A DNA stretch of 64,000 nt. Source: Arthrobacter sp. CAU 1506 (GTDB lineage: Bacteria > Actinomycetota > Actinomycetes > Actinomycetales > Micrococcaceae). Where the stretch lies: positions 100,856 to 164,855 of the forward strand of contig NZ_SUKC01000007.1 of assembly GCF_005047635.1 (NCBI RefSeq), given 5' to 3'. The position numbers and the translations under genes are program-made. A model generated the notes under the pieces. The model was not told where the DNA came from. It made no database searches and worked only from the letters and a program-made list of their open reading frames with translations. Below are positions 1-64,000 of this stretch, one piece after another. Each line of letters begins with the position of its first letter. The stretch's first letter is position 1.

Positions 1-624
1 GTCATTGCCGCCGATTGCATAGAGGTTCCGGCCGAAGGCTGTCCGCACGAAAAACGACCAAAGAGCGAGCGGTACTCCAATTGTCAGCAGCGCACCGGGA
101 ATGAACCACACCTGGCTGGCCAAGTTGAGCACCCACCCGTCGAACAGGATCACGGGCGTGGGAGCCAGTCGCAGGTTTATCCCGGCGAGGATGAACATCG
201 AAGCCAACGAGGCCACAATCGGAGGAAGGCGCAGCACGACCGCGAGAAGGCCGTTCAGCGTACCGAGGACTGCACCCACTACCAACAGGATGGGAATCGC
301 AATGTAACCGCCCAGGCCGGCGGGCGTAAGGTAGCCGACCAACAGGATTGAGGCGAAAGTCATCTGTGCACTGATCGAAAGATCGATCCCGCCTCCAATG
401 ACTGCCGCTGCGGTCGCCATCGCGGCCAGCGCGATAGGGGCGAATGCCGCGAGTTGTTGTACCGGTCCGAAGTGCGGTTGCACCGCGATGTTGATCGCCA
501 GCATGACAACGGTCAGAATCGTCGCAAAAGCGGCGGGACGCAGCCGGAAGAACAGCCGCATGCTCTCCGCGAGCGGAACCTTGGGGGCGACACTATTACT
601 GGTTCTGCGCAAGACCGTGCTCAT
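1..624 (-). CDS. Sugar-type ABC transporter permease, 3' end cut by window edge
   Basis: Reading leftward from an ATG at 622-624, the frame stays open for 208 codons to the window edge, so the C-terminus is missing. Several hydrophobic segments are visible, with the GGGIDLS motif and, near the edge, FGRNLYAIGGN, both typical of RbsC/XylH-type permeases (BPD_transp_2 family). Such proteins form the membrane channel for pentoses, polyols or related small molecules. The start overlaps the end of the ATPase gene by 29 bases, so the two are translationally linked. The substrate cannot be named from sequence. Confidence 0.88.
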   Translation of the reverse strand, partial: MSTVLRRTSNSVAPKVPLAESMRLFFRLRPAAFATILTVVMLAINIAVQPHFGPVQQLAAFAPIALAAMATAAAVIGGGIDLSISAQMTFASILLVGYLTPAGLGGYIAIPILLVVGAVLGTLNGLLAVVLRLPPIVASLASMFILAGINLRLAPTPVILFDGWVLNLASQVWFIPGALLTIGVPLALWSFFVRTAFGRNLYAIGGND

Positions 625-2188
625 CGCGGCTGTCCTTCCCGAAGAAACTTGCAACCAGGCCCTGCCTGGTCAGATCCATATGGTGGAACTCGTGGGTGCA
701 CTCGAAGTCATCGAAGACGAGCACCCGATCCATGAGTTCCACATGTTCATCGACCTCTGTGGAGAGCATGACAACGGCCATGCCTTCGGCGGTCAGTTCG
801 CCGAGGAGACGGTAGAGGTCCCGCTTGGCGTTGATATCGATGCCACGCGTGGGATCGTTCAGCAATAAGATCTCGGGTTTCGTTGCCAACCAGCGGGCGA
901 TGATGACCTTTTGCTGGTTGCCACCGGAAAGCGTAGTGATCGCGTTGGTTGTGTTCCCGGTCTTGATGCTGAGTCGTGAGACGTAATCGCTGAAGCGTCG
1001 CGCCGCAGCGCGGGGGCTGAGGAATCCTCCCCTGACATCCTCATTTACTGTGGCGATGGAAAAATTGTCGAGTATGGACATCCACTCAAAGAGAGACTCG
1101 CCCCGCCGCTCTCGCGGCACATATGCGATCCGCTTGGAGTGGGCATTTTCCCGATTGGAGATGACCGCTTCGCGGTCGCCTTCTGTCCGCACCACGTCGC
1201 CGGACACATTGCCGAGCCCCGCGAGAGACTTCAGAAATACGTCTTGCCCCTGCCCTTCGAGTCCTGCCAAGCCGACCAGTTCCCCGGCCCGAATCTGGAC
1301 ATCGATAGGGGCTTGTCCCGGCGCCAGCGAGAGCCCCCGTGTTTCCAGAACTACCGGTGCATCCGTGACATGCTCCCGCGTCTCAACCCGGGCGGCAGCG
1401 GGGGCCAAGTGGTCGCTTCCGGTCATCATCACCACTAGTTGCTCAGTCGTCCACTTCTCGTCGTCGACAGTTCCCACAGTGATGCCGGAGCGAAGGACGG
1501 TGATGCGGTCACCTATCTCCTCGATCTCATCCATTCGATGCGTGATGAGCATGACGCCCACACCTTCTGCGCACAGCCGCTTGACCACGCGGAACAGCCG
1601 TGAGCGGCTGTCATAGTCCAGGGCCGATGTCGCCTCATCCAGAATCAGGACGCGCGGGTTTCGCAGCAGGGCGCGGGCAATGCTGCAAACCTGCCGGTCG
1701 CTGAGCGAAAGATCCTCAACACGGGAGTCGAGCCGCGGCGGGTGCTCGAGGAGTTCGGCGAGGATCTTCTGGGCACGCTTAGCCTTGTCCGTTTTGCGTA
1801 CCTTCGTGGTGAAGGACCCGTCTGCACCCAGCCACAGATTGTCCAACACTGTTCGGCTGCCCACCGAGAGTACTTCTTGGAACACAGTCACAATGCCGGC
1901 GGCCTGCGACGCCCGGGGTGAGGTGAAGCTTTTAAATCGGGTGCCATCGACGGAAATCTCACCGCTATTGGGGGCATGAATTCCACTGAGAATTTTGACG
2001 AGGGTAGATTTACCCGAACCGTTCTCCCCCACGAGCGCGTGAACCTCACCGGCGCGAATGCTGAACGAAGCGTCCCGAACGGCGACGGTAGGGCCGAACC
2101 GTTTGCTGAGCGACTGCACGTCCAGCAGCACGCCACCAGGCTCAGATCGATGTGTCTTCGCTTCAGGAGCGCGGAGTTTCGCGTCCAT
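596..2188 (-). CDS. Sugar ABC transporter ATP-binding protein (RbsA/MglA type, two ABC domains)
   Basis: This 530-residue protein has two fused ABC domains, the normal size for RbsA/MglA proteins. The first carries a full Walker A (GENGSGKST, about residues 54-62) and Walker B (LILDEATSALD). The second has a degenerate P-loop (GLEGQGQD) but a good signature (LSGGNQQKV) followed by LLLNDPTRGID. This asymmetry is usual for the family. It would power uptake by the adjoining permease with the lipoprotein encoded at 2288-3583. The ATG at 2188 has only a weak GTGAG-like ribosome site. Confidence 0.93.
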   Translation of the reverse strand: MDAKLRAPEAKTHRSEPGGVLLDVQSLSKRFGPTVAVRDASFSIRAGEVHALVGENGSGKSTLVKILSGIHAPNSGEISVDGTRFKSFTSPRASQAAGIVTVFQEVLSVGSRTVLDNLWLGADGSFTTKVRKTDKAKRAQKILAELLEHPPRLDSRVEDLSLSDRQVCSIARALLRNPRVLILDEATSALDYDSRSRLFRVVKRLCAEGVGVMLITHRMDEIEEIGDRITVLRSGITVGTVDDEKWTTEQLVVMMTGSDHLAPAAARVETREHVTDAPVVLETRGLSLAPGQAPIDVQIRAGELVGLAGLEGQGQDVFLKSLAGLGNVSGDVVRTEGDREAVISNRENAHSKRIAYVPRERRGESLFEWMSILDNFSIATVNEDVRGGFLSPRAAARRFSDYVSRLSIKTGNTTNAITTLSGGNQQKVIIARWLATKPEILLLNDPTRGIDINAKRDLYRLLGELTAEGMAVVMLSTEVDEHVELMDRVLVFDDFECTHEFHHMDLTRQGLVASFFGKDSRDEHGLAQNQ

Positions 2189-2232
2189 TTTCGCTCACTT
2201 TCTTCTTGTAGGGCACAGGGGTGCCCAACCGA

Positions 2233-2276
2233 CCGGTGCGGGCCAGCCGCCGAGGCGGCAGCCAGATCCGCACCGG
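2233..2276 (-). promoter_or_regulatory. Intercistronic stem-loop between binding-protein and ATPase genes
   Basis: Arms CCGGTGCGG (2233-2241) and CCGCACCGG (2268-2276) enclose a second stem, GCCGCC/GGCGGC (2246-2259). No T tract follows. In binding-protein-first ABC operons such hairpins commonly stabilise or partly terminate the upstream message so that more binding protein than ATPase is made. That role is inferred here. Confidence 0.5.
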
Positions 2277-2287
2277 CCCTGGGTCTA

Positions 2288-3583
2288 CTACTTGCCGGGG
2301 TTGGTGAAGTAACCGTTAAGGTATTCCGCGGGAAGCAGTGAACCGACCGTCTTGGTTTCTTCCGCCGAGGTGGTCGACGCGCCTGGCACTGCGTAGTCGT
2401 CGATGTTCTCGTTCGTGATGAACTGGGTTTCAAGAGCGATTTGGTTGATCTTCGGGCCTTCGCCCTTCATGGTGCGAAGTGCCACCTCCCACAGCGCTTC
2501 GCCGAACTGGGTGCCGGTGCCCGGGACAGCCAAGCCTTCATACCCATCGGAACTCAGCTGGTCCCACCAGGCGAGCGAGGCTGCAGTGGGCAGGTTGTCG
2601 AGAATCACCGGCATTTGATCACGGCCGGCATCATCGAAGCCGGCGAAAGTTCCGGCGCCCATGGACGCTACCTGGTACACCAAATCGATGTCTTCCGGAT
2701 GCGACGCCAGGAAGCTCATCACTCCCGATTTTGCGCCCGGGTCGCTGAAGTTCCCGGCGGGGCTGCCCACAATCTCGATCTCATCGCAGGACTCCACCAC
2801 CTGTTGCGCGGTGGCCACGGACGTGGTGTTGACCGTCATGCCCTCAATGCCCTGGACGATGAGCATGTTGCCCTTGCCGCCGATCATCTCAACACCACGC
2901 GCCACAGTCTGGGCAACGCTGTCGAAGCCGTTCGGACTGATGTTGAGGGCGTACGGTGAAGCAACGTATCCAGTGAATGTCACAGTGGGGATTCCCTTTT
3001 CGCCAGCGGAATTCACCGCCCCAACGAGGGCTTCGCCCGACAGAGGCTGGGCAATGATGATGTCTGCGCCCTTGCGGACCAGTTGCTCGAACGCGCGCAC
3101 CTGGTCGGCCGCCGTCACCTCTCCGCCGGCACCTCCCGGTGTCTCGATCAGCAGGTCAGCGATGTCTCCGGCAGCCTTCGAGTCTTTGGCCAAGCGCTTG
3201 ATCTCAGTGCTCAACGCAGCGGCTACAGGACTCCCCGAGTCCTGCTGCAGATAGCCAACCGTGACGGGACCCTCTGCCACCTTAGATTTAAGCCCGGCCC
3301 ACGCGCTCGCCTCAACCTTGTCAGGCCAACCGTTGAACGCCGCGCGCACGTCCTCTGGGAGGTCCTTAAGCAGCCCTTCTGGATCATTCGGTTCAACCAC
3401 GGGTACGTCGCCGCAACTGGCTTCTGCGATTGCGTCCGCCGCGCCTGCATTGCCACCAGCGCTGGAAGATCCGCCGCCGCCGCAAGCTGCCAGAGCGAGG
3501 ACAGCCGGCAGCGCCAGTGCCATCAGCATGCCGCCGCGGACACGCTCACGGCGCTTCAATTCTGTAGGAGAGAGCTTGGTCAT
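2288..3583 (-). CDS. Sugar-type ABC transporter substrate-binding lipoprotein
   Basis: A 431-residue exported lipoprotein. A basic N-terminus and hydrophobic stretch lead to a lipobox (LALAAC, Cys34) followed by a Gly/Ser-rich linker. The rest looks like a type I periplasmic-binding-protein fold, as used with RbsA/RbsC-type importers: residues such as ADIIIAQPLS and the hinge-like pattern fit, though the ligand is unclear. The ATG at 3583 was chosen because it starts directly before the signal peptide. The frame is open further upstream but encodes no signal there. It is first in the operon with the ATPase and permease. Confidence 0.87.
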   Translation of the reverse strand: MTKLSPTELKRRERVRGGMLMALALPAVLALAACGGGGSSSAGGNAGAADAIAEASCGDVPVVEPNDPEGLLKDLPEDVRAAFNGWPDKVEASAWAGLKSKVAEGPVTVGYLQQDSGSPVAAALSTEIKRLAKDSKAAGDIADLLIETPGGAGGEVTAADQVRAFEQLVRKGADIIIAQPLSGEALVGAVNSAGEKGIPTVTFTGYVASPYALNISPNGFDSVAQTVARGVEMIGGKGNMLIVQGIEGMTVNTTSVATAQQVVESCDEIEIVGSPAGNFSDPGAKSGVMSFLASHPEDIDLVYQVASMGAGTFAGFDDAGRDQMPVILDNLPTAASLAWWDQLSSDGYEGLAVPGTGTQFGEALWEVALRTMKGEGPKINQIALETQFITNENIDDYAVPGASTTSAEETKTVGSLLPAEYLNGYFTNPGK

Positions 3584-3633
3584 GTTTACTGTCCGTTCTT
3601 CAAGTGTCCATCGCCTTTGAAATGAGACACCTA

Positions 3634-3663
3634 CGGCCGCACCGTGTTCGTTTGAGGCGGCCG
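3634..3663. repeat. Short inverted repeat upstream of the binding-protein gene
   Basis: CGGCCGC (3634-3640) and GCGGCCG (3657-3663) form a 7-base inverted repeat in the 244-base gap between the DNA glycosylase stop and the lipoprotein start. It could be an operator or leader hairpin for the sugar ABC operon. I see no clear -35/-10 pair. Confidence 0.3.
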
Positions 3664-3827
3664 AGGATCGACGGGCGGATCTGCTGTGATCGCCACCACG
3701 GCAACGATATGGCGGCCCAAAGTGAACGGAGAAGGGGTTAGCGGAGACAGTGCGCGCCAGATCACAAGCCATGCGCAGGAGCGCAATCCGCGGCCGTCAT
3801 CGCCGACTTATCGGCCCGGTACTCGCC

Positions 3828-4709
3828 TTACTTGAGGAACTTGGACATGCGGCGGTCGGCCAGCAGCTTGCCGCCGGTCTGGCAGGTCGGGCAGTACTGG
3901 AGCGATGAGTCGGCGAAGGACACTTCGTGGACGGTGTCGCCGCAGACGGGGCAGGGTTCGCCGGTACGGCCGTGCACGTGCATGGCATTGCGCTTGGAGT
4001 CCTTGAGTTCTTTTGCCGGGCGGCCGGAGGCTTGCTTGATCGCCGATTCAAGCACCCGGTGCATCGCCCAATACAGCCGGTCCACGTCTTCGGGGTCGAG
4101 CTTCGCGGCGTTGGCAAACGGGGAGAGCTTGGCGGCGTGCAGGATTTCGTCGCTGTACGCGTTGCCGATGCCGGCGATGGCCGACTGGTCGCGCAGCAGT
4201 CCCTTGATCTGCCCGCTGTGCGAGGCGAGCATCTGCGCGAAAGCCGGGGCATCGACGTCGAGTGCGTCAGGCCCCAGCCGGGCAATGCCCGGCACATCGA
4301 GCGGATCTTTGACCACGTAGACCGCCAGCGATTTCTTGGTTCCCGCCTCGGTCAGGTCGAAGCCGGGCGCCTCCTCGCCGTCGGCCGCGAAGCGCACCCG
4401 CAGCGCCATGGCTCCCTTGCCCGGCCGCAGCCGTCCCGGCTTCAGCGCATCGGACCAGCGGAGCCAGCCGGCCTTGGCCATGTGCATCACCAGGTGCGCG
4501 TTGCCGGCCGTGATGATGATGAATTTGCCCCGGCGTGCCAGGTCCGACACCGGTTGGCTGCCCAACGCTTCCAGCGGAACATCCGCCGTTTTTAACACGG
4601 CGAAGGACAGCACCTCAACGTCCGCGATCCGGGCCGCAGGCCCCTCCGGCGGCAGCAGCTTCGACCGCAGGAAGTCAACGAGCCCCTGCACTTCCGGCAT
4701 CTCTGGCAT
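3828..4709 (-). CDS. Fpg/Nei-family DNA glycosylase
   Basis: A 293-residue base-excision-repair glycosylase/AP lyase. The chosen start gives the canonical N-terminus MPEMPEVQ, so that Pro2 becomes the catalytic amine after Met removal and Glu3 is in place. The conserved Lys lies in RRGKF. A C-terminal zinc finger (CPVC...CPTC) is present, but the arginine-containing GRxT turn of classical Fpg is replaced by DSSLQ, as in a common actinobacterial side clade. Substrate specificity may therefore differ from 8-oxoguanine. A longer in-frame reading upstream adds residues unlike the family. It stands alone between unrelated operons. Confidence 0.9.
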   Translation of the reverse strand: MPEMPEVQGLVDFLRSKLLPPEGPAARIADVEVLSFAVLKTADVPLEALGSQPVSDLARRGKFIIITAGNAHLVMHMAKAGWLRWSDALKPGRLRPGKGAMALRVRFAADGEEAPGFDLTEAGTKKSLAVYVVKDPLDVPGIARLGPDALDVDAPAFAQMLASHSGQIKGLLRDQSAIAGIGNAYSDEILHAAKLSPFANAAKLDPEDVDRLYWAMHRVLESAIKQASGRPAKELKDSKRNAMHVHGRTGEPCPVCGDTVHEVSFADSSLQYCPTCQTGGKLLADRRMSKFLK

Positions 4710-4842
4710 GCCCTCACGGTAACGCAAAATGCGGCTGCAGAGGCCCGGAATTGCGCCAGCTTCCCCCTGCGCGCCCGACATCGTCACTCCTGCGGGGGAC
4801 CACCGTCAAGCCCGCCGCGGGTGATACCCCTCATGAAAACTG

Positions 4843-4856
4843 GTGAGCTTGCTCAC
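4843..4856. promoter_or_regulatory. Inverted-repeat operator candidate upstream of betT
   Basis: GTGAGC (4843-4848) TT GCTCAC (4851-4856) is a perfect 6+2+6 inverted repeat about 140 bases before the betT start. It is well placed to bind a dimeric repressor of the choline operon. No regulator gene is adjacent in this window, so the binding protein is unknown. Confidence 0.45.
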
Positions 4857-4989
4857 TTTATTGGTGTGCTACACGCGCGCAGGCGTCGAAATTCGTTCCG
4901 TTGCTAGCGTCGAAGGTTGGCCCCGAGAGGCCGTGGCAACCCAGCGAGACCGCGACCAGCACAACCATCATGTGAGGTACGAGACCGAT

Positions 4990-7197
4990 ATGAGCACGCC
5001 GCCCAAGCCCGCCGCGCCCGGACCCGACACACGGGAGGCTCGACCCGAAGCGCAGACCCCTGTCCCGCCCGCCGGCGACGTTCCGCCCGAACCCGAGCAG
5101 CGCACCAGAGTCAACAAGACCGTCTTCATCGGCTCCGCAGTCGGTGTGCTGGGCATCGCCCTGTGGGCCATCATCGACCGGGAGTCGGCGGACGCCGTCA
5201 TCGGTTCCGCCGTGGCCTGGGTGGGCTCCACCTTCGGCTGGTGGTATTCGCTGATTGTCGTCTCCGTCCTCGTCTTCGTGCTCTTCGTGGCCGTCTCCCG
5301 GGTGGGCAAGACCCGGCTGGGGCCGGACCATTCGCGTCCCGCGTTCAACCTCTTTACCTGGACGGCGATGCTCTTCGCCGCCGGCATCGGCATCGACCTG
5401 ATGTTCTTCTCGGTGGCGGAGCCGGTGACCCAGTATCTGGCACCGCCCACCGGCGACGGTTCCACTGTGGAGGCCGCACGGCAAGCCGTGGTCTGGACGC
5501 TCTTCCACTACGGCATTCTCGGCTGGGGCCTCTACGCCCTGATGGGCATGGCACTGGGTTACTTCGCCTTCCGCCACAACCTGCCGCTGAGCATCCGCTC
5601 GGCGCTCTACCCGATCCTCGGCAAGCGGATCCATGGTCCGCTGGGCCACGCCGTCGATATCGCCGCCATGCTGGGCACCATCTTCGGCATTGCGACCAGT
5701 CTGGGCATCGGCGTCGCGCAGCTGAACTTCGGTCTGAGCTTCCAGTTCGGCATCCCGGAGAACACGGTGGTGCAGATCGCGCTGATCGCCGTGGCCGTGG
5801 TGATGGCGACCATCTCGGTGCTCACCGGGGTTGAGAAGGGCATCCGCCGGCTCTCCGAACTCAACGTCATCCTGGCCATCTCCCTGATGATCTTTGTTCT
5901 GATCACCGGTTCCACGCGTTTCCTGCTGGACGGGATCGTGACCAACATCGGTGACACGCTCTCCCGTTTCCCGTCGATGGCGCTGGACACGTTCGCCTAC
6001 GACCGGCCGGATGACTGGCTCAACGGCTGGACGCTGTTCTTCTGGGCCTGGTGGATTGCCTGGGCACCGTTCGTGGGCCTGTTCCTGGCGCGCATCTCCC
6101 GGGGGCGCACGCTGCGCGAGTTCATCGTGGGCGTGCTGGTGGTGCCGTTCGCGTTCATCCTGCTGTGGATCTCGATCTTCGGCAACAGTGCCCTGGAGAT
6201 TGTGGCCGGCGGAAACGCGGCCTTCGGCGAGGTGGCCATGAGCCAGCCCGAACGCGCGTTCTACGGCCTATTGGAGCAGTATCCGATGGCCCCGCTCAGC
6301 GCCGCGATCGCCACCTTCACGGGGCTGCTGTTCTACGTCACCAGCGCCGATTCGGGCGCTCTGGTGATGAGCAACTTCACTTCCTACCTCAAGGACGCCG
6401 ATTCGGACGGCCCCAAGTGGCTGCGCGTCTTCTGGTCCGTCGCCACCGGACTGCTAACCCTTGGCATGCTGCTGGTGGGCGGGGTGCCCACGCTGCAGAG
6501 CGCCACTGTGATCATGGGCCTGCCGTTCTCGGTGGTGCTGGTGTTCATCATGCTGGGCCTATACAAGGCCCTGCGACTGGAGACCGCCCTGGCGGACAGC
6601 TACCAGGCCGGGCTGCACGCAGTGCTCAACTCCCGCACCAACGTGCCGGCCGGCGCGGACGGCCGCCGCGGCTGGCGCCAGCGCCTGGCCCGGGCGATGA
6701 ACTACCCGGGCCGTCGCCAGGCCCAGCGCTTTGTGTCCGAGGTGGCGGTTCCGGCGCTCTCCGATGTGCGCCGCGACCTCGCCAACCGCGGCATGGAGGC
6801 CACGATCGAGACCCATACCGTCGAAGCATTTGGCATCGATTCGGTGGACTTTTGTGTGGAGCTCGACGGCGAACGGACCTTCAAGTACCAGGTCTTCCCG
6901 GTGCAGAACGACGTGCCGTCCTACGCCCGCTCCTCCGCTGCCGCCGGGAAGTACTACCGGATCGAAGTGTTCTCGCTGGAGGGCAGCCACGGCTACGACC
7001 TGATGGGGTACAGCAAGGACGAAGTCATCGCCGACGTGCTGGACCACTACGAGGTGCACCTTGAGTTCCTGCACCAGCACCGCGCCACCCTGCCGTACAC
7101 CACGGCCGCCGAAAGCGTCCCAGCCAAGGCGGACTGGGACACCGATTACGACACGGTTGACGAACCCGTCGCCGCACTTCCGAAGGAGACACCATGA
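4990..7197 (+). CDS. betT: BCCT-family choline/betaine transporter (BetT-like)
   Basis: A 735-residue membrane transporter with about 12 hydrophobic segments. It carries the BCCT signature around residues 355-390 (WWIAWAPFVGLFLARISRG). A long soluble C-terminal domain after the last helix is typical of osmoregulated BetT proteins. It would import choline or betaine coupled to a proton or sodium gradient. The ATG at 4990 follows a GTGAGG ribosome site; an upstream in-frame extension is not transporter-like. The stop overlaps the start of the aldehyde dehydrogenase gene (ATGA), and the two enzymes downstream support choline as substrate. Confidence 0.92.
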   Translation: MSTPPKPAAPGPDTREARPEAQTPVPPAGDVPPEPEQRTRVNKTVFIGSAVGVLGIALWAIIDRESADAVIGSAVAWVGSTFGWWYSLIVVSVLVFVLFVAVSRVGKTRLGPDHSRPAFNLFTWTAMLFAAGIGIDLMFFSVAEPVTQYLAPPTGDGSTVEAARQAVVWTLFHYGILGWGLYALMGMALGYFAFRHNLPLSIRSALYPILGKRIHGPLGHAVDIAAMLGTIFGIATSLGIGVAQLNFGLSFQFGIPENTVVQIALIAVAVVMATISVLTGVEKGIRRLSELNVILAISLMIFVLITGSTRFLLDGIVTNIGDTLSRFPSMALDTFAYDRPDDWLNGWTLFFWAWWIAWAPFVGLFLARISRGRTLREFIVGVLVVPFAFILLWISIFGNSALEIVAGGNAAFGEVAMSQPERAFYGLLEQYPMAPLSAAIATFTGLLFYVTSADSGALVMSNFTSYLKDADSDGPKWLRVFWSVATGLLTLGMLLVGGVPTLQSATVIMGLPFSVVLVFIMLGLYKALRLETALADSYQAGLHAVLNSRTNVPAGADGRRGWRQRLARAMNYPGRRQAQRFVSEVAVPALSDVRRDLANRGMEATIETHTVEAFGIDSVDFCVELDGERTFKYQVFPVQNDVPSYARSSAAAGKYYRIEVFSLEGSHGYDLMGYSKDEVIADVLDHYEVHLEFLHQHRATLPYTTAAESVPAKADWDTDYDTVDEPVAALPKETP

Positions 7198-8690
7198 CCA
7201 ACACCGCCTCCACCTTGTTCATCAACGGCGCTTGGGAGCCGGCCGCGTCCGGCGCGGTGCGCGAAATCCGCAACCCCGCCGACGGCCAGCTGGTCGCCAC
7301 AGTGTCCGAGGCCGGCCGGGAGGACGCCGAACGCGCCATCGCTGCGGCCCGCACCGCGTTCGACTCCGGCGTCTGGGCGTCCGTCCCGGCGCCCGAGCGC
7401 GGCGACTTCCTGCTGAAGGTCGCGGCCGGGCTGCGTGAGCGCCGCGAGGAATTCGCCCGCGCCGAGTCGCTGGACACCGGCAAGCGGCTGGTCGAAAGCC
7501 GGCTGGACATGGACGACATCGCCGCCTGCTTCGACTACTTCGGCAAGCTCGCCGGCCAGCAGGCCGGCCGGATGGTCGACGCCGGCGACCCCGCCGTCGT
7601 CAGCCGCATTGTGCACGAGCCGGTGGGCGTCTGCGGCATGATCACGCCCTGGAACTACCCGTTGCTGCAGGCGGCGTGGAAGATCGCGCCCGCGCTGGCG
7701 GCCGGCTGCACGTTTGTGCTGAAGCCCGCCGAGCTCACCCCATCCACGGCCATCCTGACCATGCAGTTGCTCCAGGACCTGGGCCTGCCGGATGGTGTTG
7801 CCAACCTGGTGACCGGAACCGGCGCGGAAGCAGGCGCACCGCTCTCCGAGCACCCCGACGTCGATCTGGTCTCCTTCACCGGCGGGCTGGTGACCGGCCG
7901 GGTGGTCGCGGCGGCCGCCGCCGGCACCGTGAAGAAGGTGGCGCTGGAACTGGGCGGCAAGAACCCCAACGTGGTGTTCGCCGACGCCGACTTTGACGCG
8001 GCCGTCGACAATGCGCTGAACGCGGCCTTTGTGCACTCCGGGCAGGTCTGCTCCGCCGGGGCGCGGCTGGTGGTCGAGGAGTCCATCGCCGAGCGGTTCG
8101 TCGACGAGCTGGTCCGCCGCGCCGAGGGCATTCGCTTGGGCGGCCCGTTCGACGAGGCCGCGGAGACCGGACCGCTGATCTCGGCCGCGCACCGGGAGAA
8201 GGTGGACAACTACGTCCGGCGCGGCGTGCAGGAAGGCGCGCGGCTGCGCTGCGGCGGCGCCGCCCCGGAAGGCGCCGAGTACGACGACGGTTTCTACTAC
8301 CTGCCGACCGTGCTGGACCGCGTCGAGCGCGGCATGTCCGTCGTCGTGGACGAGGCCTTCGGCCCGGTGGTGACCGTGGAGACGTTCCGCACCGAGGACG
8401 AGGCCGTGGCCACCGCGAACGACACAGTCTACGGGCTGGCCGGCGCGGTCTGGACGCAGGACGCCGGCAAGGCCCAGCGGGTGGCCGGCCGGCTGCGGCA
8501 CGGCACCGTCTGGATCAACGACTTCCACCCCTACCTCCCGCAGGCCGAATGGGGCGGCTTCGGCCAGTCCGGCGTCGGCCGCGAACTCGGCCCCACCGGC
8601 CTGGCCGAGTACCAAGAGGCCAAGCACATCTACCAGAACACCAGCCCGCAGGTGACCGGCTGGTTCGCTGACCACGGCAAGGAGAGCTGA
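7194..8690 (+). CDS. betB: Betaine-aldehyde dehydrogenase
   Basis: A 498-residue NAD(P)-dependent aldehyde dehydrogenase. The catalytic set is visible: Asn154 in TPWNYP, Glu252 in LELGGK and nucleophile Cys286 in SGQVCSAG, the last pattern being typical of GbsA/BetB enzymes. It would oxidise betaine aldehyde to glycine betaine, an osmoprotectant. It is translationally coupled to betT by a 4-base ATGA overlap and is followed without a gap by the choline dehydrogenase gene. An aldehyde other than betaine aldehyde cannot be excluded by sequence, but the operon strongly favours it. Confidence 0.92.
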   Translation: MTNTASTLFINGAWEPAASGAVREIRNPADGQLVATVSEAGREDAERAIAAARTAFDSGVWASVPAPERGDFLLKVAAGLRERREEFARAESLDTGKRLVESRLDMDDIAACFDYFGKLAGQQAGRMVDAGDPAVVSRIVHEPVGVCGMITPWNYPLLQAAWKIAPALAAGCTFVLKPAELTPSTAILTMQLLQDLGLPDGVANLVTGTGAEAGAPLSEHPDVDLVSFTGGLVTGRVVAAAAAGTVKKVALELGGKNPNVVFADADFDAAVDNALNAAFVHSGQVCSAGARLVVEESIAERFVDELVRRAEGIRLGGPFDEAAETGPLISAAHREKVDNYVRRGVQEGARLRCGGAAPEGAEYDDGFYYLPTVLDRVERGMSVVVDEAFGPVVTVETFRTEDEAVATANDTVYGLAGAVWTQDAGKAQRVAGRLRHGTVWINDFHPYLPQAEWGGFGQSGVGRELGPTGLAEYQEAKHIYQNTSPQVTGWFADHGKES

Positions 8691-10325
8691 ATGCACATCG
8701 ACAACATCGACAACCTGGTGGACCGCGAGTTCGACTACATCGTCGTGGGCGGCGGATCCGCCGGCGCCGCCGTCGCCGCCCGGCTGAGCGAGGATCCGGC
8801 CGTGTCCGTGGCCCTGGTCGAGGCCGGCCCGGACGACCGCGGCGTGCCCGAGGTGCTGCAGCTGGACCGCTGGATGGAACTGCTCGAATCCGGCTACGAC
8901 TGGGACTACCCGATCGAGCCGCAGGAAAACGGTAACTCCTTCATGCGCCACTCCCGGGCGAAGGTGATGGGCGGCTGCTCCAGCCACAACTCGTGCATCG
9001 CGTTCTGGGCCCCGCGCGAGGACCTGGACGAGTGGGAGTCCAAGCACGGCGCCGCCGGCTGGAACGCCGAGGCCGCTTGGCCGCTGTACCAGCGGCTTGA
9101 GACCAACGAGGACGCCGGCCCGGCTGCCCCGCACCACGGCGACTCCGGCCCGGTGCACGTGATGAACGTCCCGCCGGCCGACCCCACCGGTGTGGCGCTG
9201 CTGGACGCCTGCGAGCAGGCCGGCATCCCGCGCGCCACGTTCAACGACGGCACCACCGTGGTCAAGGGCGCCAACTTCTTCCAGATCAACCGCCGGGCCG
9301 ACGGCACCCGCTCCTCCAGCTCGGTGTCCTACATCCACCCGATCATCGAGCGCGAGAACTTCACCCTGCTGACCGGGCTGCGCGCCCGCCAGCTGGTGTT
9401 CGACGCGGACAAGCGCTGCACCGGCGTCGACGTTGTGGACGCCGCCTTCGGCCGGACCTACCGGCTGTCCGCCCGGCGCGAAGTGGTGCTGTCTACCGGC
9501 GCGATCGACTCGCCGAAGCTGCTGATGCTCTCCGGTATCGGCCCGGCCGCGCATCTGGCCGAGCACGGCATCGACGTGCTGGTCGACTCCCCCGGCGTCG
9601 GCGAGCACCTGCAGGACCACCCGGAGGGCGTGGTCCAGTTCGAGGCCAAGCAGCCGATGGTTACCGAATCCACCCAGTGGTGGGAGATCGGCATCTTCAC
9701 GCCCACCGAGGATGGCCTGGACCGTCCGGACCTGATGATGCACTACGGTTCGGTGCCGTTCGACATGAACACGCTGCGGCACGGCTACCCCACCACGGAA
9801 AACGGCTTCAGCCTCACCCCGAACGTCACGCACGCCCGATCGCGCGGCACCGTGCGGCTGCGCAGCCGCGACTTCCGCGACAAGCCGATGGTCGACCCCC
9901 GGTACTTCACCGACCCGGAGGGCCACGACATGCGCGTGATGGTGGCCGGCATCCGCAAGGCCCGCGAAATCGCCGCCCAGCCCGCCATGGCGGAGTGGGC
10001 CGGGCGGGAACTGTCCCCGGGCATCGAGACGCAGACCGACGAGGAGCTGCAGGACTACATCCGGAAGACGCACAACACCGTCTACCACCCGGTCGGCACG
10101 GTGCGGATGGGCCCGGTGGAGGACACCATGTCGCCGCTGGACTCCGAGCTTCGGGTCAAGGGCGTCACCGGCCTGCGGGTTGCCGATGCTTCGATAATGC
10201 CCGAGCACGTGACCGTCAACCCGAACCTCACCGTGATGATGATTGGCGAGCGCTGCGCTGACCTCATCCGCGGCCGCCAGGCCAGCGATGCAACAACGGC
10301 GGCGGCAGGCTCGGCCCGGGCCTAG
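8691..10325 (+). CDS. betA: GMC-family choline dehydrogenase (BetA-like)
   Basis: A 544-residue FAD-dependent GMC oxidoreductase. The N-terminal dinucleotide fold has VVGGGSAGA (about residues 17-25) and the C-terminal region has the conserved His in YHPVGT plus the VNPNLT signature. It would oxidise choline to betaine aldehyde and perhaps further. The ATG at 8691 directly follows the betB stop and uses the ribosome site AAGGAG inside the betB end. Actinobacterial homologues include choline oxidases as well as dehydrogenases, so the electron acceptor is not settled. The operon ends with a strong hairpin. Confidence 0.9.
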   Translation: MHIDNIDNLVDREFDYIVVGGGSAGAAVAARLSEDPAVSVALVEAGPDDRGVPEVLQLDRWMELLESGYDWDYPIEPQENGNSFMRHSRAKVMGGCSSHNSCIAFWAPREDLDEWESKHGAAGWNAEAAWPLYQRLETNEDAGPAAPHHGDSGPVHVMNVPPADPTGVALLDACEQAGIPRATFNDGTTVVKGANFFQINRRADGTRSSSSVSYIHPIIERENFTLLTGLRARQLVFDADKRCTGVDVVDAAFGRTYRLSARREVVLSTGAIDSPKLLMLSGIGPAAHLAEHGIDVLVDSPGVGEHLQDHPEGVVQFEAKQPMVTESTQWWEIGIFTPTEDGLDRPDLMMHYGSVPFDMNTLRHGYPTTENGFSLTPNVTHARSRGTVRLRSRDFRDKPMVDPRYFTDPEGHDMRVMVAGIRKAREIAAQPAMAEWAGRELSPGIETQTDEELQDYIRKTHNTVYHPVGTVRMGPVEDTMSPLDSELRVKGVTGLRVADASIMPEHVTVNPNLTVMMIGERCADLIRGRQASDATTAAAGSARA

Positions 10326-10652
10326 CCACTGTCCGTCGGAAGGCGGGGCATCGTCGGACAACGACGATTCCCCGCCTTTCGTAGCTTCTGCGGAAGCACG
10401 ACGGCGGCGCCCGGGCCCGTTGTCGACCGGCTTTCGTCGACATGTGGCTGGCCTCAGGCTGGCCAGGTTGACGCCGCAAATCCGGTGCCCAAAACCTCTA
10501 CCGCAGCGCCGTTGGAGCTTCTACCCTTTTCTATACTGCTCCGTCTGTCGGGAAGGAGGGGTGCGGGAACCGCCGGCGTCGGGGTCTGCGTGCCCGACGC
10601 TCCGCCGGAGGATTTCGCCCGGATCCGTCGGCCGGTTTTCGCACAACGGATC
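10326..10652. other. Intergenic region betA to PBP gene
   Basis: The 327 bases hold the betA terminator, then a stretch with a TATACT hexamer (10532-10537) that could be a -10 element for the PBP gene; no convincing -35 lies at 17 bases. A good ribosome-site sequence GGAAGGAGG (10551-10559) precedes a GTG at 10561, but that frame runs only 47 codons and does not join the PBP frame. I see no further gene. Confidence 0.5.
10340..10379 (+). terminator. Rho-independent-type terminator after betA
   Basis: AAGGCGGGG (10340-10348) pairs with CCCCGCCTT (10370-10378). Inside it, ATCGTCG (10350-10356) pairs with CGACGAT (10362-10368) around the loop GACAA. The long stem ends in TTT and sits 15 bases after the betA stop. 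Confidence 0.85.
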
Positions 10653-12728
10653 ATGTGGCCCTTTCGACGCAACAGGCCTGAAGAGGTCGAGTTCGACGAC
10701 CTGATGGAGACTGCCCGGCGCCCGAAGAAGAAGCGCCGGCGCCGCCGCCTGGACCTGTGGCTGGTGAGTGTGGCGGTGGCCGCCTTTGCCGCGGGGGCAC
10801 TCGTCGCGCCCGCGGCGGTGGGAGTGTCCGCCGTCGGAAATTCCGTCCTCGACATGTGGCAAACCCTGCCGACCGATCTGCCGGTGGACCGCCCGTTGGC
10901 GCAGCGCACCGTCCTGCTGGACAAGGACGGCAAGGAATTCGCCCGCTTCTACAGCGAGAACCGGGTTGATGTTCAGCTGGACCAGGTATCGGAGGCCTTC
11001 AAGAAGACCCTGGTCAGCACCGAGGACGCCCGCTTCTACGAACACGGCGGGGTGGACCCTCTGGGCATCACCCGGGCCCTGTTCCACAACATCACCAGCA
11101 CTGACGTCCAAGGCGCTTCCACCCTCACCCAGCAACTGGTCCAGAACATCCTGGTCAACCATGCGCGGAACGCGGAGGAAGACAAGGTTGCGGTCGGCGA
11201 CACCTACAACGCCAAGATCCGCGAAATGAAGTACGCCGTCGCGCTGGAAAAACAGTTGCCCAAAGATGAGATCCTGCTGCGCTACATGAACGCGGTCTAT
11301 TTCGGGAACCGCGCCTATGGGGTGGAGGCCGCTGCCCGCTACTACTTCAGCAGGTCGGCGTCGGAACTCAACTATGAACAATCGGCCCTGCTGGTGGGGC
11401 TGCTCAAGGCGCCGACCGCCTTCGACCCCTTCACCCACCCCGAGGCCGCCACCGAACGGCGCAACACCGTACTGGAGGTGCTGGAAAGCAGGGGGGTGTT
11501 GTCGGCGGACCAGGCGCAGGCCGCCCGCAAGGCACCACTAGGGGTAAAACGCGGTTCCGAGCCCTCCGGCTGCGGCGGGTCCAAGTATCCGTTCTACTGT
11601 GAGGCAGTCCGGGAAGAAATACTCTCCAACCCGGCCTTCGGGAAAACCGCAAAAATCCGCGAGCAGCGCTTCAACTTGGGCGGGCTGACCCTGACCACCG
11701 CGTTGGACCGGAAGGCTGCCAACGCAGCACAAAAAGCCGTGGAGAAGGCGCTGGGCAATGGCAATCGCGGGGCCTTGGGCACCGCCGTCGTGCAGCCGGG
11801 AACCGGCCATGTAGTCGCCATCGCGCAGAACCGCGAATGGGGCAAGGGCAAAGGCAAGACCCAGGTGGTCTACGTTCGCAACGCGTTCCAAGTCGGGTCG
11901 GCCATGAAGCCGATCGTGCTCGCCACCGCGCTCACGCAGGGCATTCACACCTCCACCAAGTTCCGTGCCGACGGCCCCTACCGCTCGAAGAAACTGGACA
12001 ACCCGAAGGGCGGCTACATCAACTACGACAACGTCGACTACGGAGTCATCAACGCCCGCCAAGCCGTCCGCGCCTCGGTGAACATCTATTTCATCAAACT
12101 CATCGAGCGTGTCGGTGTCATCAACGCGGCCAAGATGGCCAACAAGCTCGGCATCACCTCCATCGACCCCGACAAGCTGAGCGGCAGGGAGGGCTCCCTT
12201 GCGCTCGGTGCCTACGAAGTGACGCCGCTGCAAATGGCCAGCGCCTATGCCGCCTTCATGAGCAACGGCACGGTCTGCAAACCGGTCATGGTGATTAAGG
12301 CAGTCGCTACCGACACCAAAAAGAAGCTGCCCGTTCCGGACCCCGACTGCCATCGCGCCATCAAGCCCGCCGTCGCGGACACCGTGGCGAATGTGCTCCA
12401 GGAACCTTTCAACCCGAGGGGAACCCTGGGACCGCGGATCGAACTCGCGGGCAACCGGGAGGCCGGGGCCAAAACCGGGACCACCAACGACTTCGCAGCG
12501 AACTGGATTGTCGGCGGCACGCCGCAGCTCATGGCTGCCGTCTGGCTCGGGGATCCCCGCGGTGGGGCGCAGCACCCGCTCACCAAACTCACGGCCTACG
12601 GCAAGACCTACGAAGACCTGACCGGCTCCGAAGTGGCCGCACCCGTTTGGAAGGAAACCATGGACGGCGCGCTCAAGGGCGAAAAGAAGCTGGAGTTGCC
12701 CGAGGCCCGCCGCTCGTTGACCAAATAG
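10653..12728 (+). CDS. Class A penicillin-binding protein (transglycosylase/transpeptidase)
   Basis: A 691-residue bifunctional peptidoglycan synthase. A very basic cytoplasmic N-terminus (residues 24-32) precedes one membrane segment (about 35-60). The GT51 glycosyltransferase domain has the catalytic Glu124 in STEDARFYEHGG and QGASTLTQQL. The transpeptidase domain has SxxK (Ser416-Lys419), SVN (475-477) and KTG (607-609). All catalytic motifs are intact. The ATG at 10653 gives the usual short basic tail, but its ribosome site (ACGGA) is weak, so a start slightly upstream is possible. It looks like a housekeeping gene between accessory operons. Confidence 0.88.
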   Translation: MWPFRRNRPEEVEFDDLMETARRPKKKRRRRRLDLWLVSVAVAAFAAGALVAPAAVGVSAVGNSVLDMWQTLPTDLPVDRPLAQRTVLLDKDGKEFARFYSENRVDVQLDQVSEAFKKTLVSTEDARFYEHGGVDPLGITRALFHNITSTDVQGASTLTQQLVQNILVNHARNAEEDKVAVGDTYNAKIREMKYAVALEKQLPKDEILLRYMNAVYFGNRAYGVEAAARYYFSRSASELNYEQSALLVGLLKAPTAFDPFTHPEAATERRNTVLEVLESRGVLSADQAQAARKAPLGVKRGSEPSGCGGSKYPFYCEAVREEILSNPAFGKTAKIREQRFNLGGLTLTTALDRKAANAAQKAVEKALGNGNRGALGTAVVQPGTGHVVAIAQNREWGKGKGKTQVVYVRNAFQVGSAMKPIVLATALTQGIHTSTKFRADGPYRSKKLDNPKGGYINYDNVDYGVINARQAVRASVNIYFIKLIERVGVINAAKMANKLGITSIDPDKLSGREGSLALGAYEVTPLQMASAYAAFMSNGTVCKPVMVIKAVATDTKKKLPVPDPDCHRAIKPAVADTVANVLQEPFNPRGTLGPRIELAGNREAGAKTGTTNDFAANWIVGGTPQLMAAVWLGDPRGGAQHPLTKLTAYGKTYEDLTGSEVAAPVWKETMDGALKGEKKLELPEARRSLTK

Positions 12729-12792
12729 ACCTACCGCCCGCCCGCGCCTGCCCGCACAGTTGCCGCCGTTCGGCTGTTCCAGCACATAGGGT

Positions 12793-12806
12793 TGATGTGA
12801 TCATCA
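12793..12806. promoter_or_regulatory. Inverted-repeat operator candidate before the GntR gene
   Basis: TGATG (12793-12797) TGAT CATCA (12802-12806) lies 25 bases before the regulator start. Its position suggests autoregulation by the encoded GntR protein. Confidence 0.4.
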
Positions 12807-12830
12807 CCTGAACTGGAGGACCGACCACCG

Positions 12831-13568
12831 ATGGCGTCTGGCGAACTCGACTTCTCGTCCGGGGTCCCGCTGTACCGGCAGATCAAGGAGATCCTGCGCC
12901 GGGAGATCGCGGACGGAGTGGCGGATCCGCAGAAGCCGATGACGGAGGCGCAACTGCTCAGCCGGTTCGAGGTCAGCCGCGCCCCCATCAGGCAAGCACT
13001 CATGGAGCTAACCAGCGACGGGTACGTCTACCGGAAGCAAGGCAAAGGGACCTTCCCGGCCAGGGGTCTCCGGGTGCATAGGCCGGCCGATGTCCAGTCC
13101 GGACGTTTTTACCAGTTCCTGGTGGAAAGCGGGATGCATCCGTCGTCGAAAGTCTCCGCCCCTAAATGGGTGGAACCGCCCGCCGAAGTCGGCCAACTGC
13201 TGGGCATCGACGAACACGAGAGGCTCCTGCATTTCACCCGCCTGATTTCGGTCGAGGGCGCGCCGCTGGCCGAGGCGACCGTGTACATTCGCGCGCCGCG
13301 CGACTTCAACCCCACGGTGCAGGAACTGGAAGAGAGCGGCTCGGCTTTCGAACTGCTGGAACATGGCTACGGCATCACGCTGGGTCGGTCGGAACACGAG
13401 GCGTGGGCGACGGCGGCGACCGCCGATAACGCCGCCACCTTGGGCGTCAGCGTGGGAAGCCCGCTGCTGGTCATCGACACGGTCTTCCGGACCGCGGGCG
13501 GCCGTCCCATCGGCTGGCGCACGGCCCTGCACCACGCCGAAAACTTCAAGTACCGGTTTACTCAGTAG
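12831..13568 (+). CDS. GntR-family regulator with UTRA ligand domain (HutC subfamily)
   Basis: A 245-residue repressor-type protein. The N-terminal winged helix-turn-helix spans about residues 10-75 (PLYRQIKEILRREI, then LLSRFEVSRAPIRQAL). The C-terminal half shows UTRA features such as RLISVEGAPLAEATVYI and PLLVIDTVFRTAGGRPIGW. The ATG at 12831 follows a CTGGAGG ribosome site. HutC-type regulators usually sense a metabolite of a neighbouring pathway. The nearest candidates are the choline operon upstream or the phosphotriesterase-family operon downstream, whose promoter carries a palindrome. The target is not decided by sequence. Confidence 0.88.
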   Translation: MASGELDFSSGVPLYRQIKEILRREIADGVADPQKPMTEAQLLSRFEVSRAPIRQALMELTSDGYVYRKQGKGTFPARGLRVHRPADVQSGRFYQFLVESGMHPSSKVSAPKWVEPPAEVGQLLGIDEHERLLHFTRLISVEGAPLAEATVYIRAPRDFNPTVQELEESGSAFELLEHGYGITLGRSEHEAWATAATADNAATLGVSVGSPLLVIDTVFRTAGGRPIGWRTALHHAENFKYRFTQ

Positions 13569-13599
13569 CTCTCCGACGGCGGCCTCGGGTGTGCCCGGC

Positions 13600-13673
13600 G
13601 GCGGAGCGGTGCGGTGCGCCGAGGCGACCGACTCCGGTGGCGGAGCGGTGCGGTGCGCCGAGGCGACCGACTC
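13600..13673 (+). repeat. Two 35-base direct repeats after the GntR gene
   Basis: A 35-base block beginning GGCGGAGCGG and ending GACCGACTC occurs at 13600-13634 and again, exactly, at 13639-13673, a 39-base period. It lies between the convergent GntR and DUF1801 genes and touches the DUF1801 stop codon. It could be a slippage duplication or paired protein-binding sites. No coding function is apparent. Confidence 0.85.
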
Positions 13674-14031
13674 ACACCTTGCCCGAAGGCAGCTGCTGTA
13701 GCCGCCACGCGATGATCTCGCGCATGAGCTCGGTCGGGAGCGGGGCGTCATGGCGCAACTGGATCAGGTGCTCGGTGGTTCCAAAGTCAGCCAGCTCTGC
13801 GGAGAAATGCGCGATCGCGTCTGGGGTCGGATAGAACCCGATGTGGCGCTTCGTTCCGGTGAAGAAGAACAACGGCTCAGTGCCGAGTTTGAAGGTCGGC
13901 ATACGCCAACTGATCGATTCTTCCGCCTCATCAGGCACAGCCGTCCGGATCAATTCGTACACGGACAACAGCCGATTTCGTACGTCACCGTCGTACTGGT
14001 CGATGTACTCGATGATCGAACTCGCAGTCAT
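13672..14031 (-). CDS. DUF1801 (YdhG-like) family protein
   Basis: A 119-residue soluble protein with the DUF1801 pattern: an N-terminal helix (IIEYIDQYDGDVRNRL), then PDEAEESISWRMPTFK, a strand with RHIGFYPTPDAI and a C-terminal helix ending near WRLQQL. Family members are small alpha/beta proteins, some likened to frataxin-type iron chaperones; the biochemical role is not established. The ATG at 14031 follows GGGAGACC, a good ribosome site, whereas an upstream in-frame ATG would add a low-complexity leader. It is convergent with the GntR gene and forms no operon. Confidence 0.8.
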   Translation of the reverse strand: MTASSIIEYIDQYDGDVRNRLLSVYELIRTAVPDEAEESISWRMPTFKLGTEPLFFFTGTKRHIGFYPTPDAIAHFSAELADFGTTEHLIQLRHDAPLPTELMREIIAWRLQQLPSGKV

Positions 14032-14475
14032 GGCGGTCTCCCTTTTAGCCGACGTCGGTGGGGCGACGGTCGCAGCTTGAGCGATGCCGCAAACCGATCC
14101 TATGACAGCCGAACACAAGCACCCGGCGAATAGCCCGGTGACGGGTCCACTGCGAAACAGCGTTCACAAGCGCCGCCCTGGGCTCGCTGGGGGGGACACT
14201 TCGGTCCGGGCAATCGGCCTGCGCCAGCACCCCCTGACGGCCCCAGAACAACCGGTCGGTAATGGCATTGACTTTCACCCGACATCGTGTAAACCTAGTT
14301 TACAGGTAATCGGGGTCACATGTTCGGGCCGCCGGCAGCCATCCGGCCGGTGCTCGTTTCCTTCGATTACCGACGCCTGCACCGAGTTCGGCGAGGAATC
14401 CATCCAGAGGTCGCGGTGCATGATCCTTCCCAGCGCGTGACGCCCCGGCGTGACGTACAACGAAAGGTTGTGCCG
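14032..14475. other. Divergent promoter region before the phosphotriesterase-family operon
   Basis: The 444 bases separate the leftward DUF1801 gene from the rightward operon. They hold a TTGACT hexamer (14268-14273) and a perfect TGTAAAC palindrome, described separately. The rest has no convincing gene on either strand. The leader from the palindrome to the start codon is about 170 bases and may carry further control signals. Confidence 0.5.
14288..14304 (+). promoter_or_regulatory. Perfect TGTAAAC-cta-GTTTACA palindrome over a promoter
   Basis: TGTAAAC (14288-14294) CTA GTTTACA (14298-14304) is a perfect 7+3+7 palindrome. It starts about 15 bases after the -35-like TTGACT at 14268-14273, so a bound repressor would cover the -10 region. 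It likely controls the operon at 14476-18629. The nearby GntR/UTRA protein or the LysR protein at 22113 are candidate binders. Confidence 0.6.
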
Positions 14476-15459
14476 ATGACGGATACAACGACTTCCACCC
14501 CCGAAACCGTCAACACGGTCCTTGGCCCTGTTCCTGCTCACGAGCTGGGCGTGGTCGCGGTCCACGAAGCACTGCTCTCCGTCCTGCCGGGCGCGCAGTA
14601 CGCCCCGGACATTTCCATGGACCGGGCCGAGATCTTCGAGGCCTTGGCCGCGAAACTCGCCGACTTCCGCGACAAGGGCGGCAAGACCATCGTGGACAGC
14701 ACCGGCATGTTCCACGGCCGCGACCTCAAGCTCTACGAGGCACTGTCCCGCTCCACCGGGGTGCACATCATTGCCTCCACCGGCCTGGGCCCGGAGGAAG
14801 AACTCGGCGGCTACTTCCTGACGCCGCAGACCAACCCGCCCACGCCGTGGCCGGCCGAGAAGTTCGAGGACCTCTTCGGCAAGGAGGTCACCGAAGGCAT
14901 GGTGGTCCCCCGGGTTGAACGCCGCGCCGCCGCCGGGATCGTCACCACCACGGCCGACCGCTCCGGCATGACTCCCACCGAGGAAAGCCTGTTCCGCGGC
15001 TCCGCCCGCTCGGCCAAGAACACCGGCGTGCCGGTCTCCATCCGCTTCGGCGCCGACGTCCTGCACGACCTGGACGTGGTCCTCGACGAGCAGATCGGCG
15101 CGGACCGCGTGCTCGTCGGGGATGTGGACCGCAAGGACGCCGCCAAGTTCGCCCTCGAGGTCGCAGGCCGCGGAGCCTTCGTCGGCATCGACCACGTGGG
15201 CCTGGACGACGACGAGGCCTACCTGACCGACCGCGAGCGGGCCGATCTGGTGCTTGAACTCGTCAAGGCCGGCCATGCGGACAAGATCATTCTTTCCGGC
15301 AACTCCATCGGCGTCGCCAAGGGACTGCCGGAGTACAACCTGCCGTACAGCCACGTGCTGGCAACCTTTGTGCCCTTCCTCAAGGGCCAGGGCCTGAGCG
15401 ACGATGACGCGCAGACCATCCTGGTGGACAACCCCCGCCGCCTGCTGACGGTGCGCTGA
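14476..15459 (+). CDS. Phosphotriesterase-family protein lacking metal ligands
   Basis: A 327-residue protein clearly homologous to the next gene: both share VNTVLG near the start and the TGV..I....G pattern. It belongs to the amidohydrolase-fold phosphotriesterase (PTE) family. Compared with that neighbour it has lost five of the six metal-binding residues. The HxH motif is HEA (His30 kept, Ala32), the bridging Lys is Thr157, and the two following His are Arg190 and Asp216. The last Asp is Asn276. It is therefore probably not a metallohydrolase and may be a structural partner of the second protein. The ATG at 14476 has an AAGG ribosome site and starts just before the conserved region. Confidence 0.82.
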   Translation: MTDTTTSTPETVNTVLGPVPAHELGVVAVHEALLSVLPGAQYAPDISMDRAEIFEALAAKLADFRDKGGKTIVDSTGMFHGRDLKLYEALSRSTGVHIIASTGLGPEEELGGYFLTPQTNPPTPWPAEKFEDLFGKEVTEGMVVPRVERRAAAGIVTTTADRSGMTPTEESLFRGSARSAKNTGVPVSIRFGADVLHDLDVVLDEQIGADRVLVGDVDRKDAAKFALEVAGRGAFVGIDHVGLDDDEAYLTDRERADLVLELVKAGHADKIILSGNSIGVAKGLPEYNLPYSHVLATFVPFLKGQGLSDDDAQTILVDNPRRLLTVR

Positions 15460-15522
15460 CCGCCCCTGGCGAGCACCGCCGTCGTACATCAACACAGCTT
15501 TTCTAATCACGAGGTGAGGGTC

Positions 15523-16476
15523 TTGACCAAAGTAAACACCGTGCTGGGAACCATCCCGGCTGAAGAACTGGAAATCGTGGCGGTCCACGAACACATCGGC
15601 TACGGCATGCCCGGCTCCGAGCTGGACACCAAGTGGTGGAAGTCACCGGAGCAGGCCTACGAGGAAACCGTGCCGAAGCTGCGGAAGTTCCGCGAGTACG
15701 GCGGCGGCACGTTTGTGGACGCCACCGGCATCTGCAACGGCCGCGACATCGACTACTACCGGTCGCTGTCCCGCAAGACCGGCGTCCATATTGTGGCCTG
15801 CACCGGCTTTGTGGGCGGCGACACCGCCCTGCCGCACTTCTCGCGGGCGTCGGTGGACTACCTGGCCAAGGTGTTCATCCACGAGATCACCGTGGGCATC
15901 GGCGACACCGGCGCCAAGGCCGGCGTGATCAAGGTGGGCGTCAGCCGCGGCGGCAAGATGACCGAGCTGGACAAGCGCATTTACCGGGCCGCGGCGCGCG
16001 CCGCCGTGGTCACCGGCGTGCCGATCCTGACCCACCTGGCCATCGACCCCGAACCGGCCGTGAACATCTTCAACGAAGAAGGCCTGCCGCTGGACCGGGT
16101 GCTCTTCGGCCACGCCGACGACGGCCTGAACGCCCCGATCACCCCGCACGACTGGATTTACGAGCAGGGTGGCCGGATCGGCTTCGACACCTTCGGCTAC
16201 GACCTTGAACTGCCGGACCCGCCGTTCTGGGGCCGCAAGCGTGCCGAGCGGATGGAGCACTTCGTCAACCTGGTGAACAAGGGCTACGCGGACAAGCTGC
16301 TGGTCTCGGCCGACGCCAACTGCAGCCCGCTGGGCTGGCCGGGAGTGAAGGGCCACACCATCAACTACATCTTCGAGGACATGCTGCCTGACATGCGCGC
16401 CGCCGGCATCGACGAAGTCACCATCAAGCTCCTGCTGGAAGACAACCCGGCGGACTTCCTGTCCATCAAGGCCTAA
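15523..16476 (+). CDS. Phosphotriesterase-family metal-dependent hydrolase
   Basis: A 317-residue PTE-family hydrolase with a complete binuclear centre by eye: His22-x-His24 (VHEHIG), bridging Lys137 (GVIKVGV), His171 (LTHLAID), His197 (GHADD) and Asp264 (SADAN). Family members hydrolyse phosphotriesters, lactones or other esters, and most natural ones are lactonases. A TTG at 15523 is preferred because GAGGTGAGG lies just upstream and the product aligns with its paralogue. A GTG at 15514 would add three residues. It follows the degenerate paralogue by 63 bases and precedes a flavin hydroxylase, so it probably acts on an aromatic ester or ring-derived lactone. Confidence 0.88.
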   Translation: MTKVNTVLGTIPAEELEIVAVHEHIGYGMPGSELDTKWWKSPEQAYEETVPKLRKFREYGGGTFVDATGICNGRDIDYYRSLSRKTGVHIVACTGFVGGDTALPHFSRASVDYLAKVFIHEITVGIGDTGAKAGVIKVGVSRGGKMTELDKRIYRAAARAAVVTGVPILTHLAIDPEPAVNIFNEEGLPLDRVLFGHADDGLNAPITPHDWIYEQGGRIGFDTFGYDLELPDPPFWGRKRAERMEHFVNLVNKGYADKLLVSADANCSPLGWPGVKGHTINYIFEDMLPDMRAAGIDEVTIKLLLEDNPADFLSIKA

Positions 16477-16496
16477 GCACCGACCATTGATCCGCA

Positions 16497-16527
16497 CCCC
16501 GCCGCGCCACAGACGACGACGGCGGGG
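16497..16527 (+). terminator. GC hairpin after the second PTE gene
   Basis: CCCCGCCG (16497-16504) pairs with CGGCGGGG (16520-16527) across a 15-base loop containing ACGACGACGG. No T tract follows, so it may attenuate or process the message rather than stop it, because the flavin hydroxylase gene starts 57 bases later. Confidence 0.5.
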
Positions 16528-16584
16528 CTCACCATCCATCCCCGAGGTCGCCCCCCGCGGCGTCCAGTGAAGGAACACAGAATC

Positions 16585-17706
16585 ATGAAGACTTCCGACA
16601 TCCAGAACCTGAAGGTTGCCGTCGTCGGTGGCGGCTACGCCGGCGCCTCCGCCGCCCTGGCCCTGCTGCAGCTCGGCGCCGATGTGCACGTCTACGAGCA
16701 GGCCCCCGAGCTGGGCGAAGTGGGTGCCGGCATCGGCCTGCGCCCGCCGACCGTCGAGGTGCTGCGCAAGTGGGGCGTGTTCGAAGAGTTCGCCAAGGTT
16801 TCCGCCCCGTCCGAGGCCATCGAGGTCTACCAGGCCAACGGCGAGCTGATCGCCCGCGACCCGTGGCCGGGCATCAACGAATACGCCCAGACCAACCACT
16901 GCCGCATGGTGCACCGCGGTGACGTCATCGAGACCCTGCTGCGCTTGCTGCCGGCCGAACGGGTGCACATCGGCCACAAGATGATCACCGTCACAGACAA
17001 CGGCGACTCCGCCACCGTGAAGTTCGAGAACGGAGTGGAGGTCACTGCCGACCTGGTGCTGGGCGCCGATGGCATCCGCTCCAGCGTCCGCAACCAGATC
17101 TTCGGCGAAGTCCAGCCGGTGTTCTCCCACACCATCGCCATGCGCGCCGTGATCTCCGCCGACAACGCCTACGGCCTGGTGGAGAACGACAACTTCCGCG
17201 TCTACGTGGGTCTGAACGGCACCACCGTGTACTTCCTGCCGCTGCGCCACCGCAACCAGGTGTCCTTCGACATCACCGCCCCGAGCGAGGACACCACCTG
17301 GGCGCCGGAGGTCACGCACGAGTACATCGGCCAGCTGCTGGAGGGCTTCGACGAGCGGCTGCAGAAGATCGGCCAGGAACTGGACATCGCCGCGATGACC
17401 AACCGCGGCGTCTACGACATCGAGAAGCAGCCGAACTGGCACACCAACAGCGTTGCACTGGTGGGCGACGCCGCGCACGCCATGCTGCACCACCAGGGCC
17501 AGGGCGCCAACTCCGCCATGCAGGACGCTGCCTGGCTGGCCGATGCCATCAAGGACGGCGCCGACCTGCAGGACGCGCTGCGCACCTACCAGGCCAAGCG
17601 CAAGCCGATCACCGACGTGCTGCAGGACATCTCCCGCAAGCCGTTCGACATTGGTGATTCCTTCCCGGAGACCACGTCCTTCAAGAAGGGAGCTGGTGTC
17701 GAGTGA
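16585..17706 (+). CDS. FAD-dependent aromatic monooxygenase (3-hydroxybenzoate/salicylate hydroxylase type)
   Basis: A 373-residue single-component flavoprotein hydroxylase (group A). It has the FAD fold VVGGGYAG (about 13-20), the second FAD/NADPH motif GADGIRSSV (Asp162-Gly163) and the GD motif LVGDAAHAM (294-295), followed by HHQGQGAN. It would insert one oxygen into a phenolic or related ring using NAD(P)H. The ATG at 16585 has an AAGGAA ribosome site 9 bases upstream. Its stop overlaps the following hydrolase start, so the two are coupled. The natural substrate cannot be fixed from sequence. Confidence 0.87.
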   Translation: MKTSDIQNLKVAVVGGGYAGASAALALLQLGADVHVYEQAPELGEVGAGIGLRPPTVEVLRKWGVFEEFAKVSAPSEAIEVYQANGELIARDPWPGINEYAQTNHCRMVHRGDVIETLLRLLPAERVHIGHKMITVTDNGDSATVKFENGVEVTADLVLGADGIRSSVRNQIFGEVQPVFSHTIAMRAVISADNAYGLVENDNFRVYVGLNGTTVYFLPLRHRNQVSFDITAPSEDTTWAPEVTHEYIGQLLEGFDERLQKIGQELDIAAMTNRGVYDIEKQPNWHTNSVALVGDAAHAMLHHQGQGANSAMQDAAWLADAIKDGADLQDALRTYQAKRKPITDVLQDISRKPFDIGDSFPETTSFKKGAGVE

Positions 17707-18629
17707 CCATCCACCCCGAGATCGGCAAGCTGCTCGCCACACTCCCGCCGTTCGACCACAGCGTCCGGCCGGACCCTGTGGGCAAGCGCGCCGGCGACCT
17801 GCAGTTCGTCGCTCCGCTGGAGGACCGGCTGCCGCTGCACGCTGTGGAGGACTCGGTGGCGGTCACGGCGGCGGGCGACGTTCCGGTGCGGATCTATACC
17901 CCGGCCGAAGCAGATTCCTACGGCCTGCTGGTCTACTTCCACGGCGGCGCGTTCTTCTCCGGCAGCCTGGAGACGCACGACCACGTGGCGCGCGCGCTGG
18001 CCAAGGAGAGCGGTTACAAGGTCATCTCTGTCGGCTTCCAGCTGGCACCGGAGGCACCCTTCCCCACCAGCCTGCAGGAGTGCTACGCCGTGGTCCGCTG
18101 GGCCGCCGAGCAGGGCGAAAGCCTGGCCTGGGACGGTACCCGACTGGCGCTGGCGGGCGACAGCTCCGGCGCCAACCTCGTGGCCGCGGTGACGGCGACG
18201 GCGCATGATGACGGCTTCGACCGGATCACGCACCAGGTCCTGTACTACCCGTCCGTGGACCTGGACTTCGACGAGGACCGCTATGCCTCGCTGCGCGAGA
18301 ACGCCACCGGCTACGGCCTGGAGACCCCGGCGCTGAAGCCCTGGAACTCGTTCTACATCGAGAGCGGCGCGGATCCGGCCGATCCACTGGTCTCGCCGAT
18401 CAAGCGCGAGGACCTCTCCGGCCTGCCGAAGGCCCTGGTCATCACCGCCGAGTACGACCCGCTGCGAGACGAGGGCGAACTCTACGGCCAGCGCCTGAAG
18501 GACGCCGGCGTGGACACGACAGTGAGCCGTTACGCCGGGGCCAACCACGGCTTCGTCCAGAACTTCTTCTGGATTCCGGAGTTCTACCGGGCCTTCCAGG
18601 AGACGGCGGAGTTCCTGAACCAGGGCTGA
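17703..18629 (+). CDS. Alpha/beta hydrolase of the hormone-sensitive-lipase family
   Basis: A 308-residue esterase-type enzyme. It shows the HGG oxyanion motif (80-82), nucleophile Ser154 in GDSSG, and the Asp252 (YDPLRDE) and His282 (NHGF) of the triad. HSL-family members act on small carboxylic esters. The GTG start at 17703 overlaps the stop of the flavin hydroxylase (GTGA), indicating translational coupling. The pair suggests hydroxylation and ester cleavage in one pathway. A strong terminator follows. Confidence 0.88.
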   Translation: MTIHPEIGKLLATLPPFDHSVRPDPVGKRAGDLQFVAPLEDRLPLHAVEDSVAVTAAGDVPVRIYTPAEADSYGLLVYFHGGAFFSGSLETHDHVARALAKESGYKVISVGFQLAPEAPFPTSLQECYAVVRWAAEQGESLAWDGTRLALAGDSSGANLVAAVTATAHDDGFDRITHQVLYYPSVDLDFDEDRYASLRENATGYGLETPALKPWNSFYIESGADPADPLVSPIKREDLSGLPKALVITAEYDPLRDEGELYGQRLKDAGVDTTVSRYAGANHGFVQNFFWIPEFYRAFQETAEFLNQG

Positions 18630-18678
18630 CCCCAAAAGCACGACGGCGGTGCCCTGCCCTATGGGGCCCGCCCACCAC

Positions 18679-18716
18679 GGCGGCGGCACGGGTCTTCGGA
18701 CCTGTGCCGCCGCTTT
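18679..18716 (+). terminator. Terminator with UUCG tetraloop
   Basis: CGGCGGCAC (18681-18689) pairs with GTGCCGCCG (18704-18712). The stem continues through a G-T pair and GGTC/GACC to the exceptionally stable loop TTCG (18695-18698). CTTTCTCC follows. It ends the 14476-18629 operon. Confidence 0.85.
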
Positions 18717-18911
18717 CTCCTCCTCCGCACGGATACTTGGCCGCGCCATTTACTCGCGCCCCGCACCGTCCCCGTTCAACTCGGCAGTCTAAACGCCACC
18801 ATCAAGGGCCCGACGGCGCTGCCCGCCTCTCGGCGCCCCGCCCCAAAGCGACGTGCACCATAGCGGCGCTCACTCCGCGGAGGGTGCGCCGCCGTCGCTC
18901 TATTGAGTTTC

Positions 18912-18943
18912 CGTCGCTCCCCTCAAACGTCGCTCCCCTTAAA
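18912..18943 (+). repeat. Tandem 16-base repeat
   Basis: CGTCGCTCCCCTCAAA (18912-18927) is followed at once by CGTCGCTCCCCTTAAA (18928-18943), one base different. The array abuts the left arm of the long stem-loop at 18944. Function unknown. Confidence 0.75.
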
Positions 18944-19000
18944 CGACTGTACGGATGTGGCCCCTGTCCGGCGCGAAAAGGGGCCGTATCCGTACAGTCG
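18944..19000. repeat. Long imperfect inverted repeat (stem-loop)
   Basis: CGACTGTACGGAT (18944-18956) is the exact reverse complement of 18988-19000. Inside it, GGCCCCT (18959-18965) pairs with AGGGGCC (18979-18985), joined by two G-T pairs, giving about 22 paired positions around a 13-base loop. Flanking AAA and TTT extend it. It may be a two-way terminator for the convergent genes, or a mobile REP/MITE-like palindrome. Confidence 0.7.
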
Positions 19001-19109
19001 ATTTGTAGGTGGGACCTGCAGGAGGCGGGCGTCGGTAGGTCTGGCCCTCGGGACGCGTGAGCAGCGGGGCTGCGGCAGCTTTGCAAGCGCTGACGCCCCA
19101 CCGCAGCGG

Positions 19110-20051
19110 TCAGCGGGCGGCGTCAAACTCCTGGCGGTAGCCGTGCAGCGTGGTGAAGAACGGGGAGGGCTCCAGCGCCGGGTTCCCGGTGTAGCCGATC
19201 GCCTCGGCAACCGGTTCGAACGGGGAGTACGCGGAGTCAGTGGCCTGAAGCCCGTCCTGCAGGCACTGCCGGGCGGCCCCGGCGATGCGGGCTTCCAGAT
19301 CGATGCTGAACTGCAGGGCCTCCCGGGCGCGCTCGGCATCGAGGCCAATCTCGTAGGGAACCCCGTTCGCGTCGCGGTACGGGTGCCCCAGGAACAGTCG
19401 GTTGGGCCGGACCTCGTCGCGCAGGTACTCCAGGCTCTTGCGGTAGGCGGCCGGCTCCTCGTAGCCGGGGAAGCCGTTCGCGGCACCGTGGGCCTGCACC
19501 GCGTCGCCGACGAAGACGTCGTTCTGCCCGTCGATGACGTAGGCCACGGAGCCGGCGGTGTGGCCGGGAATGTGGTGCACGGAGACGGTTACGCCGCCGC
19601 CGAGGTCCAGTTTCTCACCGCCCTGCACCAGCAGCGTGGGCTCCATCTCGCCGGAGATCACCTTGTTGGCCGCCTGCGTCTGCTCCTCGATGGCGTTCGG
19701 GTTGTCCAGGTACTGCTGGCGTACCTGGACGTAGTTGTCAACGTGCGCGCGGCGGGAGCGCAGCAGCGGCGCGTCGCCCTGGTGGATCACCACCTGCGCC
19801 TTGCGTCCGGTGAGTTCCCACAGCGCATGCGCACCGCCGAGGTGGTCGATGTGGCCGTGCGTCAGCAGGATCCAGCGCACGTCCTCGATCCGGCGGCCCA
19901 GCTTCTCCAGCTCGGGGATCATGCCCTCCACCGGCGAGGTTGTGATGCCGGTATCCACAATGGCCGGCTCGAGGGCATCGATGAAGAAGCTGTAGAGGCC
20001 AAAGCGGCCCCACGGCGACACCAGCGGATGGACTTTCACGTCGTGCGTCAT
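19110..20051 (-). CDS. Metallo-beta-lactamase-fold hydrolase
   Basis: A 313-residue MBL-fold protein with a complete zinc site: THGHIDH (His65, His67, Asp69, His70), His164 in PGHTAG, Asp183 in VGDAV and His223 in LGHPY. Such enzymes hydrolyse thioesters, lactones or related bonds. Nothing here points to antibiotic resistance. The ATG at 20051 follows GGAGAGC, while the frame upstream is open but has no ribosome site. It is divergent from the CocE-type hydrolase across a 160-base region with an AT-rich palindrome, so the two may be co-regulated. Confidence 0.85.
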   Translation of the reverse strand: MTHDVKVHPLVSPWGRFGLYSFFIDALEPAIVDTGITTSPVEGMIPELEKLGRRIEDVRWILLTHGHIDHLGGAHALWELTGRKAQVVIHQGDAPLLRSRRAHVDNYVQVRQQYLDNPNAIEEQTQAANKVISGEMEPTLLVQGGEKLDLGGGVTVSVHHIPGHTAGSVAYVIDGQNDVFVGDAVQAHGAANGFPGYEEPAAYRKSLEYLRDEVRPNRLFLGHPYRDANGVPYEIGLDAERAREALQFSIDLEARIAGAARQCLQDGLQATDSAYSPFEPVAEAIGYTGNPALEPSPFFTTLHGYRQEFDAAR

Positions 20052-20134
20052 GCTGCTCTCCTCAACTCCGGAACCGGCTGGATAGCCCTCAACCATTGTG
20101 GGCCCGAGCCGCTGTGGCCTTGCCCACATCCACT

Positions 20135-20146
20135 TTATTATAATAA
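20135..20146. promoter_or_regulatory. AT-rich palindrome in divergent promoter
   Basis: TTATTATAATAA (20135-20146) is a perfect 12-base palindrome and by far the most AT-rich patch nearby. It sits between the divergent MBL-fold and CocE-type genes. It could be overlapping -10 elements (TATAAT on one strand) and an operator. Confidence 0.55.
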
Positions 20147-20213
20147 TATGTCTGGAGCGAATGCCCGCCTGCAACGGCTCGGGGCACTCGGCCGCTGACA
20201 AGGAGTTGCACAC

Positions 20214-21932
20214 ATGACTGATTTCACGACGTGGAATGCCGGTGGGGAAAAGATCGCCATCCGCAAAGACCTCCGGGTGCCGATGCGCGACGGCGTGGAG
20301 CTCGCCGCGGACGCGTACCAGGGCATGGATGAGAAGCCGCGCCCGGCGCTGGTGGCCCTGAGCCCCTACGGCAAGGAGCTGCAGGCGCTGGCGCTGACCA
20401 CTCCGCCGCAGCGCCGCCCCAGCCCGATGTGGGACGGCTGCATCGAGGCCGGCGACATAGCCCGGATCGTCAAGGAAGACTACGTCCACGTCATCGGCGA
20501 CCTGCGCGGTTCGGGCGCCTCCGGCGGCGAGCACATCGGCAACTACAACGCCGGCGGCGTATCGCTGGGCGAGGATGCTTACGACTTCATCGAGTGGGTT
20601 GCCGAGCAGCCCTGGTGCGACGGCAACGTCGGCATGGTGGGAATCTCCTACTTCGGCTCCATGCAGGTGCTGGCCGCGGCCGAGCGCCCGCCGCACCTGA
20701 AGGCCATCTTCGTCTCCGGCGGCCACTACGACTTCTACGAGACCACCTACCACGGCGGCGTCATGTGGTTCATGCCGCGGGCCGCCCGCGAAGGCCGCGG
20801 CGGCGACTCCGGCTGGGCGTTCACCGACGGCGTGAAGTCGCGGATGATCGAGAAGTACTCCCCCGAAGAGCTGAAGAAGCTAGTCGCCAAGCGCCTGCAG
20901 GACCCGGACGTGGCCGCCTGGCCCAACCTGGTGCACGTGCTGAACTACCCGAAGAACCACGAGGCCTGGTTCGACATCGTGATGAACGATCTCGACGGCG
21001 AGTGGTACGAGGAGCGCAACCCGATCACGCTGGCCCCGAACATCGACATCCCGGTCTGGCTGCAGCTGGACCAGGGCCGCGGCTGGACCCTTGACGGCAC
21101 CATCGAGCTGTACAACGCACTCAAAGGCCCCAAGAAGCTGGACATCGGACCCTACCCGCCCATGCAGTCGCGCCCCTTCATCGAAGAACACGACAAGATG
21201 TTCCGCTGGTACGACTACTGGATCAAGGGCATCGACAACGGCGTGATGGACGAGCCCGCCGTCAGCGTCTTCGTCGAGGGCTCCCGCGAAGTGGTGACCG
21301 CCGAGGCGTGGCCGCCGAAGGAGATCGAGTACAAGTCGCTGTACCTGCGCCCCCGCCACAAGCTCTCCGCCGAGCCGGAGCTGATGGGCGCCGAGTACGC
21401 CGCGCCGGACGGTTTCTACCAGCCCCCGCTGACGGTGACGGACAAGGTCCAGATCATCAACTGGAGCACCGAACCCTTTGAAGAGGCCACCGAGATGATC
21501 GGCACCGGCGCGGCGCACATCTTCGCCGAGATCGACCAGCCGGACACCAACTTCATCCTGCGCCTCTGGGATGCCGCGCCCAACGCCAAGCGCCAGCTGA
21601 TCACTACCGGCTACCTCAAGGCCTCGCACCGCGAGCTCGACGAGCAGCGCACCACCGAGGGCAACCCGTACCACCTGCACACCCGCTCCGTGCCGGTGGA
21701 GCCGGGCAAGATCGAAGAGTACGTGGTGCGCCTGTACCCGTTCGCCAACACGTTCAAGCCCGGCCACAAGCTGGTGGTGGAGCTCTCCAACGCCGAGCCG
21801 CTGGCCGACGAGCACAACGCGCTGCTGCCGCCGGATGCCTTCCACCTGCCCGTCGGCCGCCCGGTCACGCACAAGATCTACCGCGACGCCGAGCACCAGT
21901 CCCGGCTGGTGCTGCCCTTCACCACGCGCTAA
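20214..21932 (+). CDS. CocE/NonD-family (X-Pro dipeptidyl-peptidase-like) hydrolase
   Basis: A 572-residue serine hydrolase of the CocE/S15 family. It has DLRGSGASGG, the nucleophile Ser145 in GISYFGS, a likely Asp286, and the C-terminal jelly-roll domain of the family. The site where CocE has GPWxH reads GPYPPM (312-317), so the catalytic His is replaced by Pro at that position. A non-canonical branch of the family shows similar loss. Its substrate (ester or amide) is unknown. The ATG at 20214 follows AAGGAG, and it is transcribed away from the MBL-fold gene. Confidence 0.83.
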   Translation: MTDFTTWNAGGEKIAIRKDLRVPMRDGVELAADAYQGMDEKPRPALVALSPYGKELQALALTTPPQRRPSPMWDGCIEAGDIARIVKEDYVHVIGDLRGSGASGGEHIGNYNAGGVSLGEDAYDFIEWVAEQPWCDGNVGMVGISYFGSMQVLAAAERPPHLKAIFVSGGHYDFYETTYHGGVMWFMPRAAREGRGGDSGWAFTDGVKSRMIEKYSPEELKKLVAKRLQDPDVAAWPNLVHVLNYPKNHEAWFDIVMNDLDGEWYEERNPITLAPNIDIPVWLQLDQGRGWTLDGTIELYNALKGPKKLDIGPYPPMQSRPFIEEHDKMFRWYDYWIKGIDNGVMDEPAVSVFVEGSREVVTAEAWPPKEIEYKSLYLRPRHKLSAEPELMGAEYAAPDGFYQPPLTVTDKVQIINWSTEPFEEATEMIGTGAAHIFAEIDQPDTNFILRLWDAAPNAKRQLITTGYLKASHRELDEQRTTEGNPYHLHTRSVPVEPGKIEEYVVRLYPFANTFKPGHKLVVELSNAEPLADEHNALLPPDAFHLPVGRPVTHKIYRDAEHQSRLVLPFTTR

Positions 21933-21946
21933 CCCCACAGGGACAA

Positions 21947-21982
21947 CGACGGCGGTGCTCGCCATGGCGAGCATCGCCGTCG
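21947..21982 (+). terminator. Terminator hairpin after CocE-type gene
   Basis: CGACGGCGGTGCTCGC pairs with the mirrored arm ending at 21982; up to 17 pairs meet at a tight ATG turn (21964-21966). ACGCTTCTTCCC follows. The stem begins with the ACGACGGCG sequence seen at several operon ends here. Confidence 0.75.
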
Positions 21983-22063
21983 ACGCTTCTTCCCACCCAA
22001 GCGGGCGCCGCCGTCGTCCGTTTCTGCGCATTGAAGTGGCCACCGCCAAACTGCTTCTGCGCG

Positions 22064-22099
22064 CTGGGCGGGCGCCGTCGTCGTTCTCACCCCGCCCAG
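22064..22099 (-). terminator. Hairpin after the LysR gene
   Basis: CTGGGCGGG (22064-22072) and CCCGCCCAG (22091-22099) form a 9-base stem just past the leftward LysR stop at 22113. The 18-base loop contains GTCGTCG. No T tract on the minus strand. Confidence 0.5.
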
Positions 22100-22112
22100 G
22101 GCAGGTAGGACG

Positions 22113-23087
22113 CTAACTGGGCAGCTTGTACCGGGCCTGCAACGGCTCGGCCGCCTCGAGCAGGATCTCCCGCAGCCAGGTCTTGAAGGCGCCGTCGGCC
22201 AGCCACGGGTTCCAGACCATGTCGATGCCCAGCGGCTCGACCGGAAACGGGAACTCCTCCACCCGCAGGTCGAATCGGCCTTCGAACTCCAGCCCCACCT
22301 GGTAGCGGTGGATCGCCACGCCGCTGCCGGACTGAGCAATCAGGTGCGGCACGAACAGGTGGTCGGAGACCCGCTGGCGCACCCGGTACGGGATGCTCTT
22401 CTCGTCCAGGATTTCGTACGGGCGCAGCCGCTCCGACGGCGAGTCGGGAAACACGTGCGGCACCTGCTCCAGCAGCTGCAGGGCGTCGGCGTCGCGGGGC
22501 TCGTTCCACGACGCCACCACCACCCACCGGTCGTCGTACAGCCGCTCCCGGGGATGCGGCGACGGGAACGCCTCCGGCAACAGCACCACGTCGGCGGCGT
22601 CCTCCACGAACGGCGCACTGGTGGCCACGCTGGTGGTGCGCAACTGCAGCACGGTGTTCGGCGCGCGCTCCGCCAAGAGCCGGCTGAGCTCGCTGCCGAT
22701 CACGAAGGCGGTGCTGTTGGTCATCGCCACCGTGATCTGCCGGGTGTCCACGGCGGGATCGAAAGATGAGGCGCTGATAATGCGCGCCGTCTGGTGCAGC
22801 GCCTGCCGCAACGGAGCAATCAGTTCCGCGGCACGCGGCGTGAGCACCATCCCCCGGCCCTGCCGGACCAACAGCCCGTCATTCAGCAGCCGCCGGGTCC
22901 GGTTCAACCCATGGCTCATCGCCGGCTGGGACAGCCCCACCTTGCCGGCGGCCTTGGTCACCGACCGCTCCTCCAGCAGGGCCAGCAGGGGCACCAGCAG
23001 GTTCAGGTCGATGGAGGCCAGCCGTGCCAGATCGGCGTCCATGGCGGTCTCCGGCCGGACATCGGCCAGCGGATCCAGTGACGACAT
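22113..23087 (-). CDS. LysR-family transcriptional regulator
   Basis: A 324-residue LysR-type protein. The helix-turn-helix lies at about residues 25-85 (LNLLVPLLALLEERSVTKAA, then GLSQPAMSHGLNRTRRLL), followed by a ligand-binding domain of normal size. The ATG at 23087 has an excellent GGAGG ribosome site; an ATG 39 bases upstream lacks one. It is divergent from the ferredoxin gene and may control ferredoxin/reductase and the hydrolase genes around it, which is the usual LysR arrangement. The effector is unknown. Confidence 0.9.
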   Translation of the reverse strand: MSSLDPLADVRPETAMDADLARLASIDLNLLVPLLALLEERSVTKAAGKVGLSQPAMSHGLNRTRRLLNDGLLVRQGRGMVLTPRAAELIAPLRQALHQTARIISASSFDPAVDTRQITVAMTNSTAFVIGSELSRLLAERAPNTVLQLRTTSVATSAPFVEDAADVVLLPEAFPSPHPRERLYDDRWVVVASWNEPRDADALQLLEQVPHVFPDSPSERLRPYEILDEKSIPYRVRQRVSDHLFVPHLIAQSGSGVAIHRYQVGLEFEGRFDLRVEEFPFPVEPLGIDMVWNPWLADGAFKTWLREILLEAAEPLQARYKLPS

Positions 23088-23269
23088 CGAAACCTCCGTT
23101 GGAGTGAGCGTGGGCATGTCCAGCACCGTCCGCCCAGTCTAACCATCTATTCATCAGCTGCACACCACGGATGAAAACTATTCATTTGCCGAACACCAGT
23201 GGCGCTGCCAAGCTTGCAATAAGCCCGGCGTGTGAAGCAAGCCACACGCAGATTCGAGTGGAGAACAAC

Positions 23270-23458
23270 ATGGAAATCATCTTGGACCGGCCGCGCTGCG
23301 AAGGGCACGGCCTCTGCGAAGAAGTCGCACCGCAGCTGATGCATCTGGACGACGACGGCGAACTGGTACTGGACGTGGTGCACGTCGACGAGGGCCAACT
23401 CGAAGCGGCCAAGCAGGCCGCCCGGGTATGCCCGGTCGCCGCACTCCGCCTGGCCTGA
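23270..23458 (+). CDS. [3Fe-4S] ferredoxin (P450-redox type)
   Basis: A 62-residue acidic ferredoxin. The cysteines are Cys10, Cys16 and Cys54 followed by Pro, in the C-x5-C...CP spacing of single-cluster [3Fe-4S] ferredoxins that serve cytochromes P450 in actinobacteria. The residue expected for a fourth ligand is not Cys. The ATG at 23270 follows GGAG. The reductase gene starts two bases after its stop, so both are made together. No P450 or Rieske oxygenase gene lies in the window, so its partner is elsewhere or not recognised. Confidence 0.9.
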   Translation: MEIILDRPRCEGHGLCEEVAPQLMHLDDDGELVLDVVHVDEGQLEAAKQAARVCPVAALRLA

Positions 23459-23460
23459 CC

Positions 23461-24648
23461 GTGCAGTTGGAACGTATCGTCGTCGTCGGTCATGGCATTG
23501 CCGGGCTGACGGCCAGTGATTCGCTGCGCGCCGCGGGATTCGACGGCGAGCTGACCATCGTCGGCGACGAGCACCACGCGCCTTACAGCCGGCCGGCGCT
23601 CTCCAAGGCGGCGCTGCTGGACGCAGAGGAGATGACCTCCCACCAACTTCCCGCTTCGACGCACGAGGCCCGCGAACTCCTGGGCGTCCGGGCCCTGCAG
23701 CTGGACCCGGGCCTCAAGTCGGTAGTGCTCGACGACGGCAGCATCCTTCCGTATGACGGACTGGTCGTCGCCACCGGCTCACGGGCCCGTCGCCTGGCCA
23801 GCGCAGACCCGGCCGCGCGCCGGCACGAGCTGACCCTGCGCACCCTGGAGGACGCACTGGAACTGCGGCGCCGGATTGTGGACAAGCCCTCGGTGGTGGT
23901 GGTCGGCGGCGGCGCCCTCGGCATGGAGATTGCCTCCGGCTGCCTGGCCGCGGGCTGCGACGTCACGCTCGCTTCACACCGCCAGCCGATGGCCCAGCAG
24001 CTCGGACGGTATCTGTCCGAGGTCTTCCTCGCTGCCGGCCTGGACCACGGCCTCAGGCTTGCCCCGTCCCAGGCCGTTGGCCTGCGCGAGGCAGACGGCC
24101 ACCCTCTGGTGGAGCTGGCCGACGGCTCCAGGCTTGCGGCTGATCTGGTGGTCAGCGCCATCGGCGATATCCCGAACACCGGCTGGCTGGCGGACAGCGG
24201 AATCCTGACCAATGGCAGGCTGGAAGTCGACAGCCGCAGCCGGGTGCGCCCGGACATCGTCGCCGCCGGCGATGTGGCCGCCTTCCCCACTGCCCGCGGC
24301 GTCGGCCGGATTCCGCTCTGGACCAGCGCCATCGAGCAGAGCAAGACCGCCGCCCTGGCCCTGCTGAACGGCGACGACGCCCCGGAGCTGGAGTTCCGCC
24401 CCTACTTCTGGACCGAACAGTTCGGCCTCAGCCTCAAGGCCAGCGGATTCCTCCCGCTCGAGGGAACCCCAGAGTTCCTCGAAGGCGGCCCTGGCGGCGG
24501 CCCCGCGCTCATGCGCTGGACGCACCAGGATAGTTCCGGCACCGCCGTCGCGCTCAACTACCGCATCCCCATCCCCAAGCTGCGCCGCCTGGCCAACCCC
24601 GCCCCCGCCCTCGTCGAGACGCCCGCCCTCGTCGAGACGCCCGCCTGA
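23461..24648 (+). CDS. FAD-dependent ferredoxin reductase
   Basis: A 395-residue NAD(P)H:ferredoxin reductase of the putidaredoxin/rhodocoxin reductase type. It has an FAD-binding GHGIAG near the N-terminus, the NAD motif VVVVGGGALGMEIASG (about residues 150-165) and the second FAD motif around AAGDVAAFP. The GTG at 23461 is two bases after the ferredoxin stop. The C-terminus carries a duplicated ALVETP hexapeptide from an 18-base tandem repeat. It transfers electrons to the ferredoxin for an oxygenase that is not encoded beside it. Confidence 0.9.
   Translation: MQLERIVVVGHGIAGLTASDSLRAAGFDGELTIVGDEHHAPYSRPALSKAALLDAEEMTSHQLPASTHEARELLGVRALQLDPGLKSVVLDDGSILPYDGLVVATGSRARRLASADPAARRHELTLRTLEDALELRRRIVDKPSVVVVGGGALGMEIASGCLAAGCDVTLASHRQPMAQQLGRYLSEVFLAAGLDHGLRLAPSQAVGLREADGHPLVELADGSRLAADLVVSAIGDIPNTGWLADSGILTNGRLEVDSRSRVRPDIVAAGDVAAFPTARGVGRIPLWTSAIEQSKTAALALLNGDDAPELEFRPYFWTEQFGLSLKASGFLPLEGTPEFLEGGPGGGPALMRWTHQDSSGTAVALNYRIPIPKLRRLANPAPALVETPALVETPA
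24607..24642 (+). repeat. 18-base tandem duplication in the reductase C-terminus
   Basis: GCCCTCGTCGAGACGCCC occurs at 24607-24624 and again, exactly, at 24625-24642. It is in frame and doubles the peptide ALVETP just before the stop. This looks like a recent slippage duplication. Confidence 0.9.
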
Positions 24649-24678
24649 CCGCCGCACTGGCGGTAACAACCGCACCAT

Positions 24679-24724
24679 CGACGGCGTCGACTGCTGAGCT
24701 GAAGCAGCCGACGCCGTCGTTCTT
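24679..24724 (+). terminator. Strong terminator after the ferredoxin reductase
   Basis: CGACGGCGTCG (24679-24689) pairs with CGACGCCGTCG (24709-24719), and CTGCT pairs with AGCAG inside. The tail is TTCTTATCC. Again the stem begins with the GACGGCG motif. Confidence 0.85.
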
Positions 24725-24815
24725 ATCCTCCCGCCGGCAACGCAGACGGGCCCCGAGGGCAGGACCGCCGCGCCAGAACCTGCCCTCAGCGGCCCAGAAG
24801 GTCCAAACCCTGTAA

Positions 24816-24923
24816 GCGACGTTAAGTTCTCAGGCTCATCACGCCGGTCGCACACTGTGACGAAAGGACGAGGCTGACGCGGCGTAGCAATGTCTTCACG
24901 CCAGTGAAACAACTTAACGTTGC
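24816..24923. promoter_or_regulatory. Pair of inverted LacI-type operator sites
   Basis: GCGACGTTAAGTT (24816-24828) and AACTTAACGTTGC (24911-24923) are inverted copies of one 13-mer with a single mismatch. Both contain the ACGTT core with a central CG step typical of LacI-family operators. They are centred 95 bases apart ahead of the LacI gene, suggesting looping autoregulation. Confidence 0.6.
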
Positions 24924-24987
24924 TTAACCCTTCTCGCTACTCTGTAATGGTCATCACGTGACGAAGGCGACAGGGAGAGGAGGCATC

Positions 24988-26058
24988 GTGAATTCAGCTG
25001 TTGAAACCGCGGTACGTCCTCACCGGGTGTCGGCGGCAGAGGTGGCACGCGTCTGCGGCGTCTCCGCGGCCACCGTCAGCTATGTCATGAACGGCAAGGG
25101 CGGGGTATCCCAAGAAACCCGGCGGCACATCATCAAAGTCGCCAATGAACTGGGTTTTCGTCCCGCCGGTCACGCCAAGAAGCAGGGCGATGACCCGCAC
25201 CTGAACAGGGTCGTCGGGCTGATTCTGCCCAACATCGTCAACCACATGTACACGGGCTGGGCGGAAGGCATCATCTCCGCAACGGCCCGCGAGGGTTTCG
25301 AAGTGTTCGTCGCCACCACCCGCGACGATCCGGACACTTTGGCCCAGGTGGCTGCCACCCTGGCCGCCCGCAACGTGGACGGCGTCATCATCGCTGCGAC
25401 GTTGCGCGAAGACTCACGCGCGCTGCGCACGTTCCGGCAGCGCCGGATCCCCTACATTTATCTGTCCCGCAGGTCGGACCACTTGCCCGGCGACTTCGTC
25501 GGCATCGACGATTTCACGGCGGCCTCCCAGCTGATGCAGCACATGCTGGACCACGGCTACCAGGAGATTGCCACCGTCATTGGTCCGCGGTTCTCCACCG
25601 CGTCGCTGGCACGCGAACAGGCCTTCGTCGGCACTGCGGCGGCGCACGGCGTGGTGATCACCGGCGAGCGCAAGATCAGCACGCGTCTCAACCGCGACGG
25701 CGGCCGGGTTGCTGCCGAAAAGCTGCTGGCGTCGCCGAATCCGCCGCGCGCCATCGTGTGCGGGTCGGATGAGATCGCCATCGGTGTCATGGAGCATGCG
25801 CTCGAGCTCGGCCTGCGCATTCCCGAAGACCTGGCGGTGGCTGGCAGCGACGGCCTCCCGCACAGCAGGTCGGCCCTGATTGGCCTGACCACCATCGTGC
25901 AGCCGGTGCAGGAGATGGCGGAAAAGTCGTTCGAACTGCTGCTGGCGCAGATCACCAAGCCCGGCAACGCCTTCACTCACACGTTCTGCAAGCACCATCT
26001 CCACATCGGGCGCACCTGCGGCTGCAAACCTGGCGGCCCGCCCAGACCCGAACCCTAG
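24988..26058 (+). CDS. LacI-family transcriptional regulator
   Basis: A 356-residue LacI/GalR repressor. The N-terminal helix-turn-helix is VSAAEVARVCGVSAATVSYV, with a hinge helix following, then a sugar-binding-protein-like effector domain. The C-terminus ends in a Cys-containing tail (CKHHLHIGRTCGCK). The GTG at 24988 is chosen for its strong GGAGAGGAGG ribosome site; a GTG 30 bases upstream lacks one. It precedes the transporter and enzyme genes at 26147-30275, which it probably represses, with itself, through the sites upstream. Confidence 0.9.
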   Translation: MNSAVETAVRPHRVSAAEVARVCGVSAATVSYVMNGKGGVSQETRRHIIKVANELGFRPAGHAKKQGDDPHLNRVVGLILPNIVNHMYTGWAEGIISATAREGFEVFVATTRDDPDTLAQVAATLAARNVDGVIIAATLREDSRALRTFRQRRIPYIYLSRRSDHLPGDFVGIDDFTAASQLMQHMLDHGYQEIATVIGPRFSTASLAREQAFVGTAAAHGVVITGERKISTRLNRDGGRVAAEKLLASPNPPRAIVCGSDEIAIGVMEHALELGLRIPEDLAVAGSDGLPHSRSALIGLTTIVQPVQEMAEKSFELLLAQITKPGNAFTHTFCKHHLHIGRTCGCKPGGPPRPEP

Positions 26059-26146
26059 TCACCCGAGCACCGCACCGGCGTCGTCCGGTGATCCCACCAC
26101 GCACTTCAAGTAATCCCCCATGCCCTTCAACAGGAAAGACTCTGCT

Positions 26147-27469
26147 ATGTCGATTACGTCGCAGGCTACGGCGAAGAGGCCGCCAGCCGTCATCAACAAG
26201 ATCATTTTCCGGCGCATCATGCCGCTGCTGATCGCCTCCTATGTGATGGCGTTCCTGGACCGCACCAACATCGGCATGGCCAAGGACCGTCTGGAAATCG
26301 ACCTCGGCATCTCGGCGACGGCCTACGGCATCGGTGCCGGCCTGTTCTTCCTGACCTACGCCTTGTCCGAGGTTCCCTCCAACCTGATCATGCACAAGGT
26401 CGGGGCCCGCTTCTGGATCATGCGGATCATGATTACCTGGGGCCTGATCTCCGCGGCGATGGCCTTCGTGCAGGGCGAATGGTCCTTCTACCTGCTCCGC
26501 ATGCTGCTGGGTGTGGCCGAGGCCGGACTCTTCCCGGGCGTGATCTACTTCCTGACCCAGTGGTTCGTGGCCAATGACCGCGCGAAGGCCAACGGCATGT
26601 TCCTGCTGGGCGTCTCCATTGCCAACATCGTCGGCGCTCCGCTCGGCGGCCTGCTGCTGACCATGGACGGTATCGGCGGACTGCACGGCTGGCAGTGGAT
26701 GTTCATTATCGAGGGCCTGCCTGCCTGCGCCCTGGCGTTCGTGGTCTGGAAGTTCCTCCCCAACAAGCCGACCGACGCCAAGTTCCTGTCCCGTGCCGAG
26801 GCCGAAGACCTCGAGGCCCGCATCGCCGCCGAGGAAGCAGCCGGAGCCCAGGCAGCCGGAAACTCCAAGCTGCGCCACGTGCTGAAGGACAAGCAGATCC
26901 TGCTGGTCGTCGCCATCTACTTCACGCACCAAATCGCGGTCTACGCCCTGAGCTTCTTCCTGCCGTCCATCATCGGCAGCTACGGCGAACTGAACAGCAT
27001 CCAGATCGGCCTGCTCACCTCCATCCCGTGGATCTTCTCCGCCGCCGGCGCCCTGCTGCTGCCGCGCTTGGCCACCAACGCCTCCCGGTCGCGGCTGATC
27101 GCCACCTGCACCATGGTGGGCATCGTCGCCGGCTTCACCCTCGGAGCCATCAGCGGACCCGTCATGGGCTTGATCGGCTTCTGCCTGGCCGCGTTCAACT
27201 TCTTCGCCCTGCAGCCGATTCTGTTCACCTACCCCGCCACCCGGCTCTCCGGCGCGGCACTGGCCGGCGGCATCGCGTTCGTCAACACGGTGGGCCTGTT
27301 CGGCGGATTCCTCGGCCCGTACGTCATGGGCTTCATGGAGGAAGCCACCGGCAACGCCCTCTCCGGCCTCTGGTTCATCGTCGGCATGTGCTTCATCGGC
27401 GCGCTGCTGACCCGCCTGCTCAAGCGCGGCGCCGAGGACCCGTCCAAGGCCACCATCAGCAGCCACTGA
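26147..27469 (+). CDS. MFS transporter of the anion:cation symporter (ACS) family
   Basis: A 440-residue, 12-helix major facilitator. Its N-terminal LDRTNIGMAK, the LSEVPSNLI segment in helix 2 and the LLRMLLGVAEAGLFPG segment are characteristic of ACS members that import organic acids such as tartrate, phthalate, glucarate or hydroxy-acids. The ATG at 26147 follows AGGAAAG. It lies between the LacI gene and the SDR/BKACE/glycerate kinase genes, so it probably brings in their carboxylic-acid substrate. Confidence 0.88.
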   Translation: MSITSQATAKRPPAVINKIIFRRIMPLLIASYVMAFLDRTNIGMAKDRLEIDLGISATAYGIGAGLFFLTYALSEVPSNLIMHKVGARFWIMRIMITWGLISAAMAFVQGEWSFYLLRMLLGVAEAGLFPGVIYFLTQWFVANDRAKANGMFLLGVSIANIVGAPLGGLLLTMDGIGGLHGWQWMFIIEGLPACALAFVVWKFLPNKPTDAKFLSRAEAEDLEARIAAEEAAGAQAAGNSKLRHVLKDKQILLVVAIYFTHQIAVYALSFFLPSIIGSYGELNSIQIGLLTSIPWIFSAAGALLLPRLATNASRSRLIATCTMVGIVAGFTLGAISGPVMGLIGFCLAAFNFFALQPILFTYPATRLSGAALAGGIAFVNTVGLFGGFLGPYVMGFMEEATGNALSGLWFIVGMCFIGALLTRLLKRGAEDPSKATISSH

Positions 27470-27482
27470 CCCCCGGTGACGC

Positions 27483-27513
27483 GTACGACGGCGGTGCCGC
27501 ACCGCCGTCGTAC
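27483..27513 (+). terminator. Perfect 14-base hairpin after the MFS gene
   Basis: GTACGACGGCGGTG (27483-27496) and CACCGCCGTCGTAC (27500-27513) pair perfectly around CCG. No T tract follows, and the next gene is 50 bases on, so it may be partial termination or a message-stabilising stem inside the operon. Confidence 0.65.
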
Positions 27514-27562
27514 CGTCCCCTCTGACACTTCCCCACCTGCACTACCCAAGGAGCACCACCCC

Positions 27563-28327
27563 ATGGATTTCACCGGACGCAAGGTCCTGGTCACCGCCGG
27601 CGCCGCCGGCATCGGCCGCGCCATCGCCACCCGCTTCCGCGACCTCGGCGCGGAGGTCATGGTCACCGACATCAACCCTGACGCGGTGGATGCGGCCAAG
27701 CAGGACGGCTTCGCCGTGGCCTTCAGCGATGTGTCCGACGAAGCCCAGGTCCGGCTGTTGATGGAGGAGGTTCGCACCAAGCTGGGCGGACTGGACGTGC
27801 TGGTCAACAATGCGGGCATCGCCGGGCCCACCGGTCCCATCGAGACCCTGGACTCGGACGCCTGGCGGACCACCTTCGACGTCAACGTCCACGGCCAGTT
27901 CTACTGCATCAAGCACGCGCTGCCGCTGCTGCGCGAGGCGAAGGACGCGGCCATCGTCAACCTCTCCTCCGCCGCCGGCCGGCTGGGCATGGCCGGCCGC
28001 AGCCCCTACTCGGCGTCCAAGTGGGCGGTCGTTGGCCTGACCAAGACGCTCGCCATCGAGCTGGGCCCCGAAGGCATCCGCGCCAACGCCATCTGCCCCG
28101 GCGCGGTCAACGGTCCGCGCATCGACGCCGTGATCGAGGCCAAGGCCGCCATGCTGGGCCGTCCGCTGGCGGAAGTCTCCGATCTGTACCACAAGCAGTC
28201 CTCGCTGGAGCGGCTGGTGGAGGCCGATGACATCGCCAACATGGCGGCATTCCTGGCCAGCGACTTGGCCCGCAACGTCAACGGCCAGGCGATGGCCGTG
28301 GACGGCAACACCGAAAAGCTCTACTGA
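27563..28327 (+). CDS. Short-chain dehydrogenase/reductase
   Basis: A 254-residue classical SDR. It has TAGAAGIG for cofactor binding (11-18), NNAG, Ser135/136 and the catalytic Tyr149-x3-Lys153 (YSASK). An acidic residue after strand 2 (TDIN) favours NAD(H). The ATG at 27563 follows AAGGAG. With a BKACE enzyme next in line, a fitting role is oxidation of a beta-hydroxy acid to the beta-keto acid that BKACE cleaves. Confidence 0.88.
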   Translation: MDFTGRKVLVTAGAAGIGRAIATRFRDLGAEVMVTDINPDAVDAAKQDGFAVAFSDVSDEAQVRLLMEEVRTKLGGLDVLVNNAGIAGPTGPIETLDSDAWRTTFDVNVHGQFYCIKHALPLLREAKDAAIVNLSSAAGRLGMAGRSPYSASKWAVVGLTKTLAIELGPEGIRANAICPGAVNGPRIDAVIEAKAAMLGRPLAEVSDLYHKQSSLERLVEADDIANMAAFLASDLARNVNGQAMAVDGNTEKLY

Positions 28328-28356
28328 TTTACCGGCACCACCAAAGGAACAACATC

Positions 28357-29289
28357 ATGGCCAGCAAGCGCAAAGTCATCATCACCTCCGCTGTTACCGG
28401 CGCCATCCACACCCCCAGCATGTCCCCGCACCTGCCGGTCACCCAGGATGAGATCGCCGACGCGGCCATTGGCGCCGCCAACGCCGGCGCCGCGATCGTG
28501 CACATGCACGCCCGCGACCCGAAGGACGGCCGCCCGTCCCAGGACCCGGCGCACTTCGAGCCCATCCTGGCCAAGCTGAAGGCCAACACCGATGCGGTCA
28601 TCAACATCACCACCGGCGGTTCGCCGCACATGACTGTTGAGGAGCGCATGCGTCCGGTCGCGGCATTCAAGCCGGAACTGGCGTCGCTGAACATGGGCTC
28701 GATGAACTTCGGCCTCTACCCCATGCTGGACCGTTTCCAAAAGTTCGAGCACGAGTGGGAGCGCGAAGGGCTGGAGAAGTCCCGCGACCTGGTTTTCAAG
28801 AACACGTTCCAGGACATTGAGACCATCCTGAACATCGGCAACGGCAACGGCACCCGGTTCGAGTTCGAGTGCTACGACATCTCGCACCTGAACAACCTGG
28901 CCCACTTCCACGGCCGCGGCCTGGCCCGCGGACCGTTGTTCGTCCAGTCCGTCTTCGGGCTGCTCGGCGGCATCGGCGCCCACCCGGAGGACCTGATGCA
29001 CATGCGCCGCACGGCGGACCGACTGCTGGGCGATGCCTACGAATGGTCCATCCTCGGCGCCGGCAAGAACCAGATGCCGCTGGCCACGATCGGCGCTGCC
29101 ATGGGCTCGCACGTCCGCGTCGGGCTGGAAGACTCGCTCTGGATCGGTCCCGGCCAGCTCGCCGCGTCCAACGCGGAGCAGGTCAGCCGGATCCGCACCA
29201 TCGTCGAAGCCCTCAACTTCGAGGTAGCCACCCCTGACGAGGCACGCGAGATGCTGGACCTCAAGGGCCGCGAGAACGTCGGATTCTGA
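28357..29289 (+). CDS. Beta-keto acid cleavage enzyme (BKACE, DUF849 family)
   Basis: A 310-residue TIM-barrel enzyme of the BKACE family, whose founding member is the Kce enzyme of lysine fermentation. The zinc ligands His49 and His51 lie in VHMHARDP, and the late VGLED segment supplies the conserved acidic region. BKACE enzymes condense a beta-keto acid with acetyl-CoA to give acetoacetate and a new acyl-CoA. The substrate varies within the family and cannot be read off here. The ATG at 28357 follows AAAGGAAC, and the gene sits between the SDR and a glycerate kinase gene. Confidence 0.9.
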   Translation: MASKRKVIITSAVTGAIHTPSMSPHLPVTQDEIADAAIGAANAGAAIVHMHARDPKDGRPSQDPAHFEPILAKLKANTDAVINITTGGSPHMTVEERMRPVAAFKPELASLNMGSMNFGLYPMLDRFQKFEHEWEREGLEKSRDLVFKNTFQDIETILNIGNGNGTRFEFECYDISHLNNLAHFHGRGLARGPLFVQSVFGLLGGIGAHPEDLMHMRRTADRLLGDAYEWSILGAGKNQMPLATIGAAMGSHVRVGLEDSLWIGPGQLAASNAEQVSRIRTIVEALNFEVATPDEAREMLDLKGRENVGF

Positions 29290-29297
29290 GCCATCAA

Positions 29298-30275
29298 ATG
29301 AAGACCCTCATCGCGCCCGACAGCTTCAAGGGCACCTACACCGCCGCCGAGGTGGCCGCCCACATTGCCGCCGGTGTCCGGGAAGCTGGCGGCACCGCCG
29401 TCGAACTTCCCGTGGCCGACGGCGGTGAAGGCACCTACGAGATCCTGCGGGACGCGTCGGCGGCAGCCCTCGTGGAGGCGGACAGCGTGGGGCCATGGCG
29501 GGATCCGCTCCGCGCGTCCTACGCGCTGAGCACCGACGGGACGGCGGTGATCGGACTGGCCGCGGCCAGCGGAATCACACTGCCGTGCTCCAGCGAGCGC
29601 GACCCGCTGGCCGCCGACACCTATGGGACCGGGCTGCTCATGGTCGACGCCGTGCGGCGCGGGGCATCGACCATCCTGGTGGCGGCCGGCGGCAGCGCGA
29701 CGACGGACGGCGGCGCCGGCGCGATCGCAGCGATCGAGGAACACGGCGGGCTTCGGGGCGCCCGGGTGCGGGTGCTCACCGATGTGACCACGGTCTTTGA
29801 GGATGCCGCGGTGGTGTTCGGGCCGCAGAAGGGTGCCGGCCTGCAGCAGGTGTCGGAGCTGACCGAACGGCTGCACCGCCAGGCCGCCGCCCTCCCCCGG
29901 GACCCCCGCGGTGAGTCGCGGACCGGTGCTGCCGGCGGTTTCAGCGGCGGCATGTGGGCGCAATACAACGCTGACCTGCTGCCGGGTGCGGAGTACATCC
30001 TCGACGCGGTCGGTTTTGACCGGCTCGCGGCTGAGGCGGACGTGATCGTGGTGGGCGAAGGGCGGTTGGATTCGCAGACCGGACAGGGCAAGATCATCTC
30101 CGCCATCCTGGCCCGCAACCCCGGCAAGCCGGTGCACGCCGTGGTCGGCTCGGTCAGCCCCGATCTGGGCGGCTACGCGGAGAACTTCGCCAGCATCATC
30201 GTTGCCTCGGATGCTGACGCCATGCGCGCGGCCGGCGCCCGGCTGGCGGAGGAGTACTGCGTCAGCCTGGGCTGA
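29298..30275 (+). CDS. Glycerate kinase (GlxK/GarK type)
   Basis: A 325-residue kinase with the family N-terminus LIAPDSFKGTYTA, the ADGGEGT motif, AAGGSATTDGG and VGEGRLDSQTGQGK. It phosphorylates glycerate with ATP. It is about 50 residues shorter than usual, so part of the lid region may be trimmed. It starts 8 bases after the BKACE stop and its end overlaps the convergent VOC gene by 14 bases. Its presence implies that the pathway yields glycerate or a similar hydroxy-acid. Confidence 0.9.
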   Translation: MKTLIAPDSFKGTYTAAEVAAHIAAGVREAGGTAVELPVADGGEGTYEILRDASAAALVEADSVGPWRDPLRASYALSTDGTAVIGLAAASGITLPCSSERDPLAADTYGTGLLMVDAVRRGASTILVAAGGSATTDGGAGAIAAIEEHGGLRGARVRVLTDVTTVFEDAAVVFGPQKGAGLQQVSELTERLHRQAAALPRDPRGESRTGAAGGFSGGMWAQYNADLLPGAEYILDAVGFDRLAAEADVIVVGEGRLDSQTGQGKIISAILARNPGKPVHAVVGSVSPDLGGYAENFASIIVASDADAMRAAGARLAEEYCVSLG

Positions 30276-30996
30276 GGACGCAGAACTCGTTGCCTTCGGA
30301 ATCGACGAGGCAGACCCACGGCACCTCGCCTTGGCCGAGGTCGGCCTCGGTAGCGCCCAGAGCGCGCAGCCGGGCCACCTCGGCCGCCTGGTCGCCCCCA
30401 GGATACGGCTTCAGGTCCAGATGCACCCGGCCACATGCAGCGCTATCAGGCGTGCGGAGGAACTCCAGATACGGTCCGACGCCCTCGGCCGAGCGCAGCC
30501 GCGCAAGGTCGTCGGTCACCTCGTGCAGGGTCCAGTCCATCGCCTCGCCCCAGAACCGGGCCATCGCCCGCGGATCCGAGCAGTTGACCACCACCGCGGC
30601 TATCGGCCCGGTGTCCCGGTACATCGGCCGGGGCTCCAGCACACAGAACAAGTTGCCCTCCGGGTCGGCCAACACGGTCCACGGCACGTCACCTTGTCCG
30701 ATGTCCGCGGGCGTCGCGCCGAGTTCGTGCAGGCGTGCGACCAGCTCCGCCTGATGCTCCTCGGACGTGGTGGCGAGATCGAGGTGTGCGCGGTAGTGCA
30801 CGGTCTCCGGATCCGGGACTTTGACCACGTCCACGCAGACGGCGGAAGGGGCCGGCCAGTCGAACCCCACGGGTTCAACGTTAGTCACCCCGGGCCCCTC
30901 GCTGGAAACGCCCCAGCCGAGCGCCTCCGCCCAGAACCTACCGAGAGCCGAGTCGTCCCCCGCCTTGAAATTCACCTGAACCAGTCGCAGCGCCAT
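30262..30996 (-). CDS. Two-domain VOC (glyoxalase-like) protein
   Basis: A 244-residue protein made of two glyoxalase/bleomycin-resistance-type halves. Each half begins with a LxRFWxEAL-like segment (SALGRFWAEALGW, AMARFWGEAMDW) and ends with PW..L.D.EGN.FCVL. Internal duplication is the usual way this fold builds one metal site. Function is unassigned: members range from dioxygenases to drug-binding proteins. It is convergent with the glycerate kinase and overlaps it by 14 bases. Confidence 0.8.
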   Translation of the reverse strand: MALRLVQVNFKAGDDSALGRFWAEALGWGVSSEGPGVTNVEPVGFDWPAPSAVCVDVVKVPDPETVHYRAHLDLATTSEEHQAELVARLHELGATPADIGQGDVPWTVLADPEGNLFCVLEPRPMYRDTGPIAAVVVNCSDPRAMARFWGEAMDWTLHEVTDDLARLRSAEGVGPYLEFLRTPDSAACGRVHLDLKPYPGGDQAAEVARLRALGATEADLGQGEVPWVCLVDSEGNEFCVLSPG

Positions 30997-31084
30997 ACCG
31001 CCCGACCCTATACCGGAGAAAACGTAATCGGGAGGAACATTTAGGCCATTCGGGGCGCTTGGCCGCTGGATTTCCGGCGCCTGG

Positions 31085-31240
31085 CTAAAACCGTGCGATA
31101 GCGGTGCCGACGGTGGTCGAAGGAGGCGCGCCAGCGCCGAGCAGAGACCGGTCGACCACCGCGCGGTCGGTGCCGCACAGGGACCGGTCGGTCACCGGGG
31201 CGCCGGCGAGCGCAGCCTCGACGTCCTTGCGCAGAATCAT
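31085..31240 (-). CDS. Small ORF translationally coupled to the TetR gene (51 residues)
   Basis: Leftward from an ATG at 31238-31240, 51 codons are open to a TAG at 31085-31087. The start overlaps the TetR stop in an ATGA tetramer, the typical geometry of translational coupling, and third codon positions are mostly G or C. The product begins MILRKDVEAALAG and contains a DRSL-type motif twice. I recognise no family. Inverted repeats inside it give a competing reading as a hairpin-rich 3' region, so it is tentative. Confidence 0.35.
   Translation of the reverse strand: MILRKDVEAALAGAPVTDRSLCGTDRAVVDRSLLGAGAPPSTTVGTAIARF
31111..31161. repeat. Nested inverted repeat downstream of TetR
   Basis: CGGTGGTCGA (31111-31120) is the exact reverse complement of 31152-31161. 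Within the loop, GGCGC (31125-31129) pairs with GCGCC (31134-31138). It may act as a terminator for the TetR transcript, although it lies inside the small coupled ORF. Confidence 0.55.
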
Positions 31241-31833
31241 CCCGTCAGCGCCGGGGCCGGAGATGTCCCGATGATCGAGCGGGCCACAGTGCGCGCGTGG
31301 GCCACCGGGTTACTGGGTTCGCCGCGGAGCAGGCTGCCGAGCACTCCGTTGTACAGCAGCAGCAGGACCGCGGCAACCGTAGCCGGGTCCGGGCAACCCG
31401 CCTCCTTCGCCAGTCTTGCCAGCCGCTCGGTGATCATCTGCGTGTCCTGACGGATCAGCTCGAACACCGGATCTTCTTGGCCGGCGGCTGGCGCGGGGCG
31501 CTCCGACGCAGTGGCCAGAAAGCTGCACCACTGGGTGGGGTTGGCCGCGGCGCGGAACGTTTCGACGGCGTCGAACACCGCCAGCAGCCGCTCCTCAGGG
31601 GTGTTGGCGCGGGCGATCGCTTCGTCCCAGTGCTGGGCCCAGTTGTCCAGCCTCCGGGCAAGCACTTCGCGCAGCAGGTTGTCCTTGGAACCGAAGTGCT
31701 TGTAGAGCGTCACGATCGCCACTCCGGCCGTTGCCGCCACCCGGTCCACGCCGGTCACACTGATTCCTTGCTGGAAGAATAACTCCTCGGCCGAATTCAG
31801 GATGCGGTCGCGGGTGTTCAAAGGACTGGCCAT
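31237..31833 (-). CDS. TetR-family repressor
   Basis: A 198-residue TetR protein. The DNA-binding domain is at about residues 8-55 (RILNSAEELFFQQG, then VATAGVAIVTLYKHFGSKDNL), with a helical ligand domain after it. It is divergent from an MFS exporter across 55 bases that contain two copies of an ATAACG palindrome, the standard arrangement for a drug- or metabolite-responsive efflux pair. An ATGA overlap couples a 51-codon ORF to its end. Confidence 0.93.
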   Translation of the reverse strand: MASPLNTRDRILNSAEELFFQQGISVTGVDRVAATAGVAIVTLYKHFGSKDNLLREVLARRLDNWAQHWDEAIARANTPEERLLAVFDAVETFRAAANPTQWCSFLATASERPAPAAGQEDPVFELIRQDTQMITERLARLAKEAGCPDPATVAAVLLLLYNGVLGSLLRGEPSNPVAHARTVARSIIGTSPAPALTG

Positions 31834-31842
31834 GGGACTAGT

Positions 31843-31872
31843 ATAACGCTCGTTATGGTGTAACGGTCGTTA
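31843..31872. promoter_or_regulatory. Tandem TetR operators
   Basis: ATAACGCTCGTTAT (31843-31856) and TAACGGTCGTTA (31861-31872) are two palindromes of the same ATAACG/CGTTAT type with centres 17 bases apart. They fill the gap between the divergent TetR and MFS genes and would block both promoters. Confidence 0.85.
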
Positions 31873-31888
31873 TGCAGCGGGAGGCTGG

Positions 31889-33157
31889 ATGAGCAGGGGA
31901 ACCATCGGGCGCGAAGTCCGGACGTCCGGACTAGGGGTGGCGTTCGCCGGGATGATGTTGATCGCGGCAACCTACGGCATGGCCCGCTTTGGGGTCGGCC
32001 TCTTCGCTCCGCTCTTGGCCGTGCAGCGGCCGGAACTCGCGGAGGTTCTCGGGTGGGCAGCCGCGGCGCAGTTCACCTCATATTCCGTAGCTGCGCTGAC
32101 CGCCGCGCGGTTCGTTGACCGCGCTCCTCGCGCCGGCCTGCTGCTCGCCGGTGCCACTGCTGCTCTTGGGTGCCTTGGGGTCGCCGTTGCAGGGTCGCCG
32201 GCGATGTTCGTCGTGGCCGTCTTCATCGGCGGAATGGGCGGCGGCTTCGCCTCTCCGGCGTTGGTCCCGGTAATCGACGCGGCCGTCCCGCGTCGCGCCT
32301 CCGCCACCGCGCAATCGCTGGTGAATTCCGGAACGGCCGTCGGCGTGATCGGCGCCGGACTGGTGGCCTTCGCAGCATCGTCGGTCGGTCCGGCCTGGGT
32401 GTTCATGGCGGCGATGTGCGCGACGACGGCGGTGGCCGTCTGGCATTCCGCCGCGCCGCGTGCGGAATTAGGTGCCGCCGCCCGCGCAGCTGCGGGGCCG
32501 ACGTCGAGGCTCCCGGGCAACAGGGGCAAGAAACCACCGTCGACCTCCCGGGCCGGCAGGGACATGGAAGCGGCGTCGTCGCCCCAGGCAGGGAGCCGTC
32601 CGTGGCGTCTCTTGGCGGTCCCCGGCGTGGCAGCGGTCATTGCCGGTGCCGGCTCAGCCCTGATCTGGACATTCGGACCGCTGCTGCTCACCGAGGCCGG
32701 TTCCGTCGCACCCGAGCGCGCCGGCTGGCTGTGGATCGCCTTGGGTTTCGGCGGATTCCTCGGGGTCTTCACCGGAGCACTGGTCCGGCATCTGGGCACG
32801 CGAGGCGGCTGGTGCTTCTGCGCCGGAGGGCTGGCCCTCGCCAGTGCCGGCGTCGCGGCGTCGGTGCTGACCGGCAGTGCTTGGACCGCTTATGCCAGCA
32901 TGGCTGTCTTCGGCGCTGGTTACATGAGCCTGTCCGGCGTGCTCATCCTCTGGGCACGCACCGTGTGGCCAGGCAGTGCCGGCGCCGGCACATCCATGTT
33001 GTTCATTGCGCTGGCCATCGGACAAGCACTGGGGTCCGCCGGCTTCGGACTGGCCCGCGGGGCCATGCCGCCGGTGCAACTCGCAGCGTTGGCCGCCAGC
33101 TTCCTCATCCTCGGCGGCCTCGCCGGGCTGATCCGTAGACGGCGGCCCGCCCCCTAA
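31889..33157 (+). CDS. MFS transporter under TetR control
   Basis: A 422-residue major facilitator with about 12 hydrophobic helices and a Gly-rich GGMGGGFASPALVPV segment. A charged cytoplasmic loop (about residues 195-240) separates the two halves. It resembles the YbfB/CynX-like group of transporters. The adjoining TetR gene and tandem operators suggest an inducible exporter, but uptake is possible. The ribosome site is GGGAGG. Its stop overlaps the convergent mhuD stop by 4 bases. Confidence 0.85.
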   Translation: MSRGTIGREVRTSGLGVAFAGMMLIAATYGMARFGVGLFAPLLAVQRPELAEVLGWAAAAQFTSYSVAALTAARFVDRAPRAGLLLAGATAALGCLGVAVAGSPAMFVVAVFIGGMGGGFASPALVPVIDAAVPRRASATAQSLVNSGTAVGVIGAGLVAFAASSVGPAWVFMAAMCATTAVAVWHSAAPRAELGAAARAAAGPTSRLPGNRGKKPPSTSRAGRDMEAASSPQAGSRPWRLLAVPGVAAVIAGAGSALIWTFGPLLLTEAGSVAPERAGWLWIALGFGGFLGVFTGALVRHLGTRGGWCFCAGGLALASAGVAASVLTGSAWTAYASMAVFGAGYMSLSGVLILWARTVWPGSAGAGTSMLFIALAIGQALGSAGFGLARGAMPPVQLAALAASFLILGGLAGLIRRRRPAP

Positions 33158-33450
33158 TCTGCGAGCTCGACAACCTCAAACTCAAGCAACTCCGCGCCAC
33201 TGGCGACCGGCTGCTGCGTGCTGTTGTGGTCCCGCGGCGCCCGGTTGTCGCGCCAGTTCTCAAAGTCCTCGCGGCTAGCCCACTGGGTGTAGACAAAGTA
33301 GCGGTCCTCGCCCGCGATGGGACGCAGCAGCTGGAACCCCTCGAAACCGGGAGCGGAATCCACTGCATGCTTCCGTGCGGCGAAGCGGGACTCCAACTCG
33401 GTGCCCGAACCCTCCGGAACCTTCAGCGCGTTGATAACGACGATGGACAC
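33154..33450 (-). CDS. mhuD: MhuD-type heme-degrading monooxygenase
   Basis: A 98-residue ferredoxin-like dimeric ABM-domain protein that closely follows mycobacterial MhuD. The heme-site residues known there are at the same positions: Asn7, Arg22 and Arg26, Trp66 and the axial ligand His75. The core GFQLLRP...RYFVYTQW is shared. It would cleave heme to release iron. The GTG start at 33450 follows AAGGAG and fits the family length exactly; a longer reading upstream does not. No heme-uptake genes are adjacent, so it stands alone. Confidence 0.88.
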   Translation of the reverse strand: MSIVVINALKVPEGSGTELESRFAARKHAVDSAPGFEGFQLLRPIAGEDRYFVYTQWASREDFENWRDNRAPRDHNSTQQPVASGAELLEFEVVELAD

Positions 33451-33602
33451 GATGCTTCTCCTTGAATCCGAGGAACCCGCTCGGGGCAATGACGCTCCCA
33501 CGCTACTCCGGTCCTCCCAGGGCGCACAGTAAATGAAGTACCGCTGCACAACGCTTGGGACTGCAACTGGAGGCGCCGGAAGCAGCCATCCCGCTCAATG
33601 CC

Positions 33603-33654
33603 GCAGAAGGGTGGCCGCGCCGAACCCTGGGGATTCAGCGCGGCCACCCTCTGC
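33603..33654 (-). terminator. Strong hairpin ending the ligM operon
   Basis: AGGGTGGCCGCGC (33608-33620) pairs with GCGCGGCCACCCT (33638-33650), and GCAG/CTGC extends the stem past one bulged A. It lies just after the leftward ligM stop at 33668. Confidence 0.8.
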
Positions 33655-33667
33655 CGGTCGGTTTTCT

Positions 33668-36036
<2,369 letters not shown>

Positions 36037-36044
36037 TGGAGCTC

Positions 36045-36911
36045 CTATCCGTGGGCTTGTTCGAGCAGTTCCCGACGCCAAACTTCGGTCTGGGCGAGAT
36101 CGTTGAAAGTGAAAATGTGAAAGCCCTTGATCGCCGCATTGCTCGCCGGCAGTCCTTGGACCAGGCCTTTGATGAGTTGTGTGGGCTTGTAGCCGGAAGG
36201 GCTGAAAAAGCGCCAGAACATGTTTTGCTGCTTCTTCAGGAAGTTGGCTGACTGCCCCAATCCGAGCCCGGCCGACACCCGCAGCAGCTTTTGCCGGCTG
36301 ACCGGCCCCGGCATCCCTGCATAGATCGGCAGCGCGACGCCTTCGCGCTTGATCTGGGCACCCCATTCCAGGAAGGTCTGAGGATCAAAGCAGATCTGGG
36401 TCAGGATGCGCGTGGCATACGGTGCTTTGTCGCGCAGCGCCTGCCGGATGGCCTCGTCCGGAAAGGAAGCGTGCCCTTCCGGGTATCCACCGATGCCCAC
36501 ATCCGTGAAGTGATGTCCCCTGTCGGTGAGGGCTGCGAGCAGGCTGCGGGCATCACGGAATTCTCCCGCTGCCTCCTCGGCATCTCCGGCGATGATGAAG
36601 ATCCGGTCGATCTCGGCCGCCTCCAGCCGGCTCACCAAAGCATCGAGTTCTTCGACGTCCCGGACCAACCGTGCGGGTACGTGCGGGGCAACTGAGTATC
36701 CCCGGCCCCGCAGAAAGACAGCAGCGTCCAAGGTCGGTTCCAGGCCTTTTCCGCCCGTGGCTGTGATTGTCAGCGGGACGCTGGTGGGCACTTCAGCCAG
36801 AACCTTGTCCTTCGCGGACTTGAACGGCATGATCTCGTAGCCAATGTTGTCCAGCAGCGTGGCAAGGGTCTGCCGATCCTCGTCCGTAGCTGCCAACAGA
36901 CGTGAAGCCAT
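36045..36911 (-). CDS. metF: Methylenetetrahydrofolate reductase
   Basis: A 288-residue MetF-family FAD enzyme with GYSVAPHVPARLVRD, GDAEEAAGEF, TDVGIGGYPEGH and the late KGFHIFTFND segment. Here it probably runs in the oxidative direction, turning the 5-methyl-tetrahydrofolate made by LigM into methylene-tetrahydrofolate. The ATG at 36911 follows AAGGAGG. It is first of the three-gene operon metF-purU-ligM, with a strong terminator upstream that isolates it from the ABC transporter operon. It is a diverged, pathway-type MetF rather than the housekeeping enzyme, judging by context. Confidence 0.88.
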   Translation of the reverse strand: MASRLLAATDEDRQTLATLLDNIGYEIMPFKSAKDKVLAEVPTSVPLTITATGGKGLEPTLDAAVFLRGRGYSVAPHVPARLVRDVEELDALVSRLEAAEIDRIFIIAGDAEEAAGEFRDARSLLAALTDRGHHFTDVGIGGYPEGHASFPDEAIRQALRDKAPYATRILTQICFDPQTFLEWGAQIKREGVALPIYAGMPGPVSRQKLLRVSAGLGLGQSANFLKKQQNMFWRFFSPSGYKPTQLIKGLVQGLPASNAAIKGFHIFTFNDLAQTEVWRRELLEQAHG

Positions 36912-36944
36912 GGGTCCTCCTTGATATGGGCCGAGCGACAGCAA

Positions 36945-36958
36945 GTGACTCGACTCAC
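36945..36958. promoter_or_regulatory. Near-palindrome upstream of metF
   Basis: GTGACTCGACTCAC (36945-36958) reads as GTGA-c-TCGA-c-TCAC, a palindrome with two mismatches, about 35 bases before the metF start. It is a candidate operator for the O-demethylation operon. Confidence 0.35.
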
Positions 36959-37079
36959 ATGACTTTATGCCGGTCGCTGCAGCCACTCGTAAGGTAATCG
37001 TCCACACTTCTACCGAGACGTTTGTCGCGGTATTGGCGGACCACGCTGAGACGCCAAGGACAGAGTGGGCTAGAACCCG

Positions 37080-37122
37080 AAGGCCAGCCAACCCGGCAGC
37101 GATTGCCGGGTTGGCTGGCCTT
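37080..37122. terminator. Perfect 19-base terminator between ABC and metF operons
   Basis: AAGGCCAGCCAACCCGGCA (37080-37098) pairs without mismatch with 37104-37122 around the loop GCGAT. The stem ends in T-rich sequence in either direction. It closes the leftward NitT/TauT-type ABC operon and insulates metF. Confidence 0.92.
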
Positions 37123-37149
37123 TCCGCAGGTGGGCCCTACGACGAACTT

Positions 37150-37938
37150 CTAGACCTTCTGTCCGCCGGCCGCCCGCTGTGCTGGCCGCTGCCACGGGAG
37201 CACGATCGGCGTGACAAGCCGGAAGGCGAGGTTGATCAGCAGTCCGAGCACCCCTGCGAGCACGATTCCGGCATAGACCTCTTCGACTGCGAATTGTTGT
37301 CCTGCCCGGCGGATCATCGCACCCAAGCCATATTCAGCTCCAACGAACTCTGCGGCGACCAGAGTGATGAGGCAGGTAGCCATGCCCAGACGCAAGCCAT
37401 TTAGCAGTCCTGGGGCGATGGCAGGAAACAGTAGCCGGGTGAAGAACCGCGTCCCCGTTGCGCCGAAGTTGCGACCTGCCTCGATGAGGTCCGACGGGAC
37501 ATCGCGGACACTACCCCGCGTACTGATGATGATCTGGAAAAAACCGGTTGCGAAGGCGGTGATGACGTACGCGCCTTCGCCGCGGCCGAAGATAATAATG
37601 AACAACGGGAGAAGCGCGATCTTCGGCAGCGGATACAGGGTGTCGGTGATCGGCCGGATGAGCAGTTCAACGGTTCTCCACCGCCCCGATGCCACGCCGA
37701 TCGCCACCCCGAGGACCGCCGCGAGCGCGAAAGCCATCATCAGCCGCTGGAGGGTGAGCACAAGGTCGAGACCCAGCCGCCCGTTCACGAGTTGATCGAC
37801 CGCCGTGACGAGAATGTCACTGAGCACAGGGAAAAACCGAGGGTCAAGCAACCCAGCGCGGGTACTCGTCTCCCACACCGCGAGGAGCACGATTGGTATG
37901 GCCCAGGCCTGGGCGCCCCGGTACACGGACGGGCTCAT
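37150..37938 (-). CDS. NitT/TauT-type ABC transporter permease
   Basis: A 262-residue SsuC/TauC-type permease with about six helices and the BPD_transp_1 EAA-type segment (EAGRNFGATGTRFFTRLLFPAIAPG). The ATG at 37938 overlaps the preceding permease stop (ATGA), which decides the start over an in-frame GTG upstream. It forms the membrane part of an importer with its neighbour. Members of this family carry sulfonates, nitrate, taurine, pyrimidines or aromatic acids. Confidence 0.88.
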   Translation of the reverse strand: MSPSVYRGAQAWAIPIVLLAVWETSTRAGLLDPRFFPVLSDILVTAVDQLVNGRLGLDLVLTLQRLMMAFALAAVLGVAIGVASGRWRTVELLIRPITDTLYPLPKIALLPLFIIIFGRGEGAYVITAFATGFFQIIISTRGSVRDVPSDLIEAGRNFGATGTRFFTRLLFPAIAPGLLNGLRLGMATCLITLVAAEFVGAEYGLGAMIRRAGQQFAVEEVYAGIVLAGVLGLLINLAFRLVTPIVLPWQRPAQRAAGGQKV

Positions 37939-38714
37939 GTTTGAGCCCCCTGAACGTCTCGACGCCACGGCAGCATCCGGTCGGCAACGGCATCAAATCC
38001 GACCGAACTCAGCAGGCCGAGCACCGCGATGATCAGCAGTGCGACGTACATGTCGGTCACCCGCAGGATCTGCCAGTTCGACCAGAGGAACTGCCCCAGC
38101 CCATTCGAGGCGCCGACCATTTCGATGGCGATGACCGCAATCAAAGTGAAACCGAGGGAGACTCGGATGCCGGTGACAATCGACGGCAATGCTCCGGGGA
38201 CAAGGATGCCGAAAAAGCGCCGAGCGCCGTCGGCTCCGTAATTGTCCGCCACCTCAAGCAGGGTGCGGTCGATGCTGCGCACGCCCGCGACGGTGTACAG
38301 GACCATCACGATCAGTGGCGTGACCAGCGCGGTGAGTATGATCGCCATTTCGGTTCGCCCCAACAGGAACGTTAAGAAGGGGAAGAACAAGACACCGGGA
38401 ATCGGATAAAGGAACGCCAATACTGTATTGGTGCCGCGCTCCATCCACTGGGACGCCGTGATAGCAATCCCGAGCGCAACCCCGATGAGCACGGCGAAGA
38501 AGATCGTCGCGAGCACCCGTAACAAGGTGGCGATGATATCGCCACCCATTCCCGATCCGGCGTCGAAAATGATCCCAGCCCGGATGAGTATCTCAGTTGG
38601 CGGGGGAAAGAATGTAGGGCGGATGACGTCGGCTCGGCTGAGAAGCTCCCACGTCAGAAGAATGAACACGGGACCGACAAACAGCGGCCATTTTTCACCC
38701 AAGGCGCGCCGCAT
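37935..38714 (-). CDS. NitT/TauT-type ABC transporter permease
   Basis: A 259-residue second permease, similar in topology to the next gene, with the cytoplasmic EVADNYGADGARRFFGILVPGALPS segment that docks the ATPase. The ATG overlaps the ATPase stop by one base (TGATG); a GTG one codon upstream is an alternative. Two different permease genes suggest a heterodimeric channel, less common in this family, where one permease usually forms a homodimer. Confidence 0.88.
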   Translation of the reverse strand: MRRALGEKWPLFVGPVFILLTWELLSRADVIRPTFFPPPTEILIRAGIIFDAGSGMGGDIIATLLRVLATIFFAVLIGVALGIAITASQWMERGTNTVLAFLYPIPGVLFFPFLTFLLGRTEMAIILTALVTPLIVMVLYTVAGVRSIDRTLLEVADNYGADGARRFFGILVPGALPSIVTGIRVSLGFTLIAVIAIEMVGASNGLGQFLWSNWQILRVTDMYVALLIIAVLGLLSSVGFDAVADRMLPWRRDVQGAQT

Positions 38715-39520
38715 CACCGATCGTCCACCGCCATCGCCAATTGAACTTCATCCCGAAGATGGTTCCAAATATCCTGCGACAGCGCCGCAAACTCCGACGT
38801 CCCGCGCAGCTCTGGGCTGCGATCGGGGCCGAAATCCAGTTGTACGATGTCGCGAATACGGCCGGGCCGGGCTGACATCAGCACAATGCGGTCAGAGAGG
38901 AATACCGCCTCGTCGATCGCGTGCGTGATGTATAAGACAGTCGGCTTCGTCTGCTGCCGCAACTCCAGAATCTGTTCCTGCAGCAGGGTCCGGGTTTGGG
39001 CGTCGAGCGCACCAAGCGGCTCGTCCATGAGCAAGACCTCGGCGTCCTGGGCCAGGGCCCTGGCGATGCCAACCCGCTGCTTCATTCCCCCAGAGAGCTG
39101 ATGAGGAAAGAAATCGCCGAAGCGTGCCAGTCCGAGCCTGGCTAGCTGCTCGTCGGCAATCTCTGCGGCCTCTTTCTTGGGCATGTTTCGGTTGCGCGGG
39201 CCGAACATGACGTTCTCGCGCACCGACAGCCAAGGAAAGAGGGCGTGCTCTTGGAAAACCATCGCCGTCTTCGGACGGTCTGGCTTGGAGCTTTCGATTT
39301 CGACAGTCCCCGATGAGGGTTCGTAAAGCCCGGCCACCAGTCGCAGCAGGGTCGACTTTCCGCAGCCGGACGGTCCAACGATTGAGACGAACTCGGATTC
39401 GGCGACCTCCAGGGACACGCCCTCCAGCGCGGTCACGTTCTCTTGCCCTGGGAACTTTTTGGCGACGTCGTTTAGGCGGACTTTGGCCTTGGCCTGCACG
39501 CTCATATCCTCTCGCGTCAT
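38714..39520 (-). CDS. NitT/TauT-type ABC transporter ATP-binding protein
   Basis: A 268-residue ATPase with Walker A GPSGCGKST, Q-loop VFQEHALFPW, signature LSGGMKQRVGIARAL, Walker B LLMDEPLGALD and switch His in ITHAIDEA. The ATG at 39520 overlaps the binding-protein stop (ATGA), and a second ATG 15 bases downstream has a ribosome site too close to it. It energises the two permeases encoded downstream. Confidence 0.92.
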   Translation of the reverse strand: MTREDMSVQAKAKVRLNDVAKKFPGQENVTALEGVSLEVAESEFVSIVGPSGCGKSTLLRLVAGLYEPSSGTVEIESSKPDRPKTAMVFQEHALFPWLSVRENVMFGPRNRNMPKKEAAEIADEQLARLGLARFGDFFPHQLSGGMKQRVGIARALAQDAEVLLMDEPLGALDAQTRTLLQEQILELRQQTKPTVLYITHAIDEAVFLSDRIVLMSARPGRIRDIVQLDFGPDRSPELRGTSEFAALSQDIWNHLRDEVQLAMAVDDR

Positions 39521-40563
39521 TTCTTGAGGGCCGCGTCGCGCCACGTGAAGTCCCAGATCTCTTCTTCGGGGATGATCTGGTCGTAATTCAGCGAGCCCTG
39601 TTTCATAAAGAACTCCTGGTAGCGAAGCAGCACGTCCAAATCGACGCTCAGGTCGGCAAGGATATGGTGCTGCCGCGAAGCCGCGACGATCTTCGGGTCC
39701 GCTCCGGTGTACTCCTCCACCAGCGCGAGCATTTCCTCGCTATCCCAGCCGTTCTCCGCAAGGTCTTCAGCCGCCATAGCGTAAGCGCGCATGAAGTCTT
39801 CCGCGAGTTGCTGGTTCTGCTCGGCCCAATCCGTGTTGTATATGATGCCCGTGAATGGCATCGGCGGCTCGTCCGTCGGTGTCTCCCACGGCCGGTAGGC
39901 GGATCCGTTCTGCTCCGCCTGCGTGGGGAACGGCTCCGACAGAATGCCGCCGGCGATCCCGCCGTTGGCGAGTGCGGGCACCTGATCGGGGAACGGAATG
40001 TGCTCGAGCGCGACCTCATCCATGGACAGTCCGCCACGTTCAAGGGCGAATCCCAGCAGCGCCTCGGTCACGACGCCCGGTGCGTTCGCTGCGAAAGTTT
40101 CTCCCTCGAGTTGCGACATATCCTCTGCCAGCTTGGCAGCCTCCTCCGAAGATCCCGCGAGCTTCGAGGAGATGATGAAGTAATCCTCAATGTAGCCAGA
40201 GTGCATCGGCGCCACGTACCGCACCGGCAGGCCCTCATCGAACGCGTTGTAGGCGGCGGAGCCGATGCCGGCGAATCCAGCGTCGTACTGAGCGGTGGCC
40301 ACGCCGGTGATCGACTCGTTACCGCTGGTGACCTCGACGAGTTCCACGTTGATGCCGACCTCGTCGGCATATTTCTCCGCGGCAACGAAAATCGGCAGGG
40401 AAGACCCGGTCGCCAGATAGGCGACGCGGATCGTGCCTCCATCGTCTTCGCTACCTGAGGCGGCACCTTCAGGGTCGGCCGCACACCCGGTTAGGGCCAG
40501 GGCGGCGGCAGCTCCGGCAGCGACGAGGAGCCGCCGGGAACGGGTTGTCATTGCATGGATCAT
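39517..40563 (-). CDS. NitT/TauT-type substrate-binding lipoprotein
   Basis: A 348-residue lipoprotein: basic N-terminus (TTRSRR), hydrophobic core and lipobox LTGC (Cys27), then an acidic linker. The mature part has the SsuA/NMT1-like type II binding-protein fold (VAYLATGSSLPIFVAAEKY, then a Gly-rich FAGIGSAAYNAF loop). The ATG at 40563 follows GGGAG. It lies 57 bases after the ThDP enzyme gene and before its own ATPase and permeases, so that enzyme's substrate or its precursor is a likely ligand. Confidence 0.88.
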   Translation of the reverse strand: MIHAMTTRSRRLLVAAGAAAALALTGCAADPEGAASGSEDDGGTIRVAYLATGSSLPIFVAAEKYADEVGINVELVEVTSGNESITGVATAQYDAGFAGIGSAAYNAFDEGLPVRYVAPMHSGYIEDYFIISSKLAGSSEEAAKLAEDMSQLEGETFAANAPGVVTEALLGFALERGGLSMDEVALEHIPFPDQVPALANGGIAGGILSEPFPTQAEQNGSAYRPWETPTDEPPMPFTGIIYNTDWAEQNQQLAEDFMRAYAMAAEDLAENGWDSEEMLALVEEYTGADPKIVAASRQHHILADLSVDLDVLLRYQEFFMKQGSLNYDQIIPEEEIWDFTWRDAALKK

Positions 40564-40620
40564 GATGAAACTCCCTTGTTTCGTGCGTGTCCGAGGTTTC
40601 GGTGGGTCCGAGCTGTACTT

Positions 40621-42273
40621 TTAGTGGCCTTCTTCCCTGGCCATGAGCCAGGAGGGACGGCCGGTGATCTTGGCATCAATGACCAAGGGGCGATTCCGGT
40701 CGGACTCGAGCCAGGCGGTTACCCCGCCAAGGTCGTCGAGTGACCGCACGGTGATCGCGTCGCAGCCGTAGCCTCGGGCAATCGCCGCGATGTCCGCGTC
40801 CGGAAAGCGAACGATTTCCTGTTCCTTGGCCGTCGACTCAGGGAACAGGTGAATCTCTGCGCCGTAGGCGCTGTCGTTGTAGACGATGATCAACATGCCG
40901 AGCTGCAGTCGGACGGCCGTCTCCAACTCCACGGCGCCCATCAGCAGCGAGCCATCCCCGGTGCCGAGCACCGCCATCCGGTCGGGGCGCGCAACCGCTG
41001 CGCCGATGACGCTGCCGAGTCCCAGGCCGATGGACTGGAACGATAGAGGGAGCACATACCCCTCGTCGTCAGGAACTCGCAGGTGGGCGCCCGGGTAGGC
41101 GTTGACGTTGCCGCCGTCGACAACAACCACACGTTCGTCGGGCAGCAACGCGTCGAGGGCGTTGGTGAGGGCTGCCGGATCGACGAAGCCCGGCTCGTCA
41201 ACCGGATCGACGGTCTGGTCCGACCAGTACCGTGCACGGCGGACCCGCTCGGCAACCTCCGGCGTCCGGTATCCCGCGCTGGCTGTCCCCGTCGCGGCCA
41301 GCGCCTTGGAGGTCGCCAGGGCAACAGCGGCCGCATCGCCAACGATGCCGAGGTCTACCAGCCGGTGCTTGCCGATCGCCTCGGCCCGGTCGTCAACCTG
41401 GACGAGAGTTGTTTGGTCAATGAGCGAGCCGCCGCGCGTTGTCCAGTTGTTCAGGGCCACGCCGAATCCGACGACGAGGTCGGCATCGCGCACCAGCTCC
41501 GCGGCAGGCTCGGTCGCGAAACCGCCCATGATGTCCAGCGCCCACTCGTCGCCTTCGAAGATGCCGCGGCCACCTCCGGATGCGATGAGCAGGGCTCCCG
41601 CCGCGGCTGCCAGCTCGCGCAGCGCCCCTTTGGCGCCCCGCGAGCCCCGACCTCCGATGATGACCGGTCGTTCCGCCTTCGCAAAAAGGCTGGCGAGCTC
41701 CACGGCATCTGTCGCCGAAACCATCGGCGTCGGCACTCGAAGATTGGAGACGAGGCTCGCTCCCTGGTACTGAATCTCGCCCTCTTGGATGTCCACGGGC
41801 ATGGAAAGGACAACCGTGGTTCGCTCGATTTGTGCGACGCGGAAGGCTCGTGCTGCATCGGAAAGGGCCGTCTCAACAGAATGGATGCGCATCGGCGTCG
41901 CGCCGAGTGCCCTGACAGCCGAGTCCTGGTCGATGTGGAAATTCGACGTTACGTCGCCGACCGCACTATCTGCGGCAAGGACCAGCAGGGGCGTGTGGCA
42001 TTTCGCGGCCTCGGTCACCCCCGTGAGTGCGTTCGTGAGACCACAGCCTTGGTGGAGGCTCAGCGCACTTACTTCCCCGGTGAGCCGGGAATAGGCATCT
42101 GCCATGGACGCCGCGCCGGCCTCGTGGCGGGCTGCCACGAACTGGGCGCCGGCAGCCACGAGCGCGTTGGTGACGCGGAAATTTCCGCTGCCAACCACTC
42201 CGAACACCTGCGACACGCCCAAGTCGGCGAACATGTGGCCGAGAGCGTCGGAAACCCTCATCTTCTGCGTCAT
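40621..42273 (-). CDS. Thiamine-diphosphate-dependent enzyme (decarboxylase/acetolactate-synthase family)
   Basis: A 550-residue three-domain ThDP enzyme. The proton-relay Glu51 lies in ARHEAGAASMADAY, and the cofactor motif GTGDGSLLMGAVELE leads to the NDSAYG magnesium ligand in the C-terminal domain. The middle domain shows the usual fold, but I cannot tell whether it binds FAD or ADP. Relatives include benzoylformate, phenylpyruvate and oxalyl-CoA decarboxylases and acetolactate synthase. Two starts, 42273 and 42282, are possible; the former has AGGA about 10 bases upstream. Co-transcription with an importer and divergence from a LysR gene suggest a catabolic decarboxylase of an imported 2-oxo acid. 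Confidence 0.82.
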   Translation of the reverse strand: MTQKMRVSDALGHMFADLGVSQVFGVVGSGNFRVTNALVAAGAQFVAARHEAGAASMADAYSRLTGEVSALSLHQGCGLTNALTGVTEAAKCHTPLLVLAADSAVGDVTSNFHIDQDSAVRALGATPMRIHSVETALSDAARAFRVAQIERTTVVLSMPVDIQEGEIQYQGASLVSNLRVPTPMVSATDAVELASLFAKAERPVIIGGRGSRGAKGALRELAAAAGALLIASGGGRGIFEGDEWALDIMGGFATEPAAELVRDADLVVGFGVALNNWTTRGGSLIDQTTLVQVDDRAEAIGKHRLVDLGIVGDAAAVALATSKALAATGTASAGYRTPEVAERVRRARYWSDQTVDPVDEPGFVDPAALTNALDALLPDERVVVVDGGNVNAYPGAHLRVPDDEGYVLPLSFQSIGLGLGSVIGAAVARPDRMAVLGTGDGSLLMGAVELETAVRLQLGMLIIVYNDSAYGAEIHLFPESTAKEQEIVRFPDADIAAIARGYGCDAITVRSLDDLGGVTAWLESDRNRPLVIDAKITGRPSWLMAREEGH

Positions 42274-42343
42274 TGCACCCATCCTGTTTCTAGGTCTTCG
42301 TCGACCTCCTATCACCGTAGGTATTGCGCTGATGTGCGTCTAC

Positions 42344-42382
42344 TGAATATTCATCATTCTCGACATGACCATAGTGAATAAT
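42344..42382. promoter_or_regulatory. AT-rich LysR-type operator region
   Basis: The perfect palindrome TGAATATTCA (42344-42353) and a half-site TGAATAAT (42375-42382) lie in the gap between the divergent ThDP enzyme and LysR genes, overlapping the LysR leader. LysR proteins bind such a recognition site plus an activation site. Confidence 0.6.
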
Positions 42383-42388
42383 GAGGCC

Positions 42389-43291
42389 ATGTTGCTCAAC
42401 CTTGACCTGAACCTCTTGCGTACCTTCGTCGTCGTATACCGCGCGAAAAACCTCACCGCGGCGGCGGAGACGTTGCGGGTATCGCAGCCCGGGGTCAGCC
42501 ATGCCCTGAGGCGTCTGCGGACGCATTTCGACGATCCGCTCTTCATCCGCACGGGTACGGGCGTGCGTCCCACCCGCCTGGCCGCCGACCTCTACGCGGA
42601 AATCAGCGGTCCCCTGTCGCACATCGTCGCAAGCATGGAGGACCGAACCCGCTTCGATCCGGCCACCTCGCACCGCCGCTTTCGGATCGCGCTCACCGAC
42701 CTCGGCGAGGCCGGCCTGCTCCCCCGCATCCTGCTGGCTACGGGGAGTGTGGGTCCGGGGATCGAGATCGAGGTGGTGCCGCTGGACATTGACACGGTCG
42801 CGCGGGACGTCGTGACGAGGGACATCGACGCCGCGATCACGAGTTCTGCCGTCCTGGGCCAGGTAAACCAGGAGGTTCTTTTCCGTGATCGCTACGCCTG
42901 CCTGGCGCCCGCCGACCTGGAGGACGACAACGGGCGGATCCGGGTCGAGGATCTACAAAGGCTGCCCGAGGCCCGAGTCGGCTCCTCTGCGGGTCACGGA
43001 GCAATCACCGAGGCAGTCACCACGCTCGGAGCGGGCGTCCTCTCCCGGGCCCCGCAGGTTGAAGTGCCCCGTTTCACATCGCTGCCTTGGATCGTCGCGC
43101 GGTGTGGGTACGTTGCCATCATTCCGATCGATGCCTTCGCTGCACTGACGGTCCCTGAGGGAGCGAAGCTGCTGGAACTTCCATTCCCCTCGCCAACAAC
43201 GGCTGTGTATCTCGTCTCGCACGCCGCCGCGGATGCCGACTCCGCGACTGCATGGTTCCTGGACACAGTGCGTTCGGCTCTCGCCGCGTGA
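42389..43291 (+). CDS. LysR-family regulator (NodD/LinR-like)
   Basis: A 300-residue LysR protein. Helix-turn-helix at about 5-62 (LDLNLLRTFVVVYRAKNLTA, RVSQPGVSHALRRLR), with FDDPLFIRTGTGVRPT characteristic of the NodD/LinR/PcaQ side of the family. An ATG at 42389 with a TGAGG ribosome site is preferred to the ATG 24 bases upstream. It is divergent from the ThDP/ABC operon and is its probable activator. Confidence 0.9.
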   Translation: MLLNLDLNLLRTFVVVYRAKNLTAAAETLRVSQPGVSHALRRLRTHFDDPLFIRTGTGVRPTRLAADLYAEISGPLSHIVASMEDRTRFDPATSHRRFRIALTDLGEAGLLPRILLATGSVGPGIEIEVVPLDIDTVARDVVTRDIDAAITSSAVLGQVNQEVLFRDRYACLAPADLEDDNGRIRVEDLQRLPEARVGSSAGHGAITEAVTTLGAGVLSRAPQVEVPRFTSLPWIVARCGYVAIIPIDAFAALTVPEGAKLLELPFPSPTTAVYLVSHAAADADSATAWFLDTVRSALAA

Positions 43292-43360
43292 GTCAGGTCA
43301 ACTCCACGAAGGGTAGGGCCCGTGCTTCGCACCGGGGACGCGTCTAGGTTGCCGGGATCT

Positions 43361-44032
43361 CTAGGTGGTGGGAGCGACCAATCCCGCATTAACGGCCATC
43401 AGGGCCGCCTGCGTGCGCGATGTCAGATTGAGTTTGCCCAGCATGTTGGAAACGTGTGTACGGGCCGTCCGCTCGCTGATGAACAATTCCTTGGCGATTT
43501 CGCGGTTGGATTTCCCAGTGGCCACTAGCCGCAGCACGGCCCGCTCCCGCTCGGTGAGGGAAGACATCCCGACGCTGGGCGCACTCATTTGCAGTGTGAA
43601 CTTCTTGGCCATGGACGTGTCGATGAATACCTCGTCGCGTGCGGCGGCCCGTATCGCCGCGGCTACATCCAGCGCCCCGGCGTCCTTCAGCAGGTAGCCG
43701 GATGCCCCCAACTGCATCATGGTGTTCATGCGCTCCATCTCACCGAAGCTGGTCAAAACCACCACTTTAACCCCGGGGTGCTTGCGCCGGATTTCCTGCA
43801 TCGCGGTCATCCCGTCCATTCGCGGCATCATCAGATCCAGAAGAACGACGTCGGGGAGGTTGCCATACGTGTCCAGCTCAGCCAGCTGCTCCAGAGCGTC
43901 CTGGCCGTCCACCGCCTGCCCAATCGCCTCAATGTCCTCGAGCACTTCAAGGTAGGCCGAGATGCCGCGTCGGGCCACCGCATGGTCATCAACGATCAAC
44001 ACTCTTAGCGTCTTCGGCGAGGATGTGCTCAT
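43361..44032 (-). CDS. NarL/LuxR-type response regulator
   Basis: A 223-residue two-domain regulator. The receiver domain has Asp15/Asp16 (LIVDDH), the phospho-acceptor Asp66 (LLDLMMP), Thr in VVLTSF and the switch Lys in LLKDAG. The C-terminal LuxR helix-turn-helix contains LTERERAVLRLVATGKSNREIA. The ATG at 44032 overlaps the sensor kinase stop (ATGA) and follows GGAAGG. It is partnered with the kinase encoded just upstream. Targets are unknown, but the ring-cleavage and transport operons flank it. Confidence 0.93.
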   Translation of the reverse strand: MSTSSPKTLRVLIVDDHAVARRGISAYLEVLEDIEAIGQAVDGQDALEQLAELDTYGNLPDVVLLDLMMPRMDGMTAMQEIRRKHPGVKVVVLTSFGEMERMNTMMQLGASGYLLKDAGALDVAAAIRAAARDEVFIDTSMAKKFTLQMSAPSVGMSSLTERERAVLRLVATGKSNREIAKELFISERTARTHVSNMLGKLNLTSRTQAALMAVNAGLVAPTT

Positions 44033-45537
44033 GGCTGCCTTCCGGGGGAATGGTAAGTGACAAGGTGCGGGACTTCGGCGCGCACCACGGTGCCGGCCCC
44101 GCCGAAATTCAGGTCGACGTCGAAAGCGCCGTTCCATCGTTCGACGCGCTGGCGCATGAACGCCAGTCCGTGGCCTTCATGCTCAAGGGCCTCACGGGCA
44201 GCACCGGGTGGTTCCGGCTTTCCGCCGTTGTCGCGGACAGTCAATCGAATCTGACCGTTGCTAACGTCGAGGGTAATGACGATCAGGTCGGCGGGCGAAT
44301 GTTTGACGGCATTGTGCACAGCTTCCGCGGCCACGTAATAGAGATCCTCTGCGAGTTCGCCGCCGATCTCGTCCACTACCGCTTCGGCGTTGAGCTCAAA
44401 CTTGACGCCGGTCTGCCGGTGCGTGGTTGCCGTCAGCCTGGTCAGGGCTCCGCGAAGCCCGCTGCTCCCGATGACGGTGGGACGCAGCTGGGTGACAAGT
44501 CCCCTCAGGTCCTTCAGGACGGAACCGGTGATGTCCTCGAGTTCTGCGGCGATTGCATGGATGCGCTGGTCCCGCTCCGGGCCATCGGTCAGGATCTTGA
44601 GCGTTTGTGTCAGCATGCCCATGGAAAAGACTTGCTGCACTGCTGAATCATGAAGATCCCGTGCCAGCCGCTGCCGCTCCTCCCGGTGGGCCGCGCTCCG
44701 CTCCTCTTCCAGCATGGAGGCGTAGTCGATGGCCAGTCCCGCCTGTTCCGCCATCGACGTCAGGAACTCGATGGCTTCCTCGTCGAGGGCCTGCCCCGGT
44801 GCGAGAAACGCGTTAAGGATGCCGATCGTGTTCTGCCGGACCTTGATCGGGATCGAGGCAAACGCGTCCCATGTCGGGTATCGGTGAAACTCGTGCAACG
44901 GCTCCCACGCCGGATTGGACATGAACGCGTCGTAGCGGTGCGGGAATATCACCGGCTTACCCGATTCCATGGCGTTGAGCATTCCCAAATCCGCGCCCCG
45001 CCGTCGACACTCCATAAGGAGGGAAAAGAAGGCGCCGCTCCGAGAAGCTGGAAACCCGGCCATACCAAGCATGTGGAGCTTGTCGCCGGAATACTCGTTG
45101 GTCAACACCTGCACTCCGGCCAGCCCATCGGCCTGCAGAATCTCGTGGGCCAAAGCGCTCAACGTTGCCGGGAGTGAACGTTCGGAGGCCACGCGTGCCG
45201 CTGTTCGCGCCACTGCCATGGCACGCCTTTCGCGCTGTCGCCGGCGCGTCACGTCATAAAACGCGACACTGTAGGCCTCACCCACCCGCTGCATCCGGTA
45301 AGCAAGCTCTACAGAGTTCCCGGCTGCTTTGATCCACGCGGTGCTCCATCCAGTGCCGGATGCCGGCTGCCCCTCGACCAGCCCGCTTTCCCCGGACAGG
45401 AGTGCGTGCAACGGCTGCAAGGCTCCGCCGTGGTTTCCGAGTATGGCCCGGCCACTGGAATTCAGCCGTGTCACGCAGCCAGCCTGGTCCAGAAGCGCCA
45501 GGCCGACAGGCGAGTGCTCCCAATCCTTGTCCGGCAT
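44029..45537 (-). CDS. Soluble sensor histidine kinase with PAS and GAF domains
   Basis: A 502-residue NarL-type kinase without a clear membrane segment. A PAS-like region at about 5-95 is followed by a GAF domain (about 110-275), the HisKA_3 dimerisation helix with the phosphorylated His in RLARDLHDSAVQQ, and a HATPase_c domain (AEAVHNAVKHS, GHGLAFMRQR). The ATG at 45537 is supported by GGGAGGAAC directly upstream; a TTG further up is not. The GAF domain suggests sensing of a small cytoplasmic ligand, possibly an aromatic compound in this setting. Confidence 0.9.
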   Translation of the reverse strand: MPDKDWEHSPVGLALLDQAGCVTRLNSSGRAILGNHGGALQPLHALLSGESGLVEGQPASGTGWSTAWIKAAGNSVELAYRMQRVGEAYSVAFYDVTRRRQRERRAMAVARTAARVASERSLPATLSALAHEILQADGLAGVQVLTNEYSGDKLHMLGMAGFPASRSGAFFSLLMECRRRGADLGMLNAMESGKPVIFPHRYDAFMSNPAWEPLHEFHRYPTWDAFASIPIKVRQNTIGILNAFLAPGQALDEEAIEFLTSMAEQAGLAIDYASMLEEERSAAHREERQRLARDLHDSAVQQVFSMGMLTQTLKILTDGPERDQRIHAIAAELEDITGSVLKDLRGLVTQLRPTVIGSSGLRGALTRLTATTHRQTGVKFELNAEAVVDEIGGELAEDLYYVAAEAVHNAVKHSPADLIVITLDVSNGQIRLTVRDNGGKPEPPGAAREALEHEGHGLAFMRQRVERWNGAFDVDLNFGGAGTVVRAEVPHLVTYHSPGRQP

Positions 45538-45651
45538 GTTCCTCCCGCTCAATACCCGCTCCAACGCGAGCTACATCACACGCGCATCAGAGGATACTCT
45601 GCCGCACGATGAATTGATAAAACGCATCCGTCACTGACAGAGTCGTCCTGT

Positions 45652-46395
45652 TCACCGAAGGAGGCCGCCGCCGTCGTACACCAAGGTTTGGCCGGTGATC
45701 AGCGCGGCGTCGGGCGACGCCAGGTAGGCGGCAAGGCCGGCGAAATGCTCCGGTGTGACATATTCCTTGATCGCCTGCCTGGACATGGTGGCAGCGAAAA
45801 CTTCCTCGCCGGAATGCTCGCGGGTCCCCGGCGTGGCAACTTGGGCCGGGACGATCGCGTTGACGGTGATGCCGTCTGCCCCCAACTCGTTCGCCAGTAC
45901 GCGGGTGAGACCGGTCAGCGCGCCTTTGGAGGCCACATATGCAGCCTGACCGGCATTGCCGGTAAAGAAGGTGCGCGACGCGACGTTGATGACCCGCCCG
46001 CGGTGCTCGCTGGCTTTCAGGTACGGGTAGGCTGCTTGGGTCATCAGGAGCGGCCCGACGGCATTTACATCGAAGTAGCGATGCATCTGGTCGGCCGTCA
46101 CGTCCAGGAAACTGTGCCTGCCGCTGAGCAGACCGGCGTTGTTGACCAGAATGTCCAGCCCGCCGAACTGCTCCGCGACTTTCCGGACAGTGGCGTTGAC
46201 GTCCTCCCGGTCGGTCACGTCGCAGGCAAGAAACTGTACGCCCGCCTCCAGCGGACCTGCCGGCTCCTTGATGTCCAGCGATGCGACTGTGCACCCTTCC
46301 GCCGCCAAGCGGCCGGCGATCCCGCGGCCAAGACCGCCGGAACCGCCGGTCACGATCGCCACCCGGCCCACGAGCCGCGGTGCCGCATCCGCCAT
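45652..46395 (-). CDS. Short-chain dehydrogenase/reductase (ligAB operon)
   Basis: A 247-residue SDR with TGGSGGLG (16-23), NNAG and the catalytic Tyr153-x3-Lys157 (YVASK). Asp after strand 2 (SLDIKE) favours NAD(H). It is last in the operon ligA-ligB-MFS-hydrolase-isomerase-SDR and starts 2 bases after the isomerase-like gene. It may oxidise the ring-cleavage semialdehyde, replacing the LigC dehydrogenase that is missing here, or act on the side chain before cleavage. Confidence 0.87.
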   Translation of the reverse strand: MADAAPRLVGRVAIVTGGSGGLGRGIAGRLAAEGCTVASLDIKEPAGPLEAGVQFLACDVTDREDVNATVRKVAEQFGGLDILVNNAGLLSGRHSFLDVTADQMHRYFDVNAVGPLLMTQAAYPYLKASEHRGRVINVASRTFFTGNAGQAAYVASKGALTGLTRVLANELGADGITVNAIVPAQVATPGTREHSGEEVFAATMSRQAIKEYVTPEHFAGLAAYLASPDAALITGQTLVYDGGGLLR

Positions 46396-46397
46396 GC

Positions 46398-46673
46398 CTA
46401 CCGCTCCTGTGGATGCGTCGCCAGCGGCTCCACGGACACTTCCATCCACGGGAACTGCGGCAGGGACGCCAGAGCGTCATGCAGTTCGGTTGCATCGTCG
46501 GCTTCCCAGAGCCCGACGACGGCGCGCCGCCCTGGGATGCGCCACAGCCGTTTCAGAGTGCCCTCCTGCCTGAGTTCCATGGCGCGTGCCCGTTCCTGGG
46601 ACTTGAGCTGCTGGGCCTGATCCGCACTCATCGAATCAGGCAACGTTGTTTCAAATCGAACGAGGAATTCCAT
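46398..46673 (-). CDS. Muconolactone isomerase-like protein
   Basis: A 91-residue protein with the length and pattern of muconolactone delta-isomerase (CatC): MEFLVRFETTLP at the N-terminus, then LWRIPG and LPQFPWMEVSVEPLATHP at the end. The family forms decameric ferredoxin-like barrels. No catechol 1,2-dioxygenase or CatB is present, so true muconolactone is unlikely; it may isomerise a lactone or enol from the LigAB route. The ribosome site AGGAGG is strong. Confidence 0.85.
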   Translation of the reverse strand: MEFLVRFETTLPDSMSADQAQQLKSQERARAMELRQEGTLKRLWRIPGRRAVVGLWEADDATELHDALASLPQFPWMEVSVEPLATHPQER

Positions 46674-46709
46674 ACCTACTTAACCTCCTGTGTGGTCTGG
46701 CGGAACGGT

Positions 46710-47411
46710 CTAACCGACAATCTTGAGCAACACCGAGGCCAGTTCGTCCGGAGCGGTCACCATGGCTTCATGGCCGGTGTTCACTTCGTAGGTCTCCCAT
46801 CCCGCTGCAGTCGCTTGCTCTGCGAAAGGCCGGAAGACCCGCATCCAATCGACGCACTCGATGTACACGCCGGGCACGTCCTCATACGCTCCGGACAACG
46901 GGAGCGATTCCGTATAGGTCTTCCACGGATGCGGAGTCAGGCGCGCCGCCAGCCAAGCATGGTCAGCAGGTTCGTTGATGCCCAGCTTCTCCAGCGGCCG
47001 GGTGGGGATGAGCCAGCCGAACCCGGACTGTTCTACCGATTCGCGGTAGTGATGAGCAACTGTTTCCGGAAGCAGCTCAATCGCCGGCCTCCCGTCTCCG
47101 ATGAACCCGTCCAGGTGCACCCGGCGGGCAATCCTGTCGGGGACCCGGTCGGCCACGCCGGTGATGACCTGCCCTGCGTAGCTGTGTCCAACCAAGGTGA
47201 CGTCTGTCAGGTCGTACGCTTCGAGGAGCCGCACCAGGTCCTCGATATGCGTGGCCAGACCGACGTCGGGGTTGATCAGGTGGGCCCTGTCGGAAACGCC
47301 TGTCAGCGTTGGGGTAAAGACCCGGTGTCCCTCTTGTTCCAGGAGCGGGACCACTCGTTCCCAGCACCAGCCGCCGTGCCATGCCCCTGGCACCAGGACG
47401 AACGTACTCAT
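46710..47411 (-). CDS. Alpha/beta hydrolase (ligAB operon)
   Basis: A 233-residue small alpha/beta hydrolase. Its VPGAWHGGWCW oxyanion region, nucleophile Ser77 in GHSYAG and late His in NTGHEAM place it with plant SABP2-like and bacterial EstC-like esterases. The ATG at 47411 overlaps the transporter stop (ATGA). It could hydrolyse an aromatic methyl ester before ring cleavage, or a ring-cleavage lactone. Confidence 0.87.
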   Translation of the reverse strand: MSTFVLVPGAWHGGWCWERVVPLLEQEGHRVFTPTLTGVSDRAHLINPDVGLATHIEDLVRLLEAYDLTDVTLVGHSYAGQVITGVADRVPDRIARRVHLDGFIGDGRPAIELLPETVAHHYRESVEQSGFGWLIPTRPLEKLGINEPADHAWLAARLTPHPWKTYTESLPLSGAYEDVPGVYIECVDWMRVFRPFAEQATAAGWETYEVNTGHEAMVTAPDELASVLLKIVG

Positions 47412-48796
47412 GCCTTTCCTTCCCGAATGTTTGCCGGTTCTGTCCGGTGCCCCGGAGCGTTCAGCGCACCGGCGTCTGCGGAAGCAGCGTACCGGCCCAC
47501 TTTCAGCGCGGCCATCGCCACGAAGCTGACGACGCCCATGATGAGCAGATACACGGCGATCGGAGTCGTGGAATTGAAGGCTGCGTACAGACCCGTAGCG
47601 ATCAGCGGCATGAATCCGCCGCCAAGGATGGAGCCGATCTGGTAGGCAGTGGACGCGCCGCTGTAGCGGACCTCCGCGGGGAAGAGTTCGGCGATCAGTG
47701 CTGCCTGCGGGCCAGCCATGAGCGACTGCCCCAGCAGGATGACTGCGAAGGCGATGGCGATGGCAATGGGCTGCCGGGTGTCGACCAGCCAGAAGAACGG
47801 GAAAGACCACACAGCCAGCAGGGCTGCGCCCCAGAGGAAGACGGGCTTCTGCTTGAATCTGTCTGCCAGGAGGGCGCCCAGTGCAACGGTGACAAGGTGG
47901 CAGACCGCTCCGAAGATGATCAGCATCAGCATGGTATTTCGCGACAGCTCAAGCGTCCCGGTTCCGTAGGAGAGCATGTAGACGGAGTAGAGGTAGCCAA
48001 TGGCAGGAGCTGCGATGGAGACAATCCCGGCGAGCAGAACGGTGCCAGTGTGGTGCTTGAAGAGCGTCAGGATCGGAGCCTTGACGTCCTTCTTCCCCTC
48101 CTTCACTTCCTTGAAGGCCGGAGAGTCTTCAATCTTCAGGCGCATCCACAGAGCGATGATGATCAGGACTGCGCTGAACAGGAACGGCAAGCGCCAGCCC
48201 CAGGACGTGAATACTTCCGGGGCGAAGATGTTGGTGACGATGATAAAGACGAGGTTTGAGCCGATGATTCCCACCGGGAGCCCCATTTGCGGGAACGAAC
48301 CGTAGAACGCGCGTCGCTTGCTGGGCGAGTACTCGACTGCCATCAAGACGGCGCCGCCCCATTCGCCTCCGACGCCGATGCCCTGGAGCAGGCGGAAGAC
48401 CACCAGCAGGATCGGTGCCCAAATGCCAATGGTCGCGTAGTTCGGGAGCAGGCCGATCGCCACCGTCGCAATACCCATCAGCAGCATGGAGAGCAGCAGC
48501 ATGGATTTTCGGCCGATGCGATCGCCGAAGTGGCCCATCAGGAGGCCGCCAATGGGGCGGGCCAGGAAGCCGACGGCGAAGGTCGCGAACGCGGCCAGCG
48601 TTCCCGCCATGGCATCGTCGGTCGGGAAGAACTGCGGACCAAAAATCAGCGCCGCCGCAGCTCCATAGATGAAAAAGTCATACCACTCGATCGCGGTCCC
48701 GACGAGGCTTGCCCCCAGGACCTTCTGCCGCTCCTTCACTGAAGGCAGCGATGCGTCCGCCCCCGCCAGCCCGGACGTCGATGTCTGCTGATTCAC
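47408..48796 (-). CDS. MFS transporter of the metabolite:proton symporter (MHS) family
   Basis: A 462-residue, 12-helix transporter. The N-terminal IEWYDFFIYG, the GHFGDRIGRKSML loop and RLLQGIGVGGEWGGAVL are diagnostic of the MHS family, which includes ProP, KgtP, ShiA and aromatic-acid importers. The GTG at 48796 overlaps the ligB stop (GTGA). In this operon it most likely imports the aromatic acid cleaved by LigAB. Confidence 0.92.
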   Translation of the reverse strand: MNQQTSTSGLAGADASLPSVKERQKVLGASLVGTAIEWYDFFIYGAAAALIFGPQFFPTDDAMAGTLAAFATFAVGFLARPIGGLLMGHFGDRIGRKSMLLLSMLLMGIATVAIGLLPNYATIGIWAPILLVVFRLLQGIGVGGEWGGAVLMAVEYSPSKRRAFYGSFPQMGLPVGIIGSNLVFIIVTNIFAPEVFTSWGWRLPFLFSAVLIIIALWMRLKIEDSPAFKEVKEGKKDVKAPILTLFKHHTGTVLLAGIVSIAAPAIGYLYSVYMLSYGTGTLELSRNTMLMLIIFGAVCHLVTVALGALLADRFKQKPVFLWGAALLAVWSFPFFWLVDTRQPIAIAIAFAVILLGQSLMAGPQAALIAELFPAEVRYSGASTAYQIGSILGGGFMPLIATGLYAAFNSTTPIAVYLLIMGVVSFVAMAALKVGRYAASADAGALNAPGHRTEPANIREGKA

Positions 48797-49656
48797 AGTT
48801 GTTCCCTTTCATTGGCATCCGTGGCAAAGAGGGCCAGTGCCGCCGCCGTGTTGGAGGCCGGTACGTGGTAGGTCTCGTGGACTCGCCGGATATCGTCTCC
48901 CAGGGCACCACGCATGATCAGCCACATGATCATTTCGATACCTTCGGAACCTGCCTCCCGGATGTATTCCTCGCGTGAGATCTGGGCCAGCTGCTGCGGG
49001 TCTGTTTCGATCTTCTTGAGGAAATTGCGGTCGAACTCCTCATTGATCAGACCGGCTCGTTCACCGGAGAGCTGATGCGACATCCCGCCGGTTCCGAAGA
49101 CGGCCACCTTGAGATCGCCCGGGAACGAGCGGATCGCCCGCCCGAGCGCCTCGCCAAGGTCAAGGCAGCGCTGGGCCGTCGGCTGCGGATAGTGCAGCAC
49201 ATTGACCAGCATGGGCACCACGGCGCACGGCCATGCATCTCCCGGATCAGGCGTGTACACAGAGAGCGGCACGGTGAGGCCATGGTCGACGTCGAGCTCT
49301 TGCAGCACCGTCAGGTCGAAGCCCTCATCGACGAGGTTCACCAGGAGGTGCTCGGAGAGCTCCGGAGCGCCAACAACATTGGGCACCTTCCGCGGCCCGT
49401 AGCCTTCATCCGCCACTTGATAGTGGGCGGCAGTGCCCAAGGCGAACGTGGGAATCATCGACATGTCGAGGGCATTGGCGTGATCGTTGTAGACCACCAC
49501 GGCAACATCGGGCTTGTGCTCGGCCATCCATTCTCGTGCCGGCGCATAACCGTCGAAGAGCGGCTTCCAGTAGTCATCCGCCGTCTTCTGGTTGTCCATC
49601 GCCGCGCCAATCGAGGGCACGTGCGAGGTGGCCAGGCCCCAGATGATTTCAGCCAA
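48793..49656 (-). CDS. ligB: Protocatechuate 4,5-dioxygenase beta subunit (LigB type)
   Basis: A 287-residue class III extradiol dioxygenase. With a TTG start at 49656 the iron ligand His in LATSHVPSIG is His12, as in SYK-6 LigB. The second ligand is His59 (YNDHANAL), with Glu in GIEMIMW and the acid/base His in GGMSHQLSG. The TTG is favoured by GGAGGGCGG just upstream; an ATG at 49674 would add six residues. It overlaps the ligA end by 8 bases. The ring-opening substrate is protocatechuate or a close catechol acid such as gallate. Confidence 0.88.
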   Translation of the reverse strand: MAEIIWGLATSHVPSIGAAMDNQKTADDYWKPLFDGYAPAREWMAEHKPDVAVVVYNDHANALDMSMIPTFALGTAAHYQVADEGYGPRKVPNVVGAPELSEHLLVNLVDEGFDLTVLQELDVDHGLTVPLSVYTPDPGDAWPCAVVPMLVNVLHYPQPTAQRCLDLGEALGRAIRSFPGDLKVAVFGTGGMSHQLSGERAGLINEEFDRNFLKKIETDPQQLAQISREEYIREAGSEGIEMIMWLIMRGALGDDIRRVHETYHVPASNTAAALALFATDANEREQL

Positions 49657-50005
49657 ACTTCCGCCCTCCTGCATTGAGTTCTGCGATGAACTCTTCAGTC
49701 CTCATGCCCGTGAATACGGCACCAAGGTCCTGCATGGTCTTCTTGTCGATGGCGGCAAGTTTGACGATATAGAAGATGGAGGCGCCGATTTCCGTCATCG
49801 TCTTCCAGTCACGCGCGAGCACAACACGCTTCTGCTCATCGTTGAGGTCGTATTCCTCGCAGTATGCGGCTTCGTCGGCGCTAAACCGTTCCCGGTTATT
49901 GGGATCCTTGAGCGAAAACAGCATGTTGTTCAGGGCTCGCCCGCGCAGGCTCGACTGGGTGTCGTAGACGTGCGTGCCCTCGATCTGTGGAGTGTAGGAC
50001 GGCAC
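49649..50005 (-). CDS. ligA: Protocatechuate 4,5-dioxygenase alpha subunit (LigA type)
   Basis: A 118-residue helical small subunit. The segments RGRALNNMLFSLKDPNNRERF, read in two parts, and AADEAAYC-like ADEAAYCEEYDL match LigA of the LigAB family, which closes the active site of LigB. The GTG start at 50005 follows a strong AAGGAGGAGG. It is the first gene of the ring-cleavage operon, with a GTCTCA palindrome 33 bases upstream of its start. Confidence 0.9.
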   Translation of the reverse strand: MPSYTPQIEGTHVYDTQSSLRGRALNNMLFSLKDPNNRERFSADEAAYCEEYDLNDEQKRVVLARDWKTMTEIGASIFYIVKLAAIDKKTMQDLGAVFTGMRTEEFIAELNAGGRKFG

Positions 50006-50509
50006 AGTGCCTCCTCCTTATTGCTTTGGTGTGATGCGTCTCACCTGAGACACTACGGTCGCAACAAGGGGCAAACATCGGTGGCCTGACCTAATCCGAC
50101 CGCGACATTTGTCCTGCTTGAACGGCTGGCCACATGGCCGGGATCACGGCGCGGGCCACGCGGACTTCCATCCCCGCACACTGTGCCGCGGAGCCCCGAC
50201 CGGACGGTGTACCACTTTGAATCAGAAAATGTTAACAATCTCGTTGTCAAACCTCCAGGCTTCGGATAGCTTGTTAGCGACATCACAAATACCTGCTCGA
50301 GCAGAGCTGCGCTTTGCTTTACTGCGTGATTTCAGAGCAGGCATTGACTGAACGGCCAACCGACAAGGGGAGACCTTTTTGGGCCATGAAATATAAAGGT
50401 ACTTGTCATCACCGGGGTCGATGACCATCGCGATAGACCACCGGACTTTCGAGCCAGAATTCAACAGTCCGAGATTTGAACCCCACACTACATGGAGAGG
50501 TGTTAGCAG
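50006..50509. other. Divergent control region between ligA and an aldehyde dehydrogenase gene
   Basis: The 504 bases are less G/C-rich than the genes beside them. They hold the GTCTCA palindrome (50038-50051), a TTAACA-containing stretch near 50230-50250, a TTGACT (50344-50349) and a TATAAA (50392-50397) that do not form a standard promoter pair. A 68-codon leftward frame ending at 50222 has no ribosome site and is not accepted as a gene. Confidence 0.5.
50038..50051. promoter_or_regulatory. GTCTCA palindrome upstream of ligA
   Basis: GTCTCA (50038-50043) CC TGAGAC (50046-50051) is a perfect 6+2+6 inverted repeat about 33 bases before the ligA start, a good operator position for the ring-cleavage operon. 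Confidence 0.6.
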
Positions 50510-52000
50510 ATGACTGAAGCATTGACCACCCAAGTCACTACGGGGCTCTACATTGGGGGTGAAGTCAGGGACACCGGCGAGACCTACGCCGTGGCGGACC
50601 CCGGCAAACCCGGCGCAGTGGTGGGATACGCCGCCGCGGCGTCCAAGCAGGACGTGGCCGACGCCGTAGCCGCCGCGAAATCCGCCTTCCCGGCCTGGGC
50701 TGCCCTCGGCGCGAAAGAACGGGCCGCCCGGCTCGCCGCAGCCATCGAAGGCCTCGCCGAACTGCGGGACGAGGACGCGGCCATCCTGTCCCAGGAAAAC
50801 GGGAAAATCCGGATGGAAGCCTGGATCGACGCCCTGGTCTTCGACATCCGCTTCCAACTCGCCCTGGCCCTCGCCGACCAGATCGACCAGGGCAAGGTCC
50901 TCGAACCGGCACCGGGCATCCCGGTGACCACCACCGTGGCCTACCAACCACTGGGCGTGGTGACCATCATCGTCCCGTTCAACTGGCCCATCGCCATCCT
51001 CGGCGCCTCGCTGCCGCACGCCCTGCTGGCCGGCAACACCGCCATCCTGAAACCACCGCCCACCACCCCGCTGGCCATCACCCGGGTAGTGCAGCGCGTG
51101 GCGGAGAAACTGCCGCCGGGCGTGCTGAACATCGTCACCGGCCACGACAGCGAGATGGCCGGCCTGATCCAAAACGACGACGTGGCCAAGGTCTGCTTCA
51201 CCGGCAGCGTCGGCGGCGGCAAGAAAATGATGGAAATGGCCTCCAAGTCCCTGACCCGCGTCACCCTCGAACTCGGCGGCAACGACCCCGCGGTCTTCCT
51301 CGACGACGCCATCCTGGACGACACCCACCTGGACCGGCTCTATGCGGCGATCTTCGACACCACCGGGCAAATCTGCATGAACGCCAAACGCGTCTACGTA
51401 CACCGCTCCCGGATGGACGAACTGGTCGCCGGACTCTCCGCCCGGCTGGAAAAAGCCGTCATCGGCTACGGACTCGACGAAACCACCACCATGGGACCGC
51501 TGCACCAGCCCGCGCAGAAAACCTTCGTCGAAGAACTCATCGCCGAAGCCAAGAACGCCGGCGCCGACGTCCGCGAGTTCGGCGAACTGCCCTCCGACCC
51601 CGAACTCCAAGGCGGCAACTTCCTCAAACCCGCCCTCGTGGTCGACCCGGACCCGTCCCTGCGCGTGGTCACCCAGGAACAATTCGGCCCGGTCATCCCG
51701 ATCATCCCCTTCGACACCGAAGAAGAAGCGATCGCGGCCGCGAACGACACCTGGGCAGGCCTCTGCGGATCGGTATGGACCGCGAACAAGGACAAAGCCA
51801 ACACAATCGCTGCGCAACTGGTCTGCGGCTACGTCTGGGTCAACGACCACGGCGCCACCCGACTGGACCTGCGCGCCCCGTTCGGCGGCATGAAGCACTC
51901 CGGCTTCGGCCGCGAACAGGGCATCGAAGGCGTCCGCGCGTTCCAGGACACCCGCTCCATCGCCCACCTGGACGAAGCAGCCGCCGCAGCCGGCCACTAA
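50510..52000 (+). CDS. Aldehyde dehydrogenase (aromatic-aldehyde candidate)
   Basis: A 496-residue NAD(P)-dependent aldehyde dehydrogenase with Asn158 (PFNWP), Glu254 (LELGGN) and nucleophile Cys289 (GQICMNAK). It groups by eye with the DhaS/benzaldehyde-vanillin type rather than the betaine type. The ATG at 50510 follows GGAGAGG. It is monocistronic, divergent from ligA, and ends in a strong hairpin. Oxidation of vanillin or a similar aldehyde to the acid is a reasonable role, not proven. Confidence 0.85.
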   Translation: MTEALTTQVTTGLYIGGEVRDTGETYAVADPGKPGAVVGYAAAASKQDVADAVAAAKSAFPAWAALGAKERAARLAAAIEGLAELRDEDAAILSQENGKIRMEAWIDALVFDIRFQLALALADQIDQGKVLEPAPGIPVTTTVAYQPLGVVTIIVPFNWPIAILGASLPHALLAGNTAILKPPPTTPLAITRVVQRVAEKLPPGVLNIVTGHDSEMAGLIQNDDVAKVCFTGSVGGGKKMMEMASKSLTRVTLELGGNDPAVFLDDAILDDTHLDRLYAAIFDTTGQICMNAKRVYVHRSRMDELVAGLSARLEKAVIGYGLDETTTMGPLHQPAQKTFVEELIAEAKNAGADVREFGELPSDPELQGGNFLKPALVVDPDPSLRVVTQEQFGPVIPIIPFDTEEEAIAAANDTWAGLCGSVWTANKDKANTIAAQLVCGYVWVNDHGATRLDLRAPFGGMKHSGFGREQGIEGVRAFQDTRSIAHLDEAAAAAGH

Positions 52001-52010
52001 TAACAACGAC

Positions 52011-52057
52011 GACGGCGCGTGGCCGGTCCCTGCCTCAAGGGCCGGCCACACGCCGTC
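52011..52057 (+). terminator. Long terminator hairpin after the aldehyde dehydrogenase
   Basis: GACGGCG (52011-52017) and CGCCGTC (52051-52057) close a stem continued by GTGGCCGG/CCGGCCAC across one mismatch. TCGTT follows. The base repeats the GACGGCG motif of the other operon ends. Confidence 0.85.
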
Positions 52058-52086
52058 TCGTTACCCGGCTGGCCCAGCAGCCGCCC

Positions 52087-52150
52087 GCCCCGGGCATCCC
52101 GGGGCCCAGCAAACAGGCCGGCTCCCCCCAACAGGGAAACCGGCCCGTTT
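52087..52150. terminator. Two further hairpins before the convergent operon end
   Basis: GCCCCGGG CAT CCCGGGGC (52087-52105) is a small perfect hairpin. Next, AAAC-GGCCGG (52111-52121) pairs with CCGGCC-GTTT (52140-52150) and is followed by GTTTGTCTGG. They lie between the rightward dehydrogenase and the leftward NTF2-like gene and can serve both. Confidence 0.7.
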
Positions 52151-52280
52151 GTTTGTCTGGTGGACAGTTCAGGGTTATTGCTGGGTTTTCCCACCGCCGG
52201 TGAACTCTCAAAAGGCCGCGCTATCGCGCTCCGGGACGTCGACGTTTGGCTCGCTGAGCATGCCTCGTTTTGGTTGCTGG

Positions 52281-53207
52281 CTAGCGGCGCCGGTCCTTCA
52301 GGAGCACGGCTCCGCCGTTCCACGTGTCGTCCAGATCCTGGATCTCGGCGTCGGTCGCCCACGGAGACTTGCTGAAGTACGGAGAGCCAATGAACGTCGC
52401 CTCGACGGCAGCAATTTCACCGTTCTTTATCTTGAAAATTTCCATAAAACTCCACGTATGCGGCTCCCGGAACGGCGACTCGCGCATCGAGCCATCGGTG
52501 AGCTCATACTTGTCCAGAAGGCCCTTGTGGTCGATAAAGCCTCGGGCGAGGCAAATGCCCCGGGCTTCGTCCACCATGATCCACTCCCGGCGGACCCGCT
52601 CGTTGAATCGCCAGCGGCCCAGCAGGAAGTCCCCGGCGGCCCCTTTTGGCGCCGCCTGATAGCCGTTCTCAATCCGGTAGCAAGTGTCAGCGAACTTGGT
52701 ATAGAGAGTTCCGTCGTTACGGGACAGAGTCTGGAAATATCCGTCTGCCAAGGCCAGCGCGTCGTCCCGGCTGCTCCACTCACTCGGTTCCAGCTTGGCC
52801 GCGATGACCGGCTGGTGGTGCAGTTCGCGCACCTCGCCGAAGGGAGTGGGCGGACCGCTGACGCCGCGCTTGGTGGAGAGCATATGCTCGATCTCGATGA
52901 TCTCCCCGCCTTTCACTTTCAAGCGGATCGTCAGGAAACCGGGGGTGTCGTTCATCATGATGGCCGTGAAAATGCCCACGTTGCCGGTATGCGGATCCGA
53001 GAAGGTCAGCGCTGGACCGAGTTCTTCAGTCACGGCGTCCCAGCTTCCATCGGGGAAGTTCAGCTCGACGTTGTTCTCCGTGTAGCGCACCCGAGGTGAA
53101 ACCGGCAGCAACGATGGCTCGTGCCGGACATAGGCATCCCGGTAACGCTCACCCAACTGCTCGAGTTCGTCCTGGCCGGGCAACTGTGCTGTTTCAGATG
53201 ATCGCAT
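52281..53207 (-). CDS. Tandem NTF2/SnoaL-like protein of unknown function
   Basis: A 308-residue protein I do not recognise by name. It looks like two NTF2/SnoaL-like halves (about 15-150 and 150-300), each starting with a helix pair (LGERYRDAYVRHEPS; DALALADGYFQTLS) and continuing into long strands. This fold binds small hydrophobic ligands and serves as isomerase, dehydratase or lid protein. It is third in a leftward operon behind a carotenoid-oxygenase-family gene and an alpha/beta hydrolase gene, so a role in the same aromatic pathway is likely. The ribosome site is AAGGAAG. Confidence 0.6.
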   Translation of the reverse strand: MRSSETAQLPGQDELEQLGERYRDAYVRHEPSLLPVSPRVRYTENNVELNFPDGSWDAVTEELGPALTFSDPHTGNVGIFTAIMMNDTPGFLTIRLKVKGGEIIEIEHMLSTKRGVSGPPTPFGEVRELHHQPVIAAKLEPSEWSSRDDALALADGYFQTLSRNDGTLYTKFADTCYRIENGYQAAPKGAAGDFLLGRWRFNERVRREWIMVDEARGICLARGFIDHKGLLDKYELTDGSMRESPFREPHTWSFMEIFKIKNGEIAAVEATFIGSPYFSKSPWATDAEIQDLDDTWNGGAVLLKDRRR

Positions 53208-53270
53208 GGTTCCTCTTCCTTGAAGATAGTGACAATGTGCCCATGGGCAGGTCCAATAGCGATGGGCGGT

Positions 53271-54152
53271 TCAGCCTGTTTCCTTGCCGAGGCCGCGGAC
53301 GAAGGAGGCCAGTTCTGTTCCCAACACTTCGTCGTCGGTTCCCAGATGGACGACTTCACTGAAGTGGTTGTGACCGGCTAAGTAAACCATCCGTGGCAGC
53401 TGCCCGTTGCGCTCCAGCAGCGCCTGGGCCAGCCCCAGGAACTGGCGTTGGTGCTCCGGCGGATCCATTTCCGTCACGACCACCATGATCGGCACTGCCG
53501 ACTGCACCAGCCCCGGCAGTGGTGAAACGGGGGCGAGGTCTCGCTTAGTGCCGTAATAATTATCCAGAACTCGCTCCCGGGGCACGACCGTCAGATCGTA
53601 CAGACCGGAGAGCAGGATGGTGCCCGCAACCGGCGCTTCGTCCAAAGCGGCTGCCGCGAGGTAGCTGGCCACGTGGATGGCGCCCGCAGAAGCTCCCATC
53701 AGCACAATATGGTCCGGGTTACCGTTCAAGGTGCCGATATTGCTGCGGAGCCAGGCAACCACGGCATTAAGGTCCTCGATCCCGGACGGGTATTGGGCGG
53801 CAGGAGCCAAACGGTACGAGATCGTAACGCCTATAAATCCATGCCGTACGGCCCAGGCACCGACATTGTCGTAGAACGGGCTTCCCTCTGTGTGCTTCTG
53901 CCCGGCAACGAAGTTTCCGCCGTGAACAAAGACCAGCACCGGCAGTTTTTCCGGCGACACAGCCTTGGGGCTGAAGACATCCAAGCGATGCCGGGGATGG
54001 TCCCCATACACAAAATCCCTTTCGATCACGACATCGCCAAAGGGCGCCAGATCATGCAAGGGCGCATAGACGGTGTCCGTAGCCTTTGCCCGGTCCGGAG
54101 CGATCACGTTTCCGATGTCCCGGATCGCGGCTGCAGTCTGTTCATCCATCAT
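53271..54152 (-). CDS. Alpha/beta hydrolase (BD-FAE/esterase type)
   Basis: A 293-residue esterase-like enzyme with VHGGNF (His77-Gly-Gly), nucleophile Ser145 in GASAGA, a Glu/Asp in TEMDPPEHQ and His in AGHNHF. These features fit carboxylesterases that include feruloyl-type esterases. Starts at 54152 and 54149 are adjacent; both follow a GGGCGGGG stretch. It lies between the carotenoid-oxygenase-family and NTF2-like genes in one operon. Confidence 0.82.
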   Translation of the reverse strand: MMDEQTAAAIRDIGNVIAPDRAKATDTVYAPLHDLAPFGDVVIERDFVYGDHPRHRLDVFSPKAVSPEKLPVLVFVHGGNFVAGQKHTEGSPFYDNVGAWAVRHGFIGVTISYRLAPAAQYPSGIEDLNAVVAWLRSNIGTLNGNPDHIVLMGASAGAIHVASYLAAAALDEAPVAGTILLSGLYDLTVVPRERVLDNYYGTKRDLAPVSPLPGLVQSAVPIMVVVTEMDPPEHQRQFLGLAQALLERNGQLPRMVYLAGHNHFSEVVHLGTDDEVLGTELASFVRGLGKETG

Positions 54153-54230
54153 TTCCCCGCCCTTAACTCCTTCCAGCCCGCTGGCTGCTCTCCCCGTTAC
54201 GGGGAGGTGTTTCAATTCGCTTGGCTGAGC

Positions 54231-55721
54231 TTAGGCGCGCAGGTCGGGCAATTGGCCCAGTTCCTCAGCAGAGACCCACAAACCATGGAAGGTGGGGCGG
54301 ATGTGCAGCGGAATATGGACTGTGGCAATGGGTCCGTCGGTTAGTCGCGCGGTGTCCAGCACTACCAGGTCCGTTTTCTCGTCCGGGAAGCGGTTGACCA
54401 GGGCCACGAGGAAACCGTCCCCTTCAGGCGCATCATCGGAACGCGGGATGAAGACCGGCTCCTGGACATTGGAGTCGTCACCGGCGTACCACCGCTCAGA
54501 TTCTCCCGTGAGGTGGTCCAAATGGATCAGCGTGTTGAACCAAACGCCCTTTGCGATCTCCTCATTGACCGGCTTGCTCATGTCGCGTCCGCCGAGGAAA
54601 CCATGTCGATAGTTCAGGGTTTGGAAGCGCTGGTCAATCTCGGGGAAGTCCACGTGGATGCCGTCCAACAGGCGGCGTTGTTCAAAGTCACCGCCGCCAC
54701 GAGAGGTATCGCAGGTCCATCGGGTCAGGTACTGCGTGACCCTCGCCGGATCGAAGGGCTGGCCGAGTGTATCCGGCAGCGGGGCGACCTCGGAAACGCA
54801 AAGGTCGATATGAACGAGAGGTCCCTCGGTGAACGAGTTCATGGTGTGAAAGGACCACTGCGCGGGACCATCGAAGTAGACGATATCTTCTACTGATCCG
54901 CGCCTTGGCAGAATCCCAAGGTGCGTTGTTTGGCCCGGCTCCCAGGCCCAGCGCGGCCCACCAGCCCTGACCCGCTCGACATCCGTGGTCAAGGGCATGA
55001 CAGGAAGGATGCTGTGCTCCTGGGTCACGGCCCAATCATGCACCATGCTTTGGTAGGGAGGCAGGAGCCATTGCTCATCAGTTAACCGACCGCTGGCGCT
55101 GGCGCTGCCAACAGCGATGTCAGAGCTGAGCTCACCGTTGGCCGAATATCCGAAGAAGACCCACTCCCCGGTGAGCGGATCGATCTTCGGATGTGCCGTC
55201 ATGGTCTTGCTCCGGAGCCGACCGCCGAAATCGTGTTTCCCCAGCGTTCTTAGAGTCATCGGGTCAAGGCGGTGCGCCAACCCATCCTCCTTGATCGCGA
55301 ATAGCTGGTTGCCATGCCAGACCATGCTCGTATTCGCTGTCGTTCGGTCCACGCCGGCTACCGAGGGATCGTCGGTGTACGGGTTTCGGTAGGCCCCGAA
55401 GAGTGCCCGGCGCGCGTCCCGCTCGGCGTTGAATTTGTCGGTCCGTACGTAGCGGGTCCGGACATCGGCCCGTCCCTCGGCGAGCACAAACATATAGACC
55501 ATGCCATCGCCGTTGATGTAAATGTCATCTCCTGCCCGGGGAGGAAAGGCCGGGTCTGGTCCGCAGCGGTAGAGGACACCTGCGACCTGGGGCGGAATTC
55601 GACCCTCAATCTCGAGCGACAGGACGTCGCTCTCGACGCGTCCCGGGCGGTTGATTCCGGTGAATTGCCGCGTTTTGGGAAATTCTGAGGATACTGCCTG
55701 AGCAGCTGCGGTGGTGGTCAT
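54231..55721 (-). CDS. Carotenoid-oxygenase-family dioxygenase (lignostilbene/isoeugenol type), copy A
   Basis: A 496-residue non-heme-iron oxygenase of the RPE65/CCO family. The four iron His are His167 (TAHPKID), His218 (VHDWA), His282 (SFHTMN) and His479 (TFHGLW). Tyr111 (in FGAYRNP) and Lys144 (in AIKEDG) correspond, from memory, to LsdA Tyr101 and Lys134, which bind the 4-hydroxyl of the substrate. It should cleave a C=C bond of a 4-hydroxyphenyl alkene, giving a benzaldehyde such as vanillin. The ATG at 55721 follows GGAGG. It heads an operon with the hydrolase and NTF2-like genes and is a close paralogue of the gene at 62449. Confidence 0.85.
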   Translation of the reverse strand: MTTTAAAQAVSSEFPKTRQFTGINRPGRVESDVLSLEIEGRIPPQVAGVLYRCGPDPAFPPRAGDDIYINGDGMVYMFVLAEGRADVRTRYVRTDKFNAERDARRALFGAYRNPYTDDPSVAGVDRTTANTSMVWHGNQLFAIKEDGLAHRLDPMTLRTLGKHDFGGRLRSKTMTAHPKIDPLTGEWVFFGYSANGELSSDIAVGSASASGRLTDEQWLLPPYQSMVHDWAVTQEHSILPVMPLTTDVERVRAGGPRWAWEPGQTTHLGILPRRGSVEDIVYFDGPAQWSFHTMNSFTEGPLVHIDLCVSEVAPLPDTLGQPFDPARVTQYLTRWTCDTSRGGGDFEQRRLLDGIHVDFPEIDQRFQTLNYRHGFLGGRDMSKPVNEEIAKGVWFNTLIHLDHLTGESERWYAGDDSNVQEPVFIPRSDDAPEGDGFLVALVNRFPDEKTDLVVLDTARLTDGPIATVHIPLHIRPTFHGLWVSAEELGQLPDLRA

Positions 55722-56028
55722 TGCGGGCCTCCAGCGGATTGAAGGTGATACGGAATGGTTTGGGAGGGTCTCGTACATGCTGCCCTCCGAGAGGCCAGAA
55801 GCGCCGATGCTTCGCGCCCAATCTTCAGCCAGTGCTACGAGCCTAAGTCAGCAACGCAAAGATGACAAGCTTCTTTGCAATAATTCTGCCGCTTCACCGG
55901 GCTGGCTCGCCGCCAGAACTAACACCAAATTTGCTGCTGGCAGTCAATATTGATCAATTTGGTTTACACTAGAGTCACTACTAAATCTGACAATCGAGAT
56001 CCGACAAGGACCCGGAGGATAAGGCAAC
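55722..56028. other. Divergent control region between copy A and the MarR gene
   Basis: The 307 bases hold the perfect palindrome ATTGATCAAT (55949-55958) inside an AT-rich patch (about 55925-55990), followed by TTTACACTAG. The palindrome is a probable MarR operator commanding both divergent genes. The part nearer copy A has no clear element. Confidence 0.6.
55949..55958. promoter_or_regulatory. ATTGATCAAT operator for the MarR regulator
   Basis: ATTGATCAAT is a perfect 10-base palindrome, weakly extended by CAA/TTTG flanks. It lies about 70 bases before the MarR start and between divergent genes, the usual place for a MarR binding site. Confidence 0.65.
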
Positions 56029-56541
56029 GTGACTGAATTGGAGCCACTGTCGGCAGCGGCAAAAGCCAAGGCTGACCGCCGACCCTTGCTGGGACTGATC
56101 CTGACTGCCGACCGACGGCTTCGGGCGCTCATGGACGAGGTGCTCCAGCAGTACTCCCTGCCCACTCCCGAATACACCGCCCTCGTCATATTGCGGCGGC
56201 AGGGACCGTTGTCTTCCGCAGAACTTGCGCGTTTGGTTTTCGTCACTCCGCAGGCCATGGGACAGATCATCACCAGCATTGAACGACGCAACTTGATCAT
56301 CCGGCACCCGGATCCCAATCACGGCCGAAAGCTGCTCGCCGAATTGACGCCCGTCGGGGTCGAACTCGTGGACAAGTGCGTGGACAGTCTTCAGGCCGTG
56401 GAACGGCATTTCCTCGGAGCGCTGAACGAACGGGAGCAAGAGTATTTCCTGAACCTGCTGTCGGCCTGCACCGACCACCTCGAACAGAATCCGAACCTGG
56501 GAAGCGAAGACCGGGTGGTTCAGGAAGCCTCGTTGCCATGA
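56029..56541 (+). CDS. MarR-family regulator
   Basis: A 170-residue winged-helix protein. The core PTPEYTALVILRRQGPLSSA, then AELARLVFVTPQAMGQIITS and the wing RRNLIIRHPDPNHGRKLLAELT are standard for MarR. The GTG at 56029 follows CGGAGG. MarR proteins often sense phenolic ligands directly. Divergence from copy A of the CCO-family gene makes it the likely aromatic sensor of this sub-cluster. Confidence 0.9.
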   Translation: MTELEPLSAAAKAKADRRPLLGLILTADRRLRALMDEVLQQYSLPTPEYTALVILRRQGPLSSAELARLVFVTPQAMGQIITSIERRNLIIRHPDPNHGRKLLAELTPVGVELVDKCVDSLQAVERHFLGALNEREQEYFLNLLSACTDHLEQNPNLGSEDRVVQEASLP

Positions 56542-56542
56542 G

Positions 56543-56575
56543 CTGGGTGGCGGTTCCGTCGGAACCGCCACCCAG
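56543..56575. terminator. Perfect 15-base hairpin between MarR and ABC ATPase genes
   Basis: CTGGGTGGCGGTTCC (56543-56557) pairs perfectly with GGAACCGCCACCCAG (56561-56575) around GTC. It begins one base after the MarR stop and also lies downstream of the convergent ATPase gene, so it can stop transcription both ways. Confidence 0.85.
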
Positions 56576-56605
56576 TGGCACGGCGTCGCCGCGAACCGCT
56601 GCCCC

Positions 56606-57412
56606 CTAGTGCCGGATCTCGTTAAGGATTCGCCGGCGCGCCTCAGTGAACCTTGCGTCCGCCTTGGTATCGATCTGGTCCCGGTCCATCCCAAACGGCA
56701 CATCGACGACGTCCACTACGGTTGCAGGATGGCCCGACAGAACCACCACTCGGTCGGCCAGATAGACGGCCTCGTCAATATCATGAGTAACGACGACGAT
56801 ACTGATCCCCAGGCGCTTGCGGAGGTCCAAAACTAGGTCCTCCAGATCGAAGCGGGTCTGGGCGTCTACCGAGGCGAACGGTTCGTCCATGAGCAGGATT
56901 TCGGATTGGTATGCGAGCGCACGGGCGATGGCAGCGCGCTGCTGCATCCCGCCCGAGAGTTGCCACGGGTACTTGCGGCCTACCGCGGGCAGGCCAACGG
57001 CGTCAAGGCACTGTTCAGCCAGAGCCATCCGCTGCGACCTGCCCATTCCCCTGCCTTGCAGTGGAAAGGCCACATTTTCCTTGGTTCGCATCCACGGCAG
57101 CAATGACCGGCTGTAGTCCTGGAAGACCACGCCCACCTCGGAGAGCGGCTCGGTCATTTCCTGGTCCCCCAGCATCACCTTGCCTGAGCTCGGGGGCAGC
57201 AGGCCGGCGAGGCATCGCAGCAATGTGGTCTTTCCTGCCCCGGACGGACCGACAATGCAGACCACCTCGTTGGGTTCAACCCTGACGTCCAGCTCGTGCA
57301 GCACTTCCACGGCGTCGGCGCCCTCGCCATAGGACTTGCTCAGAGACTGGACAGACAGGGTGTGCCGAGCTTGGCGCTCCTCAAGTCGATCGAGGTTTTG
57401 AACTGTTGTCAC
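56606..57412 (-). CDS. NitT/TauT-type ABC transporter ATP-binding protein (second system)
   Basis: A 268-residue ATPase with Walker A GPSGAGKTT, signature LSGGMQQRAAIARAL, Walker B LLMDEPFASVD and switch His in VTHDIDEA. The GTG at 57412 overlaps the permease stop (GTGA). It is last in a four-gene importer operon running leftward from 60176. Confidence 0.92.
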   Translation of the reverse strand: MTTVQNLDRLEERQARHTLSVQSLSKSYGEGADAVEVLHELDVRVEPNEVVCIVGPSGAGKTTLLRCLAGLLPPSSGKVMLGDQEMTEPLSEVGVVFQDYSRSLLPWMRTKENVAFPLQGRGMGRSQRMALAEQCLDAVGLPAVGRKYPWQLSGGMQQRAAIARALAYQSEILLMDEPFASVDAQTRFDLEDLVLDLRKRLGISIVVVTHDIDEAVYLADRVVVLSGHPATVVDVVDVPFGMDRDQIDTKADARFTEARRRILNEIRH

Positions 57413-58245
57413 TTCTTTGCCTTCCGACGTGATCTGGTGGTCTTGATACGACCGTGGCTGGCCAATGCGGCAGAGTCGAAGTACCAGCGAAGCGTGCCCT
57501 TTTCAAAAAGGATGAACGAGACACTCAGCAGGTAGCCCAAGGCGCCGACAAGGAGTGTGCCCGCCCATGCGCCGGAAATATCGAAGGAGCTGCCAGCCAT
57601 ATTGATGTAGTGGCCAATGCCGGCCACCGCACTGAAGATTTCGCTGACGACCATAATCACCACGCCGACGGCGAGAGAGACCCGTACTCCTGCGACGATC
57701 TGCGGGAGCGCAGCCGGAAGGACGATTCTACGGATTCGCAAGGTCGTCGGTATCCGATAGGACTTCGCCATATCCCGCACTTCGGGAGCGATGGACCGCA
57801 CGCCGTCGATGGTGTTCAGCAGCACCGGCCAAAAGCAGGCGAAGGCGATCATGTAAATCTTCGGGGCTTGGCCGATACCGAGGGCGCCGATCACGATGGG
57901 GATCAGCGCGGACTGCGGCACGGAACGGACAAACTGCAAGAAGGGATCCAGCACCTGACGCAGGCGCTCTAATTCTCCGATCAGGATGCCCACCGCCACG
58001 CCGAGAACCGTCGCGACGGCGATGCCAATCAGAATGTTCGAGAGACTAAACACCACATCCCTCATCATCGTCCCGGTCGTGAATCCGCTGACTAGAGACT
58101 GCATGATCTTCGACAAGGGCGGGAAATAGACTGATGTGCTGTTCGCCGACAGGAACCACCAGGCGGCCGCCAGCACGGCTACCAGCCAAACCTGCTCCAG
58201 CAGGCGGCCGAGCTGTTTGGGCGCCTCGGCCAATATAGTGCTCAT
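57409..58245 (-). CDS. NitT/TauT-type ABC transporter permease (second system)
   Basis: A 278-residue permease with about six helices and the docking segment MAKSYRIPTTLRIRRIVLPA. A basic C-terminus (KTTRSRRKAKK) follows the last helix. The ATG at 58245 overlaps the preceding permease stop (ATGA). It pairs with the next permease, again giving two distinct permeases as in the system at 37150-40563. Confidence 0.9.
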   Translation of the reverse strand: MSTILAEAPKQLGRLLEQVWLVAVLAAAWWFLSANSTSVYFPPLSKIMQSLVSGFTTGTMMRDVVFSLSNILIGIAVATVLGVAVGILIGELERLRQVLDPFLQFVRSVPQSALIPIVIGALGIGQAPKIYMIAFACFWPVLLNTIDGVRSIAPEVRDMAKSYRIPTTLRIRRIVLPAALPQIVAGVRVSLAVGVVIMVVSEIFSAVAGIGHYINMAGSSFDISGAWAGTLLVGALGYLLSVSFILFEKGTLRWYFDSAALASHGRIKTTRSRRKAKK

Positions 58246-59123
58246 TGTCCACCTCCTGTTACTCGACGGTTCCAGCCGAGGAATCGGCCCTCAGCCAACC
58301 AAAGGATCTTGTTCAGCACGAGCCCGACCAAGCCGGAGTAGATGACATAGGCCAGGGCCAAGGCAGGGGCTCCGTCAGTCTGTGCCCGTGCCAGGTTGCC
58401 GCCCATACCTGGAGTAAGGCTCAGGACCTCGACGCCTACGGCAATCAGAATCGAGGCTGAGGCTGCAATCCGGATGCCGGTAACGGCGAATGGGGCGGCG
58501 TTGGGCAGGACGACCTTGAAGAACTTGAGCCCCATCGGGATCCGATAGCTGCGGACCGTGTCGGCAATGACTGGATCAATCCGTCGGGCCCCATAGATGG
58601 TTTGCAGCAAGATCGGCCAAACGACGCCGGAGAATACTACGACGACTTCCATTTCCCGGGTCGCGCCGAGCATCAGGACCATCACCGGCAGGAGTGCGAT
58701 GACGGGGAAAGAACGCCCCAGATCAATGAGGAACTGCGTAGACCGGTAGAAGGCCGGGGTGATACCGAGGAACATCCCGACTGGGACACCCACGACGATG
58801 CTGAGCGCTAGCCCGACCAGGGCACTGGACATGGTGGCCGCAAGCGCCGCCCAGAACACCGGATCGACGGCCAAGCCTACGAATCGCACTGCCACGTCCC
58901 AGAACGGCGGGACGAGGTCTGGGCTGAAATAACCGGAAGCGTAAACGAGCGTCCACACCAGCAGGATGAGGACTGCTGTTGCCAACTGCCACATGACGAG
59001 CGCGATTTTCCTCCGGCGAGCCGGACCCGCGAACCTCTTCTGATCCGGCCGGCGTGCCGGACCCGAAGGCCTCTTCGGATCCGGCACCACCTTGGGCGGA
59101 GATAACTTTTCGGAGATGGCCAT
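58242..59123 (-). CDS. NitT/TauT-type ABC transporter permease (second system)
   Basis: A 293-residue permease. A soluble N-terminal tail of about 45 residues contains a duplicated 12-residue Pro/Arg/Lys unit before the first helix, which is unusual for this family. The docking segment is VRSYRIPMGLKFFKVVLPNAAP. The ATG at 59123 follows AGGTG; a TTG nine codons upstream is a weaker choice. It is co-transcribed with the binding protein upstream and the other permease downstream. Confidence 0.87.
   Translation of the reverse strand: MAISEKLSPPKVVPDPKRPSGPARRPDQKRFAGPARRRKIALVMWQLATAVLILLVWTLVYASGYFSPDLVPPFWDVAVRFVGLAVDPVFWAALAATMSSALVGLALSIVVGVPVGMFLGITPAFYRSTQFLIDLGRSFPVIALLPVMVLMLGATREMEVVVVFSGVVWPILLQTIYGARRIDPVIADTVRSYRIPMGLKFFKVVLPNAAPFAVTGIRIAASASILIAVGVEVLSLTPGMGGNLARAQTDGAPALALAYVIYSGLVGLVLNKILWLAEGRFLGWNRRVTGGGQ
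59015..59086 (-). repeat. 36-base imperfect tandem repeat in the permease N-terminus
   Basis: Two 36-base units (59015-59050 and 59051-59086) encode PDPKRPSGPARR and PDQKRFAGPARR in frame. The DNA copies differ at a handful of positions, so the duplication is older than the exact 18-base duplication at 24607. Confidence 0.8.
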
Positions 59124-59165
59124 CCCTACACCTAACTTGGGTAACTTCAATTGACCGGAGGTGAA

Positions 59166-60176
59166 CTAGTTCTGCGGTGCGCCTTCCCAGACGACGTCCT
59201 CGTAGGCAACTTCGGAATCGATGAACTTGTACTTGTTCAGCCCATTGATGGTGTTCTCCGTACCCGCCCGGTTGATCTGCCAGGTCAGGATCTGGATGGG
59301 AGCGGACTTGATGTACTCCGGATCCTGCTCCGTAAATTCGATCTGCAGTTCCTGAACAACTTCAGGGTTGTCAATCGCGTACTCAGTGGCCTGCTTCATG
59401 GCCTCGTTGAACTTTTCAATGGCCTCCCCGTTTTTCGCGATGAAGTCATCGGACGAGACGTACCAGGCGTTCGGGCCGCCCTCGAGGAATTCGTTACCGG
59501 GGGACCCAATGGTCCGGAAGCCCATGCCTATGCCGGTCGGGTAGAAACTGCCAATGTTGTAGGCAGCATCCACCTGGCCCTTTGCCAGGGCATCGTTGAG
59601 GCCGGGGAGCGGCAGCTGGACGAACTCGACCGAGCTCGTATCAACACCCGCGTCTTCCAAAGCCAGCAATGATCCGAGATGTGTGGTTTCTTTCAGACCC
59701 TGCAAGCCAACCGTCTTGCCTTCCAGATCGCCGTAGCTCTGGATAGGGCTGTCCTTCTCGACCAGCAAGCCGGAGGTAATGACTTCAGCATTGGCGTTCT
59801 GGTTTCCAAGGATGGCCTTGATGGGCATGCCCTGGGCCACAGCTGCGATCGTGGAGACGCCGCCGGTGGCGGCGATGTCCACCTTGCCAGACACTAGCTG
59901 CGCCACCTGTTGCGCTGCCGTTCCGCCGTCGATGATCTCAACGTCGAGACCCTGTTCCTCGAAATAGCCCTCGCGGTCAGCGATGATCAGTGGTTCGAAG
60001 AACACTGGTGCCCGAAGGACCTTGAGACTGGTGAGTGCGCCGGCCGCTCCGGAAGCGGCCCCCGCCGGCTCCTCCCCTCCGGCGGCAGTGCTACCGCCGC
60101 AGGCCGTCAGGGTAAGCCCGAGGGCGAGGATTGCTCCGAGGCCGGTCAGGCCCTGCCGTGAAAATTTCTTGATCAT
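59166..60176 (-). CDS. NitT/TauT-type substrate-binding lipoprotein (second system)
   Basis: A 336-residue lipoprotein: short basic N-terminus (MIKKFSRQ), hydrophobic core and lipobox LTAC (Cys26), then an Ala/Gly-rich linker. The mature part has the SsuA/TauA fold (APVFFEPLIIADREGYFEEQG; SGKVDIAATGG). It is first of the operon and preceded by a perfect GGTCAACGTTGACC palindrome. Position between the two CCO-family genes suggests that it binds the aromatic precursor or its acid, by inference. Confidence 0.88.
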   Translation of the reverse strand: MIKKFSRQGLTGLGAILALGLTLTACGGSTAAGGEEPAGAASGAAGALTSLKVLRAPVFFEPLIIADREGYFEEQGLDVEIIDGGTAAQQVAQLVSGKVDIAATGGVSTIAAVAQGMPIKAILGNQNANAEVITSGLLVEKDSPIQSYGDLEGKTVGLQGLKETTHLGSLLALEDAGVDTSSVEFVQLPLPGLNDALAKGQVDAAYNIGSFYPTGIGMGFRTIGSPGNEFLEGGPNAWYVSSDDFIAKNGEAIEKFNEAMKQATEYAIDNPEVVQELQIEFTEQDPEYIKSAPIQILTWQINRAGTENTINGLNKYKFIDSEVAYEDVVWEGAPQN

Positions 60177-60197
60177 GGAGATTACCTTTGCCTAGGT

Positions 60198-60211
60198 GGT
60201 CAACGTTGACC
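60198..60211. promoter_or_regulatory. Perfect GGTCAACGTTGACC palindrome
   Basis: A 14-base perfect palindrome 22 bases upstream of the binding-protein start, close to its ribosome site. It would let a dimeric repressor control the second ABC operon. Confidence 0.65.
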
Positions 60212-60281
60212 CAAACTCTTCGCGGCTGGATGCCGGGACCGGCTCCCTTGAAACCACCGGTCTCGAAACCAACCATATGGA

Positions 60282-60297
60282 TGTGATCTAAATCATG
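60282..60297. promoter_or_regulatory. CRP/FNR-like site
   Basis: TGTGATCTAAATCATG (60282-60297) matches the TGTGA-N6-TCACA layout on the left and three of five bases on the right. It lies 106 bases before the binding-protein start, a plausible position for a catabolite-type activator. Confidence 0.35.
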
Positions 60298-60362
60298 TCA
60301 AGTAGCTTGCCACTTATTTGTTTGATTGTGACGAACCGGTGTTCCTGCGCGAATTCCACGCC

Positions 60363-60875
60363 CTATTTAACGGCGTAGTAAGTGAAGACAGTGTGGTCAG
60401 GATTGGCGACCCGTTGCCCTGTGCCGACAATAATGGTCCGAGTCAGCCAATCATGCGGCCCAACCGGCGCATCGAACCGCGGAGTGATTCGGAAATAGAA
60501 TTCCCTGTCGCCACCCCAGGAGGGGTCGTCCAACCGGGTTTCAGAACCGTCCATTGGATACAGGTAACCGGAATTGTGAATATAAATCGGCGAGCCATCC
60601 GAGGCCTCGAGCATGTAGTGAGCGTCCAGCCCGTAGACGCCCGCGTAGTCGGCTCCACTGCCGCCGACCACCCTGCCCTGGAGTCGCGGCCCCCAGATCT
60701 CGCCTCCGGCGGCTGGCACATAGGAGCGTTTGCCAGCGGGTGTCTGAAACCGGACACGTTCCGTGAAGTCGATCCGGATGGAGAACGCGTACTCCAGCTC
60801 GATACTGCCGATCGAAGGATTTTCGGTACCGAAGCTCAGCGTTGTCGGTGTGTTCTTATCGACGTTCGTCGTCAT
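60363..60875 (-). CDS. DUF3237-family protein
   Basis: A 170-residue protein with the DUF3237 pattern: AAGGEIWGPRLQGRVVGGSGADY, read as a Gly-rich strand-turn in two parts, then YMLEASDGSPIYIHNSGY and a terminal YYAVK. The family is a small beta-barrel of unknown function, often near aromatic and terpenoid pathways. The ATG at 60875 follows AAGGGAG. It lies downstream of the ALDH and CCO copy B genes, all leftward, so it probably belongs to the same unit. Confidence 0.8.
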   Translation of the reverse strand: MTTNVDKNTPTTLSFGTENPSIGSIELEYAFSIRIDFTERVRFQTPAGKRSYVPAAGGEIWGPRLQGRVVGGSGADYAGVYGLDAHYMLEASDGSPIYIHNSGYLYPMDGSETRLDDPSWGGDREFYFRITPRFDAPVGPHDWLTRTIIVGTGQRVANPDHTVFTYYAVK

Positions 60876-60934
60876 AATAAGGCTCCCTTAGTTCTCAGAG
60901 TGGTTGATCGATGCATACGTTCATTGTTCGTACT

Positions 60935-60960
60935 GGTTAGCGGGTGGACACCCCCTAGCC
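60935..60960 (-). terminator. Hairpin over the ALDH stop codon
   Basis: GGTTAG-GGGT (60935-60945) pairs with ACCC-CTAGCC (60950-60960) with one mismatch and one G-T pair. It overlaps the stop of the leftward dehydrogenase gene. No T tract, so it may only attenuate read-through into the DUF3237 gene. Confidence 0.4.
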
Positions 60961-62412
60961 GAAGGCAACACTGATGGTCTTCAGCTCGCAGAATGCCTCG
61001 ATTCCAACAGCTCCGCCCTCACGGCCCATGCCGCTCTGCTTCATGCCCCCGAAGGGCACCTCCGCGCCCACGTGCGGATGCCTGTTCACCCACGCTCCAC
61101 CGGAGCGGAGCCGGCGGGCGAGCTTCAGCCCCTCCTGGATATCGGAGGTCCAAATGGATCCGCCCAGACCGAGCTCAGTGGAATTGGCCTCCTCAATAAC
61201 GGCGTCTATGTCGCTGTACGGCATGACTGGCAGCGCCGGGCCGAACTGCTCCTCGTCCACGAGTGCCACTCCCTTGCCAATCCCGGTGATGATCGTCGGC
61301 GGAATGAAGTACCCCGGACGATCCAAGGGAGCCCCGCCTGTGACGGCTGTGCCGCCATTCGCCAGCGCGTCCTCGATCAGTCCCTTGACCCGTTCGAACT
61401 GTGGTTTGGTCGTCGAAGGCCCCATCGTGGTCCCGTCTACGAACGGATCCCCCGGCTGCGCCTGGTTCGCGAGCTCGGCGAGGGCGGCAACCACTTGGTC
61501 GAAGATGGATTCATGGACATAGAGGCGCTTGATTGCGGCACAGATCTGGCCGCCGAGGGCGAACGCGCCCCGATACAGCTTCGGCGCAATCTCTTCCACG
61601 TTGGCGTCCGGCAGGACGATGGCGGCGTCGTTTCCGCCCAGTTCCAGCAGCATGCGCTTCAGCGTCGGTGCGCCGGCGGCCATGATCGAACGACCGGCTT
61701 CGACGCTGCCCGTGAAGGCAACGAGATTGGTTTCCGGATGGGCGGTCATGGCCTTACCGAGTTCATCGCCGCCCGCGAGGATGTTGACGACGCCGGCGGG
61801 CACGATGTCCTTGATCAGGTTGCCGACGAGCAGCGAGGCGAGCGGCGTGAATGGCGAGGGCTTAGCCACCACCGTGTCGCCAGCGAGCATTGCCGCGGCG
61901 ATCTTGTTGATCAGCATGATAATCGGGCCGTTCCAAGGCACGATGGCGGCCACGACCCCGACCGGCTCACGCACCAGCTGCACGAGCTCGGTCTCGTTGT
62001 CGGCCAGCGTGTCAACCGGCAGGTCCTGCATCGCATACCAGCGAGCATGAGCCGCCGCTCCCTTGATTTCGCCAGCACCGATGAAAGCTGGCTTACCGGT
62101 TTCAGCCGAATTCACCAGCCCGAGGGTTTCCGCCTGGGCGTCCAGACGCTCGGCCAGGGTCAGCAGGGCTTCCTTCCGACGGTCGATGTCGGCCGCCCAT
62201 GCGGGCAACGCCCTGCGTGCCGCCGACATGGCCCGGTCCAATAGTTCAAGGGACGCCTCAGGGCAGCTGGCCAGCACTTCTCCTGTCCAGGGGGCAACGA
62301 CGTCGAAGGACTCCTCTGTGGGAAGGATCTCCCCGTTGACGAGGTGCCCGATGCCGATCAATTGGTCCTGAATTCTCTGAGTGACATCGGTGATCTCAGC
62401 AGTGCTACTCAC
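60955..62412 (-). CDS. Aldehyde dehydrogenase (vanillin-dehydrogenase candidate)
   Basis: A 485-residue NAD(P)-dependent aldehyde dehydrogenase with Asn161 (VPWNGP), Glu257 (LELGGN) and nucleophile Cys291 (GGQICAAIK). It follows CCO copy B by 36 bases on the same strand, so it is set to oxidise the aldehyde that copy B releases; isoeugenol-monooxygenase and vanillin-dehydrogenase genes are known neighbours in pseudomonads. The GTG at 62412 follows AAGGAG. It is only distantly like the dehydrogenase at 50510, so the two may handle different products. Confidence 0.86.
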   Translation of the reverse strand: MSSTAEITDVTQRIQDQLIGIGHLVNGEILPTEESFDVVAPWTGEVLASCPEASLELLDRAMSAARRALPAWAADIDRRKEALLTLAERLDAQAETLGLVNSAETGKPAFIGAGEIKGAAAHARWYAMQDLPVDTLADNETELVQLVREPVGVVAAIVPWNGPIIMLINKIAAAMLAGDTVVAKPSPFTPLASLLVGNLIKDIVPAGVVNILAGGDELGKAMTAHPETNLVAFTGSVEAGRSIMAAGAPTLKRMLLELGGNDAAIVLPDANVEEIAPKLYRGAFALGGQICAAIKRLYVHESIFDQVVAALAELANQAQPGDPFVDGTTMGPSTTKPQFERVKGLIEDALANGGTAVTGGAPLDRPGYFIPPTIITGIGKGVALVDEEQFGPALPVMPYSDIDAVIEEANSTELGLGGSIWTSDIQEGLKLARRLRSGGAWVNRHPHVGAEVPFGGMKQSGMGREGGAVGIEAFCELKTISVAFG

Positions 62413-62448
62413 AAATACTCCTTGGTTGCGATGGGTGCTGGCGGTTTG

Positions 62449-63942
62449 CTACCCGCGTAAATCCGGGATTCGCCCCAGTTCTGCGGATGAAACCCACAGT
62501 CCGTGGAAGGTCGGCCGGACATGGAGGGGGATGTGGACGGTGGCGACGGGGCCGTCAGTGAACCGCGCCGTGTCGATGATGACAAGTTCGGTGCGGGCCG
62601 ATTTCAGCCGGTTGATCAGGGCGAGCAGGTAGCCGTCGCCTTCCGGCGCATCGGGGCCGCGCTCTACAAACACGGGTTCCTGAATGTTGGCGTCGTCGCC
62701 GATGTACCACTGCTCGGATTCGCCCGTTTCTTGATCCAGATGGATCAGAGTGTTGAACCAGACGCCCTTGGCGATATCCGGATTGATTGGTTTGGTCCAG
62801 TCTCGGCCCGCCATGAAGCCGTGCCGATACTTCTTCGTTTGCAGCCGCTGGTCCATTTCCGGGAAGTCCACCGCGATTCCGTCGAGCAGGCGGCGTTGCT
62901 CGAAGTCGCTGCCAGGACGGTCCAAGTCGCACGTCCACCGCGTGAGGTAGAGCTGAGTCATGGACTGTTCAATCGGATTGCCGTTGATCTCAGGGAACGG
63001 TGCGGCCTCGCTGACGCAGAGGTCGATGTGGACGCGGCGGCCTTCAGTGAAGGCATTCAATGTGTGGAAAGACCACAGCGCCGGACCGTTGAAGTAGACG
63101 ATGTCCTCGACAGAGCCATTCCGGGGGACGACCCCCAGATGCGTGGTCTGGCCCGGGTCCCACATCCAGCGCGGACCGCCTGCCATGACCCGCTCCAGAT
63201 CAGTAGTCGCGGGCATGATGGGCAGAATGTTGTGTTCCTGCGTCACCGCCCAGTCGTGGATAGCGCTCTGATAGGGCGGCAGGAACCATTGCTCTTTCGT
63301 CAGCCGGCCGGCTGCGTTGGCGGCGCCCAGGGCAATGTCGGAACTCATTTCACCGGCTGCCGAATAACCGAAGAACACCCACTCGCCAGTCACCGGATCG
63401 ATCTTCGGATGTGCAGTCATGGTTTTGCTGCGCAGGCGCCCCCCAAAGTCATGCTTGCCCAAGGTCCTAAGGGTCAGGGGGTCAAGCTGATGGGCCAACC
63501 CGTCCTCTTTCACGGAGAACAACTTGTTGGCGTGCCAAATCATGCTGGTGTTGGCGGTTGTCCGGTCCATTCCGGCAACGCTGGGGTCGTCCGTCCACGG
63601 ATTGCGGTACTTGCCGAAGAGCGCCCGGCGCGCCTCGCGCTCCGCCTGGAACTTATCAGTGCGAACGTAGCGGGTGCGCATGTCCGCATGACCGTCGGCC
63701 AGCACGTACATCGACACCATGCCGTCGCCGTTGATGTAGATATCGTCGTCGAACATGGGCGGGAAGGCAGGGTCGGGCCCGCAGCGGTACAGCACTCCTG
63801 ACAGCTGCGGAGGCAGCGTGCCATCGATTTCAAGCGAATAGATATCGTTTTCCATCCGTCCGGGACGGTTTATCCCGGTGAATGCACTTGTATCCGGAAA
63901 TTGATTCTTGGATATTGACCGCGTTTCGGTCTGAGCAGTCAT
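62449..63942 (-). CDS. Carotenoid-oxygenase-family dioxygenase (lignostilbene/isoeugenol type), copy B
   Basis: A 497-residue paralogue of copy A, identical over long blocks. Iron ligands are His168, His219, His283 and His480. Tyr112 and Lys145 match, from memory, the LsdA residues that recognise a 4-hydroxyl. The residue that is Phe59 in LsdA is Ile70 (YINGDG), as in isoeugenol monooxygenase, which leans toward phenylpropene over stilbene cleavage. The ATG at 63942 follows AAGGAG. With the dehydrogenase after it, it forms an alkene-to-acid module. Confidence 0.86.
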   Translation of the reverse strand: MTAQTETRSISKNQFPDTSAFTGINRPGRMENDIYSLEIDGTLPPQLSGVLYRCGPDPAFPPMFDDDIYINGDGMVSMYVLADGHADMRTRYVRTDKFQAEREARRALFGKYRNPWTDDPSVAGMDRTTANTSMIWHANKLFSVKEDGLAHQLDPLTLRTLGKHDFGGRLRSKTMTAHPKIDPVTGEWVFFGYSAAGEMSSDIALGAANAAGRLTKEQWFLPPYQSAIHDWAVTQEHNILPIMPATTDLERVMAGGPRWMWDPGQTTHLGVVPRNGSVEDIVYFNGPALWSFHTLNAFTEGRRVHIDLCVSEAAPFPEINGNPIEQSMTQLYLTRWTCDLDRPGSDFEQRRLLDGIAVDFPEMDQRLQTKKYRHGFMAGRDWTKPINPDIAKGVWFNTLIHLDQETGESEQWYIGDDANIQEPVFVERGPDAPEGDGYLLALINRLKSARTELVIIDTARFTDGPVATVHIPLHVRPTFHGLWVSSAELGRIPDLRG

Positions 63943-63967
63943 AGTAAACTCCTTATCGTCAATTGAT

Positions 63968-63981
63968 GCGGGAATTCCCGC
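63968..63981. promoter_or_regulatory. Perfect GCGGGAATTCCCGC palindrome upstream of copy B
   Basis: A 14-base perfect palindrome 26 bases before the start codon of copy B, in the leader or promoter. It is a good operator candidate. Its sequence differs from the operators near copy A and the ABC operon, implying separate control. Confidence 0.6.
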
Positions 63982-64000
63982 CTCAACTTGTGCACAGGTC

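Follow-up and report, generated by a model that had tools for sequence, protein, structure and literature searches.

Why would a bacterium keep, directly in front of an intact gene of the phosphotriesterase (PTE) family, a related gene in which most metal ligands of that family are replaced? This question is raised by two neighboring genes, here called A and B, in a stretch of 64,000 nucleotides of Arthrobacter sp. CAU 1506 DNA (hereafter the window; Table 1).

Two adjacent genes of one enzyme family

Both genes belong to the PTE family (PF02126) and score 138.4 bits (A) and 163.8 bits (B) against a gathering cut-off of 22.4 in a Pfam scan, and their products align with 31% identity over 325 columns (E 7e-39 and 4e-42). 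No Pfam domain other than PTE lies above the cut-off in A, which has only a sub-threshold match to His_biosynth besides, and the best 50 matches listed in a fold search are all PTE entries. The closest solved relative of A is PDB 4if2, a "phosphotriesterase homology protein" (114 bits), and those of B are parathion hydrolase/PTE entries (approximately 124 bits). The TTG start codon of B is deduced from the orthologs, whose matches to B start at its first residue at nearly every locus. Among the 63 aligned pairs described below, the genes follow each other in the order A then B with a spacing between −4 bases (an overlap, in Caballeronia) and 74 bases. A terminator or structured RNA in the A-B gap was considered and rejected: no terminator-like site was found in 13500-22200, where the scan is weak (shuffles averaged 4.3), and the predicted RNA fold of the gap is not unusual (z 0.41).

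Table 1. Features of the A-B locus, in coordinates of the window.
Feature	Position	Strand	Remarks
GntR/UTRA-type regulator	12831..13568	+	Upstream of A; in 9/48 long loci
Gene A, PTE-family (PF02126) protein	14476..15459	+	327 aa; ATG start; of six metal ligands, only H30 retained
Codons of A residues 103-130 (GLGPEEELGGYFLTPQTNPPTPWPAEKF)	14782..14865	+	A-specific loop; 19/28 residues invariant (63 orthologs)
Arg190 codon of A	15043..15045	+	Invariant in 63/63 A orthologs; column of a metal-ligand His
A-B gap	15460..15522	+	63 bases; Shine-Dalgarno-like GAGGTGAG (by eye) before the TTG of B
Gene B, PTE-family protein	15523..16476	+	317 aa; TTG start; all six metal ligands intact
Flavin monooxygenase (FMO; FAD_binding_3)	16585..17706	+	ATG chosen as likely start
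Alpha/beta hydrolase (ABH; hormone-sensitive-lipase type esterase)	17703..18629	+	
Metallo-beta-lactamase-fold hydrolase (MBL)	19110..20051	-	Inverted here; 313 aa; start inferred
CocE/NonD-type serine hydrolase	20214..21932	+	
Ferredoxin and ferredoxin reductase	23171..24648	+	Beside the cluster's P450 in many related loci

The metal-ligand columns

Related loci were collected from a GTDB genome scan (38 loci), from further genome samples, and from one Caballeronia plasmid. Both A and B score at least 250 bits at 104 of these loci, which were reduced to 65 non-redundant A-B pairs, of which 63 were aligned. Left out of the alignments and of the dN/dS calculations were Arthrobacter sp. Hiyo8 (L025), where B, FMO, ABH, CocE, ferredoxin reductase, and P450 are in pieces, and locus L110 (genome G104), where A lies in two frames. 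For comparison, we used 29 other PTE-family proteins that had been selected for their match to A or B; L124 and L125 were excluded as duplicate loci.

At the six ligand columns, B has H22, H24, K137, H171, H197, and D264, and A has H30, A32, T157, R190, D216, and N276. These residues are exactly those named for both genes in the original prediction, as seen in the pairwise as well as in the 63-pair alignment, and the loss of five ligands from the first gene with retention of all six in the second holds across the 63 pairs. Each of the six ligands of B is present in 63/63 orthologs, while in A the same columns contain His (61) or Ser (2); Ala (60) or Ser (3); Ala (35), Thr (23), Val (4), or Arg (1); Arg (63); Gly (36), Asp (25), Glu (1), or Ser (1); and Asn (56), Ser (5), or Gly (2), so that the standard residue has not been regained at any of the five lost columns. 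The 29 other family members keep five of the columns in 29/29 cases and the Lys column in 28/29, with all six ligands retained in 28/29. Judged by the alignments, the loss of ligands is therefore an old mark of the A group. The exception among the other members (L132) is encoded on a plasmid of Pantoea sp. At-9b and aligns without the bridging Lys but with the other ligands present.

By the same alignments, B has the binuclear-metal ligand set of a PTE-type metallohydrolase, namely an HxH pair, a Lys that would be carboxylated, two further His, and an Asp. A does not have this set, and B is predicted to be a normal binuclear-metal hydrolase of the PTE/lactonase family. A total of 79 of the 327 residues of A are invariant in the 63 orthologs, and neither a His nor a Cys is among them. 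An alternative metal site in A was rejected on these grounds, and we regard it as very doubtful that A is an ordinary if divergent hydrolase which binds its metal through shifted ligands: His30 in 61/63 orthologs and an acidic residue at column 216 in 26/63 would suit such an enzyme, but four of the six columns are free of His, Asp, Glu, Lys, and Cys in all 63 orthologs, and none of the His or Cys residues elsewhere in A is invariant.

Co-occurrence and history of the pair

Among 395 Micrococcaceae genomes, an A ortholog was found in 44 and B, in a separate search, in the same 44; the remaining 19 of the 63 Micrococcaceae genomes that match A at E 1e-20 contain only relatives at the 27-30% level. 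A sample of the order yielded matches to A in 6/396 genomes, of which three were new, all with B. In a sample of the phylum, 10/396 genomes match, and A orthologs are present in only two of them, the source genome and genome G804. The genus of the latter has A in 7/148 genomes (G804 among them) with B adjacent in 7/7, although B of one of these (G1230) fell below the E-value cut of the search and was found adjoining A upon inspection of the locus; the six further loci from this genus are not among the 63 pairs. On plasmid p2 of Caballeronia insecticola, the genes for A (56%) and B (69%) overlap by 4 bases. In total, A was found in 54 genomes and one plasmid record, none of which lacks an adjacent B, and at all 38 loci of the GTDB scan, whose genomes may partly overlap the other samples, B follows A (in pieces at L025). 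The expectation that homologs of the two genes co-occur as neighbors is thus borne out in 44/44, 3/3, and 7/7 genomes and on the Caballeronia plasmid, and homologs of the first gene are not commonly found alone. The reverse question, whether B occurs without A, covered the 395 Micrococcaceae genomes and the plasmid collection.

A more distant B-like gene of Sinorhizobium (34%; L097) has no second PTE-family gene that we could find within a stretch of 17 kb, and the phage collection contains only distant relatives of B (25-29% among the best 5 of 10 records).

In a maximum-likelihood tree of 20 of the 63 A-B pairs and the 29 other members, A forms one clade and B another, and both together are set apart from the other members with support of 99/94. 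The two branches joined here are long and the join carries an uncertainty flag, and A and B are sister clades only when the tree is rooted within the other members; with such a root, the tree suggests that A and B stem from one old duplication. We also compared protein distances among six cluster proteins, all of which are encoded at 47 of 52 loci; L033 and L038 were additionally left out of this comparison. The partial correlation between A and B, given the four other cluster proteins, is 0.48 and the largest that involves A or B, though that of ABH and CocE (0.52) is higher.

Selection on A and its private invariant residues

Pairwise dN/dS values (NG86) were calculated for 900 pairs drawn at random from 1953. 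The 846 that passed the dS filter gave a median of 0.209 for A versus 0.183 for B. A evolves faster than B, with a higher dN in 819/846 pairs, and its mean protein distance (0.288) resembles that of ABH (0.287) and MBL (0.287) more closely than that of FMO (0.337), B (0.184), or CocE (0.145). The 79 invariant residues of A hold over 63 orthologs down to 57% identity. A is under purifying selection and retained. One of 44 Micrococcaceae copies (G104, locus L110) has A split over two frames next to an open B, where a sequencing error and a real interruption are indistinguishable.

The chance survival of A as a duplicate in decay is hardly credible, since the single interrupted copy is all that would speak for it, while the dN/dS of approximately 0.21, the 79 invariant residues, and the preservation of A from Actinomycetota to Caballeronia contradict it, and this explanation was rejected. 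A pattern of frameshifts or relaxed selection, another outcome against which the original prediction had asked to be checked, is likewise not what we observe. The same prediction had called A a retained pseudoenzyme, and its retention is well supported. Its status as a pseudoenzyme is unproven, given 30 invariant residues of A that differ from the commonest residue of B and of the other family members. These include Arg146, Arg149, Arg190, and Arg219, whose columns are usually occupied by other residues in B and in the remaining members, and they make it possible that A binds a ligand or is active without a metal. The acidic residues E31, D74, D218, and D239 do not vary among the A orthologs either and would, from their place in the sequence, lie at the catalytic end of the barrel.

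Half of the private invariant residues (15/30) are located in residues 103-130, where 19/28 positions are invariant compared to 60/299 elsewhere (hypergeometric p 3e-7, which serves as a guide only because this range of residues was chosen with the data in view and the sequences share ancestry). Residues 103-118 of A align with SsoPox 95-110 and are followed by an insertion of 8 residues (119-126) after SsoPox Ser110, which places Gly105 and Pro106 of A opposite Tyr97 and Ile98 of SsoPox (all counted by eye). In the accessible part of a study of SsoPox, residues 97 and 98 are listed among those lining a cavity at the interface between monomers that connects the active sites (PMC7084321). The available text on SisLac similarly describes a dimer interface near the active site and substitutions, including one at an interface position, that lowered lactonase activity (PMC3468530). 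The loop of A would therefore map to where related enzymes dimerize.

A conserved cluster of predicted oxidizing and hydrolyzing enzymes

The neighborhood of the pair was compared at those loci (48/65) that extend 5 kb or more to the left and 6 kb or more to the right of A; these loci had been fetched by A, which is thus present in 48/48 by construction. B and FMO are found in all 48, followed by ABH (47), MBL (46), CocE (45), a P450 (42), ferredoxin reductase (40), and a large MFS transporter (35). The closest solved relatives of the FMO are tropone 2-monooxygenase and 6-hydroxynicotinate 3-monooxygenase. No P450 was found in the 64-kb window, though 42/48 long loci have one, and the nearest P450 of the source genome (57%) is encoded on another contig (G000:C40:90051-91202; L136). 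The closest solved structures to the Caballeronia P450 are those of CYP199, and the P450 of locus L008 is 62% identical to the Caballeronia protein. Beside the latter locus's P450, an MFS transporter (L008:7908-9644, minus strand) resembles DHA2-type efflux pumps while scoring below the cut-off of the model, a hint of detoxification more than of simple catabolism.

From its content of P450, FMO, and hydrolases, the cluster looks like one that would oxidize and then hydrolyze a small and perhaps cyclic or aromatic molecule, for either detoxification or food. Riboflavin/lumichrome catabolism was considered and set apart by described gene content, not by sequences: the riboflavin/lumichrome cluster as presented in the accessible part of its description includes a thiamin-dependent decarboxylase and a catechol dioxygenase (PMC12746152), neither of which was seen in the A-B cluster. 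No paper describing such a gene cluster was found in the literature searched, as judged by titles and the beginnings of abstracts. Elsewhere in the window, adjoining genes that resemble betaine-aldehyde dehydrogenase and choline dehydrogenase are located a few kb upstream (7194-10325), and a LacI regulator, an MFS transporter, an SDR, a beta-keto acid cleavage enzyme, and a glycerate kinase (24958-30275) look like another catabolic module.

What A may do for B

A has never been met without a live B in the genomes examined, which makes a function for A probable, and most likely one that aids its partner. The best single reading, to which we lend somewhat more belief than doubt, is a heteromer of A and B in which A is a dead subunit, as the original prediction had also suggested. 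After an old duplication, the two genes would have traveled together within a cluster that oxidizes and hydrolyzes a small molecule. A would have kept its barrel but be dead as a metallohydrolase, with Arg190 and neighboring charged residues in place of the metal center, and it would have been retained for its physical contact with B. Its loop 103-130 may form part of the groove by which the active sites of family dimers are connected, resulting in an assembly with a single catalytic site, in B, that A would shape, stabilize, or gate. A more specific version of this proposal is tentative, and we would sooner bet against it than for it: an obligate asymmetric PTE heterodimer in which the invariant loop of the metal-less A (GGYFLTPQTxPPxPWPA) completes or gates the active site of its twin, and which has spread with the P450/FMO/hydrolase cluster across Actinomycetota and into Caballeronia.

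A and B lie in one reading frame that is interrupted by just one TGA, so that a read-through A-B chain could be modeled. AlphaFold2 returned a pTM of 0.49 for this chain from an alignment of 16 rows and a pTM of 0.52 with a mean pLDDT of 80.6 from 50 rows (the 16 read-through rows plus 34 of the remaining 47 A sequences). With monomer weights, an artificial linker of 22 residues, and a shallow alignment, this is a weak test of contact. Both models have confident barrels whose mutual placement is without confidence, so that an interface is neither supported nor excluded, and we read each as a pair of domains that fold well but have no defined arrangement. In the 50-row run, high pLDDT covers most of the A half, consistent with a barrel fold. 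The low-confidence segments (41-46, 115-120, and 145-147 in A; 27-38, 70-73, and 267-277 in B, by the numbering of B) include or border highly conserved loops.

The main rival to the heteromer is that A is a metal-independent enzyme that performs its own pathway step without B, e.g., of a lactone/isomerase type, with its arginines arranged around an anionic substrate. Within the amidohydrolase superfamily, LigI offers a precedent for catalysis without a metal, although no paper on it was among the matches listed in the literature search. The strict co-occurrence of A and B is also expected if A is another step of the pathway, because FMO is as faithful to the pair (48/48) and ABH nearly so (47/48); the four private arginines, the four invariant acids, and an evolutionary rate of A close to that of its neighbors ABH and MBL also fit an enzyme of this kind. 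However, an active site made without any invariant His or Cys, two former ligand columns that drift (A/T/V/R and G/D/E/S) unlike those of a tuned active site, and the concentration of half of the private invariant residues in one loop region argue against it, and we consider this explanation possible though rather unlikely.

Less probable still, and in our view a poor bet, is that A works as a stand-alone binding or regulatory protein (i.e., a sensor, a carrier, or a chaperone for the metallation of B) and not as a stable subunit. The lost catalytic site, the private arginines, and the position of A directly before B would be in line with such a role, but PTE is the only domain above cut-off in A, and some loci (9/48) already have a GntR-type regulator.

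Comparison with known systems

Enzyme evolution is often studied in phosphotriesterases. If A and B do form a heteromer, this natural pair of an active and an inactive chain would offer a test of how a homodimer turns into an asymmetric heteromer and of what use a dead chain can be to a live one. The pair also draws attention to a cluster that is widely retained and has a P450, a flavin monooxygenase, and four hydrolase folds. No described case of a PTE-family pseudoenzyme or heteromer was found in the open-access literature searched, as judged by title.

Related superfamily members provide partial parallels. The CRMP/DPYSL proteins are metal-less relatives of dihydropyrimidinase in the amidohydrolase superfamily that form hetero-oligomers but, unlike A, they are animal signaling proteins from a different family of this superfamily and are not known to be encoded in an operon with an active twin. 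Dihydroorotase is another member of the amidohydrolase superfamily. An inactive dihydroorotase-like chain (pDHO) is a needed partner of the active aspartate transcarbamoylase (ATCase) of Pseudomonas aeruginosa, according to the accessible part of the report on this complex (PMC7053772), and this would be a precedent by analogy for an inactive chain that serves an active enzyme. The active partner of pDHO is an unrelated transcarbamoylase, whereas the partner of A in the complex proposed here would be its own paralog.

The closest known systems are the PTE-like lactonases and phosphotriesterases themselves (SsoPox, PTE/OPH, and 4if2), which share their fold and family with both A and B and their six ligands with B. 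As far as described in the available text of the SisLac study, one type of active chain makes up the dimers of SisLac and SsoPox, and the crystals of DrOPH, GsP, and GkL contain homodimers (PMC3468530). SsoPox does not have the insertion of 8 residues in the loop of A, and where these enzymes pair two copies of one active chain, the locus described here encodes a ligand-less paralog beside an intact one.
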